Origin: Bacteroidia bacterium
GTDB taxonomy: Bacteria > Bacteroidota > Bacteroidia > AKYH767-A > OLB10
Assembly (NCBI GenBank): GCA_016788165.1
Contig: JAEUTH010000029.1
Coordinates: 1-64,000, forward strand
DNA: 64,000 bases
Direction: 5' to 3'
The notes under the pieces are model-generated. The model saw only the letters and a program-made list of their open reading frames with translations. It ran no database searches and was not told the origin of the DNA. This document shows, in pieces, positions 1-64,000 of this stretch. Every line of letters starts with the position of its first letter. Position 1 is the first letter of the stretch. Made by a program: the position numbers and the translations under genes.

Positions 1-210
1 AACCCGGCAAGCAATCAATTAACAATTGATAATTTACAATTAACAAATAAACCGTTTACCCTTACTGTATATGATGTATTAGGTAAAGAGCATTTAACGC
101 AAAACAACTATACCACAACCTTAGACATAAGCACGCTAACACCGGGCTTATACGTACTGCGCTTACAGCAAGGCGATAAAATTTATTATGGCAGGTTTGT
201 GAAGGAGTGA
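1..210 (+). CDS. 3' end of a T9SS type A cargo protein (partial)
   Basis: The frame is open from the first base of the window and ends in TGA at 208-210, giving 69 residues. They form a type A T9SS C-terminal sorting domain: NPASNQLTI at the start, YDVLGK in the middle, LTPGLYVLRLQQGD and a basic end GRFVKE. Such tails carry proteins across the outer membrane and are removed at the cell surface. The body of the protein lies outside the window, so its function is unknown. By eye about 57 of 69 residues match the tail of the gene at 61161-62654 on the other strand, so the two are close paralogues at least here. A period-7 DNA repeat lies inside the domain and another follows the stop codon. Confidence 0.85.
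   Translation, partial: NPASNQLTIDNLQLTNKPFTLTVYDVLGKEHLTQNNYTTTLDISTLTPGLYVLRLQQGDKIYYGRFVKE
16..50 (+). repeat. Coding heptanucleotide repeat, 5 units
   Basis: Five degenerate 7-base units of the type CAATTAA/CAATTGA/TAATTTA follow each other without gaps and encode the residues around LTIDNLQLTN of the sorting domain. The same five units, one base different in the last, lie in the paralogous gene at 61321-61355. Confidence 0.7.
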
Positions 211-245
211 TTAGTGGTTAGTGGATAGTGATTAGTGGTGTGTGG
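211..245 (+). repeat. Non-coding heptanucleotide repeat, 5 units
   Basis: Starting at the base after the stop codon, five 7-base units follow: TTAGTGG twice, then ATAGTGA, TTAGTGG and TGTGTGG. The rest of the stretch up to 437 shows no gene. Confidence 0.7.
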
Positions 246-437
246 GATGCCTTTGCTATGGTTTATTTGTAAATTATCACCGTTTGTAGCTTCAGTAAAC
301 AATTTTTGCTATGGGTATAGTTCTGGCAAGGGCGTGCACTTTCATTTATTATACGACAATTGGGTAATGGCCTTTTTCACAAGGCCTAAGTCAAAACTAT
401 AAATGGCTTCATTGTTTTAAATCAAGCACTAAAAACA

Positions 438-1289
438 CTACTTAAATTTAATCCTGAATGGCTTACAAACATCGTTATACTTTTTACTGATGGTGTAAGT
501 AAGTTGCACACCGGTAAACACATACCAGTCTTTATCGTTGCGGTTGCCGCGGTCGCGGAGCATGTTTTGGTTATTGCCCTGATTTACCGACCTATCGCTA
601 AGTAAAGCGGCATCAGTGCCATAGGTAGCAGCCAATATTTTTTTATCGGCATAGGTAGTGCTTACATCGTCCAGATAATCAGTAAAAGTTCTGCGTACAC
701 CACTTTCAACCACCAAACCAAACCTGCGGCTTAGCCTGAATTTAAAACCACCGCCAAATGCTAATGCAACTTGCAGGCGTTTGTATTTTTTTCGATCGCC
801 AAATTGCGATGTGCCCTGGCCTTCTGTTGCTAATGGTTGCAGGTCAACCCACTCATCGTTTAAAAGTGCTTGCGGGTTAAAGTGAAACAAGGTTAAACCC
901 AAAGCTAAAAACGGTGTATAGGTTGAGGTTGGGTTAGCGGTTTGGAATTTGAAAAAATTAAATTCGGTTTGCAGGTTTAACTCTTGCCAATTACTGCGAA
1001 ACGATAAGTTTCTGTATTTCTGTATATCGCTCTTTGAAGTTGAATCGGCAGCAGAAATACGACCTGCATGTAATGCTACTTTATACGACCAGTGATTGCT
1101 GTTGCTATGCCTAAATAAAACACCACCAGCCAAATGGTTGTATTTGGTTGTAAACATGGTAGTTTTTAAATCGCCTTTATAGGTTGATGTACCCAGGGTT
1201 ATGCCAATTTCAGACGATTGCCCCATTGCAATTAGATGAATGAATAAACAAAACAGTATGGCAACACTGCGAAACATGGATAAACTCAT
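438..1289 (-). CDS. DUF6089-like outer-membrane beta-barrel protein
   Basis: 283 residues with a signal peptide (MSLSMFRSVAILFCLFIHLIAMGQ); a start at the second Met (1277) is also possible. The mature part has alternating hydrophobic strands and family features seen in the neighbouring gene too: an early GxxxYKGDL, a middle FHFNPQALLNDEWVDLQPL followed by TEGQG, and a late RRFGLVVESGVRRTFTDYLDDVS. This is the DUF6089 family, taken to be small outer-membrane barrels of Bacteroidota with no assigned activity. It lies 97 bases after the gene at 1387-2298, has the same domain layout and is clearly its paralogue. Likely co-transcribed with it. The function is unknown; the family assignment is by pattern recognition. 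Confidence 0.75.
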   Translation of the reverse strand: MSLSMFRSVAILFCLFIHLIAMGQSSEIGITLGTSTYKGDLKTTMFTTKYNHLAGGVLFRHSNSNHWSYKVALHAGRISAADSTSKSDIQKYRNLSFRSNWQELNLQTEFNFFKFQTANPTSTYTPFLALGLTLFHFNPQALLNDEWVDLQPLATEGQGTSQFGDRKKYKRLQVALAFGGGFKFRLSRRFGLVVESGVRRTFTDYLDDVSTTYADKKILAATYGTDAALLSDRSVNQGNNQNMLRDRGNRNDKDWYVFTGVQLTYTISKKYNDVCKPFRIKFK

Positions 1290-1386
1290 TGTTTTTTTAA
1301 AACGGTTTTTTGGCCGATATATTGAGTGGCTGTTTTTAAGTTATAATTATTTAAAAACAAATCAAACTTAACGCCTGCAACAAATT

Positions 1387-2298
1387 TTAGAAAATAGGGT
1401 AACTGGTGCGTCCGGTACGGATTTTATAGGTTACGCCAACGGTGGCAAACATATATGTATCGCGGTGATTGGGGTCGCCACGTTGTTGGCCGGCATTGCT
1501 TGTTGCCGGATTGTTGTTGGTGTAGTTGCCTTTTGATTTATCGCTTAAAGCGGCTGCTAAATCGCCACGGTATTCGGCCAGTGCATCCCTGTCGTAATAG
1601 GTTTTGCTTACATCGTCAATATAATCGGTAAAGGTGTAGCGGAAACCATACTCTAAGCTGATGCCCCACCTGCGGTCGATGGTATATTTAAAGCCAATGC
1701 CCATAGGGATACAAAGTTGTGTAAGGTTGTATTTTTCGCGCGAGGGTACCAGGCCTTGTCCTTCGGTGCCTAAAGGTTGCAGTTCATGCCATTTGCCCTC
1801 ATACTCGCCTTTTGGATTAAAATGAAATACGCCAATACCGGCAAAAACATAACCGGCAAATTCGAAACCGCGCAAACCACGGACACCACGCAATTTATAA
1901 CGGTGGCCAACTTGTTCTTTTAAAAAGAAAAACTCAACGGTGGTATTTACCTCCCAAATATTTGATTTAAAATTAAGGTTGCGGTTGTTTCTGAAAAACT
2001 CTTCGGTTAAAGCATCATCGCCTGCAACTTTACCATAACTAATGCTTGGATGTAATGCAAAATATGGCGATAACTTATAGCGTAAGCCGGCCGTTAATGC
2101 CAGGCGGGTTTGTGATAGCTCCAGGTCTTTGGCAAAGTGTGTACCTATTTGATTTGCACCTCCTAAGTCGCCCAAAAAGTTGGCTGCTCCTATACCAAAG
2201 TTTACTTCGGTTCGATAGGCTTTCCAGCGTCTGCTCGACATTTGAGCTTGTGTAAGCACCGGAATGCTTAATAAAAATAATACGATAAACTTTTTCAT
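1387..2298 (-). CDS. DUF6089-like outer-membrane beta-barrel protein
   Basis: I chose the start at 2298 (MKKFIVLFLLSIPVLTQAQ) because it gives a clean signal peptide; a Met four codons upstream adds only MILR. 303 residues. It shares with the next gene downstream an early NFLGDLGG, a middle GIGVFHFNPKGEYEGKWHEL with TEGQG, and the late RRWGISLEYGFRYTFTDYIDDVS strand pair. DUF6089 proteins are commonly encoded beside nadK and a CBS protein in Bacteroidota, as here, which supports the call. A well-formed promoter lies about 90 bases upstream. Likely an outer-membrane protein; role unknown. Confidence 0.8.
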   Translation of the reverse strand: MKKFIVLFLLSIPVLTQAQMSSRRWKAYRTEVNFGIGAANFLGDLGGANQIGTHFAKDLELSQTRLALTAGLRYKLSPYFALHPSISYGKVAGDDALTEEFFRNNRNLNFKSNIWEVNTTVEFFFLKEQVGHRYKLRGVRGLRGFEFAGYVFAGIGVFHFNPKGEYEGKWHELQPLGTEGQGLVPSREKYNLTQLCIPMGIGFKYTIDRRWGISLEYGFRYTFTDYIDDVSKTYYDRDALAEYRGDLAAALSDKSKGNYTNNNPATSNAGQQRGDPNHRDTYMFATVGVTYKIRTGRTSYPIF

Positions 2299-2386
2299 GC
2301 GCAAAATCAATTGTAAACCTTATGTGCTTTAATCAGTTTAGTAAAAATTGGGGGTTTTACTGATATCATTTATAAAATGAGGATTA

Positions 2387-2417
2387 CAAAAATAGTTTTT
2401 TTTTATAAGTGGGCAAC
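2387..2417 (-). promoter_or_regulatory. Bacteroidota-type promoter for the DUF6089 pair
   Basis: On the minus strand GTTG (2414-2417), 19 bases, then TATTTTTG (2387-2394), an exact match to TAnnTTTG. It reads towards the gene starting at 2298 with a leader of roughly 80 bases. Confidence 0.55.
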
Positions 2418-2435
2418 AGTTGCGTAATCATACGG

Positions 2436-3314
2436 TTAATTGCGGCTATCGGCTCCCCACATTAACTTATTTCGTAAGGTTTTAAGAAAATTTTCGTCAT
2501 GCAGCCTAACTAAATTCAGTGTAAAGTTTTCTTTGCGAACGGCTAATTGAATATGTCCGTCAATGGTAACGGAACGTGCATCGAGCGAAGCTAAAAAATA
2601 GCGGCTACGGCCTTCTACTTCTAACGATAGCACATGTTGGTCGTTGATAACAATGGGGCGTACGTTTAAATTGTGTGGGGCAATGGGAGTAATAACAAAA
2701 TTGCCACTTTGTGGCATCACAATAGGTCCGCCACAACTGAGGCTGTATCCGGTTGAACCGGTAGGTGTACTTACCAATAATCCATCGGCCCAATACGAAT
2801 TTAAATACTCACCGTTAATGTAGGTGTGTATGGTCATCATGCTGCTGCTGTCTTTTTTATGGATGGTTAATTCGTTAAGTGCATAATTAACATTGCCAAA
2901 TAGGTTCACATTACTTTCTAATCTTAACAAAGCGCGCTTGTCTAATGCATAATTACCACTTACTATTTCGGAAACGGCTTTCGATAAATTATCGGTAGCA
3001 ATGCCCGATAAAAACCCCAGCCGGCCTGTGTTTACACCTGCAACAGGTATCATCGAATCTTGCACCAAGGTTAGGGTATCGAGCATGGTACCATCGCCCC
3101 CAACACTAAAAATTACATCAACCTGATGGCGCAAATCGGTGTTCGAACTAAAGGTTTGGTGTTTGTATTTTTTGGAACTGTGTTTTTGTAAAAAATGTAA
3201 AAACGGTTGATATAGTAATATTTCACATTGATGCGATTCGAGCGCTACCATTAATTGCTCCACATAAGGAATTACTGAAGTAGATTGTTGACGGCCATAA
3301 ACTGCTATGCGCAT
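2436..3314 (-). CDS. nadK: NAD kinase
   Basis: 292 residues, the normal size for bacterial NAD kinase, which phosphorylates NAD to NADP in the cytoplasm. The signature GGDGTML sits near residue 71, followed by VNTGRLGFL and the NE/D motif region YALNELTIH, then the substrate loop STPTGSTGYSLSCGGP and the C-terminal VEGRSRYFLASLDARSV. All core motifs look intact. The gene starts 80 bases after the BamA-like gene on the same strand and is followed by the DUF6089 genes, a neighbourhood familiar in Bacteroidota. Confidence 0.95.
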   Translation of the reverse strand: MRIAVYGRQQSTSVIPYVEQLMVALESHQCEILLYQPFLHFLQKHSSKKYKHQTFSSNTDLRHQVDVIFSVGGDGTMLDTLTLVQDSMIPVAGVNTGRLGFLSGIATDNLSKAVSEIVSGNYALDKRALLRLESNVNLFGNVNYALNELTIHKKDSSSMMTIHTYINGEYLNSYWADGLLVSTPTGSTGYSLSCGGPIVMPQSGNFVITPIAPHNLNVRPIVINDQHVLSLEVEGRSRYFLASLDARSVTIDGHIQLAVRKENFTLNLVRLHDENFLKTLRNKLMWGADSRN

Positions 3315-3394
3315 AAGGTGCTTTTATTTTATACTGTTTATAAAAAGCAAATGTAAGCTAATGCACTTACTATTAAATTAAAACATATCTGCCA

Positions 3395-4798
3395 CTAATA
3401 CAATGCATTGGTAAAGTTTAAAAATAAACCGGTTTCGCCACGCCTGTTTATGCCATACTCCAGGCGTATTACTGCATTGTAATAGGTTACTAAATCTAAA
3501 CCAATACCTACACCGGGCAGCAGTACATTTGCCAATGGATTGGTGCTTGCAAAAACATCATCATATACGTAACCCAAATCGGCAAAAAGATTCAGATAAA
3601 ATGCAAATGGAATAAGGCCAAACTTTGGGTCGGTAATAACAGGCAGTTGCACTATTTGTTGTGGTAATAATGTAAATTTAAGGTTGGATTTAAACAAGGC
3701 ATAATGTTGCCCGTTTATAACATACAACTCATAGGTGCGTACAATGTCGTTAAAGTATCCTAATGCGCGTTGGTTATAGTATGGTGCTTGTTGTGGTCCG
3801 GCAACACGTCCTTTTATTGAATAACTGTAATGCCAGCGATGGGCTAATTTTAAAGTGTTTTTATAGGTGCTGGTTACAAAAAATAAGTTGGGTTCGTTGG
3901 GCAATAAACCCAAGCCCACTTTACCCAATTCAAAATCGAAGTAACTGCCTTTAAGTGCATATAATCTGTAGTCGCGCTTGTCTTGTACAAACTTATAGTT
4001 TAGGGCTATGTATTGTGAATAGGTTTGATGGGGTAAAAAATAATTTTCGTTTAACGATAGTACACTACTATCAATTGAAGCGTATCTGTACTCGGCAGCT
4101 AAGTTTGTATATTTATAAATGCCATTGCGCAACGTGTATTTAGCGGCAGCAAACCACTCTTTACGAATAAATTTTTCGTCATTGGTGTAAAAGGCAAATT
4201 TGCTGTCGCTTAAACTATACGATACCTCGTGATTACGGTTATAACCACCCGTAAATTGTAATCCCTGGTTTTGTTTTTTGTTGATGTATGGCAGCACATA
4301 GTTTAAATTAAATTTTTGCGCATACCCAAAGCGTGCACTTAGCTGAAGCAATTCTTTGCGACCTCTGAAATTTTGATGCGTTACATAAAAACCATAAATT
4401 GTTCGGCTAAAATCTTTGGTTTGCCACCACTCATTAAAATTTCTATCGGCTAATTCAAAAATGGGTACCGGAAACAAGTACCAACGCTCGGTAACTTTTA
4501 CTATTATCTGTTTTTTATTATCGGCATCGTTTATGGCGTCTATTTCTACAAAGTTGAACAGGAAGGTGTTCATCAGATTTTCTTTGCTGCGCACCATAGC
4601 GCTGTTTAAAACAAACTGTGGCAATGTATCGCCCACATGAAAAATTAACTCGCGGTTAATAATGGATTGCCGGGTTACTTTATTACCAATGGTTACAATA
4701 CGGCTTACTACTACTTTTTGAGTATCGGATACCGCTGTTTGCGCATTAGTGAAGTTACAACCAATAAAAATTAAAATGCCGGCTATGTATTTTATCAT
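3395..4798 (-). CDS. BamA/TamA-like outer-membrane protein with one POTRA domain
   Basis: 467 residues. After a signal peptide (MIKYIAGILIFIGCNFTNAQ) comes a single POTRA-like domain of about 75 residues (VSRIVTIGNKVTRQSIINREL, then GDTLPQFVLNSAMVRSKENLMNTFLFN and VEIDA, ending in IIVKVTERW). The rest is a surface-antigen type 16-strand barrel, with GVGIGLDLVTYYNAVIRLEYGI near the end and a terminal LFLNFTNALY. BamA has five POTRA domains, so this is a reduced relative, not BamA itself. It starts 12 bases after the CBS gene stop and is very likely in its operon. A role in outer-membrane protein or lipid assembly is inference from the family. Confidence 0.8.
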   Translation of the reverse strand: MIKYIAGILIFIGCNFTNAQTAVSDTQKVVVSRIVTIGNKVTRQSIINRELIFHVGDTLPQFVLNSAMVRSKENLMNTFLFNFVEIDAINDADNKKQIIVKVTERWYLFPVPIFELADRNFNEWWQTKDFSRTIYGFYVTHQNFRGRKELLQLSARFGYAQKFNLNYVLPYINKKQNQGLQFTGGYNRNHEVSYSLSDSKFAFYTNDEKFIRKEWFAAAKYTLRNGIYKYTNLAAEYRYASIDSSVLSLNENYFLPHQTYSQYIALNYKFVQDKRDYRLYALKGSYFDFELGKVGLGLLPNEPNLFFVTSTYKNTLKLAHRWHYSYSIKGRVAGPQQAPYYNQRALGYFNDIVRTYELYVINGQHYALFKSNLKFTLLPQQIVQLPVITDPKFGLIPFAFYLNLFADLGYVYDDVFASTNPLANVLLPGVGIGLDLVTYYNAVIRLEYGINRRGETGLFLNFTNALY

Positions 4799-4810
4799 CC
4801 ATTGCGTAGC

Positions 4811-5470
4811 TTACATATTCAGATAATTCATAAGCGAATCGTACCGGCTGTTTAACTCATCGGCATACTGGCTTTTATGATACAGACTTTTAATAACATA
4901 GTTGTGGCGGTAAAATGCACTTTCGATACGGCTTAAATCAATACGGTTAATTTTTATGGTAACCTCTGCTATTTCAAAATCGGGTAATATTTGCACATCC
5001 ACATTAAGGGCATTGGCATCGTTGCTTTCAATAATCTGTATAATGTGCGACAACTGATAATCCTTTAGTGGAACTTGTAACACTACAATACTGCCCGGTA
5101 CTTGCAATGATTTAAATGATGCAAAACTGGCTATTATATCTTGTTTGGTAATAAGACCTACATACTCCTGTTTTTGGTTAAGTACAGGCAGCAACGAAAA
5201 ATGGTGGTTTGCAGCGTAGGCAAACACATCATAAATATGCTGACTTTCGATTAGGTATGGATGCGTTAAATCATGGTGGAGTTGTTGCAATGGCATTTGC
5301 AGGTCACTTTCAATCAATAGCTTTTTGTTTATCAAGCCTAAATACTTTTTATGACTAATTAAAGGCAGCATATCCACTTTAAAAAAATCCATCCATTGCA
5401 ATGCCTTGCTTACGGTATCGGATGGTATTAACGGTGGGATATTATTTTTAATTAATTGGCCTGCCTGCAT
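4811..5470 (-). CDS. CBS-domain pair protein
   Basis: 219 residues. Two CBS motifs form a Bateman module: residues about 1-60 (PSDTVSKALQWMDFFKVDMLPLI, then YLGLINKKLLIES) and about 70-125 (IYDVFAYAANHHFSLLPVLNQ, then YVGLITKQDIIASFA). Such pairs bind adenine nucleotides. The last 90 residues resemble an ACT-like alpha/beta fold (GSIVVLQVPLKDYQLSHIIQIIE, then VTIKINRIDLSRIESAFYRH). It has no signal peptide. A CBS protein next to nadK and facing pdxJ is a recurring Bacteroidota arrangement, which suggests regulation linked to NADP or PLP supply, but this is inference; the ligand is unknown. Confidence 0.8.
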   Translation of the reverse strand: MQAGQLIKNNIPPLIPSDTVSKALQWMDFFKVDMLPLISHKKYLGLINKKLLIESDLQMPLQQLHHDLTHPYLIESQHIYDVFAYAANHHFSLLPVLNQKQEYVGLITKQDIIASFASFKSLQVPGSIVVLQVPLKDYQLSHIIQIIESNDANALNVDVQILPDFEIAEVTIKINRIDLSRIESAFYRHNYVIKSLYHKSQYADELNSRYDSLMNYLNM

Positions 5471-5594
5471 AATTTATTGCTGTAATTTTAAACGGGGTAA
5501 ACATACATTTTTACAAATGCAAGAAGCGTTTGAATTTATTAAAACATGCATGTTAAGTAAGTTTTAATACGTTAACAACGTAAATATAAGTAAG

Positions 5595-5602
5595 TAAGTT
5601 TG
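5595..5602 (+). promoter_or_regulatory. -7 element upstream of pdxJ
   Basis: TAAGTTTG matches TAnnTTTG exactly, 39 bases before the pdxJ start at 5642. The position 19 bases upstream reads TTAA rather than TTTG, so the -33 half is weak. The element overlaps the in-frame ATG at 5600, which argues for the later pdxJ start. Confidence 0.5.
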
Positions 5603-5641
5603 TGCAGTGTGGTAATGTTGCCATGCAATTACAAAATGATT

Positions 5642-6367
5642 ATGGCTAAACTATCAGTAAACATTAATAAGATTGCCACCTTACGTAATGCCCGTGGCGG
5701 CAATGTGCCCAATGTGCTTCAAGCTGCTTTGGATATTGAACGTTTTGGTGCCGATGGCATTACCGTACACCCACGCCCTGACGAACGCCACATACGCTTT
5801 ACCGATGTATGGCAATTAAAACAACATCTTACAACTGAATTTAATATTGAAGGCTACCCCGGTACCGATTTTATAAAAATGGTTTTAGATGTAAAACCAC
5901 ATCAGGTTACTTTGGTGCCCGATGCACCGGATGTGCTTACCAGCAATGCCGGATGGGATACCATAACACATCAAACATTTTTAACCGAAACAGTGTGCCA
6001 ATTAAAGGAAGCAGGTATGCGGGTTTCTTTATTTATTGATACAAATTTAACTTTAATTGAAGCCGCTAAAACAACAGGCACTGATAGAATTGAGCTTTAT
6101 ACCGAAGCTTATGCCAGTGGCTTTGAAACACAACCTGTGCAAGCCATTGCGCCATACATTTCGGCTGCTACTATGGCGCAAAACATGGGGCTTGCTATTA
6201 ATGCCGGGCACGATTTAAACCTGCAAAACCTTCACTACTTTGCACAACAATTACCCATGTTACAGGAAGTTTCAATTGGGCATGCATTAATTAGTGATGC
6301 GCTTTATTTAGGTTTAGATAATGTTGTAAAAATGTATAAGCATCAGTTAACCAAAGCCATATACTAA
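5642..6367 (+). CDS. pdxJ: Pyridoxine 5'-phosphate synthase
   Basis: 241 residues from the chosen ATG ([20 protein letters not shown]), matching the usual 240 of PdxJ; the ATG at 5600 would add 14 non-conserved residues and lies inside a promoter element. PdxJ condenses 1-deoxyxylulose 5-phosphate with 3-amino-2-oxopropyl phosphate to pyridoxine 5'-phosphate, the last ring-forming step of DXP-dependent vitamin B6 synthesis. Visible family features are the N-terminal [29 protein letters not shown] (active-site His and phosphate-binding Arg region), [27 protein letters not shown] and the C-terminal INAGHDLN and [13 protein letters not shown]. It faces away from the CBS gene and converges on serA, 11 bases away. 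Confidence 0.95.
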
Positions 6368-6378
6368 GTAATATTAAA

Positions 6379-7611
6379 CTAATATAAACTACGTACTTTA
6401 ATGGTGGCTTTTACATGGCGTAAAGCTTCCAATGCTTTGCCCGAAGTTTTTTTATCAATATCCAGTACCACATAACCAATACGTTCATTGGTTTTAAGGT
6501 ATTGACCTAAAATATTTACGTTGTGTTGCGATAAAAAACTATTTACCTCTGATAATACACCGGGCACATTTTGATGTATATGCAAAAGCCTGTGCGTATT
6601 ATTTTGAATGGGTAAGCTTAACTCGGGTACCGTTAACGAACCTACACTGCTGCCACCTTCTAAAAAAGCCAGCATTTTGGTAGCCACATCAATACCAATA
6701 TTTTCCTGTGCTTCAACCGTACTGCCGCCAATGTGTGGTGTAAGTATTACATTGTGCATACCTTGTAACGATAGTTTAAATGTATCGCTATTACTTTGTG
6801 GTTCTTCGGGAAATACATCGGCAGCATAACCTGCCAGTTTTTGTTTTTGTAATGCCTTTTTTACTGCTTCAATTTCTACTACGTTACCCCGCGCACAGTT
6901 AATAAGAACTGCACCCTTTTTCATTTTCTTTATTCTTTCATCATTTATCAAATTTTTAGTGCCATTGTTTTGTGGTACATGCAGCGTAACCATATCGGAT
7001 TTAGCAAGCAACTCATCTAAATTTTTTACAGCATAAGCATTGCCTAAAGCCATTTTAGGCAGTATATCATAAAAAATCACTTTCATGCCAATAGCTTCGG
7101 CAAGCACACTTACCTGCGATCCGATATGGCCATACCCGATAATGCCCAGTGTTTTACCACGCACTTCAAAACAACCGGCACTAGATTTATCCCAACCTCC
7201 CTGATGCGCTGCTGCATTTTTCTCAAATATTTTCCGCATCAGCATAATACACTCTCCAATAACCAACTCGGCAACAGAGCGCGTATTTGAATAAGGGGAG
7301 TTAAACACGGCCATGCCCTGTAACATAGCCTGCGTCATATCAACCTGATTGGTGCCAATACAATAACAACCTATCCCCAAAAGCTTATTTGCTTTATCAA
7401 TAACCGCTTTGGTAAGTTTGGTTTTACTACGTATGCCAATTAAATGATACTTATCAATACAGCTTAATAACTGCTGCTCATCGTATGCTGATGTTGCCAC
7501 ATCAATATTTTTATAGCCATGCGATTTAAATAATGATACGGCTGCATTATGAATGCCTTCGAGTAACAGTATATTTATTTTGTCTTTTGGATAGGATGTA
7601 TTAGTTAACAT
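6379..7611 (-). CDS. serA: D-3-phosphoglycerate dehydrogenase with ACT domain
   Basis: 410 residues, the same length as E. coli SerA. It oxidises 3-phosphoglycerate to 3-phosphohydroxypyruvate, the first step of serine synthesis. The N-terminal substrate domain holds GIRSKTKLT and GIGCYCIGTNQVDM. The NAD-binding Rossmann fold has LGIIGYGHIGSQV. Catalytic residues are seen as Arg in NCARGNVVEI, Glu in FPEEPQ and His in LTPHIGGSTVEAQ. An ACT domain occupies about residues 335-410 (HRLLHIHQNVPGVLSEVNSFL), so serine feedback inhibition is expected. It appears to be a single-gene unit and converges with pdxJ. Confidence 0.93.
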   Translation of the reverse strand: MLTNTSYPKDKINILLLEGIHNAAVSLFKSHGYKNIDVATSAYDEQQLLSCIDKYHLIGIRSKTKLTKAVIDKANKLLGIGCYCIGTNQVDMTQAMLQGMAVFNSPYSNTRSVAELVIGECIMLMRKIFEKNAAAHQGGWDKSSAGCFEVRGKTLGIIGYGHIGSQVSVLAEAIGMKVIFYDILPKMALGNAYAVKNLDELLAKSDMVTLHVPQNNGTKNLINDERIKKMKKGAVLINCARGNVVEIEAVKKALQKQKLAGYAADVFPEEPQSNSDTFKLSLQGMHNVILTPHIGGSTVEAQENIGIDVATKMLAFLEGGSSVGSLTVPELSLPIQNNTHRLLHIHQNVPGVLSEVNSFLSQHNVNILGQYLKTNERIGYVVLDIDKKTSGKALEALRHVKATIKVRSLY

Positions 7612-7659
7612 ATATAGTAAAGGTTACAACTTTATATTTTCTGAACGTATTAATAAAAA

Positions 7660-10449
7660 TCAGTGTGCTTCGAGCCAGTTGTTGCCACTACCCACTTCAA
7701 CAGCTATGGGCACATGCAATTGCATGGCGTTTTCCATTTCGTTTTTAATCAGGGGCTTTACAATTTCCAGCTCCTCATTAGGCACATCAAACACCAATTC
7801 ATCGTGTACTTGCAATGTCATACGGGTGCGCAGGTTTTTACTGTTTAAAGCCGCATCAATATGTATCATGGCCACTTTAATTAAATCGGCTGCGCTGCCT
7901 TGTATGGGTGCATTAATAGCATTGCGTTCGGCAAAACCGCGTACCGTTGCATTGGCCGAGTTTATATCGCGTAAATAACGTTTACGACCTAATATGGTTT
8001 CGACATAACCTTTGCTTCGTGCCATCTGAATACTGTTATCCATATACCCTTTTATAGTAGGATATTGCTGGAAGTAGTTGTCAATTATTTCGGCAGCCTC
8101 TTTACGCGGTATGTTTAATCGTTGCGATAAACCAAAGGCACTTATGCCATAAATTATTCCAAAGTTTACCATTTTGGCATTTCTGCGCATAGTCGCATCT
8201 ACTTCACTAAGCCCCACTCCGTAAACCTTGGCTGCTGTAGCCGCATGTATATCAATGTTTTGTTTAAAGGCTTCAATCATACTTGCATCGTTACTAAAGT
8301 GGGCAATGATGCGTAATTCTATTTGCGAGTAATCGGCACTTAGCAGCACAAAGTTGGCATTGCGTGCTACAAATGCCTTGCGTATTTCTTTACCGCGTTC
8401 GGTTCGGATGGGTATGTTTTGTAGGTTGGGATTATTGCTGCTTAACCTGCCGGTAGCTGCTACCGTTTGCATAAAGTTGGTATGTATGCGACCGGTACGT
8501 TTGTTAATCATTTGCGGCAAGGTATCTACATACGTGTTTTTTAGTTTTACCAGTTCGCGAAAATCCAACACCATTTTAACTGCCGGATGTGCATGTTCTA
8601 ACCTGCTTAACACATCCTCGCCTGTTGCGTATTGACCGGTTTTGGTTTTTTTGGCTGCACTGTCAATTTTTAAATGGTCGAATAAGATTTCGCCCAGTTG
8701 CTTGGGCGATGCAATATTAAATGTAGTGCCACAGCTTTGATAAATATTTTTTTCGAGTGTGGTTATATCAGCTTGCAATGCAGCCGATAGATGATTTAAA
8801 AAATCAGCGTTTATACGTACGCCTTCGGTTTCCATAGTAACCAGTACACGCATTAACGGCACTTCTACTTCGGCAAAAAGTTTAAATACTTTATGGCGTT
8901 CTAAAAGCTGGCTAAGTATGTGTTTAAGTTGTAAGGTAACATCGGCATCTTCGCAGGCATAAGGTGCTATTTGTGCCAATGGTACGGTGCGCATACTCAA
9001 TTGCCCGGCACGTTTTTCGCCAATTAAATTTTCGATGGGTATGGGCTCATAGTTTAAATACAAAGCCGCCAAATAATCCATGTTGTGTTTTTGGTCGGGC
9101 TCAATTAAATAATGTGCCAGCATGGTATCAAACAAAGGGCCATTTACTTTTACTTCATACCATCGCAACATTATGATATCGTACTTTAAGTTTTGACCCA
9201 CTTTGGCTATTTGTTCGTTTTCGAAAACGGGTTTAAATATTTTTAATACTTCAACCGTATCGGCATAATCGGCAGTAAAGGGTATATAAAATGCTTCGCC
9301 TTTTTTAAAGCTAAAACTCATGCCTACCAACTCAGCCTCATTGGCGTCAATGCCTGTTGTTTCGGTATCAAAACAAAACTCTGTTTGTTGCATTAATGAA
9401 TTTGCCAACTGCTGTTGCAGCACTTCCGTATCGCAAATATGATATTGATGTGGCACATCGTTTATAGTAGCCAACTGCACACTTGCACGCGTTACTATGG
9501 GTTGCGCAGGCTCGGTATCAAACAGGTTATTTTGTTGTGATGTGGTATTTGTTGGCGTTGATGCAGGTTCAGTTGATTGTGCAAACACACGTTTGGTAAG
9601 TTGCTTAAATTCTAAGTCGTTAAAAATTTCGCGTAGTACTTCTTCATTTGGTGGCTGCCTCAGTAAAGTTGTTTCGTCAAAAGTAACGGGCACATCTAAA
9701 ATAATGGTGGCCAATTGTTTTGATAAAATTGCTTGTTGTGCATTGTCTCTTATTTTTTCGCCCAGTTTACCTTTCACTTTATCGGCATTGAGCAAAACAT
9801 TTTCAAGTGTACCGTACTCATGCAATAATTTGGCTGCTGTTTTTTCGCCTACACCGGGTATGCCTGGTATATTGTCGGCAGCATCGCCCATTAAGCCTAA
9901 AATATCAATTACCTGTGAAATTTCTTTGATGTCGAATTTTTTTAAAATGCCTTCAATACCCACTACTTCGGGCGGATTGCCAAACACAGCCGGTTTATAC
10001 ATTTTAATTTTTTCGGTAACCAACTGGCCGTAATCTTTATCAGGTGTCATCATAAACACTTCAAAATTTTCTTGTTCGGCACGTTTGGCCAATGTGCCTA
10101 TAATATCATCGGCCTCATAGCCATCCAATTCGATAACGGGGATATTAAACGCTCGGATAATATTTTTAATAATGGGTATAGAAATGCGCAAATCTTCGGG
10201 CATTTCCTGGCGGTGTGCTTTGTAGTTTTCGAAATCAATATGCCTTGCCGTTGGTGCCGAAGTATCAAATGCTACGGCTATGTGTGTAGGGTTTTCGTTA
10301 TTTAAAACATCCAATAATGTATTGGTAAAACCAAACATGGCCGATGTGTTTACATTTTTTGAATTTATACGTGGGTTTTTGCTAAAAGCAAAATAGGCGC
10401 GGTATATTAATGCCAATGCATCAAGCAGAAACAATTTTTTGGTTTCCAT
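7660..10449 (-). CDS. polA: DNA polymerase I with active-looking proofreading domain
   Basis: 929 residues, full length. The 5'-nuclease domain (about 1-300) shows LDALALIYRAYFAF, ELDGYEADDIIGTLA and GDAADNIPGIPGVGEKTA. The 3'-5' exonuclease domain keeps its metal ligands (FDTETTGID, GQNLKYDIIML, YACED), so proofreading should work, unlike in several Gram-positive PolA proteins. The polymerase domain has motif A (SADYSQIELRIIAHFS), motif B (RRNAKMVNFGIIYGISAFG) and motif C (LQVHDELVFD). It repairs gaps and removes Okazaki RNA primers. The gene is divergent from the M24 peptidase gene, with about 200 bases between the starts, and lies 48 bases upstream of serA on the same strand. Confidence 0.97.
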   Translation of the reverse strand: METKKLFLLDALALIYRAYFAFSKNPRINSKNVNTSAMFGFTNTLLDVLNNENPTHIAVAFDTSAPTARHIDFENYKAHRQEMPEDLRISIPIIKNIIRAFNIPVIELDGYEADDIIGTLAKRAEQENFEVFMMTPDKDYGQLVTEKIKMYKPAVFGNPPEVVGIEGILKKFDIKEISQVIDILGLMGDAADNIPGIPGVGEKTAAKLLHEYGTLENVLLNADKVKGKLGEKIRDNAQQAILSKQLATIILDVPVTFDETTLLRQPPNEEVLREIFNDLEFKQLTKRVFAQSTEPASTPTNTTSQQNNLFDTEPAQPIVTRASVQLATINDVPHQYHICDTEVLQQQLANSLMQQTEFCFDTETTGIDANEAELVGMSFSFKKGEAFYIPFTADYADTVEVLKIFKPVFENEQIAKVGQNLKYDIIMLRWYEVKVNGPLFDTMLAHYLIEPDQKHNMDYLAALYLNYEPIPIENLIGEKRAGQLSMRTVPLAQIAPYACEDADVTLQLKHILSQLLERHKVFKLFAEVEVPLMRVLVTMETEGVRINADFLNHLSAALQADITTLEKNIYQSCGTTFNIASPKQLGEILFDHLKIDSAAKKTKTGQYATGEDVLSRLEHAHPAVKMVLDFRELVKLKNTYVDTLPQMINKRTGRIHTNFMQTVAATGRLSSNNPNLQNIPIRTERGKEIRKAFVARNANFVLLSADYSQIELRIIAHFSNDASMIEAFKQNIDIHAATAAKVYGVGLSEVDATMRRNAKMVNFGIIYGISAFGLSQRLNIPRKEAAEIIDNYFQQYPTIKGYMDNSIQMARSKGYVETILGRKRYLRDINSANATVRGFAERNAINAPIQGSAADLIKVAMIHIDAALNSKNLRTRMTLQVHDELVFDVPNEELEIVKPLIKNEMENAMQLHVPIAVEVGSGNNWLEAH

Positions 10450-10652
10450 AAATTTAAAATGTTAGGGTACGAATGTATTATTTTGAAAAAGTACTTTAAT
10501 AGCCTAATGCATTCTGCGCATTGTATTTGTTGTTGCGTTTATACTAACTCACTGTGTTTCGTATAACTACTTTTAATAGCTATTTAAGAATTAAAGTGTA
10601 TGGGCTGTTTTATTTTTTACTTTTTTGCACTAACAATTTAAAACTCTTTAAT

Positions 10653-11942
10653 ATGAAATATAAAGCACTGCCTGCATCGTTGTATATAGAAAACCGTAAA
10701 CGCCTGGTGGCACAATTGCCAACAAAATCGTTAGCCATATTTAACAGTAATGATGAAATGCCGCGCGTTGGCGACCAAACACATGACTACCGCCAAAATT
10801 CTGATTTGCTTTATCTAAGTGGCATTGATCAGGAATCGTCAATTTTAATATTAGCTCCTAATCATCCTTTGGTTGCCTATCGCGAAATGTTGTTTCTGAA
10901 AAAAACCAGTGCATTAATTGCCATTTGGGAGGGGCATAAATACACCATTGAAGAGGCGCAGGCGCAATCAGGTATTCAAACCATTATGTGGGCCGAAGAC
11001 TTTAAAAACATACTGCCGGTATTAATGCATCACAGCAATGAAATATTTTTAAACAGCAATGAAAACGATCGTTATGTACACAGTGTACCTTATGCAGATT
11101 TAAGGTTTATACATCAGCTTCAACAAACGTACCCATTGCATCGCTACCATAGGTTGGCGCCCATAATGGCTGCATTGCGCAGCATTAAACAGGAGGCCGA
11201 GATTAATGCCATGCAAATTGCCTGCGATATAACTGAAAAAGCATTCAGACGGGTGTTGGGTTTTGTAAAACCCGGAGTAGCCGAATATGAAATTGAAGCA
11301 GAAATTATTCATGAGTTTATTCGCAACCGTGCCACCGGCCATGCTTACCATCCCATTATTGCAAGTGGAGCCAATGCCTGTGTTTTACATTATAATACCA
11401 ACAATATGGTATGCAATGATGGTGATGTTATTTTGATGGATTTTGGTGCTGAGTATGCCAACTACGCTGCCGATTTAACACGATGCATACCGGTTAATGG
11501 TAAGTTTACTGCACGCCAAAAAGATGTATATAATGCTGTTTTGCGTGTAATGAAAGCTGCAGCAAAAATGTTGCTGCCCGGCAATACCATCGAAGCTTAT
11601 CACCAACAAGTTGGTTTATTAATGGAAGCTGAGTTAATAGGTCTGGGTTTACTGAAAGCAGAAGAGGTGGCACAACAAAATCCTGCACAGCCATTGTATA
11701 AAAAATACTTTATGCACGGCACTTCACACTTTTTAGGTTTAGATATACATGACATTGGCAATAAATATTTGCCCATGCAAGCGGGTATGGTGTTTACCGT
11801 AGAACCCGGCATTTACATACCTGAAGAAAACCTGGGCATTCGTATCGAAAACGATTATCTGATTACCACAAACGGTCAGATTGATTTAATGCAAAACATA
11901 CCTATTGAAGCTGATGATATTGAAATGTTAATGCAGGGGTAA
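10653..11942 (+). CDS. pepP: Xaa-Pro aminopeptidase (M24B family)
   Basis: 429 residues from MKYKALPASLYIENRKRL, chosen because the AMP_N domain begins there; an ATG 33 codons upstream adds a Phe/Leu-rich stretch unlike the family. The N-terminal AMP_N domain (GDQTHDYRQNSDLLYLSGI) is followed by the pita-bread catalytic domain. The dinuclear metal ligands are all present: Asp in ILMDFGAEYANYAADLTR (two), His in MHGTSHFLGLDIHD, Glu in TVEPGIYIP and Glu in IRIENDYLIT. It removes N-terminal residues in front of proline from peptides in the cytoplasm. It converges with the lamin-tail gene, 38 bases away. No signal peptide. Confidence 0.9.
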   Translation: MKYKALPASLYIENRKRLVAQLPTKSLAIFNSNDEMPRVGDQTHDYRQNSDLLYLSGIDQESSILILAPNHPLVAYREMLFLKKTSALIAIWEGHKYTIEEAQAQSGIQTIMWAEDFKNILPVLMHHSNEIFLNSNENDRYVHSVPYADLRFIHQLQQTYPLHRYHRLAPIMAALRSIKQEAEINAMQIACDITEKAFRRVLGFVKPGVAEYEIEAEIIHEFIRNRATGHAYHPIIASGANACVLHYNTNNMVCNDGDVILMDFGAEYANYAADLTRCIPVNGKFTARQKDVYNAVLRVMKAAAKMLLPGNTIEAYHQQVGLLMEAELIGLGLLKAEEVAQQNPAQPLYKKYFMHGTSHFLGLDIHDIGNKYLPMQAGMVFTVEPGIYIPEENLGIRIENDYLITTNGQIDLMQNIPIEADDIEMLMQG

Positions 11943-11980
11943 CAGCTTTTTCTGCCCCTATTTTTATTACATAGTACAAA

Positions 11981-14863
11981 TTAAAGTTTGCCTGCTACTA
12001 CTGCCGTATTTTTATACTTGCTTACATCGCCTTTGGTATTAAACAGCTCGCTGTAAATAATATAAATACCGATGGGGGCTTTTTGGTTATCAGTGTTTAT
12101 GCCATTCCAGTACAGTGTTGTGCTTTCGGCCATTAAGGTATTGCGTGCCAGATATTGCACCAGGCGGCCGCGACTGTCAAACACCGTAACATTTGCAACC
12201 ATGCCCGGTTCATTTAAAGTATATTCAATACTAAGTACATCATTGTAGCCATCTTCATCGGGCGAAAATATTTGCGGGTTTACCGTAATAGTTGTATTAC
12301 TACTACTGTGTTCAATAGTTTGTGAGTTTTTATAACCCGGTGTTGCAAAGCCAACAGTTTTGGCAGCACTTTGCCAGTTGCTACTATCTTGTGTGGCCTG
12401 CTTTAATGAAATTCTTTCTAACGATATACCCTCAACATCGGTTATTAATGGATAGTGAAAATCATCACTGTACCTAAACACATCAATTACTTTTTGTTGA
12501 TAGTTAAGCAAGGCCACTTTACCGGCATCGTCATTTAAAGTGGGCATATTAATTATCTTACATAAATTACCTGCAATGGTTAAAGGGTACTTACTTAGTA
12601 TATCACCGGTGTTTTCTGTTAACACCAAATAATTGCCGGGTAGCAATAGTGTACTTGTTAGTATAACAGGATACAACTGATCTACGGTATCGGTTGCCAA
12701 ATCGTAACGCGCAATTAATAACGATTTTAAGTCAATAATTTTTTGCGAAGCATTGTAAATTTCTATAAAGTCGTATCCTCCGGTGAAGGGATTAAAAAGT
12801 ATTTCGTTTATAAGCACATCACCGGGCGCTGCCGTATCGGGCAGTGCAAATTGCGCAGTTTGTGTTTGGGTATTGTTGCTGCAATCGTAAACATTTGAAA
12901 CAGTTAATAAGTATAGCACATTAAGCTGCCAGGGGTTTGCAAAAGTTAAGGTTACGGTGTATGTGCTTACAGTAACTGTTACAGGATTACCTACACCATT
13001 GCTTACATGGTAGTTTGATAAAATACTTGCCGAAGCAAAAGTTACAGGTTCGCTAAAAAACAACACCATTACATTGTTACCTCCCACGCTAACCGTTGCA
13101 ATAGCAGGCGGAAGTGTATCGGTAAAAACTCCGGCAACGCTATTGGTTTGGCCAGGTGTACCTCCAATTGCTGCCTGGCTTGCCGCCCAATTGGCCTGCA
13201 ACTGACAGGGATAGGTGGCTTCTATTTTTTCTAAAGCGTAGCCACTGGTTATGCTTACATTGTTATACCAGGCATCGGTATAAGAAACAACGTCAATACT
13301 ATTACCAAAAAGATTTAATAAAGTTAAGTCATCGCCTGTATTATTTAAACTTGGAAAAGAGGTTATAGCCAGCGTATTACCAAAACTGCTTAATGCTGCG
13401 GCAGCGGTACTGCTGCAAATAATTACATACGATTGTGGCATTAGTATATAGCTGTTAAATGGGGCACTGCTGCCACTGGCATCGGTAAAAGTAAAGCCAT
13501 TTAAATCAATGGTTTTATTGCTGGCATTAAACAGTTCGACATATTCAAAGTTAGGTAACCCTAATGTGCCCGATGGTGCAGCCATTATTTCGTTAATAAC
13601 AATATCACCTTTAACTACCACAACCGGTGCATAGTAAATAAATGGCACTTGGTTGTTGGGTAATAATGGCCAACCATTGGCTGTAAGTATATTTGTAACA
13701 GTTAGTGTATTGGTAAGTCCATCTACAAAACTATTTGCAAAGGTAAGGTGTACCAAAGCTCCGTTTGTTGCATCTAACACGGCCGTAACCGGGTTTGCTA
13801 ACCCATTATTAGCCGCGTAGTTGTTTGGGTTTTGTGCGGTAATGGCATCTGCATTTTCGGTAAATAACACATCTAACGTTTGGGCACCTGTAACTGTTAT
13901 ACTTTTTATTTTAGGTGCTATATACGTAAAGCTGCCGGTGGCTGTACCTATAGGGTTACCGGCAACATCGGTTACATTGGTTACAGTTACTGTATAGGTT
14001 ACGCTGTCGGCAAAAGGCGTGGCAAAACCTGCAAGCACCTGTGTTGTATTTGTTTGTTGTATAGCCGAGGTAGCTGCACCAATACCATTATTAACAGTAT
14101 AATTTGCAGGTGTTTCGGCTGTGGTTTTATCTACCACTTCGTTAAAAGTTAGCAATAGGTTTTGAACACCGGCTAATGTTGTAGCTGTAAGTTGTGGTGG
14201 CGTTACATCGGTTATAATTGGGCCTGCATAAATATTATCAAAGAAATGTTTACTAAAAAAGCCGGATGTTGATTGCTTAATACTGATACCAAAGTATTGA
14301 GAAGCCGTATAGGTAAGATCTAAAATACTGCCCTCGGTTTGTATAAGCGGTGTGGCACTTACCACAGAATCGGTAAGGCTCCACAAGCCGGCATCACAAA
14401 TCACTTTTATACCTATTTGATTGTTGCTGCTTAAATCGCTGCGGCCATCAACACCATCAATAATTTTTGTTGCTATACCTGCATCGCTTCTATATAAACT
14501 TATTTCATCAGGAGTACCGCCAATGCGCACAAAATAACCGTTTACCGTGCCTGACATTATGGCTGCATCGGCAGTTAAAAACACATCCACATAATTGGCT
14601 CCTGATGTAGAAAATTTGAGGTTTACAAAAAATTCCCACTGTCCGTTTTGAGCTGTAGTGCTTGGCGTGCTTATATAAAACAAGCTGTTGGCTGTAACAT
14701 TAGCGGACTGCAATTGCTGTGTGGCATTAACTGTAAACGATGCTACATCGCCACCCCAAACCGGATTTGCGGTAATATTACCATCGTCAAAATTTTCGTT
14801 AACCTGTGCCTTGCAGTAGCTGATTACAAAAACCATTAAGACTATAAGTCTGATATTTTTCAT
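11981..14863 (-). CDS. Secreted lamin-tail/Ig-like protein with C-terminal export domain
   Basis: 960 residues from the second Met, which starts a signal peptide (MKNIRLIVLMVFVISYCKAQ). Residues about 20-215 look like a lectin- or sugar-binding beta-sandwich (NENFDDGNITANPVWGGDVASF). Three SbsA-type Ig-like modules follow, marked by LLLTFNEVVDKTTAETPANYTV, LDVLFTENADAITAQNPNNYAA and VMVLFFSEPVTFASASILSNYHV. Two lamin-tail domains are visible: GDIVINEIMAAPSG with FEYVELFNASNKTIDL, and GDVLINEILFNPFTGGYDFIEIYNAS. The end (PQIFSPDEDGYNDVLSIEYTL, then TVFDSRGRLV and APIGIYII) is a FlgD-like T9SS tail. This architecture is common among Bacteroidota surface proteins of unknown job. No catalytic site is recognisable. 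Confidence 0.8.
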   Translation of the reverse strand: MKNIRLIVLMVFVISYCKAQVNENFDDGNITANPVWGGDVASFTVNATQQLQSANVTANSLFYISTPSTTAQNGQWEFFVNLKFSTSGANYVDVFLTADAAIMSGTVNGYFVRIGGTPDEISLYRSDAGIATKIIDGVDGRSDLSSNNQIGIKVICDAGLWSLTDSVVSATPLIQTEGSILDLTYTASQYFGISIKQSTSGFFSKHFFDNIYAGPIITDVTPPQLTATTLAGVQNLLLTFNEVVDKTTAETPANYTVNNGIGAATSAIQQTNTTQVLAGFATPFADSVTYTVTVTNVTDVAGNPIGTATGSFTYIAPKIKSITVTGAQTLDVLFTENADAITAQNPNNYAANNGLANPVTAVLDATNGALVHLTFANSFVDGLTNTLTVTNILTANGWPLLPNNQVPFIYYAPVVVVKGDIVINEIMAAPSGTLGLPNFEYVELFNASNKTIDLNGFTFTDASGSSAPFNSYILMPQSYVIICSSTAAAALSSFGNTLAITSFPSLNNTGDDLTLLNLFGNSIDVVSYTDAWYNNVSITSGYALEKIEATYPCQLQANWAASQAAIGGTPGQTNSVAGVFTDTLPPAIATVSVGGNNVMVLFFSEPVTFASASILSNYHVSNGVGNPVTVTVSTYTVTLTFANPWQLNVLYLLTVSNVYDCSNNTQTQTAQFALPDTAAPGDVLINEILFNPFTGGYDFIEIYNASQKIIDLKSLLIARYDLATDTVDQLYPVILTSTLLLPGNYLVLTENTGDILSKYPLTIAGNLCKIINMPTLNDDAGKVALLNYQQKVIDVFRYSDDFHYPLITDVEGISLERISLKQATQDSSNWQSAAKTVGFATPGYKNSQTIEHSSSNTTITVNPQIFSPDEDGYNDVLSIEYTLNEPGMVANVTVFDSRGRLVQYLARNTLMAESTTLYWNGINTDNQKAPIGIYIIYSELFNTKGDVSKYKNTAVVAGKL

Positions 14864-14973
14864 GCTCAAAACTTAGAAATTATTGCAGTAAAAATAGTAT
14901 TTAATGCATGCTGCATGTTATTACTTTCGCATGCTTCATATTGGTTATTAAATTATTTAAAAACACATCGCTC

Positions 14974-15963
14974 ATGAAAATAGCTGTAGTTGGCGCTACC
15001 GGTTTGGTTGGCACTAAAATGTTGGAAGTACTTGCCGAAAGAAATTTTAATGTAACAGAGCTTATACCGGTTGCCAGTTCAAACTCATTAGGAAAACACA
15101 TTCGCTTTAAAGACAAAGACTATGCAGTAGTTGGTATGGAAACTGCCATTGCGCTAAAACCCCAAATAGCACTGTTTAGTGCCGGTGGCAGCACCTCGCT
15201 ATCCTGGGCACCTAAATTTGCCGAGGTTGGTACAACTGTAATTGACAACTCATCGGCATGGCGTATGGATGCCACCAAAAAACTAATTGTACCCGAGGTA
15301 AATGCACATGTACTACAAGCTGCCGATAAAATTATTGCCAACCCCAATTGCAGCACCATTCAAATGGTAGTTGCCTTACAGCCCTTACATAAAAAGTATG
15401 AATTAAAACGCATTGTGGTTAGTACCTATCAAAGCGTAACCGGCACCGGTAAAAAAGCGGTTGACCAATTAATGAATGAGCGCAAAGGGATAGATGGCCC
15501 CATGGCATATCCTTATAAAATTGACCTTAATGCATTACCACACATTGATGTATTTATGGATAATGGTTATACTAAGGAGGAGATGAAAATGGTGCATGAA
15601 ACCAAAAAAATTATGGGCGATGATAACATTGCCGTTACAGCTACCTGTGTACGCATACCTGCTGTTGGTGGCCATAGCGAAAGTGTAAATGCATCTTTTA
15701 AACAACCTGTTAACTTAGATGATATACGTAGTTTGTTAAGTAATGCCCCGGGTGTAATTCTTGTTGATGATGTGCAGCAGCTTGCTTACCCCATGCCATT
15801 ACATGCACACAATACCGATGCGGTTTATGTGGGGCGCTTACGCTATGACGAAACGCAAGAAAATACCATAAATATGTGGATAGTGAGCGACAACTTACGC
15901 AAAGGCGCAGCTACCAATGCCATACAAATTGCCGAGTATTTGGTATCGAAACACTTGGTGTGA
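14974..15963 (+). CDS. asd: Aspartate-semialdehyde dehydrogenase
   Basis: 329 residues from MKIAVVGATGLVG, chosen because the dinucleotide-binding fold starts there; the frame extends 22 codons upstream without family similarity. The enzyme reduces aspartyl phosphate to aspartate semialdehyde, the branch point to lysine/diaminopimelate, threonine and methionine. Seen: GATGLVG cofactor loop, SAGGSTS, the nucleophile Cys in NPNCSTIQM, STYQSVTGTGKKAVDQL, and the late RIPAVGGHSESVN with the active-site His. Length and motifs are typical. It stands alone on the plus strand between two minus-strand genes for surface proteins. Confidence 0.95.
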   Translation: MKIAVVGATGLVGTKMLEVLAERNFNVTELIPVASSNSLGKHIRFKDKDYAVVGMETAIALKPQIALFSAGGSTSLSWAPKFAEVGTTVIDNSSAWRMDATKKLIVPEVNAHVLQAADKIIANPNCSTIQMVVALQPLHKKYELKRIVVSTYQSVTGTGKKAVDQLMNERKGIDGPMAYPYKIDLNALPHIDVFMDNGYTKEEMKMVHETKKIMGDDNIAVTATCVRIPAVGGHSESVNASFKQPVNLDDIRSLLSNAPGVILVDDVQQLAYPMPLHAHNTDAVYVGRLRYDETQENTINMWIVSDNLRKGAATNAIQIAEYLVSKHLV

Positions 15964-16178
15964 TTTTATAAAAGCGGCAAGGCTTTATCAAAATGAAACC
16001 GTAAATTTTTTTCGAAGTATCAAGCGTTACGCTATTGCCAAAGAAATTTTTTAAAAATTGTGGGGTTGTTACTACGTTTAATATAACTCAAGCGCTTTAA
16101 ATTAGCATATTGTTGCTGCTTGCTTACCGTTTTTACTTCTTTTAAAATTCTTTAAAAAAAGCTACATAGGCGTAAAAG

Positions 16179-18488
16179 TTATTGCTTACCTGCAATAATC
16201 AGCATTTTGGTTATGCACGTGTTTTTGCCGTCATCATCGCTACAAAAAGCAAGGTAAACGCCACTTTGAACTTTTTTACCGTCAAAATTTTTTCCATCCC
16301 AAATTGCTTGCCCACCCAATGCTTTGGTTTCGTAAACCAAATGGCCGCTTACATCGGTAATTTTAACCTGTCCATTACTAACCAATCCTTTAATAGCAAT
16401 ATCGCCATCATAATCAGGCCGTACCGGATTTGGATAAACCATTACATTATTACAAGCATCCTCACCTTCGATAGCATTACCTCTGTAAGAACAAATACCT
16501 AAGGCTGTACCAAAAAAAACTTCGCCTGTTATTGGGTTTATATCAATTGAATTGATGTTGTTTGATATGAGCGGGCTGTTGATTTCATTAAAATTTAAAA
16601 TCTGTTTGGTGCCATCGGCACTCATTAAAAATACGCCACCGGCTTGTGTACCAATCCATTTGCGGTTAGCGCCATCAACGGCAATTGCTTGTACAAATTC
16701 TTTTTCGAGTAAATACTGATTGTATCCATCTTGCTGAATTAATATTCGTTGTGCATCAAAGCCCGTGCTGTTAAACACCTGACCGGGTGCATAAAAAACA
16801 CAAATGCCTTTTTCAGTGCCACACCAAATTTGTCCGTCTTTATCTTTAGTCATACAAAATACACTGGGGCTGCTTAAGCCACCATTGCCGGCAACATCGG
16901 TTAAAAACCGCCACTTATCATCGGCCAAATTATCTAAGGTGTTATTATCATTAAAAACCAAAATGCCTTTTCGGTAATGATTAATCCATTTTTGATTGTA
17001 ATCATCAACCAATATTTCCATAACTATAGAAGTGGGGTCAACACCTTTTGATTTAAAGCTTTTCCAGGTACCATTGGCGCGTTTTACTTTAAGTACGCTA
17101 TCTTTTTCACTATTGGTCATCCATAAATTACCATTGTTATCATAGGCTACACCGCCCACGCGCACCGCACCAAACTGATTGGGCTCTAACAAACTGTTGG
17201 TATTGGTATAGTGGTAAATATTACCTTGGTTATATTCGAGTAGCCCTTTACCCCACGAGCCAAAAAAAGCCTGCTTGCTGTTATTAGGGTTTACGGTGGT
17301 AGTTACCAAGTCCCAAACATCGCCAACTTTAAGCGATGGGTTATTGGGCGCATATCCATTAAACGTTTGCCATGTATTAAAATCGTAATGCGAAAAACCT
17401 GCCTGAGAATAAGTAGGTTGCCAGTTGTTATTGCGCACTGCATGGCCAACGTATAAATCGTTATTCATAATACTAACTATTGCAGACATACTGGAGCCGG
17501 GTCCGTTAGGAAAAACAAAGTCGTAATTATTACCGCCCTTGTATCTGATTAATCCCTGAAACTCATCGCCTATCCACGTGTTTGTGCCATCATTAAATGC
17601 ACAGTTAGGTAACATAGCCGGTATGGATGCATTGTCAATGTACGATTGCAAAACCATGTTGGTATCAAAAAACAAAACAGAAAAAAAGTTGGCAGCCAGC
17701 AATTGATTGTTTGATACGCCTAAATAGCGGTTTGCGTAACCGAATGGTGCCGATTGAAAACTACCGTTGAATAAGTACCATAACGAATCGCCACCGGATA
17801 GCTGATGGTTAAATACAATTTTACTGCCTATGCGTGTAATCAAATTAAAATTGCCGGCAGTAGCCGATGAAAAAATACGAGTCCAGTTATCTGAGTTTAC
17901 AATAAATGGGTCGGATAACGATGCACGGTATATGCCATTTTTTGTTGCAGCATATATGTACGTATCATCAGTAGTGGTGCCAAACACATCGAGGTTTGTA
18001 CCACCGGGGCCTAAGTAGTACGTTTCTTTAATTTCGTTTCTAACTGTGTTTACTACAACAATACCAAAGCTGCATGAAACGTATGCAAGCTCATCTTTAA
18101 AAGCAATGCTGCGTATAATTTTATCGCCTAAAATGGTTTTGCGTTTAATGTCGCTCAGGTTAATAATGTTGCCATTATTTATTAAATCGATATTGGCATT
18201 GGCATAGCCTACCACTACTACTTGGTTAAAAGGATTTGCATTTAAGGCAACAACACCAAAATCGGACAGGCCCATTACTTTACTCATGCCATGTATATCG
18301 CCATCGGCTTTATCATAATAGTAAACCGATGCTTTGCTTGCTGCATAAATTTTATTGCCGGCCGGCACAGCAGCTATGGTTGCATTATAGGATAAATGTG
18401 CGCGCCAATCGCCTAAAGCCAATTGCCCCCACACGGTTTGAGTAAAAAGAATTGATGCTAAAAATATAGATGTTATTATCTTATTCAT
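16179..18488 (-). CDS. porZ: PorZ-type T9SS surface protein (beta-propeller)
   Basis: 769 residues from MNKIITSIFLASILFTQTVWGQ, a good signal peptide. The family start LALGDWRAHLSYNATIAAVPAGNKIYAAS, propeller blades (YYYDKADGDIHGMSKVMGLSD; IYAATKNGIYRASL; IWCGTEKGICVFY; WIGTQAGGVFLMSADG; VFFGTALGICSYRG) and a C-terminal FlgD-like tail (VMVYPNPVRPDYDGDIAI) match PorZ. Known role of the family: PorZ works with PorU, PorV and PorQ at the cell surface in cutting sorting domains and attaching cargo. An ATG 22 codons upstream (18554) overlaps the stop of the glycosyltransferase gene as TAATG; it would bury the signal peptide, so I prefer 18488. Co-transcription with the glycosyltransferase is likely. 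Confidence 0.82.
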   Translation of the reverse strand: MNKIITSIFLASILFTQTVWGQLALGDWRAHLSYNATIAAVPAGNKIYAASKASVYYYDKADGDIHGMSKVMGLSDFGVVALNANPFNQVVVVGYANANIDLINNGNIINLSDIKRKTILGDKIIRSIAFKDELAYVSCSFGIVVVNTVRNEIKETYYLGPGGTNLDVFGTTTDDTYIYAATKNGIYRASLSDPFIVNSDNWTRIFSSATAGNFNLITRIGSKIVFNHQLSGGDSLWYLFNGSFQSAPFGYANRYLGVSNNQLLAANFFSVLFFDTNMVLQSYIDNASIPAMLPNCAFNDGTNTWIGDEFQGLIRYKGGNNYDFVFPNGPGSSMSAIVSIMNNDLYVGHAVRNNNWQPTYSQAGFSHYDFNTWQTFNGYAPNNPSLKVGDVWDLVTTTVNPNNSKQAFFGSWGKGLLEYNQGNIYHYTNTNSLLEPNQFGAVRVGGVAYDNNGNLWMTNSEKDSVLKVKRANGTWKSFKSKGVDPTSIVMEILVDDYNQKWINHYRKGILVFNDNNTLDNLADDKWRFLTDVAGNGGLSSPSVFCMTKDKDGQIWCGTEKGICVFYAPGQVFNSTGFDAQRILIQQDGYNQYLLEKEFVQAIAVDGANRKWIGTQAGGVFLMSADGTKQILNFNEINSPLISNNINSIDINPITGEVFFGTALGICSYRGNAIEGEDACNNVMVYPNPVRPDYDGDIAIKGLVSNGQVKITDVSGHLVYETKALGGQAIWDGKNFDGKKVQSGVYLAFCSDDDGKNTCITKMLIIAGKQ

Positions 18489-18553
18489 ATCAATGGCAAA
18501 GTAGTGTAAACTATATTTACTGCGATTTATTGTTGGTAACAATTGTGTAAACA

Positions 18554-19687
18554 TTATGCATTATTGGTTTGACTGATGGTATTTAAAATGCTTTGCCACA
18601 TGGCAGATGCACTTTTATCCCAATTAAAATACTGCACTCTTATTTTTCCGGATTCAATTAAGTTACTGCAAATATCGGGTTGTGTAACTATTTGTGCCAT
18701 TGCATTTTTTATGGCCTCTGTGCAATTGGCATCAACTAATAGTGCTGCATTACCGGCTATTTCGGGCATGGCAGAGTTATTGCCCGCTATTACCGGAACA
18801 TGGCATGCAAATGCTTCGATAATGGGTATGCCAAACCCTTCGAATAATGATGGGTAAACCAAAGCTTTAGCCGATGCCAGCAATTGATGCAATTGTGTGT
18901 CAGAAATGCGGTTGGTAAACACCACCTTGTTTTTGTGTTGCATGGCTTCATAGGCTTTATTAATATCCTGCGATGCCCACCTTAGGTTACCGGCTATAAC
19001 GAGGTGGAATTGATTTTGCTCGCTGCTCAACGCTTCAAATGCTTGTAGTATGCGTATTATATTTTTGCGTTGATGTAATGAGCCAACAAAAATAAAATAG
19101 GGTTTGCCGCTTGTATATTGATTTCTGATTTCTTGCTGTGTATGCAATGGCAATGGTTTGTAAAAATCGGCTGCGGCATTATACACTACATCAATTTTAC
19201 TAAGTGGCACATGATAATTGCCGGCTATATCCTGTTTACTAAATTGGCTAACAGTAGCTATACGCGCAGCTTTGCTTGCACTTTGTGCATAAAACTTTTT
19301 AAAGAATTGGGTATAGCTGCTTTTAAGGTCGGGCACATGAATAAAATTTAAATCATGTATTACTGCCAGTTGTGGTGTATGTGTATAATTACTTAGCAAA
19401 CCATCGGTACTCACAAAAATATCGGCCTTGTTCCTTTTCAAAAACCAAGTTAGCGATAGTTGATACCAGCACTTAATTAACCAAGCATGTTTAGTAGGTG
19501 GAAATAAAACCTTGCCTGTAATATTTGATGCCGTAATGTATTTTTTATCGAAAGGCCTGTCGAACAAGAATACAAACTCATGTTGCGGCTGTTGAAGGGC
19601 TAACCGCTTAAATATTTCGAAAGTAAAGCGCCCAATGCCATCATATCCTTGCGGTGTAATGTGCCGGGTATTAACTACTATTTTCAA
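18554..19687 (-). CDS. GT4-family glycosyltransferase
   Basis: 377 residues, two Rossmann-like halves (GT-B). The N-terminal half has the acceptor glycine-rich motif region GYDGIGRFTFEIFKRL and IFVSTDGLLSNY; the donor half has FIFVGSLHQRKNIIRILQAF, then the EX7E motif FEGFGIPIIEAFACHVPV and GNNSAMPEIAGNAALLVD. This is a retaining glycosyltransferase of the family that builds cell-surface polysaccharides from nucleotide sugars; the exact sugar cannot be told. It is upstream of porZ on the same strand with its stop overlapping an ATG (TAATG). PorZ-dependent cargo is attached to A-LPS-type glycans in some species, so a functional link is possible but is inference. Confidence 0.85.
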   Translation of the reverse strand: MKIVVNTRHITPQGYDGIGRFTFEIFKRLALQQPQHEFVFLFDRPFDKKYITASNITGKVLFPPTKHAWLIKCWYQLSLTWFLKRNKADIFVSTDGLLSNYTHTPQLAVIHDLNFIHVPDLKSSYTQFFKKFYAQSASKAARIATVSQFSKQDIAGNYHVPLSKIDVVYNAAADFYKPLPLHTQQEIRNQYTSGKPYFIFVGSLHQRKNIIRILQAFEALSSEQNQFHLVIAGNLRWASQDINKAYEAMQHKNKVVFTNRISDTQLHQLLASAKALVYPSLFEGFGIPIIEAFACHVPVIAGNNSAMPEIAGNAALLVDANCTEAIKNAMAQIVTQPDICSNLIESGKIRVQYFNWDKSASAMWQSILNTISQTNNA

Positions 19688-19722
19688 TGAATGGCTTTTG
19701 GTTTTTTGTTTTTCTTTGCGCG

Positions 19723-19730
19723 CAAATGTA
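19723..19730 (-). promoter_or_regulatory. -7 element upstream of the glycosyltransferase gene
   Basis: TACATTTG on the minus strand matches TAnnTTTG exactly, 35 bases before the start at 19687. No TTG is found at the expected distance upstream, so only half the promoter is supported. Confidence 0.4.
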
Positions 19731-19836
19731 GTATTATAAGACTATAGCTTTGGTTTGTTATTATTGCCCGAAACCGGCTTAAAAAGGTGCTCAGGCCAAA
19801 TTAGCATTGTAGAGAGCTTTTTGTTTTTTAACTGAT

Positions 19837-20580
19837 ATGAAAGATTTTTTTAAACTGTTGCTGCAAAAAACGTTAGGCTTCGATAATTACTTATTTGTGT
19901 TTTCGAAGTTTAAAATAAACACTTTACGATTTGATAAAAACGAAGGCGACTTTTTACATTTTGTAAAACTGATTTCGAAACCGTGCACTGTATTAGATAT
20001 TGGCGCTAACATTGGCATAATGGCCATAACGTTTTACAAGCAATTACCACAATCGCACATTATTGCTTTCGAACCTATGCCGGCAAACTTAAAAGCACTA
20101 AACCGGATTATAAAAAGCTATCGTGCAAACCAAATTGTTGTTGAGCCCATTGCATTAGGTAATTCAAACGGCACGTTAGAAATGGTTATGCCCATGCGCA
20201 ATAACGTAAAATTTCAAGGTCTGAGTCATGTAGTACATGAGAGCATACCACATGATGATGGCATTATTGTAAAAGTACCTGTTCAAACTTTGGATACCTT
20301 ACCCATTCTGCAGCAATTAAAATTACCTGTTGGTGCTATTAAATTAGATGTCGAAAATTTTGAATTTTTTGTTTTAGATGGTGGCAAACAGCTTATAAAA
20401 AAATACAAGCCAATTATATATGCCGAGTTGTGGGATAATGAAAACCGCAAACAGTGCTTTGTTTTAATGCAATCGTTAGGCTATGAAATACAGGTTTTAA
20501 TAAACCACGCCTTAGTTACGTTTAATGCTGATGTGCATCAAAAGCAAAATTTCTTTTTTATACCTATAAGTACCGTTTAA
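19837..20580 (+). CDS. FkbM-family SAM-dependent methyltransferase
   Basis: 247 residues. The SAM-binding motif I is VLDIGANIGIMAITF; acidic loop IIAFEPMPANLKALNRII follows; the family's post-I motifs IVVEPIALGNSNGTLEM, then VQTLDTLPI and the diagnostic AIKLDVENFEFFVLDGGKQLI are present, with KPIIYAELWD near the end. FkbM methyltransferases usually methylate hydroxyl groups on sugars, lipids or polyketides. Standing back to back with a glycosyltransferase gene, a sugar O-methylation role in surface glycan assembly is plausible but not proven. Cytoplasmic; no signal peptide. It precedes the threonine dehydrogenase by 59 bases. Confidence 0.85.
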   Translation: MKDFFKLLLQKTLGFDNYLFVFSKFKINTLRFDKNEGDFLHFVKLISKPCTVLDIGANIGIMAITFYKQLPQSHIIAFEPMPANLKALNRIIKSYRANQIVVEPIALGNSNGTLEMVMPMRNNVKFQGLSHVVHESIPHDDGIIVKVPVQTLDTLPILQQLKLPVGAIKLDVENFEFFVLDGGKQLIKKYKPIIYAELWDNENRKQCFVLMQSLGYEIQVLINHALVTFNADVHQKQNFFFIPISTV

Positions 20581-20639
20581 TTATTTTATTTGAAAAAAAT
20601 GTAAGGGCATTTAAAAACTCCTTTTTTAATATAATAAAC

Positions 20640-21593
20640 ATGAGCAAAGAAACTGTTTTAGTGCTTGGGTCGTCAGGTCAGATAGGTACCGACTTGGTAC
20701 ATGCATTGCGCAATATTTATGGAAACGATAATGTAATTGCTGCCGATTTAAAAGCACAGCCTATTGCTATTGGTCAGGCCGGGCCGTTTGAATTTATTGA
20801 TGTGCTTGATGCGGTAAAAATTTCGGAAACCATCAACAAATACAAAGTAACACAAGTGTATTTGTTAGCGGCTTTATTATCGGCCACAGCCGAACAAAAA
20901 ATAAAATCGGCATGGCGGTTAAATATGGAAGGCCTTTTTAATTTGTTGGAAATAGCACGCGAACAAAAACACCTGAAAATATTTTGGCCCAGTTCGATAG
21001 CAGTTTTTGGCCCCACTACGCCACGTCAAAACACACCCCAATACACTGTTATGGAACCCAGCACAGTTTATGGCATCAGCAAATTAGCGGGCGAACGTTG
21101 GTGCGAATATTATCATCAAAAATTTGCAGTGGATGTGCGCAGTATTCGTTATCCGGGATTAATAAGCTATAAGGCCGACCCCGGAGGCGGCACCACCGAT
21201 TATGCGGTAGCCATATATCATGAAGCACTAAAAGCCGGTAGTTATCAATGCTATTTAAAATCAGATACGCGTATGCCTATGATGTATATGCCCGATGCAA
21301 TACGTGGTACATTAGAATTAATGCATGCCGATGCCGCTAAAATTAAAATACGAAGCAGTTATAATTTAAGTGCTATTGATTTTACACCTGCCGAGATAGC
21401 TGCATCAATTCAAACACATTTGCCTGCATTTAGCATAAGTTATGCGCCCGATGTTAGGCAAGCAATTGCCGATAGTTGGCCGCAATCAATAAACGATGCC
21501 GAAGCGCGCAATCATTGGGGCTGGCAGCATGAATATGATTTAAATAAAATGACTGCCGATATGTTACAACATTTGGCTATACTTAAAAAATAG
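20640..21593 (+). CDS. L-threonine 3-dehydrogenase, SDR/epimerase type
   Basis: 317 residues of the extended short-chain dehydrogenase fold. Seen: nucleotide-binding VLVLGSSGQIGTDLV, Asp-containing NVIAADLK (NAD preference), LLAALLSATAEQ, the catalytic Ser region FWPSSIAVFGPTTP, and the YxxxK pair in TVYGISKLAGERWCEYY. The loops SSIAVFGPTTP and RYPGLISYKADPGGGTTDYAVAIY are characteristic of the NAD-dependent threonine dehydrogenases first described from psychrophilic Flavobacterium, rather than sugar epimerases. It oxidises threonine to 2-amino-3-ketobutyrate. A related nucleotide-sugar epimerase is the main alternative. It converges with the surface-protein island at 21603. Confidence 0.85.
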   Translation: MSKETVLVLGSSGQIGTDLVHALRNIYGNDNVIAADLKAQPIAIGQAGPFEFIDVLDAVKISETINKYKVTQVYLLAALLSATAEQKIKSAWRLNMEGLFNLLEIAREQKHLKIFWPSSIAVFGPTTPRQNTPQYTVMEPSTVYGISKLAGERWCEYYHQKFAVDVRSIRYPGLISYKADPGGGTTDYAVAIYHEALKAGSYQCYLKSDTRMPMMYMPDAIRGTLELMHADAAKIKIRSSYNLSAIDFTPAEIAASIQTHLPAFSISYAPDVRQAIADSWPQSINDAEARNHWGWQHEYDLNKMTADMLQHLAILKK

Positions 21594-21602
21594 TTAGTAG
21601 TC

Positions 21603-23849
21603 TTAGTTTTTAGGCTGATTAAAAACAGGGTTGTTAAGTGGCTTAAAACGCATGCTTTCATAATCGCTTTCGGCACCTCCTAATATTTCGTTTTTACGAT
21701 TGCCACTGGCAAACCAGGTAAATGGTGTGTTGCTATTGCCATTGTTTAACTCAATAACATCAAACCCTTGCGATGTTTCGTTAGTTACATAAACGCCATT
21801 ACAATTACCGCGTAATTGAATAAACACATTAAGCTCATGCGTTGCATCTACCTTAATATTACGGGCTAAAATGGGATCTAAATTAATATGTGCCTTACCA
21901 TTGATTAATTGACCACGACCAAAATCCTGTAATAACACCTCCGGTGTTTCAGGACAAGCCATAATGCGCATCTGGTTATTGTCATCGGCTACTAAAGTAC
22001 TTACAGTACCTAAGCCTAATATTTTATAGGTAACATTACCAATACGCGCACCCACACTTGAGGCTGCTGTATTGGTTGAAGAAATATTATCTTGACGTAC
22101 AATAAAAATTCCGCCATCGTGGTCGGTTATGTTCGATGCATCCAATACGCTGTTTGCAATAATACCATGGCCGGGTGCAGCGGTAATTATACCAACGCCA
22201 TTTGCAAAAGCCGTTGTTACCGGTGGTGGACCTGCCAATGAGAACCCCGGATTTATAGCAGGTACTGTATTGCTTACGCTGGCCCAAATACCATAGGATA
22301 ATGGGCTGGCAACTGTTACAATAATACCCTTGCCTGTACCTGCATGGTTAATTTTTACGGCATCATTAGAGTTGGCTACATTCGATAACGATACGTCAAT
22401 ACCTTTTTCATTACCTGCATGTATTATTTGTAAACCAATGCCGGTATTACCGGGTGCCATTTCAATTTTTTGTCCTATGCCTGTGCCATTATGATAAATG
22501 GAATTGCCAATGTTTGCATTGCCTGCACCCATTAATGTATAAGTTCCATCGCCACGCATTTGTTCGATGCGCACACCTGCATTTGTGTTAGCCGTATTGG
22601 CATTTTTTGCATGTATGGAATAACCTCTGCCCGCATTATTGATATCAATGGTTGTAGCTGTTGTTGTAGTATTGGTTTTATTAATCAATAAACTGCGTCC
22701 GGTAGTATTGGTATCGGCAATAACTACGGTGTTACCGGTACCATTGCCCGCTACTTCTAAAACTGTTGCACTATTGGCAGCACTATTGGTATGCACCTGC
22801 AATGCGCTACCGGCAGCACCGGTTGTTTTTAAAAACCGACCTACTGTGCCTGTACTATTGTTTTGAAAATAGGCTGCATTGCCGGAACCTGTAGCATAAC
22901 CGGCCACAGCAATTAATGATCCGGCTGCATAGGATGAAAAAACATCGTTGGCCAATGGTGTAAAAGTGCCAACGGCTGTATGTCCTTGAATTATTGCCCC
23001 GTTTGTTGGTGCAATCAGTCCACTATAGCCTGCGCCTATGGTTATATTGCCGTTCACGTCTAATTTCGAAACGGGGGCTACCTGTCCTATTCCAACATTT
23101 CTGTTGGTTGCCAAAACGCGAATAGCCTCAATAGCATTAGCTCTTATTACCAATGATTGTGCATCGGTGGTTCCCAAATAATTTACCGTAGGATTGGTGC
23201 CTGCATTTCCGGTTAATAGCCATCCCAAATTACTTTGTAGTGGCACCCAAATCACGCCATTGAAGTAATAAAATAAATTTAAGCTGCTATCATAAACTAA
23301 CAAACCCGTAGCTGGTGTAACAATGGCCGTGCGTTGTGCTGTTGTTAAACGTGGAATTAAAATACCACGGTTGGTAGCTGTCATTTCAAGTAAAGCCGAA
23401 GCAACCGGTGTTGTAGTTCCAACACCAATGTTGCCGGTTTGACTTATGCGCATTGCCTCAACATTACCGGTTCTAAAAGCCAGACCCACGGCATCGGTAG
23501 TGCCAACAAACTGTGTAGTAGGATTGGTGCCAGCATTACCACTTAAAAGCCAACTTAGGTTACCAATCATAAATGGACGCCAGGCTGTACCATCGTAGTA
23601 ATAAAATAAATTCAAAGTAGTATCATATACCAACAATCCGGTTGCAGGCGCTGCAATTGCAGTTCGTTGTGCAGTAGTTATGCGTGGTATCAGAAGCCCT
23701 TTATTATTGCTCACTATATCTAACATTGCCGAAGCATGTGGCGTTGCATTGTTAATACCTACACCTTGTGCCCATAACATAATCGGACAACATATAAATA
23801 CTAATACCTTATAAAAAGATTTTAAGGCCGTTGCTAAACTCTTATTCAT
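21603..23849 (-). CDS. Secreted fibre-like protein with duplicated VGIGTTTP modules
   Basis: 748 residues with a signal peptide (MNKSLATALKSFYKVLVFICCPIMLWAQ). Two copies of a module of about 120 residues follow: the first holds NKGLLIPRITTAQRTAI, ATGLLVYDTTLNLFYYYDGTAW and GNLSWLLSGNAGTNPTTQFVGTTDA; the second repeats this almost residue by residue up to AIEAIRVL. Each is followed by a VGIGxxxPxxxLxV step. The middle (about 270-600) is Ala/Asn/Thr-rich and resembles phage-fibre beta-solenoids. The end (GNCNGVYVTNETSQGFDVIEL, WFASGNRKNEI) recurs in Bacteroidota proteins of this type. There is no T9SS tail, so the route to the surface is unclear. It follows the T9SS gene by 42 bases, probably in one operon. 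Function unknown. Confidence 0.7.
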   Translation of the reverse strand: MNKSLATALKSFYKVLVFICCPIMLWAQGVGINNATPHASAMLDIVSNNKGLLIPRITTAQRTAIAAPATGLLVYDTTLNLFYYYDGTAWRPFMIGNLSWLLSGNAGTNPTTQFVGTTDAVGLAFRTGNVEAMRISQTGNIGVGTTTPVASALLEMTATNRGILIPRLTTAQRTAIVTPATGLLVYDSSLNLFYYFNGVIWVPLQSNLGWLLTGNAGTNPTVNYLGTTDAQSLVIRANAIEAIRVLATNRNVGIGQVAPVSKLDVNGNITIGAGYSGLIAPTNGAIIQGHTAVGTFTPLANDVFSSYAAGSLIAVAGYATGSGNAAYFQNNSTGTVGRFLKTTGAAGSALQVHTNSAANSATVLEVAGNGTGNTVVIADTNTTGRSLLINKTNTTTTATTIDINNAGRGYSIHAKNANTANTNAGVRIEQMRGDGTYTLMGAGNANIGNSIYHNGTGIGQKIEMAPGNTGIGLQIIHAGNEKGIDVSLSNVANSNDAVKINHAGTGKGIIVTVASPLSYGIWASVSNTVPAINPGFSLAGPPPVTTAFANGVGIITAAPGHGIIANSVLDASNITDHDGGIFIVRQDNISSTNTAASSVGARIGNVTYKILGLGTVSTLVADDNNQMRIMACPETPEVLLQDFGRGQLINGKAHINLDPILARNIKVDATHELNVFIQLRGNCNGVYVTNETSQGFDVIELNNGNSNTPFTWFASGNRKNEILGGAESDYESMRFKPLNNPVFNQPKN

Positions 23850-23891
23850 TAAACCAATTGATATTTGAAAGGGAATTATGAGTTACTCAAA

Positions 23892-25484
23892 CTATTGAAT
23901 AAAAATTTTACAGGCAAAAGGTTTGCCAACACCATTTGATAATTGCAGATAATACAAACCCGATGGCAAATTATTACAAGGGATTGTATAATTGTTTTTG
24001 GTGTCTTGATAGGTTTTTAAATCGGCTTGAAATACGGTTTGACCTATGCCGTTTACGAATGCAAAACTTTGATAAGGAGTTTCTGCATCTGAAATGGTTA
24101 TGTTTATAAAATTGGTTGCCGGGTTTGGCCAAACCGACACGGTTGCATTTTGCAAATTGGTGTAAACAAATTGTGTGTTTGAATACTTAAAATCACCATT
24201 ATTATCTACCATTTTAATCCGGTAATATGTAAACCCTTTTGCAGGATTTGAATCAATGTCGTGATATTGAAGTGTACTATTAGAAAATTGAGCGGCCATA
24301 ACTTTATGTAAAAAAGAAAAGTGTTGTCCGTCTGTTGATTTTTCAATATCAAAATAAGCACTATTTAATTCGTTTGCTGTTATCCAGTTTAATATTGTAT
24401 AATTATTTTGGTTAAGCTTTGCCGTAAAATCTAATAATGTTATAGGTAAAGGCGTGGTTAAATCAACAATTGTCCAAATAGGGCTGTAGTTATTTTGACC
24501 AGTAACTGTAACTGTATTTAAAGCTGTATTTACGATTCCAAAAGGTGGTTGTGTCCATTGTGTTCCATTGTTTAACCTTTGCATACGTAAATTATTTTCA
24601 ATAATCGTATTGGTACCCGTATTCCATTCTAAGTCACGATATGGAAACACCATAGTAGTTACAGGTAATGTTGTATAGTTTGCCACATTAAACATAAAAT
24701 ATCTATCAACAACAAAAGCTGAATTATCTGCACCACTATTATTTATAAGTGCTGTTAATCCGGTTGGCAAAGGTCTGTTGTTAGGATTTAAAGCCGTGTT
24801 GGTAGGATAGGTTGCAATTGAAACCGAACCGGTGGCGCCAACGCCACTCGTTGTAACATTAAAATTAAGTGGCAAATAGTTTGAGGTTGTATTGTTGCCA
24901 AAAGGGAAGGTGTAATTATTTCCTACTGTTCCATTACTAATATTCCAAGTTAATACTCCATATCCTGTAGCCGGTGGGGTTTCGCTCACAATAAAACCAG
25001 TGGTTCGGGTAATGGCAACCGGTAGCGGATTGCGTACTGTTAAGTCAAACGAATTTAAAAGTAATTGTCTGTCGTTGAGGGCCAAAACACCATTAGTGGT
25101 TGTGTTTCCACCTACACCTATATCTTGCAAAAGTGTTTTATTACCAGTGCCTGTTAAGGTTAAATTATTAAATATTGTATAGGAATTGCCTCCAATATTT
25201 TGAGCTGCACCATTACATATTACCGTACCACTTGGGAAGGTTGCAGCAAAACCATTGGTTAAGCTATTGTTTGTAAAATGGCCTGTTAAATCAATGGTAC
25301 CATTATTATTAAAAATACCGCCATTATTTAAAAGTATATCACCTTGATTTGTAACTAGGGTAGCACCGGTTACTGTAACAGCTACATTATTTAGTGTTAG
25401 CAACTGAGCAATACCACATGTGTGAGCAAAACATACTATCAACACAACTGTTGCTGCCAAATACATTTGTTTAATTTTTGCCAT
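23892..25484 (-). CDS. T9SS type A cargo protein
   Basis: 530 residues with a signal peptide (MAKIKQMYLAATVVLIVCFAHTCGIAQ). Residues 30-330 are Asn/Thr/Gly-rich beta structure with short repeats (LLNNGGIFNNNGTIDLTGHFTNN; FNNLTLTGTGNKTLLQDI), like many Bacteroidota surface proteins. Residues about 350-440 form a fibronectin-like domain common before sorting tails (PLPITLLDFTAKLNQNNYTILNWITANELNSAYFDIEKSTDG). The last 80 residues are the type A sorting domain: SVWPNPATNFINITI, GLYYLQLSN and the end ACKIFIQ. It sits between the giant adhesin and the fibre-like protein on the same strand. No enzymatic motif; likely a structural or adhesive surface protein. Confidence 0.8.
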   Translation of the reverse strand: MAKIKQMYLAATVVLIVCFAHTCGIAQLLTLNNVAVTVTGATLVTNQGDILLNNGGIFNNNGTIDLTGHFTNNSLTNGFAATFPSGTVICNGAAQNIGGNSYTIFNNLTLTGTGNKTLLQDIGVGGNTTTNGVLALNDRQLLLNSFDLTVRNPLPVAITRTTGFIVSETPPATGYGVLTWNISNGTVGNNYTFPFGNNTTSNYLPLNFNVTTSGVGATGSVSIATYPTNTALNPNNRPLPTGLTALINNSGADNSAFVVDRYFMFNVANYTTLPVTTMVFPYRDLEWNTGTNTIIENNLRMQRLNNGTQWTQPPFGIVNTALNTVTVTGQNNYSPIWTIVDLTTPLPITLLDFTAKLNQNNYTILNWITANELNSAYFDIEKSTDGQHFSFLHKVMAAQFSNSTLQYHDIDSNPAKGFTYYRIKMVDNNGDFKYSNTQFVYTNLQNATVSVWPNPATNFINITISDAETPYQSFAFVNGIGQTVFQADLKTYQDTKNNYTIPCNNLPSGLYYLQLSNGVGKPFACKIFIQ

Positions 25485-25517
25485 TGTAAATTCAATTAAA
25501 CTAAAACTTTAATACTA

Positions 25518-25525
25518 CAAAAGTA
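25518..25525 (-). promoter_or_regulatory. -7 element upstream of the T9SS cargo gene
   Basis: TACTTTTG on the minus strand matches TAnnTTTG exactly, 33 bases before the start at 25484. The expected -33 region falls inside the hairpin terminator of the upstream giant gene. Confidence 0.45.
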
Positions 25526-25535
25526 ATTAAATAAA

Positions 25536-25565
25536 AAGGAGATTGTATTAAAATACAATCTCCTT
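25536..25565 (-). terminator. Rho-independent terminator of the giant adhesin gene
   Basis: A 14-bp perfect inverted repeat (arms 25536-25549 and 25552-25565, AAGGAGATTGTATT type) lies 24 bases after the stop at 25589 and is followed on the minus strand by TTTTTAT. Confidence 0.8.
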
Positions 25566-25588
25566 AAAGTGTCGGAACCAAATTTTAT

Positions 25589-28500
25589 TTACTGAATAAC
25601 CACTCTAATAGTTTTAGCCTCATTACCAATGGTAACTTGTAACATATACAATCCCGGCTTCAAATTTTCGAAATTGTAAATCAGTTCATTAGCACCGGCA
25701 TGGCTTACGTGACCTTCGTTAATAACCTGACTACCTTTCATATCAATCATATTTATGCGATATTCAGTTGCATAGGTGGTTTTGAAGGATAAATTAAATA
25801 TGGCCTCTGTTGGATTTGGATAGGCTGTTAATGCAAAGAATGTTTCATCACTTTCATCAAACGACACATCCATTTTACTGCAAGTATTTGGCGGGCATGT
25901 TAAAGTGTTATTACGCTTAATACCTAAATTCCATGAAGAGTTTATTCTTGAAATAATTGAACTAAGTTCAGATTTTGTTATAGCGATTGAGCCTGTGCAA
26001 CCACCCAATTGTTTATTAGCCTCATCAAAAATCTGCTGTACTGTATATCCATACCATGGACCAACAGAGTCAACCACTAAATCGCGGAAATTTACAGTAC
26101 TGGTTGGTGCAAAGTTCGGATCGGCTAAGTCAAAATTAATAGTCAGCGCCAAAGCAACCATTTGCGAGGCCAAACCATTATCTAATGGCGATGCGGCCGG
26201 ATCAATATAGTTTTGAGTAAGTGCTGCATTACTTGGTGCACTTGGTAAAAATGCTTTTACGGCAGCCGCTGTTGTCAGGTTAATTGTAAATCCGGTATTA
26301 CAGCCTACCGTTAAACCCGATGGGAATACAGTAGCAAACTGTGTATCAACATGGTCGAATAAGGTATCGCAATTTAAACATCCCAATGGAGCATAATAGG
26401 TTTCCTTATGACCTGATACAAATGTGCTACATACGTAAGCCGGCTGGGTAATGGTTAACGACTGCGTTGTAGTACATCCGTTGGCGTCTGTTACAGTTAC
26501 TGTATATACACCTGCTGTTAAATCACTTATCGCTGCTGATGTGGCGCTGTTGTTCCATAAATAACTATAAGCTGGTGTACCACCAGTTGGGGTTACACTG
26601 GCAGTACCATCATCATTGTTACATGAACTGGCGTTAGTTTGTGATGTGCTTGCAGTTAATGCATTGGGTTGTGAAATACCGAATGAAGCTGTTATTGTAC
26701 AACCATTGGCATCAGCAACTGTTACCGTATAGGTACCGGCACATAATTGAGCCGGATTACTTGTTGTGTTTCCATTATTCCATAAATATGTATATGGAGC
26801 AGTACCACCGGTAACAGCGTTTAAAACTATTGAGCCGTTACAAGCTCCGTTACATAATACATTATTTGTTGCATTAGCTGTAATATTAGCAATAGTTGTT
26901 GGTTGAGCAACTACAACACTTTGTGTTGCAGTACATGCATTAGCATCAGTAACTGTTACTGTATAGGTGCCGGCTGCCAGATTGTTAACTGTTGCCGTTG
27001 AACTTCCATTTGACCAATTAAATGTATAGGCTGGTGTACCTCCGGTTGGAGCAGCAGAAACACTGCCTGTAGCAGTACCATTACATAGTGCATTTGTTGA
27101 AGTTGCATTGGCTAACAATTGTGTTGGCTGTGTTATTGTAACCGACAACGTTCCAGTACAGCCCTGCGAATCAGTAACTGTAACTGTATATGTGCCTGCC
27201 GTACGACCTGACAACGTTTGCGTGGTTGCTCCGGTGTTCCATAAGTATGTATGTAAACCGGCATTACCGCCCGATCCTAAAACAGTTACTGAACCATTAT
27301 TTCCTCCAAAACATGACACATTGCTTTGCGAAGTAACTGTTGCAATTACCGGTGACGATTGCAATACTGTTACCGAACCACTGGCTGTACAACCCGAATT
27401 ACTTGTAACTGTAACGGTATAAGTGCCTGCTACTAAACCAGTGGCTACTTTTGTTGTTTGACCGGTACTCCATAAGTAAGTATAGGGTGGTGTACTGCCG
27501 CTTGGGTTTGCTGTTGCCGTTCCATTACTACCACCAAAACAAGTAACTTTTGTTTTACCAATACTTAATGAAATGGCACCTGTTGCCGATACCGTACCGC
27601 TACATTGAGACGTACAACCATTGGCATCAGTTACTGTTACCGTATATGTGCCTGCTGTTAAATTGGTTATCGAAACTCCGGTGTTTCCATTACTCCACAA
27701 ATATGTGTAACCCGGTGTGCCACCCACCGGTGTAACTGAAGCTGATCCATTATTTAAACCACAACTTGCTGCACTTGTGCTAACAGAACAAGTAAGCGCT
27801 GTAGGTTCATCAATAACAACGTCATCCGTTACAACACATCCCTGTTGCGTTGTAACGGTTACTGTATAAGTACCTGATGTTAAATTATTTATTGTAGCAG
27901 TTGTTGCACCGTTACTCCATAAATAGGTTTCTGTACCAAGGTTTGGATTTACAACAGCTGTGGCGCTTCCATTATTACCTCCATTGCAAGTAACATCACT
28001 ACTGTTAAAGCTTAAACCTATTGCAGCAGGTTCGCTAACGGTACCGTTACATTGCGTAGTACAACCTTCGGCCGAGGTAACCGTTACTGCGTAAGCGCCA
28101 GCAGCCAAACCACTAATTGTTTGTGTGGTTGCGCCATTACTCCATAAATAGGTATAAGGAGCCAATCCTCCTGAAGGAGTTACACTTGCTGTGCCATCAG
28201 CCCCGCCATTACATGAGGCATCTGTTGTATTTACAGTACATGAGATTGCACTGGTGCCGCCAACTGTTATACTACAGCTAACCGAACAGCCGCTTGCATC
28301 TGTTGTAGTTACCAAATAAACACCTGCACAAAGTCCGGTGGCTGTTTGCGTTGTTTGTATAGGTAGTGTATTCCAAGAATATGAGTAACCTGCTGTACCT
28401 CCTGTTGCTGTAACAGAAGCTGAACCATTACAATTTGAACATGATGCATTATTTAATAATTGTGTTGAGCAACTTAACAATGTTGCAGGCTGCGTAATGT

Positions 28501-31500
28501 TAGTACGTTTGGTGTTTGTACAACCATTAATGTCAGTAACGGTTACTGTATATAATCCGGTTGATAATCCGGTTGCACAAACCGTTGTTTGACCGTTACT
28601 CCATAAGTAAGTATATGGTGCGCTGCCGCCAACAATTGTATTAGCACATGAAGTACCATTATCGCCACCATTACAAGAAACATTGGTTTTGGTTACAATG
28701 ATATCTGTAATAGGGGTTCCGGGATTAACAGTCCAACTACAAGACGAAGTACAACCATCACCATTGGTAATAGTAACAGTATAGGTACCGGGGCTTGCAA
28801 CTTCAATACAACGGGTGGTTTCGCCACTACTCCAAATATATGCAGCCATACCAAATGTAGCGCATAACTGTGGTGTAGCCACATTAGCGCAGAATGTTCC
28901 ATTTTGAACAATGGTACAAACAGGCGCATCTAATACCGTTAGCGTTTTACTACAGCTTGATGAACATCCGCTATTATCGGTGGTTGTAACGGTATATAAT
29001 CCCATTACCGATGCATTGATACATTGGGTAGTTTCTCCTGTGCTCCATAAATATGACGACATACCACTTGGGGCACACCACAATGTGTTGCTTCCGGCAC
29101 ATACCGTACTTGATCCGGATATTAAACAACTGGGTAAGTTATTTACAGTTAGCGTTAAGCTGCAACTACTTGTTAAAGCATTATTGTCAGTTATAGTTAC
29201 GGTGTAAGTACCTGCCGAACCTACATTTACACATTGTGTTGTTTCACCCGTACTCCATAAATAAGCAGTCATTCCGATTGGTGCACACCAATTAGTTGTA
29301 CTGCCATCACATATAACCTGACTGCCCGTAATTAAACAGGCTGTTGGTGATATTAACACCAGTGTTTTGCTACAAACACTTACGCAGCCTTCGTTTGAAG
29401 TAATAGTAACAGTATAAGTGCCGGCAACAGATACATTGATACATTGGTCAGTTGCGCCATTACTCCATAAATAAGCTTGCATACCTGATGGTGCACAGTA
29501 AGTAGCAAAATTGCCAGCCACAATAGAGTCGGGTCCGGTAATTAAACAACTTGGTGCTTGATACTCGGTTATTAAAGTGCTGCATGAATTGGTACATCCA
29601 TTTACATCAGTAACGGTTACCGTATAGGTACCACCTGTATTTACTGTAATACATTGCACGGTTGCGCCATTACTCCACAAATATCCTGCATTAGGTGCTG
29701 CACAAAGTTGCGTACTGCTTCCGGTACAGAAACCGGTATTACCACTTATACTGCATTCGGGGCCTGCCTGATTTGTAAGTTGAATGGTACACTGTGTTGT
29801 ACATCCATTAGCATCGGTAATGGTACATGTGTATGAACCTGCACAGAGGTTTGATGCCACTGCATTTGTACCTGCCGGAATTGTATTCCATACAAATGTA
29901 TATGGTGCCACACCGCCTGTTGGCACAGCCCTTAATCTGCCTTTACACACCGTACATGTTGGCTGCCGTAATACTAAAATATTACAACTTAAGGCTGCCG
30001 GTTCTGTAATTGTTGTTGTGCATGATGTTGTACATCCCGAACTAGATGTAACAGTTACTGTATATACGCCTGAAGCTAAATTTGTAATAGTGGCTGTTGT
30101 TTCGCCATTACTCCACAAATAAGTTTCGGTAAATCCAGTATTGCCGGTTACTGCAACTGTTGCTTGCCCACTATTTCCACCGGCACAATTATTATTAGTA
30201 GCGGTAATGCTACAAGCCAATGTATTTGTGCCAGGTACTGTAACAGTACAAGTTGTAGTACAACCCTTTCTGTCAGTAACAGTTACTGTATATGTTCCGG
30301 CACATAAGCCTGTTGCAATTGCTGTAGTTTGTACAGGCGATGTATTCCATACCCGATTATAAATAGGTGTGCCTCCAAAAACATCCACTTTAGCAACACC
30401 GTTACAAGCATTACAATTTGCGTTTGCTATTACAGAAGTGCTGCATGTTAAAACAGGCGGTTCAATTACTGCACGGTTTTTAGATAAAGTACAACCATTA
30501 GCATCTGTGATGGTAACAGTATAAACTCCAACTCCTAAATTATTTAAGCAACTATTAGTTGAGCCATCGTTCCATAGATAAGTATAAGGAGGTGTACCTC
30601 CGTTAATTACAGGAATACATATAAACCCATCGGTTCCACCTGCGCAAGATGGTTTGGTCATATCCATAAAGAAATTAACAATGGCCGGCCCTCCACTAAC
30701 TACACCACTACAACTGCTGGTACAGCCGTTTGCATCAGTTATTGTAACGGTATAAGTACCACCTGTTAAACCCGACTGTGATTGTGCAGTACTGCCATTG
30801 TTCCATAGGTATGATAAAGGAGCGGTGCCGCCTGTTGCATTAGCACTTGCTGTACCCGTTGACGTTCCGCAGCCACCTGGTGTTGTGGTAACATTGCACG
30901 ATAATGCCGAAGCATTAACTAATGTAATAGAATCAACTACGGTACAACCCGAACCATCGGTTACCATAACGTAATATATGCCTGCCGATAAACCAGTGGC
31001 TGTTTGGTTTGTTTGAACCGGAGTTGTACTCCAGCTATATGTGTAATTACCATCACCACCAGTAACTATAATGGTTGCTGTTCCATTGTTACCTCCATTA
31101 CAACCGGGATTGGTGCCTGAAATAGTTCCATCTAACGAAGTTGTTGATGTAATGGTTATACTGGATGTTGCCGAACAATTGTTAGCATCTGTAACTGTTA
31201 CTGTATATGTGCCAGCTCCCACATTAATTAAGTTAGGCCCGGCCTGGCTGTTCGACCATAAGTAAACATAAGGAGTAATGCCACCATTTGCTGATGCTGT
31301 TGCACTACCATTATTCAGGCCACAATTTGCATTCGTACTTGAAGGTATGGTTACGTTTAACTGGGCCGGTGCAACAACTGCTACACTACAACTCGATGTA
31401 CAACCATTTTGATCGGTAACAGTTGCTGTATATGTACCTGCAGTTATATTGGTTAAATTTTGAGTAGTTGCTCCATTATTCCACAAATAAGTATATGGTG

Positions 31501-34500
31501 CTGTACCACCATTAACTGTATTTACAATACTTCCATCGGCACTGTTGTTACACAAAGGCATAGTTGGAGTCAGGCTACAAGTTAATGCCGCTGGGTTAAC
31601 CAAAACAGTACTACAAGAAGAAGTACATGCATTGTCATCAGTTATGGTAACGGTATAGGAACCGGCACATAAACCGGTAGCTGTTTGCGTGGTTTGTCCA
31701 TCACTCCATAAATATTGATATAAACCGGTACCACCGTTAACAACTGCGGTGGCAAAACCATTACAATCCGTTGTGCATAATGGATCTGATTTACTTACGC
31801 TGCAACTTAATGAAGCAGGTTCGGTTACTACCACTATATCCGTATTCATACAACCATTAACATCAGTAACGGTTACCTGATAACTACCGGCAGCTAATCC
31901 TGTTGCGGTTTGGTTGGTTTGTCCATTGCTCCATAAATAAGTATATGGTGTGTTGCCACCGGATGGATTTGCAGTTGCTGTACCTGTATTTCCTCCATTA
32001 CATAAAACAGGCGTACTTGATGTAGTTAAAATTAAGGCTCCAGATTGATTTATGGTAACACTATCTATATATGTACAATTGTTTTGGTCGGTAACTGTAA
32101 CTGTATAAACACCGGCTGCAAGATTAACAGCCGTTTGATTTGTTTGACCATCACTCCATAGATATGAGTAAGATGGTGTGCCACCTGTTGGATTAATTTT
32201 AGCCGAACCGTTATTACCTCCACTGCATGCCACATTTACAACATTGCTAAATGTTGCACTAAGTAAATTGGGTTGCATAACTTCTATTGAATCTTGAGCA
32301 GTACAACCGATACTATCAGTTATGGTTATTGTATAAACTCCTGCACATAGCGCTGACGCTGTTGTTGTGGTTTGTCCATTGCTCCATAGATAACTGTAAG
32401 GTGCTGTGCCTCCAATTACATTTGTTATAATTCCTGTTCCATCGCAGTTTCCGAAACAAGTAGCGTCTGTATTCGAAACCGTAAAAATTACAGCAGTAGA
32501 GCCATTGATTGTGGTTTCGCAAGATGATGTACAACCATTTGCATCTGAAACCGTAACAGTATAATTGCCTGGTGCCAAATTACTTATCGATTGATCTGTG
32601 GCACCATTGCTCCATGTAAAACTATAACCCGGAGAGCCTCCACCTGGTAATGCAGATGCTACGCCATTGTTTAATCCACAGGTAGTATGGGTTTCAGATA
32701 TATTACATGATAGCTGCGTTGGTTGAGAAATAGTTCCACTGCATTGTGTTGTACATCCATTAGCATCGGTTATAGTAACATGGTATGTGCCATTTATTAA
32801 TCCGGTAGCAGTTGCCGTGGTTTGTATTGGTGATGTACTCCACATAAATGTATAAGGCGCAACGCCTCCCGTTGGATTTGCAGTTAACGATCCGTTTACA
32901 CCGCCAAAACAAGAAACATTGTTATCAACTGTAACTGTACAACTGAGCGTACTATTGGTTTGACTTATTTCTGCAGAACATGTAGTTGTGCATCCATTGG
33001 CATCGGTAACTGTAGCTGTATAAATACCTGCAGCTAAACCGGTGGCTGTTGCCGTATTTTGAGCTGGCACCGTGTTCCAAACAATTGAATAGGGAATGGT
33101 TCCTCCATTTGCTGTAACGGTTGCTGAGCCAGTGCTACCGCCATTGCACGCAACATCTGTTGAAGTAGTTGAACAACTAAGTAAGGCGGGTTCTGTAATC
33201 GAAACAGCATCTTGTCTGCTACAGCCATTTGCATCTGTTACTGTTACTGTATAGGTGCCTGCCATTAAGCCTGAAGCGGTTTGTGTTGTTTGGCCATTAC
33301 TCCACACAAAAGTATATGCCGAGTTACCTCCTGTTGGATTTGCAGTAGCGCTGCCATTGTTTCCTCCTGCACAACTTACATTTAATGATGCTATTGAAAC
33401 TGTGATTGCAGTTGGCTCTGTAATTATAACAGAACAATTGCTGGTACATCCATCGGCATCGGTAACTGTAGCGATGTAAGTGCCTGCTGTTAAGCCGCTT
33501 ACACTAACCGTTGTTGCTGCTGCCATTGTATTCCATAAGTAAGTGTAAGGCGGGGTTCCTCCGGTTGGGTTAATAGTTGCTGTACCATCATTACCACCAT
33601 TACAAGTTACGTTTGTACTGGTTATATTACAACTTACAGTTAATATGCTACCTAAATTACTGCTACACATGGTAGTACAACCGTTGGCATCGGTAATTAA
33701 AACAGCATAGGAGCCTGGCGCTAAACCAGTAGCTAAAGCTGTTGTTTGTACAGGCAAAGTACTCCAAGCATAAGTGTATGGCGCTGTGCCACCATTGGCA
33801 TTTGCTAAAAGTTTCCCGTTATTAACACCACAAGTTACATTATCAATAATTGAAATATTGCAGGTTAGCAATGTTGGTTCACTAACAGTTGTTATGCAGG
33901 TGGTTGTACAACCTTTCGAGTCAGTAACTGTTACTGTATAGGTACCAGCTGTTAAATAGGGTTCAAATGCATTAATCCCTCCATTGCTCCATAAATAGCT
34001 ATATGGTGGGGTGCCTCCTGCTGCGGTCACATTTGCACTTCCATTTGCTGCACCTTTACAACTGGCATTTGATGATCCCGCGGTACATGTTAATAACGTT
34101 GGTTGCGTTATTACTACATTAACAATAACTACACAACCTTTACTATCGGTTATGGTAAGCTGATGCATACCTGAAGTTAAATTTGAAACATCTTCAGTAG
34201 TTGCACCGTTCGACCACAAATAAGTATAACCGGGGGTTCCTCCGGTTACTGTGATGTTAGCCGATCCATTATTTCCACCATTACAACTTACATTAGTTAA
34301 TGAGGCAAGCGCCAATAGCTGTGGTGGTTGGTTTATATTAATAATGCTACTGCAGGTACAACCGGCTGCATCAGTTACAATTACAGTATAACTACCTGCC
34401 GATAAGCCAAGTACTGTTTTAGTTGTTTTTACCGGACTCGTACTCCATGAATATGTATATGGCGCTACGCCACCTGAAGGATTAGCGGTTGCTGTACCGT

Positions 34501-37500
34501 TTGACTGTCCATAACAAACAACATTGGTTTTGGTGGCCGAACAAGTTAATGCGCTGCTTGGTTGTTCGATTGTTACATTAGCTGTGGCCGTACAACCTTT
34601 ACTATCGGTAACTGTTGCTGTATAAGTTCCTGCAGCAAGTCCGGTTGCAACAAAAGAAGTTTGAACAGGTATTGTATTCCATGAATAAGTATATGCCGGA
34701 GAACCACCTGCGCCCGTAACACATGCTGAACCATTATTGTTGCCCAAACAACTGGCATTGTTTACGCAAGAAATAACAGCAAACAATTGTCCGGGTTCAG
34801 TTACCTGTATAACTCCCACTGTCTGACAACCATTGGCATCGGTTATTGTAACGGTATAAGTGCCGGCAATAAGACCAGAAATAGTTTGTGTAAACGCACC
34901 ATTTGACCACTGATAGCTATATGGTGGTGTGCCGCCTACAGGCTGTGCACTAATACTACCATTGTTACCACCATAGCATGATACATGGGTTACATTGGCA
35001 TCACAAACACAGGCTAAAGGAGCAGGCTCATTTACTACAATGGTTTGAACTAATACGCAACCGGCAGCATCGCTGGCTGTAACAGTATAACTACCTGCGG
35101 TTAATCCACTTATTGTTGCTGTTGTACTTCCATTACTCCAAAGGTAATTAACAGGTGTTGTGCCACCGCTTGGGCTTAGTGTAATGTTTCCGTTAGCCAA
35201 TCCATTACAAGTAACATGTTGAACAATTGGGTTAAGTGCTAAGCTTGCACTTTGTGCTATGGTATAAGTGCATGAAGCACTACAGTTTTGTTGATCGGTG
35301 ATAGTAACCGTATAGGTACCGGCTAACAAATTGTTGTTATTTGTAGTTGTATTTCCATTACTCCAAAGTATGGTGTAGGGAGCTGTTCCGCCAGATGGGG
35401 TAAGTGCTATTGAACCGGTTGCTCCACCATTACAATTGGCATTGGTTACAACACCGTTGCAAGCTAAAGCCATTGGTTGGCTTATAGTAAATGTTTGTGA
35501 AGCTGTACAGCCGCTGTTATCTGTTACTATTACAGTATATGTACCTGCAGCTACGTTCAATAAATTTTTAGTTGTTCGCACTGGATTGGTATTCCAAATG
35601 TAATTGTACCCGCCTGTACCTCCACTTACTGTAAGTGTAACTTTTCCGTTGCTGCCTCCATTACAAGTAACATTTATAACGCTGCCGGTTATCGAAATAG
35701 CCGTAGCCTGACCAACAACAGCTGTTTGTGTTGCTGTGCAGCCATTGGCATCAGTTACTGTTACCGTATAGGTGCCGGCTATTAAATCGGTAGCTGTTTG
35801 ATTTGTGTCGCCATTATTCCATAAGAATGTATATGCCGGTGTACCGCCCGAAGGAGCTGCTGTAATTTCGCCATCGTTTCCACCATTACAACTAACTGCG
35901 TCAACACTAACTGCCACCACAATCGGAGCAGGTTCTGTAATTGCAACCACATGATATTTAATACATCCTGCAGAGTCAATTATTTCGGCAGTATATATAC
36001 CTGCAGGCAGCCCTGTTGCTGTTGGTCCGGTTTGAACGGGTATGGTGTTCCAGCTAATTAAATAAGGAGATCCTACTGTATAAGGAGTACCTCCGTATGG
36101 GTAAACTACAACACTTCCATCAGATAATCCATTACAAGTGACATGCGTTTCGATGGAAGTTGTGTTTAATTGCGGGGGTTGTGTTATTGTAAAGCTCATG
36201 GTTGTATCACAGCCATTGGCATCTATAATTAAGACCGTATGCACACCTGCTGCTAAGCCAAATGCAAAAGCATCTGTTTGACCATCGTCCCATAAATAAG
36301 TGTATCCTGGGGTTCCTCCGGCAACATCAACAAAGGCGGTTCCATCGGCACCGTAGCTACAAGATACATTGGTTTGTTGTGTACCGATTGTTACTTCTGA
36401 TGGTTCAACAATTTCATAGGCCGCTAAATAGGTACAGCCATTAGAATCTGTAATGGTTACTGTATAGGTGCCGCTAACTAGGTTTGTTATATCCTTTGTA
36501 GTTTCGCCATTGCTCCAAACAAATTGGTATGGCAGAATGCCGCCTGAAACAGTTAACTCAACATACCCAAAATTTTCGCCATAACATAAATTATCAGACA
36601 CTATTGCATTGGCTACAATTGGATTAGGTTCGCCCACAAATTTTAATTTGGTACTTACACAACCCGTAGCACTATCAACAACTGTAATGGTATATGTACC
36701 CATTGCTAACCCGGTAAACATACCATTGCTTTGGTAGTTAATTCCATCTATTGAGTAACCATATGGGCCGGTACCTCCTGATGCAATTACCTCAAAAATT
36801 CCGGTAAAGTTTCCGGTGCAGTCAACATCGGTTGAATCAACATCAGAAATAACCGGGTTGGGGTTAACATTTATTGTAACGCTGGTGGTACTGGTACATC
36901 CATTTATATCTGTAACTGTTACCGTATATGAACCAGCCTGTGTAAATTTTGCGCCACGTGTTGTTACACCGTTGGACCAAATATAAGATGCATATCCTAA
37001 ATCTGCCAATACCCTTACGCTATCCCCATCACAAAAGGTGAGCGGGCCATTTGCAGTTAAGTTGGTTGCCGTTGCTTGGTTTTGTATTATTGTTACACTT
37101 GCTGTACCTGTGCAACTATTTGCATCGGTTACTGTTACGGTGAAGTCGCCAGGACTTGAAACTACCAAAGTTTGTGAGGTTGATCCATCATTCCATTGAT
37201 AATTGTTATAACCTGCACCAGCATCAAGTGTAGTATTGAACCCAATACAAAATTGCAAATTACCACTAATTACTGGTGTTGGGTTTGTATGAGCTGTTGT
37301 AGTAACGGCTACTGAAGCTGTACACGTATTATTATCAGTAACTGTTACTGTAAAGCTACTGCTACTGTTTACATTGATGCTTTGTGTGGTGGCACCCGTA
37401 TTCCATAAATAGTTTGCATATCCTGCACCTGCGTCTAATACCGAGCCTGGTGCAACACAAAAATTAAGATTGCCAGATATGGATGGGGTTGGGTTTTGCA

Positions 37501-37840
37501 ATTCTACAACAACAACGCTATCGGAATCAACCACTAAACCTTCGGTAACAGTTACGGTATACGTGCCTGCTGTATTTACAACAATAACCTGGTTGGTTGA
37601 ACCTGTACTCCAAAGATAGGTTGCAGTTGGGCTTCCGTTTGCATCTAATGAGGTATTGCTTCCCGCGCAAAAACTTAAATTACCTAAAATATTAAGTGGG
37701 GCTGGTTTGGCAGTTGTTTCAATACTTTCATGTTTCGTATTATTGGTTTTGCTTATTTCTGATGGCAGTTTTGCCATTAAAAATGTTGAATAAAAAAAAC
37801 CAAGAACGATAAGACATACACTAGCGTAATGTTTTTTCAT
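25589..37840 (-). CDS. Giant SprB-like repetitive adhesin with T9SS tail
   Basis: 4083 residues from MKKHYASVCLIVLGFFYSTFLMA (a signal peptide; an upstream Met adds 18 residues before it). I count 50 modules: 4 Ig/PKD-like (type GNLxFCxGxxTxLDA), 31 SprB-type, 5 Cys-rich Ig-like (type CLISGSSTVCAGSNTLWCAP, about 29760-28690), then 10 SprB-type. SprB modules run about 75 residues, with CNGGNNGSA, then GGTPPYTYLWSNG and ending GTYTVTVTDANGC. After the repeats comes a non-repeat domain of about 180 residues (about 26435-25870), then a type A sorting domain (LTAYPNPTEAIFNLSF, GLYMLQV, end VVIQ). SprB of Flavobacterium johnsoniae is the mobile adhesin of gliding; gliding here is inference. Module DNA differs copy to copy, so repeats are old. 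It may lead an operon of surface proteins. Confidence 0.9.
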   Translation of the reverse strand: MKKHYASVCLIVLGFFYSTFLMAKLPSEISKTNNTKHESIETTAKPAPLNILGNLSFCAGSNTSLDANGSPTATYLWSTGSTNQVIVVNTAGTYTVTVTEGLVVDSDSVVVVELQNPTPSISGNLNFCVAPGSVLDAGAGYANYLWNTGATTQSINVNSSSSFTVTVTDNNTCTASVAVTTTAHTNPTPVISGNLQFCIGFNTTLDAGAGYNNYQWNDGSTSQTLVVSSPGDFTVTVTDANSCTGTASVTIIQNQATATNLTANGPLTFCDGDSVRVLADLGYASYIWSNGVTTRGAKFTQAGSYTVTVTDINGCTSTTSVTINVNPNPVISDVDSTDVDCTGNFTGIFEVIASGGTGPYGYSIDGINYQSNGMFTGLAMGTYTITVVDSATGCVSTKLKFVGEPNPIVANAIVSDNLCYGENFGYVELTVSGGILPYQFVWSNGETTKDITNLVSGTYTVTITDSNGCTYLAAYEIVEPSEVTIGTQQTNVSCSYGADGTAFVDVAGGTPGYTYLWDDGQTDAFAFGLAAGVHTVLIIDANGCDTTMSFTITQPPQLNTTSIETHVTCNGLSDGSVVVYPYGGTPYTVGSPYLISWNTIPVQTGPTATGLPAGIYTAEIIDSAGCIKYHVVAITEPAPIVVAVSVDAVSCNGGNDGEITAAPSGGTPAYTFLWNNGDTNQTATDLIAGTYTVTVTDANGCTATQTAVVGQATAISITGSVINVTCNGGSNGKVTLTVSGGTGGYNYIWNTNPVRTTKNLLNVAAGTYTVIVTDNSGCTASQTFTISQPMALACNGVVTNANCNGGATGSIALTPSGGTAPYTILWSNGNTTTNNNNLLAGTYTVTITDQQNCSASCTYTIAQSASLALNPIVQHVTCNGLANGNITLSPSGGTTPVNYLWSNGSTTATISGLTAGSYTVTASDAAGCVLVQTIVVNEPAPLACVCDANVTHVSCYGGNNGSISAQPVGGTPPYSYQWSNGAFTQTISGLIAGTYTVTITDANGCQTVGVIQVTEPGQLFAVISCVNNASCLGNNNGSACVTGAGGSPAYTYSWNTIPVQTSFVATGLAAGTYTATVTDSKGCTATANVTIEQPSSALTCSATKTNVVCYGQSNGTATANPSGGVAPYTYSWSTSPVKTTKTVLGLSAGSYTVIVTDAAGCTCSSIININQPPQLLALASLTNVSCNGGNNGSANITVTGGTPGYTYLWSNGATTEDVSNLTSGMHQLTITDSKGCVVIVNVVITQPTLLTCTAGSSNASCKGAANGSANVTAAGGTPPYSYLWSNGGINAFEPYLTAGTYTVTVTDSKGCTTTCITTVSEPTLLTCNISIIDNVTCGVNNGKLLANANGGTAPYTYAWSTLPVQTTALATGLAPGSYAVLITDANGCTTMCSSNLGSILTVSCNITSTNVTCNGGNDGTATINPTGGTPPYTYLWNTMAAATTVSVSGLTAGTYIATVTDADGCTSNCSVIITEPTAITVSIASLNVSCAGGNNGSATANPTGGNSAYTFVWSNGQTTQTASGLMAGTYTVTVTDANGCSRQDAVSITEPALLSCSTTSTDVACNGGSTGSATVTANGGTIPYSIVWNTVPAQNTATATGLAAGIYTATVTDANGCTTTCSAEISQTNSTLSCTVTVDNNVSCFGGVNGSLTANPTGGVAPYTFMWSTSPIQTTATATGLINGTYHVTITDANGCTTQCSGTISQPTQLSCNISETHTTCGLNNGVASALPGGGSPGYSFTWSNGATDQSISNLAPGNYTVTVSDANGCTSSCETTINGSTAVIFTVSNTDATCFGNCDGTGIITNVIGGTAPYSYLWSNGQTTTTASALCAGVYTITITDSIGCTAQDSIEVMQPNLLSATFSNVVNVACSGGNNGSAKINPTGGTPSYSYLWSDGQTNQTAVNLAAGVYTVTVTDQNNCTYIDSVTINQSGALILTTSSTPVLCNGGNTGTATANPSGGNTPYTYLWSNGQTNQTATGLAAGSYQVTVTDVNGCMNTDIVVVTEPASLSCSVSKSDPLCTTDCNGFATAVVNGGTGLYQYLWSDGQTTQTATGLCAGSYTVTITDDNACTSSCSTVLVNPAALTCSLTPTMPLCNNSADGSIVNTVNGGTAPYTYLWNNGATTQNLTNITAGTYTATVTDQNGCTSSCSVAVVAPAQLNVTIPSSTNANCGLNNGSATASANGGITPYVYLWSNSQAGPNLINVGAGTYTVTVTDANNCSATSSITITSTTSLDGTISGTNPGCNGGNNGTATIIVTGGDGNYTYSWSTTPVQTNQTATGLSAGIYYVMVTDGSGCTVVDSITLVNASALSCNVTTTPGGCGTSTGTASANATGGTAPLSYLWNNGSTAQSQSGLTGGTYTVTITDANGCTSSCSGVVSGGPAIVNFFMDMTKPSCAGGTDGFICIPVINGGTPPYTYLWNDGSTNSCLNNLGVGVYTVTITDANGCTLSKNRAVIEPPVLTCSTSVIANANCNACNGVAKVDVFGGTPIYNRVWNTSPVQTTAIATGLCAGTYTVTVTDRKGCTTTCTVTVPGTNTLACSITATNNNCAGGNSGQATVAVTGNTGFTETYLWSNGETTATITNLASGVYTVTVTSSSGCTTSCTTTITEPAALSCNILVLRQPTCTVCKGRLRAVPTGGVAPYTFVWNTIPAGTNAVASNLCAGSYTCTITDANGCTTQCTIQLTNQAGPECSISGNTGFCTGSSTQLCAAPNAGYLWSNGATVQCITVNTGGTYTVTVTDVNGCTNSCSTLITEYQAPSCLITGPDSIVAGNFATYCAPSGMQAYLWSNGATDQCINVSVAGTYTVTITSNEGCVSVCSKTLVLISPTACLITGSQVICDGSTTNWCAPIGMTAYLWSTGETTQCVNVGSAGTYTVTITDNNALTSSCSLTLTVNNLPSCLISGSSTVCAGSNTLWCAPSGMSSYLWSTGETTQCINASVMGLYTVTTTDNSGCSSSCSKTLTVLDAPVCTIVQNGTFCANVATPQLCATFGMAAYIWSSGETTRCIEVASPGTYTVTITNGDGCTSSCSWTVNPGTPITDIIVTKTNVSCNGGDNGTSCANTIVGGSAPYTYLWSNGQTTVCATGLSTGLYTVTVTDINGCTNTKRTNITQPATLLSCSTQLLNNASCSNCNGSASVTATGGTAGYSYSWNTLPIQTTQTATGLCAGVYLVTTTDASGCSVSCSITVGGTSAISCTVNTTDASCNGGADGTASVTPSGGLAPYTYLWSNGATTQTISGLAAGAYAVTVTSAEGCTTQCNGTVSEPAAIGLSFNSSDVTCNGGNNGSATAVVNPNLGTETYLWSNGATTATINNLTSGTYTVTVTTQQGCVVTDDVVIDEPTALTCSVSTSAASCGLNNGSASVTPVGGTPGYTYLWSNGNTGVSITNLTAGTYTVTVTDANGCTSQCSGTVSATGAISLSIGKTKVTCFGGSNGTATANPSGSTPPYTYLWSTGQTTKVATGLVAGTYTVTVTSNSGCTASGSVTVLQSSPVIATVTSQSNVSCFGGNNGSVTVLGSGGNAGLHTYLWNTGATTQTLSGRTAGTYTVTVTDSQGCTGTLSVTITQPTQLLANATSTNALCNGTATGSVSAAPTGGTPAYTFNWSNGSSTATVNNLAAGTYTVTVTDANACTATQSVVVAQPTTIANITANATNNVLCNGACNGSIVLNAVTGGTAPYTYLWNNGNTTSNPAQLCAGTYTVTVADANGCTITASFGISQPNALTASTSQTNASSCNNDDGTASVTPTGGTPAYSYLWNNSATSAAISDLTAGVYTVTVTDANGCTTTQSLTITQPAYVCSTFVSGHKETYYAPLGCLNCDTLFDHVDTQFATVFPSGLTVGCNTGFTINLTTAAAVKAFLPSAPSNAALTQNYIDPAASPLDNGLASQMVALALTINFDLADPNFAPTSTVNFRDLVVDSVGPWYGYTVQQIFDEANKQLGGCTGSIAITKSELSSIISRINSSWNLGIKRNNTLTCPPNTCSKMDVSFDESDETFFALTAYPNPTEAIFNLSFKTTYATEYRINMIDMKGSQVINEGHVSHAGANELIYNFENLKPGLYMLQVTIGNEAKTIRVVIQ

Positions 37841-38079
37841 ATTATTGATATTTAATTTTAATACTGAACTATCGCTTTTTAAACAAGACAACAAGCCAAC
37901 ACATACTTTATTAAAGAATGTTAATTGACTACAAATTCAACGTGTTTTATGATTTAGGATAGTTTTTTTTAGGGGTAATATGTAAAAATGTTAATTGGGT
38001 GCAGCAATCTGCAAAATAAAAATTAAAATACCAACACCTTGTTAATTACGATTAAATCTATAAAAGCTGTAAAACTAAA

Positions 38080-38101
38080 AAGGAGACCCTTGGGCCTCCT
38101 T
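38080..38101 (-). terminator. Terminator after frr
   Basis: Hairpin with stem AAGGAG/CTCCTT, one A-C mismatch and CCC/GGG, loop TT, 5 bases after the frr stop on the minus strand, followed by TTTTAGTTTT. It ends the ribosomal operon. Confidence 0.8.
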
Positions 38102-38106
38102 CGTTT

Positions 38107-38658
38107 TTAAACAGTCATTATCTCTTTTTCTTTTATTTCAATATGTTTATCAATCTTGAGAATGTAATTGTCGGTTACTTTTTGAATGTTAGCATCCTGT
38201 GTTTTCTTTTCGTCTTCAGTTAATTTCGACTTTTTTATAGCTTCCATTGCATCTTTTCGGGCAGCCCTAACACCTACTTTGGCGTGCTCAGATTCAGCTT
38301 TAGTTTTTTTAACCAACTCCTTACGTCTTTCTTCTGTTAAAGCCGGAACGTTAATTCTTATTACAATTCCATCATTTTGTGGGTTCATTCCTAAGTTGGA
38401 ATGTGCTATTGCTTTTTCAATTGGCGTTAACATTGATTTTTCCCAAGGTTGTATTACAAGTGTTCGCGCATCTGAGGTACTTACGTTAGCTACCTGGTTT
38501 AAAGCTGTACTGGTGCCGTAGTAATCAACATGAATCATATCAAGCATTTGTGGTGTTGCTTTGCCGGCCCGAATTTTGGTTAGCTCGGTTTCGAGGTGGT
38601 TCATTGCTTTTTCCATTGACTCATGCATGTGATCAAGTATGGGCTTTGCTTCTTCCAT
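38107..38658 (-). CDS. frr: Ribosome recycling factor
   Basis: 183 residues, close to the usual 185. With EF-G it splits the 70S ribosome after termination. Family marks: MEKAMNHLETELTKIRAGKATPQMLDMIHVDYYG at the start, then PLNQVANVS-like LNQVANVSTSDARTLVIQPWEKSM, AIAHSNLGMNPQNDG, IRINVPALTEERRKELVKKTK and the C-terminal helix with EDEKKTQDANIQKVTDNYI. Nothing is missing. It is the last gene of the block starting at rplM, 71 bases after pyrH, and is followed by a clear terminator. Confidence 0.97.
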   Translation of the reverse strand: MEEAKPILDHMHESMEKAMNHLETELTKIRAGKATPQMLDMIHVDYYGTSTALNQVANVSTSDARTLVIQPWEKSMLTPIEKAIAHSNLGMNPQNDGIVIRINVPALTEERRKELVKKTKAESEHAKVGVRAARKDAMEAIKKSKLTEDEKKTQDANIQKVTDNYILKIDKHIEIKEKEIMTV

Positions 38659-38729
38659 ATTTTTCTATTTTAATTTATTTTTATTTCGAGTATATTGGTG
38701 TTGAATGTGCTTTTGGGGTAGTGGATAAG

Positions 38730-39434
38730 TTATTTTACCAGTGTGCCTATTTCAGCACCTTCAATCAATTTCATTAAGTTGTTTTGTTTGTTCATATCAA
38801 ACACAATAATAGGCAGTTTGTTTTCTTCACATAAAGTAAAAGCTGTCATGTCCATAACTTTTAAGTCACGCTCATAAACTTCTTTAAATGAAATGGAATT
38901 AAACTTAACAGCCGTTGGATCTTTCTCGGGGTCGGCTGTATAAATACCATCTACACGTGTGCCTTTCAGTATAACATCGGCTTCAATTTCAATTGCGCGC
39001 AGCGATGCTGCTGAGTCCGTTGTAAAATAAGGGTTGCCTGTGCCGGCTGCAAAAATAACCACCCTGCCTTTTTCCAAATGCCTAACTGCGCGTCTTCTGA
39101 TAAATGATTCGCAAATAGCTTCCATTTTAATGGCCGACTGCAAGCGAGTTGTTACACCATTTTGCTCTAAAGCCGATTGCAATGCCATGCTGTTTATAAC
39201 CGTTGCAAGCATGCCCATATAATCCCCTTGTACCCGATCCATACCACCTTCGGCTGCTTGGAGACCTCTAAAAATATTACCTCCACCTATTACAATAGCA
39301 ACCTGAACGCCTTTAGAAACCACTTGTTTAACGTCTGAAGCATATTGCTGTAAACGGTTATTGTCAATTCCAAAGTTTTTATCGCCCATTAAGGCTTCGC
39401 CTGATAATTTTAATAGTATGCGTTTATATTTCAT
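38730..39434 (-). CDS. pyrH: UMP kinase (uridylate kinase)
   Basis: 234 residues, normal for the hexameric bacterial enzyme, which phosphorylates UMP to UDP. Seen: the N-terminal [93 protein letters not shown] and the late [19 protein letters not shown]. The first two blocks are the amino-acid-kinase phosphate loops. Between this gene and tsf lies a strong hairpin terminator, so its expression may depend on readthrough. I found no clean promoter in the 66 bases in between. Confidence 0.97.
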
Positions 39435-39471
39435 AGTTACTTTTGTGAATTGTTAAGTAGGCCGGACAAAA

Positions 39472-39496
39472 AAAATCCCGATTAAATCGGGATTTT
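39472..39496 (-). terminator. Intra-operon terminator between tsf and pyrH
   Basis: Perfect hairpin (AAAATCCCGAT-type arm, 11 bp, loop of 3) starting 4 bases after the tsf stop on the minus strand and followed by a run of T (TTTTTTTTGT). It has all features of a rho-independent terminator. Confidence 0.85.
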
Positions 39497-39500
39497 ATTA

Positions 39501-40343
39501 TTAACCAAGTTGCACACGTTTAAATGCGGTAACGGTGAGGTTTTTATCAATTTCTGTTAGGTACTGACGTACCGATAATTTATCTTCTTTAATATATGAT
39601 TGATTTAGTAAGGTGTTTTCCTGATAAAACTTATTTAACTTACCCATAGCTATTTTCTCAATCATATTTTCAGGTTTGCCTTCAGCTCTGGCTTGTTCTT
39701 TACCTATTTCGATTTCGCGCTCTAATGTTTTTGCATCAACATCATCTTTATCAATTGCAACCGGACTCATTGCGGCAATTTGCATAGCTACGTTTTTACC
39801 AATCTCATCAACGTTCGAAACGGTTGCAACATTTAACCCTACAATGGCTGCTAAGCGATTACCGGGATGATTGTAAACAATAACGCGTGGCGCATTTACG
39901 TTTTCAAAACGCGATACTTCTATCTTTTCACCAATTTTTCCTACCATATCTAATAGCTTATCGGCAACTGTTACGCCTTCGAAAGCCATATCTTTTATTG
40001 CATCAACTGTGGTAGCATTGTTTTTAATGGCAGCGTCTAAAACATCGTTTGCAAATTTTGTAAAATCAGCATTTTTTGCCACAAAATCAGTTTCGCAATT
40101 TAAAGCTATTAAATAGCCTTGTGTTGCATCGTCATTGGTTTTAGCAATGATATATCCTTCTTTGGCATCGCGGTCGCTGCGGTTGGCTGCTACTTTTGCG
40201 CCTTTTTTACGTAAGTAATCAATGGCTGCTTCAAAATCACCGTTAGCTTCGGTAAGGGCTTTCTTACAATCCATCATTCCGGCACCGGTTTGTTGGCGTA
40301 GTTTATTTACATCGGCAGCGCTTATAGTCATAGTTGTTGACAT
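39501..40343 (-). CDS. tsf: Elongation factor Ts
   Basis: 280 residues, nucleotide exchange factor for EF-Tu. The N-terminal UBA-like part has ISAADVNKLRQQTGAGMMDCKKALTEANGDFEAAIDYLRKKG, the most conserved stretch of the family. The core has AKTNDDATQGYLIALNCETDFVAKN, RVIVYNHPGNRLAAIVGLN and IAMQIAAMSP-like VAMQIAAMSPVAIDKDDV; the end is KFYQENTLLNQSYIKEDKLSVRQYL. Bacteroidota length. It lies 38 bases after rpsB. A Met four codons in (40331) is an alternative start. Confidence 0.97.
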   Translation of the reverse strand: MSTTMTISAADVNKLRQQTGAGMMDCKKALTEANGDFEAAIDYLRKKGAKVAANRSDRDAKEGYIIAKTNDDATQGYLIALNCETDFVAKNADFTKFANDVLDAAIKNNATTVDAIKDMAFEGVTVADKLLDMVGKIGEKIEVSRFENVNAPRVIVYNHPGNRLAAIVGLNVATVSNVDEIGKNVAMQIAAMSPVAIDKDDVDAKTLEREIEIGKEQARAEGKPENMIEKIAMGKLNKFYQENTLLNQSYIKEDKLSVRQYLTEIDKNLTVTAFKRVQLG

Positions 40344-40381
40344 GAATTTATTTTAATTTATATTTCTCTGATAAGGCTTTA

Positions 40382-41191
40382 TTATTTTTTCTTACGTGAG
40401 CGTAATCCTTTTTTTCCTTCATCATCACCTGCAATTACAGCATCCTTTTCTCCTTGTGCATCTTCTTCGGCCACTTCTTTTTCGCGATCTGATTCTTTAT
40501 CAACTTTGCGTTCGGCCAAACCTTCTTCAATTGCCTTTACCATTACTTCCATCATTAATGCTATTGACTTGGTTGCATCATCGTTGGCAGGTATTGGGAA
40601 GTCAATCAGATTCGGATCTGTGTTTGTATCACATATACCAATAGTTGGTATATTTAATTTACGTGCTTCGGCAACAGCAATATGTTCTTTTAGTATATCA
40701 ACTATAAATATAGCGGCTGGCAAACGTGTTAGGTCGGTTATGCTACCTAAAAATTTTTCCATTTTAGCCTTTTGGCGGCTTATCTGAAGTTTTTCTTTTT
40801 TCGAAATTACATCAAAGGTACCATCAGTCATCATCTTATCAAACCCGGTTAATTTCTTAACCGACTTACGTTGTGTAGCAAAGTTTGTTAACATACCGCC
40901 TGGCCAACGCTCGGTTATATAAGGCATGTTAACTGATTTTGCTGCATTGGCAACAATGTCCTTAGCTTGTTTTTTAGTAGCTACAAACAATATTTTTTTT
41001 CCGCTTTTAGCTATTTGACGCACAGCCGCTGCTGCTTCCTCTAACTTAGCTTCGGTTTTGTTTAAATCAATGATGTGAATTCCATTGCGCTCCATAAAAA
41101 TATAGGGAGCCATTTTTGGGTTCCATTTACGCTTTAAGTGGCCAAAATGCACACCTGCTTCTAACAATGCTTCTTGAGTTACTATTCCCAT
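40382..41191 (-). CDS. rpsB: 30S ribosomal protein S2
   Basis: 269 residues. The core S2 fold is intact: EALLEAGVHFGHLKRKWNPKMAPYIFMERNGIHIIDLNKTE, ATKKQAKDIV, ERWPGGMLTNF, LPAAIFIVDILKEHIAVAEARKLNIPTIGICDTNTDPNLIDFPIPANDDA. After about residue 225 it carries a charged Lys/Glu/Asp-rich tail ending in RSRKKK, longer than in E. coli S2 but common in Bacteroidota. It follows rpsI by 45 bases and precedes tsf, the usual pairing. Confidence 0.98.
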   Translation of the reverse strand: MGIVTQEALLEAGVHFGHLKRKWNPKMAPYIFMERNGIHIIDLNKTEAKLEEAAAAVRQIAKSGKKILFVATKKQAKDIVANAAKSVNMPYITERWPGGMLTNFATQRKSVKKLTGFDKMMTDGTFDVISKKEKLQISRQKAKMEKFLGSITDLTRLPAAIFIVDILKEHIAVAEARKLNIPTIGICDTNTDPNLIDFPIPANDDATKSIALMMEVMVKAIEEGLAERKVDKESDREKEVAEEDAQGEKDAVIAGDDEGKKGLRSRKKK

Positions 41192-41236
41192 TTATGTTGA
41201 ATGTTGTGAATATTAAAAATTGAGTAGTGGTAAATT

Positions 41237-41623
41237 TTAACGTTTTGAGAATTGGAAACGCTTGCGGGCTTTTTTCTGACCCGGTTTTTTACGTTCCACC
41301 ATCCTTGGGTCGCGGGTAAGCAATCCATGCGGTTTTAAAGCCGAACGATGCTCGGGGTTGATGTCGCATAAAGCCCTCGAAATTGCTAATCTGATTGCAT
41401 GTGCCTGACCGGTTACTCCACCACCAATAACATTTACGGTTACATCATACTGCTCCTTAGTGTTTGAAAGTTCGAATGCTTGTGTTACAGCATATTGTAA
41501 TGGCATTGACGGAAAGTACGTTTTATAATCTTTATTATTAACGGTAATTACACCTGTGCCCGGCTGTAAATATATACGCGCTATTGAAGTTTTTCTGCGG
41601 CCAATTGTATGATTGATTTCCAT
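41237..41623 (-). CDS. rpsI: 30S ribosomal protein S9
   Basis: 128 residues. It begins with IGRRKTSIARIYLQPGTGVITVNNKDYKTYFP and has GGGVTGQAHAIRLAISRALCDINPEHRSALKPHGLLTRDPRMVERKKPGQKKARKRFQFSKR, the conserved C-terminal tail that reaches the P-site tRNA, with the final SKR in place. It starts 14 bases after the rplM stop, so both are in one transcript. Confidence 0.98.
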   Translation of the reverse strand: MEINHTIGRRKTSIARIYLQPGTGVITVNNKDYKTYFPSMPLQYAVTQAFELSNTKEQYDVTVNVIGGGVTGQAHAIRLAISRALCDINPEHRSALKPHGLLTRDPRMVERKKPGQKKARKRFQFSKR

Positions 41624-41637
41624 TAGGGATACTTAAA

Positions 41638-42081
41638 TTATATAGTAAATGTTGATGGTTTTTGTGCTTCATGCGGATGCGAATCTCCGGCATATAAAAA
41701 CAAATTAGATTTGATGGCATTGCCCAATTTATTTTTCGGTAGCATACCATGTATGGCTTTTTTAACAACCAATGTTGCGTCCTTTTGCATTAAAATTTTT
41801 GGTGTAGCAAAGCGCTGCCCGCCCGGATAACCGGTATGACGCACATATTGCTTTTCTGACATCTTGCGACCTGTAAGTTTTACCTTAGCCGTATTTATTA
41901 CAATTATATTGTCGCCACAATCGGCATGTGGTGTAAAGTCAGCCTTGTGTTTGCCTCGTAAGCGTGAAGCAACAGCAGTACTCAGGCGGCCTAATACCAG
42001 GTTTTCTGCATCTATAATCAACCACTTCTTATTTACGGTGGCTTTGTTTGCTGATACTGTTTTGTATGATAATGTATCCAC
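41638..42081 (-). CDS. rplM: 50S ribosomal protein L13 (GTG start)
   Basis: 147 residues. The first codon is GTG (42079-42081), chosen because the resulting start MDTLSYKTVSANKATVNKKW matches the usual Bacteroidota L13 N-terminus and no ATG gives it. Core marks: WLIIDAENLVLGRLSTAVASRLRGKHKADFTPHADCGDNIIVINTAKVKLTGRK, then HTGYPGGQR and AIHGMLPKNKLG. It is the first gene of the rplM-rpsI-rpsB-tsf-pyrH-frr block, and a strong promoter lies just upstream. Confidence 0.97.
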   Translation of the reverse strand: MDTLSYKTVSANKATVNKKWLIIDAENLVLGRLSTAVASRLRGKHKADFTPHADCGDNIIVINTAKVKLTGRKMSEKQYVRHTGYPGGQRFATPKILMQKDATLVVKKAIHGMLPKNKLGNAIKSNLFLYAGDSHPHEAQKPSTFTI

Positions 42082-42113
42082 TACTTGTTAATATTTATTT
42101 TTTTTAAGGGTCG

Positions 42114-42144
42114 CAAAAGTAAACACAATTTTTAAATGCGCAAA
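42114..42144 (-). promoter_or_regulatory. Promoter of the rplM operon
   Basis: TTTG (42141-42144), 19 bases, TACTTTTG (42114-42121) on the minus strand: a full match to TTTG-N19-TAnnTTTG. The leader to the GTG start is about 25-30 bases. Confidence 0.7.
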
Positions 42145-42230
42145 TACATTACTCAAATTGTTTTCAGCCAATTATTACAAAGCTTAAAGTTGGTAAATCT
42201 CAACTTTAAGATGCGCTCTTTTGCTAGTAT

Positions 42231-43025
42231 TTACGGCAATCCCAACTCTTGCAAATAGCCTTTTGCCTGCTCTTTGGCTTTGTTATCTGTTGTTTGGTCA
42301 ATAAACTTGTGCAGCTGCCGGCCGGCCTCAGCCGAATCGCCTTGCTGCAAGTATGCTTGCGTTAAATAGATATAAACATCGGTACGTTTGGGATTTATTT
42401 CTAACACCGTTTGAAATCTTTCGATGGCTTTGCTTATCTGATTTGATTTTAATGAAAGAAAACCAAGATTGAGCTGTGCGTTTTCATGTTTCGGATTTTC
42501 GGTAACCACATCACGTAGCAACATAATGCCTTTCATGGGCTCGTTTGAACCTTCGGCATAACATAATCCTAAATCGGTTTTCGCATTCAGGTTTTTGGGG
42601 TTAAGGGCTAAAACCGATTCGTAATTGTTTATTGCTTTGCTAACATAAAATGTGCGTAGCATTGAGTCGGGTTCAGCTTTAAAAGCATCATAGTATCTGT
42701 ATGCGGCTTCGATAAAGCTGCGTTCGGTTTTTTGAAGATTGGCAATTAATTCGAAGTAGTGTGCTGATAAGCCCGGCTGTTGCATGGTTTCCCAAAATAA
42801 AGCCAATGAGTCGTTATTGCCTGCCTTCTCTAATTGTGCTAAAACTTGTTGTTGCGGCTTAGGTAGTGCATTTACTAATGACATGCGGGCACTTTCGAAA
42901 TCGCCTTTGGTATGTGAGTGGCTTTGTGGCTTAGCCTCTTGTTTTTTATTTATTGGTAATAAGTATATGGCAACTGTCGTAACTACGAACAAAACCACCA
43001 CAACAGGCATCCATTTATTTTTCAT
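42231..43025 (-). CDS. Membrane-anchored TPR protein
   Basis: 264 residues. One N-terminal membrane segment (WMPVVVVLFVVTTVAIYLLP) anchors it with the rest most likely in the periplasm. From about residue 120 there are at least three TPR repeats: SKAINNYESVLALNPKNLNAKTDLGLCYAEG, GIMLLRDVVTENPKHENAQLNLGFLSL and ISKAIERFQTVLEINPKRTDVYIYLTQAYLQQGD. Each has the expected small/large residue pattern. TPR proteins hold protein partners together; the partner is not evident. It lies 39 bases after fbp on the same strand, so both probably share the fbp promoter. Confidence 0.8.
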   Translation of the reverse strand: MKNKWMPVVVVLFVVTTVAIYLLPINKKQEAKPQSHSHTKGDFESARMSLVNALPKPQQQVLAQLEKAGNNDSLALFWETMQQPGLSAHYFELIANLQKTERSFIEAAYRYYDAFKAEPDSMLRTFYVSKAINNYESVLALNPKNLNAKTDLGLCYAEGSNEPMKGIMLLRDVVTENPKHENAQLNLGFLSLKSNQISKAIERFQTVLEINPKRTDVYIYLTQAYLQQGDSAEAGRQLHKFIDQTTDNKAKEQAKGYLQELGLP

Positions 43026-43064
43026 TTACAAAAACTCAGGTATTGGTACTTAACGGTTACTTAT

Positions 43065-44087
43065 TTACTGCACTTCCGGTGTGGAATATTTTTGCATAAA
43101 CTCTTCTGCTTTTTTTACCATTTCATAAGATCCAATAAATAAAGGACAACGCTGATGTAATGATTTGGGTTGCATTTCCAGTATGCGGTTAAACCCATCA
43201 GAAGCTAAACCACCGGCTTGTTCAACTATAAATGCCAAAGGATTGCACTCATAAAGTAATCGAAGTTTGCCTTTAGGCGATTTTGCCGTTGACGGATAAA
43301 TATAAACGCCACCCTTTATCATGTTGCGGTGGAAATCGCTTACCAAAGAGCCAATGTAACGTGATGAGTATGGGCGGTTGGTAGCCTCTTCTTCTACCTG
43401 ACAATATTTTAAATATTTTTTTACGCCATCCGGAAAGTGCACATAATTACCCTCATTAATGGAGTAAATTACACCATCGCGCGGTATTTTCATATCAGGA
43501 TGTGAAAGACAAAATTCGCCTATGCTTGGGTCTAAAGTAAAACCGTTAACACCATGACCTGTTGAATATACCAACATGGTTGACGAACCATACGTGATAT
43601 AGCCTGCTGCAACTTGTTGTGTCCCTTTTTGTAGGAAATCGTTCATAGTTGCCAGCCCACCCAATGAGATGCGTCTGTATATTGAGAATATGGTGCCTAT
43701 ACTTACATTAACATCAATATTTGAAGAGCCATCTAAAGGATCAATAGACACTACATACTTGGCATTTTTACTTACTGCACTTTCAATATGAATCATTTCA
43801 TCATTTTCTTCGGAAGCAATAGCACAACATTCGCCTCCTGATGATAATGCAGCAATAAATTGTTCGTTGGCAAATACATCTAATTTCTTTTGAGCCTCGC
43901 CTTGCACATTTTGCGAACCTACATCACCAATAATATCCATTAAGCCTGCCTTGTTTACTTCGCGATTTACAATTTTTGCAGCTATGCCAATGTCGCGTAA
44001 CAAGCGCGATAGTTCGCCTTTTGCATAAGGAAAATCTGCCTGACGTTCAATAATAAACTGACCTAAAGTGAGGAATTTTTGTGCCAT
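43065..44087 (-). CDS. fbp: Fructose-1,6-bisphosphatase, class I
   Basis: 340 residues, class I size. It hydrolyses fructose 1,6-bisphosphate in gluconeogenesis. Metal-binding motif [28 protein letters not shown] is intact, preceded by ASEENDEMI; later [67 protein letters not shown] and [15 protein letters not shown] are typical. It has its own promoter and shares the intergenic space with the divergent M28 peptidase gene. Confidence 0.96.
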
Positions 44088-44109
44088 TATTTTTTTCTTA
44101 AATATCGGG

Positions 44110-44140
44110 CAAACGTAGTTTAAATAAGCTTAAACACAAA
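44110..44140 (-). promoter_or_regulatory. Promoter of fbp
   Basis: TTTG (44137-44140), 19 bases, TACGTTTG (44110-44117) on the minus strand: a full match to TTTG-N19-TAnnTTTG, about 23 bases before the fbp start. Confidence 0.7.
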
Positions 44141-44287
44141 GTAGCTGCCTCATACAAAAACAGCATAAAATTTACCCGATATATCAACGTGTTGTTACAA
44201 TCCAAGACGCAGGTACCGGTCATTATTTGACAGTTTGGTAATCAAACAGCATTCGTATACAACTTGTTTGAAATTTATAGTCTAACT

Positions 44288-44318
44288 TTTGGGAATAAGA
44301 TATCCGTAAATAGTTTTG
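44288..44318 (+). promoter_or_regulatory. Promoter of the M28 peptidase gene
   Basis: TTTG (44288-44291), 19 bases, TAGTTTTG (44311-44318) on the plus strand: the same full consensus as for fbp and rplM, 39 bases before the ATG at 44358. Confidence 0.65.
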
Positions 44319-44357
44319 CGCATCAAATTTTATTTTTTGTAACACCATCTTCTTTTA

Positions 44358-46019
44358 ATGAACAAACCATTCTTTTACTTTTTGACACTTTTTGCTTACC
44401 TTAATACGCAAGCACAGTTTATTGATAGCGAAACGCAAAGTCGCTTAAAACAACATATTAATACTTTAGCCTCCAATAAGTTGGAGGGCCGAGAAACCGG
44501 AACTATAGGCGAAAAATTAGCGGCAACATATATAACCAAAACTTTTACTGAATTGGGCTTAAAAGCTGATGGTGATTCGGGGTACTATCAGGCTTTTCCG
44601 TTTTTTAATAATTATAAGCCAGCAAACAGCCGCTTTAGTGTAGGTCAAAAAACGTTTAATATTAATGATGATTTTTATGCCTACCCTTCGAAGCTTGATG
44701 CGCAGGTTGTTGGTCGTATAACTGATGTTGGATATGGTTTAAATGCGCCTGCATTAAATTACAACAGCTTTGATGGCCTTACTAATTTAAAAGGAACGCT
44801 GTTTTTAATACAAATTGGGCATCCCGAAAACGGCAATCCGCATAGCCGTTTTGAGTCAATGTCTGATATACAAAGTAAGTTGGATACTGCAATGGCTTAT
44901 GGTGCCATTGGCGTTATATTTATTTGTGGCAACGAATCGTTTAAAAAACAAAAACCTGATTATGCCAAACGTATCGGTAAAGAAACCATACCCGCAATTA
45001 TCATAAATAAAGATTGTGCCCGATATATTAAAAACAACCTGTTTGAAAAGGCCACCATTACAACTTCTATTAAAAAGGAAATGGGTATTGGTTATAACCT
45101 AATTGGCAGCATTAACAACAACAAACCCTATACAGTTGTGCTTACAGCACATTACGACCACTTGGGTTATGGCGATGAAGGCTCATTACATACCGGTAAA
45201 AAAGCAATTCATAATGGTGCTGACGACAATGCAAGTGGGGTAGCTGCAATTTTAGAGTTGGCGCGTTTGTTACAAAAAAGTAGCTTCAAAAATTACAACT
45301 ACACTTTTATTGCTTTTAGTGGTGAAGAAAAAGGATTGTTGGGCAGCAATTATTATGTGAAGCAACCCGGCACACCATTAGCTTCGTTTAATTACAATAT
45401 AAATTTAGATATGGTTGGCAGGCTTAGCACTACCAACCCCGTTTTACAAATAAATGGTGTGGGCACTGCAATGGAGTGGCCCGCTGAAATTGAGAAACTT
45501 ACAGATTTAAAGATAAGCACTACAGCAAGCGGTATTGGTCCCAGCGATCAAACTTCATTTTATTTAGCCAATGTACCGGCTATTCATTTTTTTAGTGGCA
45601 CACATACCGATTACCACAAACCCAGCGATGATGCAGACAAAATAAATTATCAGGGCACCATAAGTATTATGCAAATGCTGGGGCAACTTATTGGCAACTT
45701 AGATGCAAAACCCAAGATAACTTATACTAAAACAAACGATAGCACACAAACAGGCAGGTCGCGCTTTAAAGTAACTTTAGGTGTTATACCCGATTATGCC
45801 TTTGAAGGCGAAGGCATGCGCATTGATGGAATAACACCCTCAAAACCTGCTGCAAACGCTGGTTTACTTAAAGGCGATATTGTTTTACAGATTGGCGAAA
45901 CAACGGTGTCGGACATGAACAGCTACATGAAAGCCCTGGGCCAATTTAGCAAAGGCGATATAACCAACGTAACCATAAAACGTGGGCAGGAAACAATGGT
46001 TAAAAGCATTACATTTTAG
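44358..46019 (+). CDS. Secreted M28 metallopeptidase with C-terminal PDZ domain
   Basis: 553 residues. Signal peptide MNKPFFYFLTLFAYLNTQAQ. A PA-type insert occupies about 110-240 (YGAIGVIFICGNESF). The zinc ligands of family M28 are visible: His in LTAHYDHLGYG, Asp in HNGADDNASGVAAILELA, the Glu pair in AFSGEEKGLLGS, Asp in NLDMVGRL and His in THTDYHKPSDDADKINY. From about residue 465 there is a PDZ domain (FEGEGMRIDGITPSKPAANAGLLKGDIVLQIGE). M28 enzymes of this layout are aminopeptidases of the periplasm or cell surface. No sorting tail, so periplasmic location is more likely. It converges with aspS, 17 bases away. Confidence 0.9.
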   Translation: MNKPFFYFLTLFAYLNTQAQFIDSETQSRLKQHINTLASNKLEGRETGTIGEKLAATYITKTFTELGLKADGDSGYYQAFPFFNNYKPANSRFSVGQKTFNINDDFYAYPSKLDAQVVGRITDVGYGLNAPALNYNSFDGLTNLKGTLFLIQIGHPENGNPHSRFESMSDIQSKLDTAMAYGAIGVIFICGNESFKKQKPDYAKRIGKETIPAIIINKDCARYIKNNLFEKATITTSIKKEMGIGYNLIGSINNNKPYTVVLTAHYDHLGYGDEGSLHTGKKAIHNGADDNASGVAAILELARLLQKSSFKNYNYTFIAFSGEEKGLLGSNYYVKQPGTPLASFNYNINLDMVGRLSTTNPVLQINGVGTAMEWPAEIEKLTDLKISTTASGIGPSDQTSFYLANVPAIHFFSGTHTDYHKPSDDADKINYQGTISIMQMLGQLIGNLDAKPKITYTKTNDSTQTGRSRFKVTLGVIPDYAFEGEGMRIDGITPSKPAANAGLLKGDIVLQIGETTVSDMNSYMKALGQFSKGDITNVTIKRGQETMVKSITF

Positions 46020-46036
46020 CCAGTGATAATTGCTGC

Positions 46037-47782
46037 TTACTTAATTACTGCTATACTGAGTTCGGATAATTGTTTTTGATCTATAGCCGAAGGCGCATCA
46101 ATCATTACATCGCGGCCAGCATTGTTTTTAGGAAATGCAATAAAATCTCTGATGCTATCAGTGCCACCAATCATACTGCATAATCTATCTAACCCAAATG
46201 CAATACCGCCATGTGGTGGTGCACCAAACTCAAATGCATTTAGCAAAAAACCAAACTGCTCTTGTGCTTCTTCGGGCGTAAAACCCAACAGGTTAAACAT
46301 TTTATTTTGCAACTGCTTATCGTGTATTCTTATGGAGCCCCCGCCTATTTCTACGCCATTAATTACCAGGTCGTAAGCATTGGCTCTAACAGCACCGGGG
46401 TTGCTTTCGAGTAGATGAAAGTCATCGGTTTTAGGCGAAGTAAAAGGATGGTGCATGGCAAAAAAACGGTTTTGCTCTTCGTTAAATTCCAACAACGGAA
46501 AATCAACCACCCAAATGGGTTTGTAAACTCCGGGGGTGCGTAAACCTAAACGCTGACCCATTTCGAGCCTGAGTTCGCTCATGGCTTTTTGCGTTTTGTT
46601 AAGTGCACCGGCAAGTATTAAAATTAAATCGCCTGCTTTTGCATTACTTGTTTGTGCAATGCTTTGTAAATCGTTTTCACTGTAAAATTTATCTATTGAT
46701 GATTTTATGCTGCCATCATCATTGCATCTGATATAAACCAAACCGGTTGCGCCAATTTGCGGTCGTTTCACAAAATCGGTTAACTCATCTAATTGTTTAC
46801 GTGTATAGTTAGCACATTTGGGAGCAACAATACCTACTACGTATGACGCATCATCAAACACTTTAAAATTGCGCCCGATAACGGTTGATTTCAAATCCAC
46901 AAATTTCATTTCAAAACGCATGTCGGGCTTATCGTTGCCATATAAGTTCATGGCTGTTTGATAACTGATGCGTTCAAAGTTTGGCAAGTTAATTTGATGT
47001 ATGTTTTTAAAAATATAGGACGTAAGTCCCTCGAACACCTGTAAAATATCGTCTTGCTCAATAAAACTCATTTCACAGTCAATTTGTGTAAACTCGGGCT
47101 GACGGTCGGCACGGAGGTCTTCATCGCGAAAGCATTTTACAATTTGAAAATACTTATCCATACCGGCCACCATCAGTAACTGTTTAAACGTTTGTGGCGA
47201 TTGTGGCAATGCATAAAACTCACCGGCATTCATACGTGATGGTACTACAAAATCGCGTGCGCCTTCGGGTGTTGATTTTATGAGTACCGGAGTTTCTATT
47301 TCGATAAAGCCTTGTTGGTCTAAATAAGACCGGGTTAGCTGGCATACCTTATGTCTCAACAAAAGATTTTGTTTTACGGCATTTCGTCTGATATCCAAAT
47401 AGCGGAATTGCATGCGTATATCATCACCGCCATCGGTATCGTCTTCAATAGTAAATGGTGGCAACTTGGCTGCATTTAAAACATTTAGTGTTTTAACTTC
47501 AATTTCGATTTCACCTGTTGGCACTTTCAGGTTTTTACTGCTGCGTTCAATAACAATACCTGTAACCTGTATCACATATTCGCGCGAAAGCTTACGTGCA
47601 TCGGCTAGTAATGCAGCATCGGTAACCATATTAAATGCAAGCTGGGTTATGCCATACCTATCGCGCAAATCAATAAACGTCATACCTCCCAAATCGCGTG
47701 CGCGTTGCAACCACCCGCATAAGGTAACGGTTGTACCAACATCGCTAATATTTAACTGACCACAAGTATGCGTACGTAACAT
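46037..47782 (-). CDS. aspS: Aspartyl-tRNA synthetase, bacterial type
   Basis: 581 residues, class II. The N-terminal OB-fold anticodon domain starts [44 protein letters not shown]. Class II motif 2 is [23 protein letters not shown], and motif 3 is [16 protein letters not shown]. Between them lies the GAD insert (about 290-420), as expected for the bacterial rather than the archaeal form. DRYG and the end [12 protein letters not shown] are typical of AspRS. It charges tRNA-Asp; whether it also charges tRNA-Asn cannot be decided from this window. Confidence 0.96.
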
Positions 47783-47921
47783 AAAACTATATTTTTTTGA
47801 GGGCGCGAATATAGGGCTTTACGTAAAGCATAAGCGATAAACTACATCAATAAAAAAGTGTTTGTAATGGTGTACTTTATAATCGCTGAATTATATTGCA
47901 TCGCAACTAACACCTTACCAC

Positions 47922-48515
47922 ATGGCAGAAAACTCAAGCATGATGCGCGATTTAACCAAAAGCGCTTTAACCACAGCAATTGGTGTGGTTGTAACCTACT
48001 TTGTTACATCGGCTATTAAAAAGGACGAATACAAACAAAACGATATTGAAAAGGAAAAACAACGCATGGAGGCTTTGGAGAAAACCAATAAGTTATTGGC
48101 CGACTATGTAGGCCGTTACGATAGTTTGCATACGCGTTATATTAATTTGGTTAATCAGCAAAGTGGTGTTGGTGGTGTTGATGCCGAACCGAATACGACC
48201 TTAAATGCCGTATCGCAAGCAATGGTTACAGGTAACTGGATTTCGCCCGATGGTACTGTACAATGGACATTTAACAACAACATAACCACCGTTAGGGGCG
48301 TGGGCAGTTATGCCTCGTTAATTGATGCCAATGGTAGTTATACAGCAAGTGGCGGTACGGTACAAGGTACCGTTACACTAAACACATTACTATATATCCC
48401 TGTTAACGAAAGCATGAGTTATAACTTTACATTAAGCAGCGATGGCCAGATACTAATTGGCACCACCACCGATGCCAATGGTAGCATCAATTCGGTTTCG
48501 TTATATAAAAACTAA
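47922..48515 (+). CDS. Small membrane-anchored coiled-coil protein of unknown function
   Basis: 197 residues with no family I recognise. An N-terminal hydrophobic segment (ALTTAIGVVVTYFVTSAI, about 14-31) follows a short charged start, so it is an anchor rather than a cleaved signal. Residues 32-75 form a short Lys/Glu-rich coiled coil (NDIEKEKQRMEALEKTNKLLADYVGRYDSL). Residues about 100-197 are a small beta domain (TGNWISPDGTVQWTFNNN, GSYTASGGTVQGTVTL), perhaps lipocalin-like. Its stop codon overlaps that of the convergent DUF4199 gene. Confidence 0.65.
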   Translation: MAENSSMMRDLTKSALTTAIGVVVTYFVTSAIKKDEYKQNDIEKEKQRMEALEKTNKLLADYVGRYDSLHTRYINLVNQQSGVGGVDAEPNTTLNAVSQAMVTGNWISPDGTVQWTFNNNITTVRGVGSYASLIDANGSYTASGGTVQGTVTLNTLLYIPVNESMSYNFTLSSDGQILIGTTTDANGSINSVSLYKN

Positions 48516-49015
48516 CGTTGTATTTTTTGTGGCGATTTAATAACAATAGCTACTATTAAGGCAAAAAAAGTTCCGAAACCGATAGTGCTTAAAAAGGTTT
48601 GAATTATAAAACTTTGCTTGCCATAATACATGGCAGCAAACTCGGCAGCCTTCACTGTACTTTCTCCCGATGTTTTGGCTTTATCAACAGCAAGTTTTAC
48701 CATATCGGCTGTGTATTGCGGGTTTATAACTCCCAAATAAATTAATACCCCTACGGCCGCTATTACTGCACTAATTGCCGCAATAACAAAGCCTTCTTTT
48801 ACTACCTGAGTAAAAGTTATTACGCCATTATAATCGCGTTTTTTAACCTGCGTTAATCCAGCCCAGGCACACCATAATGGAATCAGTAATTCGAAATTAG
48901 TTACCACAGCTTGTTGCGCATTACGCCATGTATGGAAACCTAATACATACTCGGCTATAAGCCACAAAAAAGCACTGCCACCTCCAATTAACCCCCACAA
49001 ATACGTTGTTTTCAA
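48512..49015 (-). CDS. DUF4199-family integral membrane protein
   Basis: 167 residues with four hydrophobic segments: TYLWGLIGGGSAFLWLIAEYVLGF, FELLIPLWCAWAGL, VIAAISAVIAAVGVLIYLGVI and FLSTIGFGTFFALIVAIVI. The FTQVVKEGFVIAAISAVI step after the second segment and the four-helix layout match DUF4199, a Bacteroidota membrane family without assigned function. It is antisense-convergent with the gene at 47922; the two stop codons share bases (CTAA at 48512-48515). Confidence 0.75.
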   Translation of the reverse strand: MKTTYLWGLIGGGSAFLWLIAEYVLGFHTWRNAQQAVVTNFELLIPLWCAWAGLTQVKKRDYNGVITFTQVVKEGFVIAAISAVIAAVGVLIYLGVINPQYTADMVKLAVDKAKTSGESTVKAAEFAAMYYGKQSFIIQTFLSTIGFGTFFALIVAIVIKSPQKIQR

Positions 49016-49102
49016 ATCAAATTAAATTAAGTGCCGCAAGGTAATTAATAGCATCCAAGCTCATAATTTGTTTGCTTATTTACACCACTAAATTCAAACA
49101 AA

Positions 49103-49651
49103 ATGGACAACCCTTGGCAAACCTTAGCTATCCGACAACAATACGACAGCCCATGGATATGTACTGAAGAACATGATGTAATAAACCCTGCAGGCAAACA
49201 AAGTATTTACAGTAAAGTTTGTTTTAAAAATATTGCTGTAGCTATTATTCCATTAACCGAAAACTACGAAACCTATTTGGTTGGCCAGTTTAGATACCCT
49301 ACGCAAAGCTATGAATGGGAAGTTTGCGAAGGCGGTTGTCCCTTAGGTACAAGCCCGGTAGAAACTGCCAAACGTGAACTTATTGAAGAGTGCGGCATAA
49401 CAGCAAAAATTTTTACCGAGGTGTTGCACATGCAACTATCTAATGCAGCTACCGATGAAGTTAGTTATACGTTTGTTGCACGAAACCTAACTTTGGGTAA
49501 AAGTAACCCCGAAGAAACCGAACAACTAACCATTAAAAAAGTGCCTTTTGCCGAAGTTTTTAAAATGGCTATGAATGGTCAGATAAAAGACGGCTTAAGT
49601 GTAGCCAGCATTTTTAAAGTACAGTTACTGATAGAAAAAGGGCTTATTTAA
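49103..49651 (+). CDS. Nudix hydrolase, ADP-sugar pyrophosphatase type
   Basis: 182 residues. The Nudix box is GGCPLGTSPVETAKRELIEECGI: the catalytic REL-x-EE-x-GU part is intact, but the first Glu of the G-x5-E step is Thr. The order VSIIPLTENYETYLVGQFRYPT-like IAVAIIPLTENYETYLVGQFRYP, then YEWEVCEGGCP, fits ADP-ribose/ADP-sugar pyrophosphatases that protect cells from ADP-ribose build-up. Substrate is inference. It is cytoplasmic. An inverted repeat at 49684-49700 separates it from the next gene. Confidence 0.85.
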   Translation: MDNPWQTLAIRQQYDSPWICTEEHDVINPAGKQSIYSKVCFKNIAVAIIPLTENYETYLVGQFRYPTQSYEWEVCEGGCPLGTSPVETAKRELIEECGITAKIFTEVLHMQLSNAATDEVSYTFVARNLTLGKSNPEETEQLTIKKVPFAEVFKMAMNGQIKDGLSVASIFKVQLLIEKGLI

Positions 49652-49683
49652 AAACAAATTGTAATAAAACAAACAGCAGCCTT

Positions 49684-49700
49684 AGTGTAAATATTACACT
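49684..49700. other. Perfect inverted repeat, operator or weak terminator
   Basis: AGTGTAA-ATA-TTACACT has 7-bp arms and 3-base spacing, 33 bases after the Nudix stop and 58 before the T9SS gene start. It is followed by TTTTG, so a weak terminator is possible; its symmetry also suits a regulator site ahead of the carbohydrate-related pair. Confidence 0.35.
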
Positions 49701-49757
49701 TTTGTTTGGTAAATATTCATATTTTAGGCGCTTCAAGCCTTGGTAAAGTATTTTAAA

Positions 49758-52115
49758 ATGCATCGGTTTATCGCATTATGTTTCTTTTATATGCCGTTAT
49801 TTTTGCAAGCACAGCACAATACGGCAGTTATTGACAATGCATTAACCAGCAGTAACGAATATGGTTCGGGTAATGTAAACAACTATACATCGGGCGGCCA
49901 AACCTGGTATATAACCTGGGATGCAACTTATGTTTATGTGCACTTAGTTAATGCCAATGTAAGTGAGTTTGGTATTATGTATTTTGATATTAACCCGATT
50001 GCACCGGTAAATGGTGGCAATAACACCAATGGCAGCATTATGGGGTTACCCGGTTTCGACAATTTAACGCCCAACTTGCCCATGCGTGCCGATGCAGCTA
50101 TTGTGTTTAAAGACAACCTGCGTGGAGTTTATGCAGCCAATGGCTCGGGTGGCTGGAATGTTGCCAGTTTTGGTGCCGGTGCTTTTAGCCTCACCCCAAG
50201 CGATATTACAGCTAACTGGTATGCAACCGGCAGCAATAACCGCGAGTTAAAAATTAGCTGGAATCAACTAACAGCAGGTGCCGGCATACCGGCATCGTTC
50301 AATTGGTTTGGCTATTGTAGTTACAACTGCAGCAACACCTGCGGAGGGATGTATGGCGCAGTACCTAATGCCAACCCAGGAGGTACTTTTGCTATGGGCA
50401 GCACGCCTGATTGTGTGCGTTATTTTACAGTTAGCAGTACAGCAAATGGCAGTAGTACAAACCCTACATCGCGCGATAGTTATACGCACTTAGGGGGTAG
50501 TATTACAAACTTTGGCGATATTGTTTGCTACGATTTTACAATGAATTCTCCCGGCCAGGTTATTACTCGTTTAACAGGGCCGGGGTTTAAAGATTGGAAC
50601 ATTAATGGCACCTTGCTGGTAAATGCAGGCCAAATATATTTTGGGGCTTACAACGTTTTTTATGGGGTTGCCGATTATGGACTTACTACCATTAATAACA
50701 TTGTAATGACCGGTGGCGAATTAAACTTAGACTACACTACCTCAACCACCCTGGTTTTAGGAAACATTACTTTAACAGGCGGCCTATTTTATTTGGGCGA
50801 CAGAACATTTGCAGGGCATGGCGATTTAGAATTGCGCGGCAACTGGTTTCAAAGCACGGGCTTTTTCGGCATAAACCACAAAACCGTTTACTTTAGAGGC
50901 AACACACTGCAAACCATTGCCGGAAATGGCACACTGTTTCCGTATGTCGAAATTAATAATGCAGCAGGGGTTACCATACTATCGGGCAATCAAACCATAC
51001 AAGATACTTTGTACCTGCTAAATGGTATGCTCACATTGGGCAATAATCAGCTCACTATTACAGGCTTAAACGGTCAAACACCCACATCAACCGGAGGTAT
51101 TACTTACACCAACCCCAGCTCATTTATTGTAACTGATGGTAATGGCGTTTTAAGGCAGAACGATATTGGCACCGCGCGTACCGGTTCAATATTATTTCCG
51201 ATTGGCAATAGCAGTACCAGTTACCGTCCTTTAACTTTAAACAATAGCGGCACCAATGATAATTTTGCAGCACGCGTGTTTAATAATGTTTACAGTGGAG
51301 GCAATCAAGGGGTAGGCACTACTTTTACAACAAACTATGTTAACCGCACCTGGGACGTAAGCGAAACAGTAGCCGGAGGTTCAACATTAACTGCAACTTT
51401 CGAGTATGCTGCTGTTGATGAACTGGTGCTTTTTAACCGTAACCTATGTGGTGTAGCCACACACAATGGCAGTGCCTGGGTTTTAACGCAAACAACAGGG
51501 CCGGTTGCAGGCAGTAATCCATATACACGAACAACTACTGTAAATACTACCGGCCACTTTACCATTACCAGCGATTTAATTCCACTACCAATCCAATGGC
51601 TATCATTTGAAGTAACCAAACAGCAAACCAATGCTACATTACAATGGGCTGTTCTAAACCAAAATAATGCAAGTCATTATGAGATACAAAGAAGCTTAAC
51701 CGGAAATTTGTTTGAACCTATTGGGATAGTTACGGCAAACCCAAACGGTTATTACACCTATTCCGACAACATAAGCAAACGCTCGAATGAAATAATTTAC
51801 TATCGCATTAAACAGTACGACTTTAATGGCAACTATACATACAGCATGGTTAAATCAATTGCGAACAAACTTCAAAGCCCGCTTTTAATATTTCCCAATC
51901 CGGCTTATGATGTGCTGGCCATTAAACATCCCAAAATTGGGCAGGCTGCTTTAACCGTTTATAACAGCAATGGCCAACTTTGTTATTCACTACAAAGCGT
52001 TTTTGATTCTGATCAAACTGAAATTAAAATCAACCACTTAATAAGCGGTTTATATACCATACAACTTACTACGCAATCAGGCATGGTTTACCAAAACCGT
52101 TTTATTAAGCGCTGA
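49758..52115 (+). CDS. T9SS type A cargo protein, perhaps carbohydrate-related
   Basis: 785 residues from MHRFIALCFFYMPLFLQAQ, a signal peptide; an ATG six codons upstream is less likely. Residues 20-230 form a beta domain (NNYTSGGQTWYITWDATYVYVHLVNANV, GIMYFDINPIAPV, LKISWNQLTAGAGIPASFNWFGYC) with the look of a CBM9- or DOMON-type sandwich, but I cannot assign it firmly. The middle (about 260-480) is repetitive beta structure. Near 615-700 is the fibronectin-like domain common before sorting tails (PLPIQWLSFEVTKQQTNATLQWAV). The tail is LIFPNPAYDVLAI with SGLYTIQLT and end RFIKR. It lies 17 bases before the amylase gene, so a shared role in starch use is likely but inferred. Confidence 0.75.
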   Translation: MHRFIALCFFYMPLFLQAQHNTAVIDNALTSSNEYGSGNVNNYTSGGQTWYITWDATYVYVHLVNANVSEFGIMYFDINPIAPVNGGNNTNGSIMGLPGFDNLTPNLPMRADAAIVFKDNLRGVYAANGSGGWNVASFGAGAFSLTPSDITANWYATGSNNRELKISWNQLTAGAGIPASFNWFGYCSYNCSNTCGGMYGAVPNANPGGTFAMGSTPDCVRYFTVSSTANGSSTNPTSRDSYTHLGGSITNFGDIVCYDFTMNSPGQVITRLTGPGFKDWNINGTLLVNAGQIYFGAYNVFYGVADYGLTTINNIVMTGGELNLDYTTSTTLVLGNITLTGGLFYLGDRTFAGHGDLELRGNWFQSTGFFGINHKTVYFRGNTLQTIAGNGTLFPYVEINNAAGVTILSGNQTIQDTLYLLNGMLTLGNNQLTITGLNGQTPTSTGGITYTNPSSFIVTDGNGVLRQNDIGTARTGSILFPIGNSSTSYRPLTLNNSGTNDNFAARVFNNVYSGGNQGVGTTFTTNYVNRTWDVSETVAGGSTLTATFEYAAVDELVLFNRNLCGVATHNGSAWVLTQTTGPVAGSNPYTRTTTVNTTGHFTITSDLIPLPIQWLSFEVTKQQTNATLQWAVLNQNNASHYEIQRSLTGNLFEPIGIVTANPNGYYTYSDNISKRSNEIIYYRIKQYDFNGNYTYSMVKSIANKLQSPLLIFPNPAYDVLAIKHPKIGQAALTVYNSNGQLCYSLQSVFDSDQTEIKINHLISGLYTIQLTTQSGMVYQNRFIKR

Positions 52116-52132
52116 TTAAAACACCATTCAGC

Positions 52133-54814
52133 ATGAAATGTTTTTTTTCGTTAACCATAGCCTTATACGCAGCTTGTTTTTCACAGTTGTCAGCTCAAGA
52201 CTTTATGTTACAAGGCTGGTACTGGGATTATCCCAAAACGGCACAAGGAGCCATGTGGGCCGATACCATGGCCAACCGTGCTGCCGAGTGGGGCAAGGCC
52301 GGTTTTAATATGATTTGGTGCCCACCTATGAGCATGGCAGCATCGGGCAATGGCAGCAACGGATACGACATTAAGGATTTGTTTAATGTGGGCGGAGGTG
52401 GCATCAGTTCCAACACAGGTTTTGGTAATAAAGCACGCATACAAAATATGATGCAGGCATTTAGTAAACATAACCTGATTGCAGTAGGCGATATGATATA
52501 CAACCACCGCGATGGAGGTTCGTTACAGGATAACCCGGCAGTTGCCGGATGGATTAAAAACTACAACCTTACCAAACATAACAATGGCGATGTATGTTAC
52601 CCCAGCGATAGGTTTCGCAGTTATATAAATATTGGAGGCAATACGGGGCGTGGCGCAGGCACATATTATTTTAGAGTACGGTCGGCATCGCAAAGCAATA
52701 GCTACTTCGGAAAGCCCTATCGCTTTGTGGTGCGCAGCCTTAAAATAAACAGCAATGCCAGTGGACCCATGAATGAAACTGCTAATAACGGTGGTGGCCT
52801 TTGCGCACAAGGTAACGACAGTGTTGCACTTGGCCGCACGGTTATTGCCTCTATCGACAATGGCGGCTGTGGTATTGATGAGTTTAAACTGGTTTTAGAT
52901 ACCAGTATGTTTTACAATGCAAGCGATAGATTAACTATTACCCTGGCTAACGACAATGGTGACTACAGCGACCACTTTTTATATAGCGTTTATTACGATG
53001 CTAATGGTGCCGAGTTAAAAGACACCGTTATGTATCAAACCAGCACCAATTGGGCTAACATGCAAAGCAGCCGTGGTCAGATGGACTACACATACTTTAA
53101 ACCCAATGGTAACCCTACATGCCTTTGTGGCGATTGGGACGGCATGTTGTTTTTTTACGATTATGACCATTCCGAAACCAAAACCCGCGATACACTTTTT
53201 GCTTATACCAAATGGATGTGGGATAGTATTGGCGTTAAAGGTTTTAGAGTTGATGCCGTAAAAAACTTTGCACCGCTGTTTGCTGCTCAAACTATTAACT
53301 ACTTACATAGTAACGGTTATATCCCATCGGTGTACGTTGGCGAATTTTATGATTATAACCCACAAAGTTTAAAAAGTTGGGTTGATAATGTGAAAGCTGC
53401 CATGACACCGGCAGCACAACAAACTATTAATCCACGTTTGTTTGATTTTGCTTTACAGGGATCGCTTAAAGAAGCTTGTGATAATACAGGTTATGATGTG
53501 CGGAATGTTTTTAACAACGGCATGGTAGATGGTGCTGGCGCATCGGGCTTTAATGTAGTTTCATTTGTAAACAATCACGACTTTAGAAACACCTCACAAA
53601 GCTGTGATGTAGATCCGCTTTTAGCTTATGCATACATACTTACCAATAATGCCGTGGGTTTGCCTTGTGTTTATTACCCCGATTACTATCTCAATGCCGG
53701 TAGTTATAAAAAAGCGATTGATGATTTAATGGACGTACATAAAAAATTTATTCATAACACATCGTTTCGCGAATACCTAAACCGTTTCAACACACCCTTT
53801 GCTTCTAATTTTATACAAGGCAACAGCGATAAAAGTTTGATTTATCAGCTTAGTGGTGGCGGCAGTGCAAGTTGTATAGCCAATAAAGATGTAATAGTGG
53901 CTATTAACTTTGGCAACACCACTTTAAAAGTTGACCACCAAATAAATACAGGCAATCCATTTCACAGCAATGTGGGCGATACGTTAAACGACCTGTTTGG
54001 TAACTCCAATTTTCCATACGCCATTGTAAATGGAAATGCACAAATTTATATCGAGCTGCCTCCACGAAGTTACAGTGTTTGGGCAAATGTACCAGCACCA
54101 TCAACTCCAATAATTTCTGTTACAGGTAATAGTACAATTTGTAAGGGTGATACTGTTTATTTAAGCACAACATCACATGCTTGTAACACCATTCAATGGT
54201 ATCACAATGGACAGCCTTTACCGGGTCAAAACCAAACAAATTTGCCGGTAACTCAACAAGGTATTTACACTGTTGAGTTAAGCTATTATGGTAATAATGC
54301 AAAAACTTCTGCCGGTGTAAATATTGTCGTTAATCCCCAGCCCGTAATTATTACAGCCAGCAGCGGTGTACTATCAGCGCCATTGGGCGGCTCATACCAA
54401 TGGTGGTTTAGCCCTAACGGAAACTCCTTTACTTCAATACCGGCTGCCAATGCTGTCAGCTATCAGGCAACAGCTACCGGTTTTTACTACGTACATTTTA
54501 CAGATGCAAACGGTTGCAGCGATACCAGTAATCACCTATATGTTGGTTTTACAGGTATCGCACAAAATACATATAACACTATCACGTTAACTCCCAATCC
54601 ATCAACACAAATAATTACATTAACTAACCTAAGCGCCAAAAGCATAACGCAAGTTACCATTTACAACACATTAGGAGTTGAAGTAATACATCACCTGATA
54701 CAAGAGAAAACCGAAAATGTCCTTTTAAACATAGCGCAACTGCCAGCAGGTATATACTTCGTTAAGGTAAAAAAAGGCGGTAAACAAACCTTGCTTTCGT
54801 TTATAAAAAATTAA
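52133..54814 (+). CDS. Secreted GH13 alpha-amylase with large domain-B insert and T9SS tail
   Basis: 893 residues, signal peptide MKCFFSLTIALYAACFSQLSAQ. GH13 regions: I GDMIYNHRDGG (Asp120, Asn124, His125), II GFRVDAVKNF (nucleophile Asp374), III YVGEFYDY (acid/base Glu404), IV FVNNHDFRN (Asp483). All three catalytic residues are present, so it should cut alpha-1,4 bonds of starch or glycogen. Region I to the nucleophile spans about 250 residues, against roughly 80-100 in ordinary alpha-amylases; the extra residues (about 150-320) are beta-rich with GGNTGRGAGTYYFRV and several Cys. After the barrel come an Ig-like segment (TGNSTICKGDTVYLS), an Asn/Ser-rich domain and a T9SS tail (LTPNPSTQIITL, AGIYFVKVKKGG). 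T9SS export to the surface or medium is expected. Confidence 0.9.
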   Translation: MKCFFSLTIALYAACFSQLSAQDFMLQGWYWDYPKTAQGAMWADTMANRAAEWGKAGFNMIWCPPMSMAASGNGSNGYDIKDLFNVGGGGISSNTGFGNKARIQNMMQAFSKHNLIAVGDMIYNHRDGGSLQDNPAVAGWIKNYNLTKHNNGDVCYPSDRFRSYINIGGNTGRGAGTYYFRVRSASQSNSYFGKPYRFVVRSLKINSNASGPMNETANNGGGLCAQGNDSVALGRTVIASIDNGGCGIDEFKLVLDTSMFYNASDRLTITLANDNGDYSDHFLYSVYYDANGAELKDTVMYQTSTNWANMQSSRGQMDYTYFKPNGNPTCLCGDWDGMLFFYDYDHSETKTRDTLFAYTKWMWDSIGVKGFRVDAVKNFAPLFAAQTINYLHSNGYIPSVYVGEFYDYNPQSLKSWVDNVKAAMTPAAQQTINPRLFDFALQGSLKEACDNTGYDVRNVFNNGMVDGAGASGFNVVSFVNNHDFRNTSQSCDVDPLLAYAYILTNNAVGLPCVYYPDYYLNAGSYKKAIDDLMDVHKKFIHNTSFREYLNRFNTPFASNFIQGNSDKSLIYQLSGGGSASCIANKDVIVAINFGNTTLKVDHQINTGNPFHSNVGDTLNDLFGNSNFPYAIVNGNAQIYIELPPRSYSVWANVPAPSTPIISVTGNSTICKGDTVYLSTTSHACNTIQWYHNGQPLPGQNQTNLPVTQQGIYTVELSYYGNNAKTSAGVNIVVNPQPVIITASSGVLSAPLGGSYQWWFSPNGNSFTSIPAANAVSYQATATGFYYVHFTDANGCSDTSNHLYVGFTGIAQNTYNTITLTPNPSTQIITLTNLSAKSITQVTIYNTLGVEVIHHLIQEKTENVLLNIAQLPAGIYFVKVKKGGKQTLLSFIKN

Positions 54815-55133
54815 TGACTGCTACTGCCGCACAAGTTGATGCTGCTGTTTACTGTTGTTATTTGTGTAGTCCGTATAAAAACAAATTTAAAGGTTGTGCC
54901 TAATGGTATGTTTCTTTTTGGCTTAACCTTAATACAGTTTTTGTTAAATGTATTAACACCATTTTGTACCAAGTATTCATTGTAAAGCAACACGCTTTTA
55001 GTTACAACATTAAGGGAAACCCAGCCAAATCTTTTGGTTGAAGAAAAAATTTCAGTCGAGTCGATTTTGTTCTACACAAATTGGATGCAAATGAATTAAC
55101 ATTGTAACCTCAACCTTTCAAACAAAAAAACTT
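54815..55133. other. Intergenic stretch of 319 bases without a recognised gene
   Basis: AT-rich and without a convincing coding frame; a 60-codon minus-strand frame has no signal peptide, no family likeness and no clear promoter. A short inverted repeat CCAAA-TCT-TTTGG lies near 55020-55045. No complete Bacteroidota promoter for the following sulfatase gene was found by eye. Confidence 0.5.
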
Positions 55134-57554
55134 ATGAAACAATTTATCCTCACAACAGCCATAAGCGTGATGCTGGTAAGTTGCAGTTAAAACACAAAAA
55201 CCGGGGAAACAGGCAAGAGCACATCTGAAAATTCAAATGGCTTTAATGGCGAGATAAATGTTGATGTGCGCAATTCGAAAGCCGACTGGGGCCCATTTAC
55301 ACGTAAACAAGCGCCCGAGGGGTCGCCTAATATTTTATTTATCCTTTATGATGATACCGGCTTAGCCACCTGGTCGCCTTATGGTGGTCGTATTAATATG
55401 CCTACTTTGGATAAATTAGCTGCCGATGGTTTAACCTATACACAATGGCATACTGTAGCATTATGTTCGCCAACACGCTCCTGCATACTTACAGGCCGCA
55501 ATCACAATCAAAACGGCATGGGTTGCATAACCGAGGGTGCTAACGGATTTCCTGGCTACAGTTGTCAACTACCAAAAGCATGTGCTACCATGGCACAAAT
55601 TTTAAACGACAACGGTTGGAGCACATTTTGGATAGGCAAAAACCACAATGTCCCTGAATCCGATCTATCGGCAGGTGCAAATAAAAGTGGATGGCCTTGT
55701 CAACAAGGATTTGACAGGTTTTATGGTTTCATTGGTGGCGAAACTAATCAGTTTTATCCAGACCTGACAGAACACAACCATGCAATTGAGCCACCATATG
55801 GTCCCGAAGCAGGCTATCATTTATCGAAGGATTTGGCCGACCAAGCCATACGGATGATTAGCGATCAGAAATCAGCCAACCCGTCAAAACCTTGGTTTAT
55901 GTGGTATTGCCCAGGGGCTAATCATGCACCACATCAGGCTCCGGCCGATTTTATTGCTAAATATAAAGGTATGTTTGACGATGGCTATGATGCCTATCGT
56001 AAATGGGTATTGCCTCGTATGATTGAAAAAGGAATTTAACCCAAAAACACCAGTTTAACTGAGTTTAATCCCATGTCGGCCGATCAGGCAGTACCCGGTG
56101 ACCAAGTACGTCCGTGGAATACATTGTCGGCTGATGAGAAAAAACTATTCTCACGTTTATGTGAGGTTTACGCTGCATTTTCCGAATATACCGATGTACA
56201 AATAGGTCGTATCATTGACCATTTGAAGGCAAGCGGTCAATACGAAAACACAGTTATTTTATACGCTGCTGATAACGGTGCATCGGGCGAAGGCAGCCCT
56301 AATGGTTCGGTAAATGAGAATAAATTTTTTAATGGTTTTCCGGATGAGTTATCTGAAAACATGAAGCTGATAAATGAATTGGGGGGGCCCAATACTTATG
56401 AGCATTATCCAACTGGGTGGGCAGCAGCATTTTCTACCCCTTTCAAAATGTTTAAGCGTTATTCTAATTATTCAGGTGGCACGTCAGACCCATTGGTTAT
56501 TTCATGGCCTAAAGGGATAAAAGCTAAAGGGCAAATACGCAACCAATACCACCATGCCGTTGATATAGTTCCTACACTACTTGAAATTTGCAAAGTAGAA
56601 ATGCCGCAAGAATACCGTGGTGTAAAACAAACGCCATTAGCAGGAGTATCTATGAAATATTCGTTTGATGCGAAGGCTGACGATCCTACACAAAAACATG
56701 TGCAGTATTACACGATGTTAGGCACAAGGGCTATTTGGCAGGATGGATGGAAGGCCGTAGCGGTTCATGCACCTTTGTCGGATAAAGGCAATTTCGATAA
56801 AGATAAATGGGAGCTGTATCATACCGATGTTGACAGAGCTGAGTCGAAAGACCTTGCCAAAGAAAACCCCGAAAAATTAGAAGCATTAAAAAAACTGTAC
56901 GATGAAGAAGCTCGTAAAAACAATGCTTATCCACTTGATGACAGAACGGCTACACAATTGCTAACTATAGAACGTCCTATGGAAGAAAAACCAACCGATA
57001 GTTACACCTACTATCCCCATGCAAGCCAGGTGCCCGAAGCTGTTGCAGTAAATGTGCGTGGCAAGTCCTATAAAATTATTTCTAATGTTGATTTAAGTAC
57101 AAATGCATCGGGTGTAATATTTGCACATGGCTCGCGCTTTGGCGGCCATACGCTATTTATTAAAGACCACAAATTGTATTATGTCTATAATTTCTTAGGC
57201 ATCAAACAACAACAATTGGTTTCAGGTGTGTTAAAGCCCGGCAAATACACCATTGGCGTTGAATTTGCGAAAGAAAAGGCAGGAGAACATGGCGAATCTA
57301 TCGGCCAAGCAAAGCTGTTTGTAAACAATGTTGAAGTAGCCCAAAGTGAAATGACAGCACAGGTTGGTAAGTTTACTTTAGTTGGCGATGGTTTATGTGT
57401 AGGCTACGATAGTGGCGACCCTGTGAGCAAATTATATACCTCTGAATCAAGCAAGTTTAAAGGTGGTACCATACATTTTGTTACGGTAAACACAGGCAAG
57501 GAAACATATTCAAATTTAGCTGCCGAAGCACAACGTGCATTAAGTATGCACTAA
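55134..57554 (+). pseudogene. Arylsulfatase-type lipoprotein gene with two in-frame TAA codons
   Basis: One frame of 806 codons runs from ATG 55134 to the stop at 57552-57554, broken by TAA at 55188-55190 (codon 19) and TAA at 56037-56039 (codon 302). The first 18 codons are a lipoprotein signal with lipobox (MKQFILTTAISVMLVSCS); the first stop falls one residue after the lipid-binding Cys. The body is a family S1 sulfatase: GSPNILFILYDDTGLATWSPYGG (metal Asp pair), the formylglycine motif CSPTR (Cys111), TGRNHNQNGM, WFMWYCPGANHAPH, and later AADNGASGEGSPNG and HHAVDIVPTLLEICKV. The C-terminal beta domain is typical of large arylsulfatases. No frameshift or lost catalytic motif was seen, so decay is recent, or the stops are read through or are sequence errors. 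Confidence 0.8.
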
Positions 57555-57578
57555 CTTTTCGAAACTAACCACATGCTT

Positions 57579-57629
57579 ATGCAATAAGCAACCGATAAAT
57601 AAATTCGTTTGCTTATTGCATTTTTTTTT
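57579..57629 (+). terminator. Terminator after the sulfatase gene
   Basis: 13-bp perfect stem (ATGCAATAAGCAA with its complement at 57609-57621), 17-base loop, then TTTTTTTT. It starts 25 bases after the stop. Confidence 0.85.
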
Positions 57630-57756
57630 CAATTACATTACCTTACTTTTAGTGTAATACTATTTTCCATCATTATAAATGTGAAACCGGATTGCCAAAA
57701 GCAGTTTCCTATACAATGTAAAAAAGTTTATTTTGTGCCTCTCATTACTACAACCA

Positions 57757-58680
57757 ATGGATACAGAAATTGTTGAACCCCAAACACCGGCCACATCCAA
57801 GCGCACTGTTTTTATAGTAATAATTCTCATCCTGTTTGCTACCAATTTATTGCTTATTTGGCAATACTTTCAAAAGAAAGAAAGCTTAGATCAGGTTAGC
57901 AAATCGTTGCAGGTTACTTTAATGGATAAAGATCAGTTAACCGCTGAGTTACAAAAAGCCAAACAAGAGTATGAACTAATAAATAAAGCTAATGGCGATT
58001 TGCAAAGTCAATTGCTTGTAAAAGACGATGAGATTAAATTAAAAATTGCACAAATACAAAGACTCATTGCTTCGGGCGATGCTGCATCATTAAAAAAAGC
58101 GAAGCTTGAAATTACAGAGCTCAAAGAATTAAACCTTAGGTTTAGTATGGAAATTGATTCGCTTAAAAATGCAAATACACAGCTATTCTCTCAAAATCAA
58201 AACTTAAACACCCACCTTACCGAAGCCCAATCACAGGTAGCTAATCTAACGCAGCAAAATCTGACTTTAAGTAATAAAGTAGCCATAGGCAGCATATTAA
58301 AAGCTGTTGATTTAACCACATCTGCAGTACGCACCAAAGGCAATGGCAAAGAGGTAGAAGTGAGCCGATCGTCATCGGCCGAACAAATAAAAGTTGTGTT
58401 TACCATACTCGAAAATTTGGTAGCCGAAAAAGGCGCTAAAGAAATTTATATTCGAATTATGAGTCCAACAGGTTCTGTACTTACCTCCACCCAGGAAACA
58501 ATTTTGGTAAACGGCCAGCCATCATTGTTCAGTTTACACGAATCGGTTCAATACAACAATAAAGATACAGAAGTAACCGCGTATTACCCCAAAAGTATTG
58601 CCTTTGTAAAAGGCAAATATCAGGTTGAAGTTTATCATAACAACCTGCAAATTGGTGCCAGTTCATTTGCACTCAAGTAA
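57757..58680 (+). CDS. Membrane-anchored coiled-coil protein of unknown function
   Basis: 307 residues from the chosen ATG (MDTEIVEPQTPATSKRTVF); an in-frame start at 57733 adds 8 residues. One membrane segment (VFIVIILILFATNLLLIWQYF, about 18-38) is followed by a long coiled coil (about 45-175: KDQLTAELQKAKQEYELIN; KKAKLEITELKELNLRFSMEIDSLKNAN; NQNLNTHLTEAQSQVANLT). The last 120 residues form a beta-rich domain (VEVSRSSSAEQIKVVFTILENL, then EIYIRIMSPTGSVL and KYQVEVYHNNLQIG). No known family is recognised; the layout (anchor, coil, globular end) resembles small scaffold proteins. Confidence 0.75.
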   Translation: MDTEIVEPQTPATSKRTVFIVIILILFATNLLLIWQYFQKKESLDQVSKSLQVTLMDKDQLTAELQKAKQEYELINKANGDLQSQLLVKDDEIKLKIAQIQRLIASGDAASLKKAKLEITELKELNLRFSMEIDSLKNANTQLFSQNQNLNTHLTEAQSQVANLTQQNLTLSNKVAIGSILKAVDLTTSAVRTKGNGKEVEVSRSSSAEQIKVVFTILENLVAEKGAKEIYIRIMSPTGSVLTSTQETILVNGQPSLFSLHESVQYNNKDTEVTAYYPKSIAFVKGKYQVEVYHNNLQIGASSFALK

Positions 58681-58699
58681 AAAACATACCCTTGTTTTG

Positions 58700-58733
58700 A
58701 AAAGCCACAGCCTTAAAAAGCTATGGCTTTTTT
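58700..58733 (+). terminator. Terminator after the coiled-coil gene
   Basis: Stem AAAAGCCA/TGGCTTTT plus AGC/GCT with one C-A mismatch, 8-base loop, then TTTTTT. It begins 20 bases after the stop. Confidence 0.75.
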
Positions 58734-58856
58734 AATGCGTACTACAAAACAATGTTGCATTCGTACTACAACAACCTGTAAAAGCAGCACGGTTTATTTA
58801 TATTAATTATTTACTTTGAAACGCAGGTTATTCAACTACTATTAAATTCAAACGAG

Positions 58857-61022
58857 ATGAAAAATATTTTATTGATATTGGCTTTGTTACATCAAACCGT
58901 ATTCGCACAAAACAACTGCGATGTTGCCATACGCAAATTGCTGCGTCAGCCTGAAACAACAAACAGTACCAAACCCATTCCCATATTAGTACAGGGCAAT
59001 CCTGATAAAATAAAAACACTTACCGAAGCTGCCAATGGTTTGTTCAAATATGCAGCCGGCAATATTTCATCAATAAATTTGCCGGCAAATGCCATTGCAA
59101 ACTTTGCCGGTAACCCGGCTGTTATACGTATGGAAAGCCGCAGTCCCCGCATGCAATTGCTTAACGATACTATGCGCGTTAATAATAACATCAACGCTAT
59201 ACAACAAGGGTTACCACCACTTGCACAACCTTTTGATGGCAGTGGTATTTTATGCGGCTTTATTGATGCCGGTATTGATTTTAATCATCCCGATTTTAAA
59301 GACAGCAATGGCAATACACGTGTGGCCTGGCTATGGGATCATAAAAAGCCTGTAGGCGCCAATACACCGGCCGCATTTGGCTACGGGCAAGAGTGGGATA
59401 GTACAGCCATTAACGCAGGCCAATGCACTCAAAATACCGCTTTGGCTTATGGCCATGGTTCGTTTTCGGCAGGCATAACCGCTGGCAATGGCTTGGCAAC
59501 AGGTTTTAACCAAGGCTGTGCACCTAAAGCTGATTTATTAGTGGTTAATTACGATTTTGATGCAAGCCCTGGTATTCCCAATGCCATTGCCGATGGTATA
59601 AATTACATGTTTACCAAGGCCGATGCCTTAGGCAAACCGTGTGTTATAAACCTAAGCCTGGGCGATTTATATGGAAGTTTTGACGGAAAAGATTTAGAGG
59701 CTCAAGCCATTGATAATATGTTGCATGCAAAACCAGGCCGCTTAATTGTTGCTGCTGCAGGTAACTGGGGTGGTCAAAAAGCACATTTAAGTTACCAGGT
59801 AAATGCCGATACCAATTGGACCTGGTTTAAGTACGACCCCGCTTTTGGTCAACTGTATATTGAATTGTATGGCGACTCGGCCGATATGGTTAACCTTAAT
59901 TTTGCATTAGGTGCCGATGCAAACACAACGGCTGCATCGTTTTTAGGCAGTACGGCATTTACTAAGGTTACACAAATACCATTGAGCGGCACTTACAAAA
60001 CTATTGCCGGTTTGCCGGGCGATACCGTTTTTTATGATGTAGATAAGTTTAACGGTGTTTATGCGCTATATATAAATATCATCACCCAAAACCCCACATA
60101 TTTTTGGCGATTAATGACTACAGGCAGTGGCACATTTGGCTTGCGCAACTATTTATTTACAGCCGGCTTGCCATCAGGCATGGTATCCGATAATTTGCCA
60201 TCGGCATCAATAGTACCTAACATTATTCATTACCGTTTACCTGATTCGCTTGCATCGCTAAGCAATAGCTTTAATTGTTTAGATGATGTGGTTTCAGTAG
60301 GTAATTATGTAAACATGAACAGCAATTACGACTGCCAAAATGTGTTACGCTTTAATCCGGTAAGCCCTGTTGGCGATTTAGCTCCCAATTCAAGTGTAGG
60401 CCCTACACGCGATGGCCGCCAAAAGCCCGACATTAGTGCCACAGGTAATTATACCATGGCACCCTTACCCATGGTTTTTGTAAATGATGTTGCCTGGCAA
60501 CAATTACCAAAAATGAATGCCGGCTGCTATCATTATGTAGCCGGTGGTACTTCGGCAGCAGCACCCGTAGTAGCAGGCATTGGCGCACTTTATTTGCAAA
60601 AAAACCCCACAGCCACAGCAGCTCAGTTTAGGCAACATATTATTTGTGCCGCCAAGCAAGATAGTATTACAGGCACTGCGCTACCCAATTACCGATGGGG
60701 CTATGGTAAAGCCGATGGCTTTAAAACGCTTATCAACTGCGTAAACGGCATTAACGAAGTTGATATACCGCATACCGTTTACCCCAATCCATTTTCGCAT
60801 GCAACTACGCTTACTTTGCATGGTGCATTAAACACACAAACAATTACAGTGCAAATAGCTGATGTAATGGGCAAAGTAGTTGCACTAATTAAACAACAAG
60901 CTTTAGGAGGCGATGTAAATACCATTACCATTAAACGAAATGGATTATCAGCAGGAATATATTTTTATAAAGCCATGCAATCAAATAAGATTTTGGCACA
61001 TGGTAAGCTGGTTTTACAATAA
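58857..61022 (+). CDS. Subtilisin-like serine peptidase (S8) with T9SS tail
   Basis: 721 residues, signal peptide MKNILLILALLHQTVFAQ. The catalytic triad is Asp137 (GFIDAGIDFNHPDF), His200 (AYGHGSFSAGITAG) and Ser566 (GGTSAAAPVVAGIGAL); the oxyanion Asn sits in VAAAGNWGG. Between His and Ser are about 365 residues, some 150 more than in subtilisin, including a beta-rich insert (about 305-445). The tail is a type A sorting domain (HTVYPNPFSHATTLTL, AGIYFYKAMQSNK). Expected to be exported by T9SS and to degrade proteins outside the cell. It has its own terminator, shared with the convergent gene. Confidence 0.9.
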   Translation: MKNILLILALLHQTVFAQNNCDVAIRKLLRQPETTNSTKPIPILVQGNPDKIKTLTEAANGLFKYAAGNISSINLPANAIANFAGNPAVIRMESRSPRMQLLNDTMRVNNNINAIQQGLPPLAQPFDGSGILCGFIDAGIDFNHPDFKDSNGNTRVAWLWDHKKPVGANTPAAFGYGQEWDSTAINAGQCTQNTALAYGHGSFSAGITAGNGLATGFNQGCAPKADLLVVNYDFDASPGIPNAIADGINYMFTKADALGKPCVINLSLGDLYGSFDGKDLEAQAIDNMLHAKPGRLIVAAAGNWGGQKAHLSYQVNADTNWTWFKYDPAFGQLYIELYGDSADMVNLNFALGADANTTAASFLGSTAFTKVTQIPLSGTYKTIAGLPGDTVFYDVDKFNGVYALYINIITQNPTYFWRLMTTGSGTFGLRNYLFTAGLPSGMVSDNLPSASIVPNIIHYRLPDSLASLSNSFNCLDDVVSVGNYVNMNSNYDCQNVLRFNPVSPVGDLAPNSSVGPTRDGRQKPDISATGNYTMAPLPMVFVNDVAWQQLPKMNAGCYHYVAGGTSAAAPVVAGIGALYLQKNPTATAAQFRQHIICAAKQDSITGTALPNYRWGYGKADGFKTLINCVNGINEVDIPHTVYPNPFSHATTLTLHGALNTQTITVQIADVMGKVVALIKQQALGGDVNTITIKRNGLSAGIYFYKAMQSNKILAHGKLVLQ

Positions 61023-61040
61023 GCCATAACCATAACACAC

Positions 61041-61075
61041 AAAAAGCGGCCTGAAGGTTTTATAGGCCGCTTTTT
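61041..61075. terminator. Bidirectional terminator between convergent genes
   Basis: 12-bp perfect stem (AAAAAGCGGCCT with AGGCCGCTTTTT), 11-base loop. It has a T-run on both strands, and lies 19 bases after the subtilase stop, so it can serve both the subtilase and the gene ending at 61161. Confidence 0.85.
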
Positions 61076-61117
61076 CAATATTCCTGTTTTCGCTCTTACT
61101 TCCGACTTACACAACCT

Positions 61118-61166
61118 CTCCCATTTCACCGCTCACATCTTACATCTCACATTTCACCGCTCACTC
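61118..61166 (-). repeat. Heptanucleotide repeat at the stop of a T9SS gene, 7 units
   Basis: Seven 7-base units in plus-strand register (CTCACAT, CTTACAT, TTCACCG types), running over the stop codon into the non-coding side. Looser copies may extend to about 61093. Confidence 0.65.
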
Positions 61167-62654
61167 CTTCACAAACCTGCCTGTATATATTGTATCGCCT
61201 TGTTGCAAATGCAATACGTATAAGCCCGGTGTGAGTGTGCTAATATCAAAGGTTGATGAGTTGGTATTTTGTATTAGATGCGCTTTACCTAAAACATCAT
61301 ATATAGTAACTGTAAACGGTTTGTTTGTTAATTGTAAATTATCAATTGTTAATTGATTGCTTGCCGGGTTGGGGTAAACCAACAATTTATTTTTGGGTAG
61401 AGGCTCTGCAATGGCTGTTAAGGTATCACATGCACTGCCCGGCAGGGAGCCTAATTCATACAAGGGTATGTATGGTAAATCACTATTCATGCCATTAGGT
61501 ATGTTAATACTACCTGCCGCAGGGTTGCAGGCCTTGCCTGCACTATCTGGATTATTAATTACACTCATAAGAATTGAAGCCGAACCGCTTACGGAATAAA
61601 TTTTACCATCGGGTGCTGCCTGCATGTGGGCGTATGCATGGCGATTAATGCCAAAGTTTATAGAGTCAATGGTGTCCACTACTACAGCGCTTGCCTGAAT
61701 ATTGGCAGCGGTTAAATCGTATTGTAACAGTTTATCATAAATGGCTGCGTATAAATAGCGGCCGCCCGGTGCCACCTCGCAAAAGCCCGAAAATATGGCC
61801 CCCGGCATATAATGTGTAATGGTAACGGTTTGCGGATTGGCGTATAAGCCAGTGCAACGGTCGAAATCGTAAATATCAATAAACCGTACATTGGGGTAAT
61901 TGTAAAAAACCCTAAAGCAGGCCATTTTATTTGTTAAAGCACTGTAGCGCATACTGTTAAAACCACCACAGGCCACAGGGCCTATGGTTTGCGTAAAAGG
62001 CCCGGCTATGCCTGTAGGGCTAATTAAAAAACGGTAAAACACAGGTTGTGTAACATCCCTTACTACTACCCACCAATCGCGCCCATTGCCATGCTTTACA
62101 GTAAAAATACCATGGCCCAAAAGGGTATTTTGAATAACGTTGTTTTTAGCAATAACAGCACCATGGCCATTATTTAAGGTTTTATCAATTACACTGTAAT
62201 ATAGTTTGTCAGGGCCGCCATCAAAGGTGCCATTAGCGCATGGAAAATAAAGCGAATCTAAAGAGTAATGAAATATATAAATTTTATTGCTATCGCCCGG
62301 GTAGGGTATAAAAACCGCAGCCTGATAAAAACGCAAACCATGGTTTAAGTCTGGCCATAACGGACTGGGGCTTAACGAATCGCCATTTTGTATTTTTACA
62401 TGATTGCTGTTGTAAATGGCAACGCCATTTGAATAATACAGCAAGCTGCTATCCGTATTGCCTATGGCTGCACTGGTCTCTGTAAAATGTGCAGTTGCAC
62501 CCGTAAGCGGTTGTATGTTAAGGGTGCCTGTGGTAAAATCAAACATATTGTGGCCGGCAGGCCCAATGCCTACTACCCATTGCACAGGTGTGTGTTGTGC
62601 ATGTAACGTTACATAACCCAAGCATAGCAATAATAATAAATAGTACTTTTTCAT
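61161..62654 (-). CDS. T9SS type A cargo protein, beta-propeller
   Basis: 497 residues, signal peptide MKKYYLLLLLCLGYVTLHAQ. Residues about 25-400 are blade-like beta repeats (AAIGNTDSSLLYYSNGVAIYNSNHVKIQNGDSLSPSP; LYYSVIDKTLNNGHGAVIAKN; GIFTVKHGNGRDWWVVVRD; FCEVAPGGRYLYAAIYDKLLQYDL; MQAAPDGKIYSVSGSASILM), a type of surface propeller frequent in Bacteroidota without known activity. The last 70 residues are the sorting domain (LLVYPNPASNQLTIDNLQLT, YDVLGK, TPGLYVLHLQQGD, end GRFVKE), nearly identical to the partial gene at 1-210. It precedes the convergent terminator and follows the gene at 62671 by 16 bases. Confidence 0.8.
   Translation of the reverse strand: MKKYYLLLLLCLGYVTLHAQHTPVQWVVGIGPAGHNMFDFTTGTLNIQPLTGATAHFTETSAAIGNTDSSLLYYSNGVAIYNSNHVKIQNGDSLSPSPLWPDLNHGLRFYQAAVFIPYPGDSNKIYIFHYSLDSLYFPCANGTFDGGPDKLYYSVIDKTLNNGHGAVIAKNNVIQNTLLGHGIFTVKHGNGRDWWVVVRDVTQPVFYRFLISPTGIAGPFTQTIGPVACGGFNSMRYSALTNKMACFRVFYNYPNVRFIDIYDFDRCTGLYANPQTVTITHYMPGAIFSGFCEVAPGGRYLYAAIYDKLLQYDLTAANIQASAVVVDTIDSINFGINRHAYAHMQAAPDGKIYSVSGSASILMSVINNPDSAGKACNPAAGSINIPNGMNSDLPYIPLYELGSLPGSACDTLTAIAEPLPKNKLLVYPNPASNQLTIDNLQLTNKPFTVTIYDVLGKAHLIQNTNSSTFDISTLTPGLYVLHLQQGDTIYTGRFVKE
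61321..61355 (-). repeat. Coding heptanucleotide repeat, 5 units
   Basis: Inverted copy of the repeat at 16-50, in the sorting domain; on the minus strand it differs from it by one base (CAAACAA for CAAATAA). Confidence 0.7.
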
Positions 62655-62670
62655 CGGAGCGGCTATTAAA

Positions 62671-64000
62671 TTATTTAACTACTTCAATTTTCTGATGCAA
62701 AATAACACCATCGCTTAACGAAACCAGTTTTATCTGATATATACCTTGTGGTAAATCGGCTACAGGTATTGTAAGTACAGTATGTTTGTTACCTGTAATG
62801 TATTTCAATTTATTGCCCAACATATCATATAAAGCAAGGGCATATTGCATTATAGTTGGCGGCAAATACAATGTTATAAAGTCAGTAGCGGGGTTGGGGT
62901 AACAAAATAGGGTTGCTGATGTTTTTTCTGTAACCGGCTCTTTATCACTCATGCTCCATCGGCTGCCGGTATTGCAGGGTGTATTATCAAAAGCTGCATT
63001 GGAGTTAATAAGTAAAAACAAGCTACGCGCAGCCAATACAGCAGGGCCACCATAGGTTATACATTGCTGTGCTATGCTTAATATGGTAATGCTATCGGCA
63101 ATGGTATAAGCATTATTACCCTTGGCTGCATATTGGGCATAAAGTGCATTTATGGTTTTTTGATTGGCTGTATAAAGGCCATTGGTAACAATACCTTGAT
63201 TTAAGGCTGCGGCTGCATGGGCCTGGGTTACATGGTAAACTTTAGCTGTATTACTAATACTATCATTCATAACACCAATGGCAATAATTTGCGCCTGAAT
63301 GGTTGCATTAGCCCCTACTAAAATAGCACTGTCGGTTGCAGTTAAATTGTTACCGGCAAGCAACCCTAAGTTGGTTTGGTATTGTAAACTCAGGTTCAGT
63401 AAAACAGAGTCGTTAAAAGCACGGCTATGGGTTAATGCAGCAAGCGTGCTCACATTTATTTTATATATGAAATTTACACTTTCTAACTTACCTAAATCGG
63501 TTAAGGCAACACTGTCAAAATACTGCTGCACAGGCTGGCTGGCAAGCAGGGCGGGGTTTTGGTCAATATACTGATAGGTATTGCGGTTAAGTACATAATG
63601 GCCTAAGGTTCCATTTTCATTTTCAGTACTGCTATCGGCTTGGGCAACTGCTTGCTCGGCCAACGCTATTTCATCGGCAGGCGGTGTTGGACTTATTAAA
63701 ATACATTGAGCCGGAGTGCCACTCTGGAAATTTATCAAGTTTGTTGATTTCAGTACCGGATTGTACACATTAGCAGGGGCAGTAAGGGTATGCACTGTAA
63801 ATTCAGATTGTGGTGGATTGGCACCATTATACACCCCTGCCGCACCGTGTGGGCTTGCAAATAAGCTGTTATTTAAACTCCAAATATTGCCACGGTGTGT
63901 TTGTATGCCTATGGCACCTGAAGGGAAATTAATGTATAAGCCATAATTATTGGCTTCTATTTCATTGCCCATAAAGTTTTGGGGGCTACTGCAGTCTTCG
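62671..64000 (-). CDS. T9SS cargo protein, 5' end outside the window
   Basis: At least 442 residues. The frame stays open to the window edge, beyond the first Met at 63972, with residues CSSPQNF before it, so the true start is outside. The visible part (NYGLYINFPSGAIGIQTHRGNIW) looks like a parallel beta-helix of NosD type in its first 50 residues. The middle is helical and Ala/Gln-rich (LAEQAVAQADSSTENENGTLG; IQAQIIAIGVMNDS). The tail is a type A sorting domain (LFCYPNPATDFITLYL, YDMLGNKLKY, QGIYQIKLVSL, end KIEVVK). Function unknown. It is directly followed by the propeller gene on the same strand. Confidence 0.75.
   Translation of the reverse strand, partial: EDCSSPQNFMGNEIEANNYGLYINFPSGAIGIQTHRGNIWSLNNSLFASPHGAAGVYNGANPPQSEFTVHTLTAPANVYNPVLKSTNLINFQSGTPAQCILISPTPPADEIALAEQAVAQADSSTENENGTLGHYVLNRNTYQYIDQNPALLASQPVQQYFDSVALTDLGKLESVNFIYKINVSTLAALTHSRAFNDSVLLNLSLQYQTNLGLLAGNNLTATDSAILVGANATIQAQIIAIGVMNDSISNTAKVYHVTQAHAAAALNQGIVTNGLYTANQKTINALYAQYAAKGNNAYTIADSITILSIAQQCITYGGPAVLAARSLFLLINSNAAFDNTPCNTGSRWSMSDKEPVTEKTSATLFCYPNPATDFITLYLPPTIMQYALALYDMLGNKLKYITGNKHTVLTIPVADLPQGIYQIKLVSLSDGVILHQKIEVVK

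Follow-up and report, generated by a model that had tools for sequence, protein, structure and literature searches.

An arylsulfatase lipoprotein gene with two in-frame TAA codons, probably a recent pseudogene, in a Bacteroidia bacterium

The sulfatase frame and its neighbourhood

The window, which is the whole 64,000-nucleotide stretch of DNA analysed in this study, contains a single reading frame of 807 codons at positions 55134–57554. On translation, TAA was found in this frame only at codon 19, at codon 302 and at the end, where the terminal TAA ends at 57554. The features of the frame are as follows.

55134–57554, + strand: PAS-like S1-superfamily arylsulfatase lipoprotein gene with two in-frame TAA codons, probable recent pseudogene (single frame; PF00884 over both halves; orthologues at most 81% identical; PDB 1hdh)
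55134–55187, + strand: predicted signal peptide with lipobox (MKQFILTTAISVMLVSC-S), the 18 codons ahead of stop 1 (translation; lipobox-like N-termini in the sister sequence L028 and others)
55188–55190, + strand: in-frame stop 1, TAA, codon 19; AAA (Lys) in this column in L028 (translation, alignment)
55191–56036, + strand: N-terminal half with the catalytic DD, CSPTR (formylglycine site), GKNH and ANHAP, all intact (translation, PF00884, PAS alignment)
56037–56039, + strand: in-frame stop 2, TAA, codon 302; L, I, V or M in 81 of 81 distinct orthologues (orthologue alignment)
56040–57551, + strand: C-terminal half with the metal-binding AADNG motif and the PFK lysine, intact (translation, PF00884, PAS alignment)

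The lipobox (VSC) was in the same frame as CSPTR and both sulfatase halves, and stop 1 directly followed the lipobox Cys and its next residue (C-S-stop in the alignment), as a first-pass annotation of the sequence had described. The two halves matched PF00884 consecutively, the N-terminal half at profile positions 1–200 and the C-terminal half at 200–298, and a profile search of the genome gave a score of 195 bits over the whole sulfatase region. The annotation's statement that there was no frameshift over about 800 codons also held. Among solved structures, arylsulfatase PAS of Pseudomonas aeruginosa (PDB 1hdh) ranked first or nearly first for both halves, with E of about 5e-27 and 1e-28. The frame aligned with PAS at the formylglycine motif, the active-site acidic pair, the DNG motif and the motifs with the lysine and the histidine (CSPTR, YDDTG, GKNH, ANHAP, AADNG, and PFK). 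Different from PAS, it possessed an N-terminal lipobox, a longer C-terminal part and the two TAA interruptions. With the full PF00884 profile, a C-x-P-x-R motif and the active-site residues, the gene belongs to the S1 (formylglycine) sulfatases.

The 3.34-Mb genome contained eight PF00884 matches, of which only 55134–57554 had an internal stop. In addition, three candidate maturation proteins with an FGE-sulfatase domain (PF03781, a domain-level match) were encoded in the genome, all without stops.

Clusters of genes for T9SS-sorted (Por_Secre_tail) proteins flanked the sulfatase at window positions 49740–54814 and 58857–63972. The upstream neighbour of the sulfatase was T9SS-sorted and partially matched alpha-amylase, those downstream were an unassigned protein and a T9SS-sorted subtilase, and the farther genes encoded a NUDIX protein and further T9SS-sorted proteins. 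The neighbouring genes did not form a recognisable polysaccharide-utilisation operon. Elsewhere in the window, a very long ORF of 4101 amino acid residues was found on the minus strand (25589–37894).

Orthologues at the two stop positions

A scan of public genomes identified 80 orthologous loci, whose identities to the window gene ranged from 64 to 81% over the C-terminal half. The column of stop 2 was occupied by L in 54, I in 12, V in 10, and M in 4 of these loci, in keeping with the first-pass annotation, which had expected a hydrophobic residue before Pro and had suggested a family alignment at the stops. At the codon level, codon 302 was mostly Leu (TTA or TTG). The orthologues in two further genomes, G002 (69%) and G040 (67%), were also intact. 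Because the G002 orthologue (L010) and L051 are apparently the same record and were counted once, the set comprised 81 distinct sequences. Stop 2 was found in none of the 81, and the shared stop by which recoding or readthrough would be recognised was therefore absent.

The intact Bacteroidota orthologues L017 to L041 (e.g., Flavobacterium, L028) resembled the window gene most closely, with 73–81% identity over the C-terminal half and equal length and motifs, but they had sense codons at both stop positions. The alignment at stop 1 was loose because signal regions vary; in the sister sequence L028 (clade support 0.97), this column held Lys (AAA), so that C-N-K stood opposite C-S-stop. At codons 19 and 302, premature stops thus stand where functional relatives have sense codons, which is the mark of a nonsense pseudogene.

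Among 41 other genomes of the same order that were searched, only two carried an orthologue, and the neighbours of the sulfatase in the window had no genes in common with those at the orthologous loci. Both results fit a dispensable accessory gene, and the sulfatase, with its patchy distribution, behaves as one. No intact close copy was found in the genome. The possibility of a decaying duplicate was rejected, given that no paralogue in the genome exceeded 34% identity. A search of the literature on sulfatase pseudogenes in Bacteroidetes returned nothing relevant.

Constraint on the frame and the age of the loss

Beyond the two stops, the gene showed no sign of decay: there was no frameshift and no raised dN/dS. 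At near-invariant columns, only 2 private changes were found in the window gene, compared with 0–5 in the intact orthologues. In a branch test, the window branch had an omega of 0.019, compared with 0.028 for the other branches; the difference was not significant, and this single-omega test was uninformative because synonymous sites were saturated. It was replaced by a site-class codon model in which the window branch carried a neutral tail. This tail was best estimated at 0 and was bounded above at about 0.02 substitutions per codon, and the log-likelihood dropped by 2.0 at 0.02 and by 7.5 at 0.05 neutral substitutions per codon. The curves of intact control sequences were similar to that of the window gene.

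One neutral unit over the whole gene corresponds to 34 nonsense and 609 missense changes, and the 0.02 limit therefore predicts 0.68 nonsense changes alongside about 12 missense ones. Once a first stop is present, one or more others would follow with a probability of about one half at this limit, and with a lower one if the loss is younger. Since the limit allows about 0.7 nonsense changes, the occurrence of two stops in a gene that is otherwise undamaged is not in itself surprising. Unrelaxed constraint would also be seen in a very young pseudogene; hence the neutral-tail result bounds the age of the loss and does not decide between readings. With the stops as the only sign of loss, the data also leave room for a sequence error or for continued synthesis of the product.

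Origin of the stops

Our preferred interpretation, to which we assign a probability of roughly 0.75, is that the arylsulfatase gene was recently inactivated by nonsense mutation. Two nonsense substitutions to TAA would have arisen in an ordinary gene for a lipoprotein sulfatase that few close relatives carry. As stop 1 sits just past the lipobox, no exported enzyme should be made. Stop 2 leaves the formylglycine site in one fragment and the metal-binding DN and a catalytic lysine in the other, so that neither should be active. Full-length sulfatase is thus probably not made, and the stops probably arose by mutation in the organism and not in the assembly. Recent decay by two point mutations, one of the options in the first-pass annotation, is favoured by the sense codons in relatives, the intact remainder of the gene and the lack of a detected suppressor tRNA or release-factor loss.

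The most serious alternative, though a distinctly less probable one, is that one or both stops are base errors and that the true gene is intact. The assembly is a draft of 46 contigs, and the remainder of the gene looks fully constrained. However, both changes are substitutions and not indels, and random errors would give about 18 missense changes for each nonsense change (609 versus 34 per unit), so that a pair of nonsense errors should be accompanied by dozens of further visible changes. Even at the 0.02 limit, nonsense changes would number two or more with a probability of about 0.15 (Poisson, mean 0.68). Moreover, in a composition scan of sampled stretches that totalled about 784 kb, or about a quarter of the genome, none of the other candidate mid-gene stops was convincing, the leftovers being judged by eye as gene boundaries or non-coding; the sensitivity of the scan to planted stops was 68% for long ORFs, and short genes were missed. 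A true loss, with the first stop as the inactivating event, is thus more likely than two independent nonsense errors without the commoner missense ones.

General recoding of TAA, which the first-pass annotation had considered unlikely, was rejected. TAA was the commonest terminator, ending 211 of the 291 long ORFs that the samples contained, and the gene frames of RF1 and RF2 were open and intact. No suppressor tRNA, i.e., no TTA, CTA or TCA anticodon, was among the 33 tRNAs found by a search in which 150 of 255 candidates were scored at the first-look step and a divergent tRNA could be missed.

Conditional readthrough of the stops, of the kind put forward for certain bacterial in-frame stops (PMC7918605), would yield a low level of full-length sulfatase but is improbable. 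The frame and the catalytic residues are intact and constraint is not relaxed, and in-frame stops with dN/dS below 1 are reported to be widespread in bacterial genes, many of which were argued not to be pseudogenes (PMC7918605). However, two TAA codons in series must both be passed for a full-length product, and the tRNA and release-factor results above apply here as well. The RNA downstream of the stops was unremarkable by folding (z of -1.0 and -0.9). These tests lent no support to readthrough, which could still occur at a low level, and the annotation's suggestion of conditional readthrough gained no positive evidence. The stops analysed in PMC7918605 were inferred to be mostly short-lived, and similar to them, those of the window gene are single-substitution stops in an otherwise constrained gene. 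The former, however, had to be common to at least two species, whereas neither stop of the window gene occurs in any relative, which points to a young private event.

Two further readings are unlikely. That the serial TAA codons form a switch, keeping an exported sulfatase near-silent but recoverable by readthrough or reversion, is very improbable. Least probable of all is a split sulfatase that assembles from two separately translated halves: open frames remain at 55266–56039 (GTG start) and 56073–57554 (ATG start), but the restarted N-terminal half would lack the signal peptide, the metal site is in the C-terminal half, and none of the 81 orthologues was split.

Recent nonsense inactivation therefore best accounts for the locus, and a recently broken sulfatase gene is an ordinary kind of finding. 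The locus would be a clear case of a gene very early in decay, in which the stops are the sole sign of loss. It also illustrates that readthrough need not be invoked whenever an otherwise clean frame holds two nonsense codons: about 0.7 nonsense changes are already expected under neutrality at the age that the data permit.

A lone in-frame TAA was also found at codon 48 of an ArfB-like ribosome-rescue gene in the same genome (L162:1480–1896; G000:C43, about 51259–51675). This stop was detected only by a family search and was missed by the composition scan. The aligned relatives mostly have Glu or Gln at this codon and the remaining frame is open; judged from the sequence, it looks like a second recent nonsense event.
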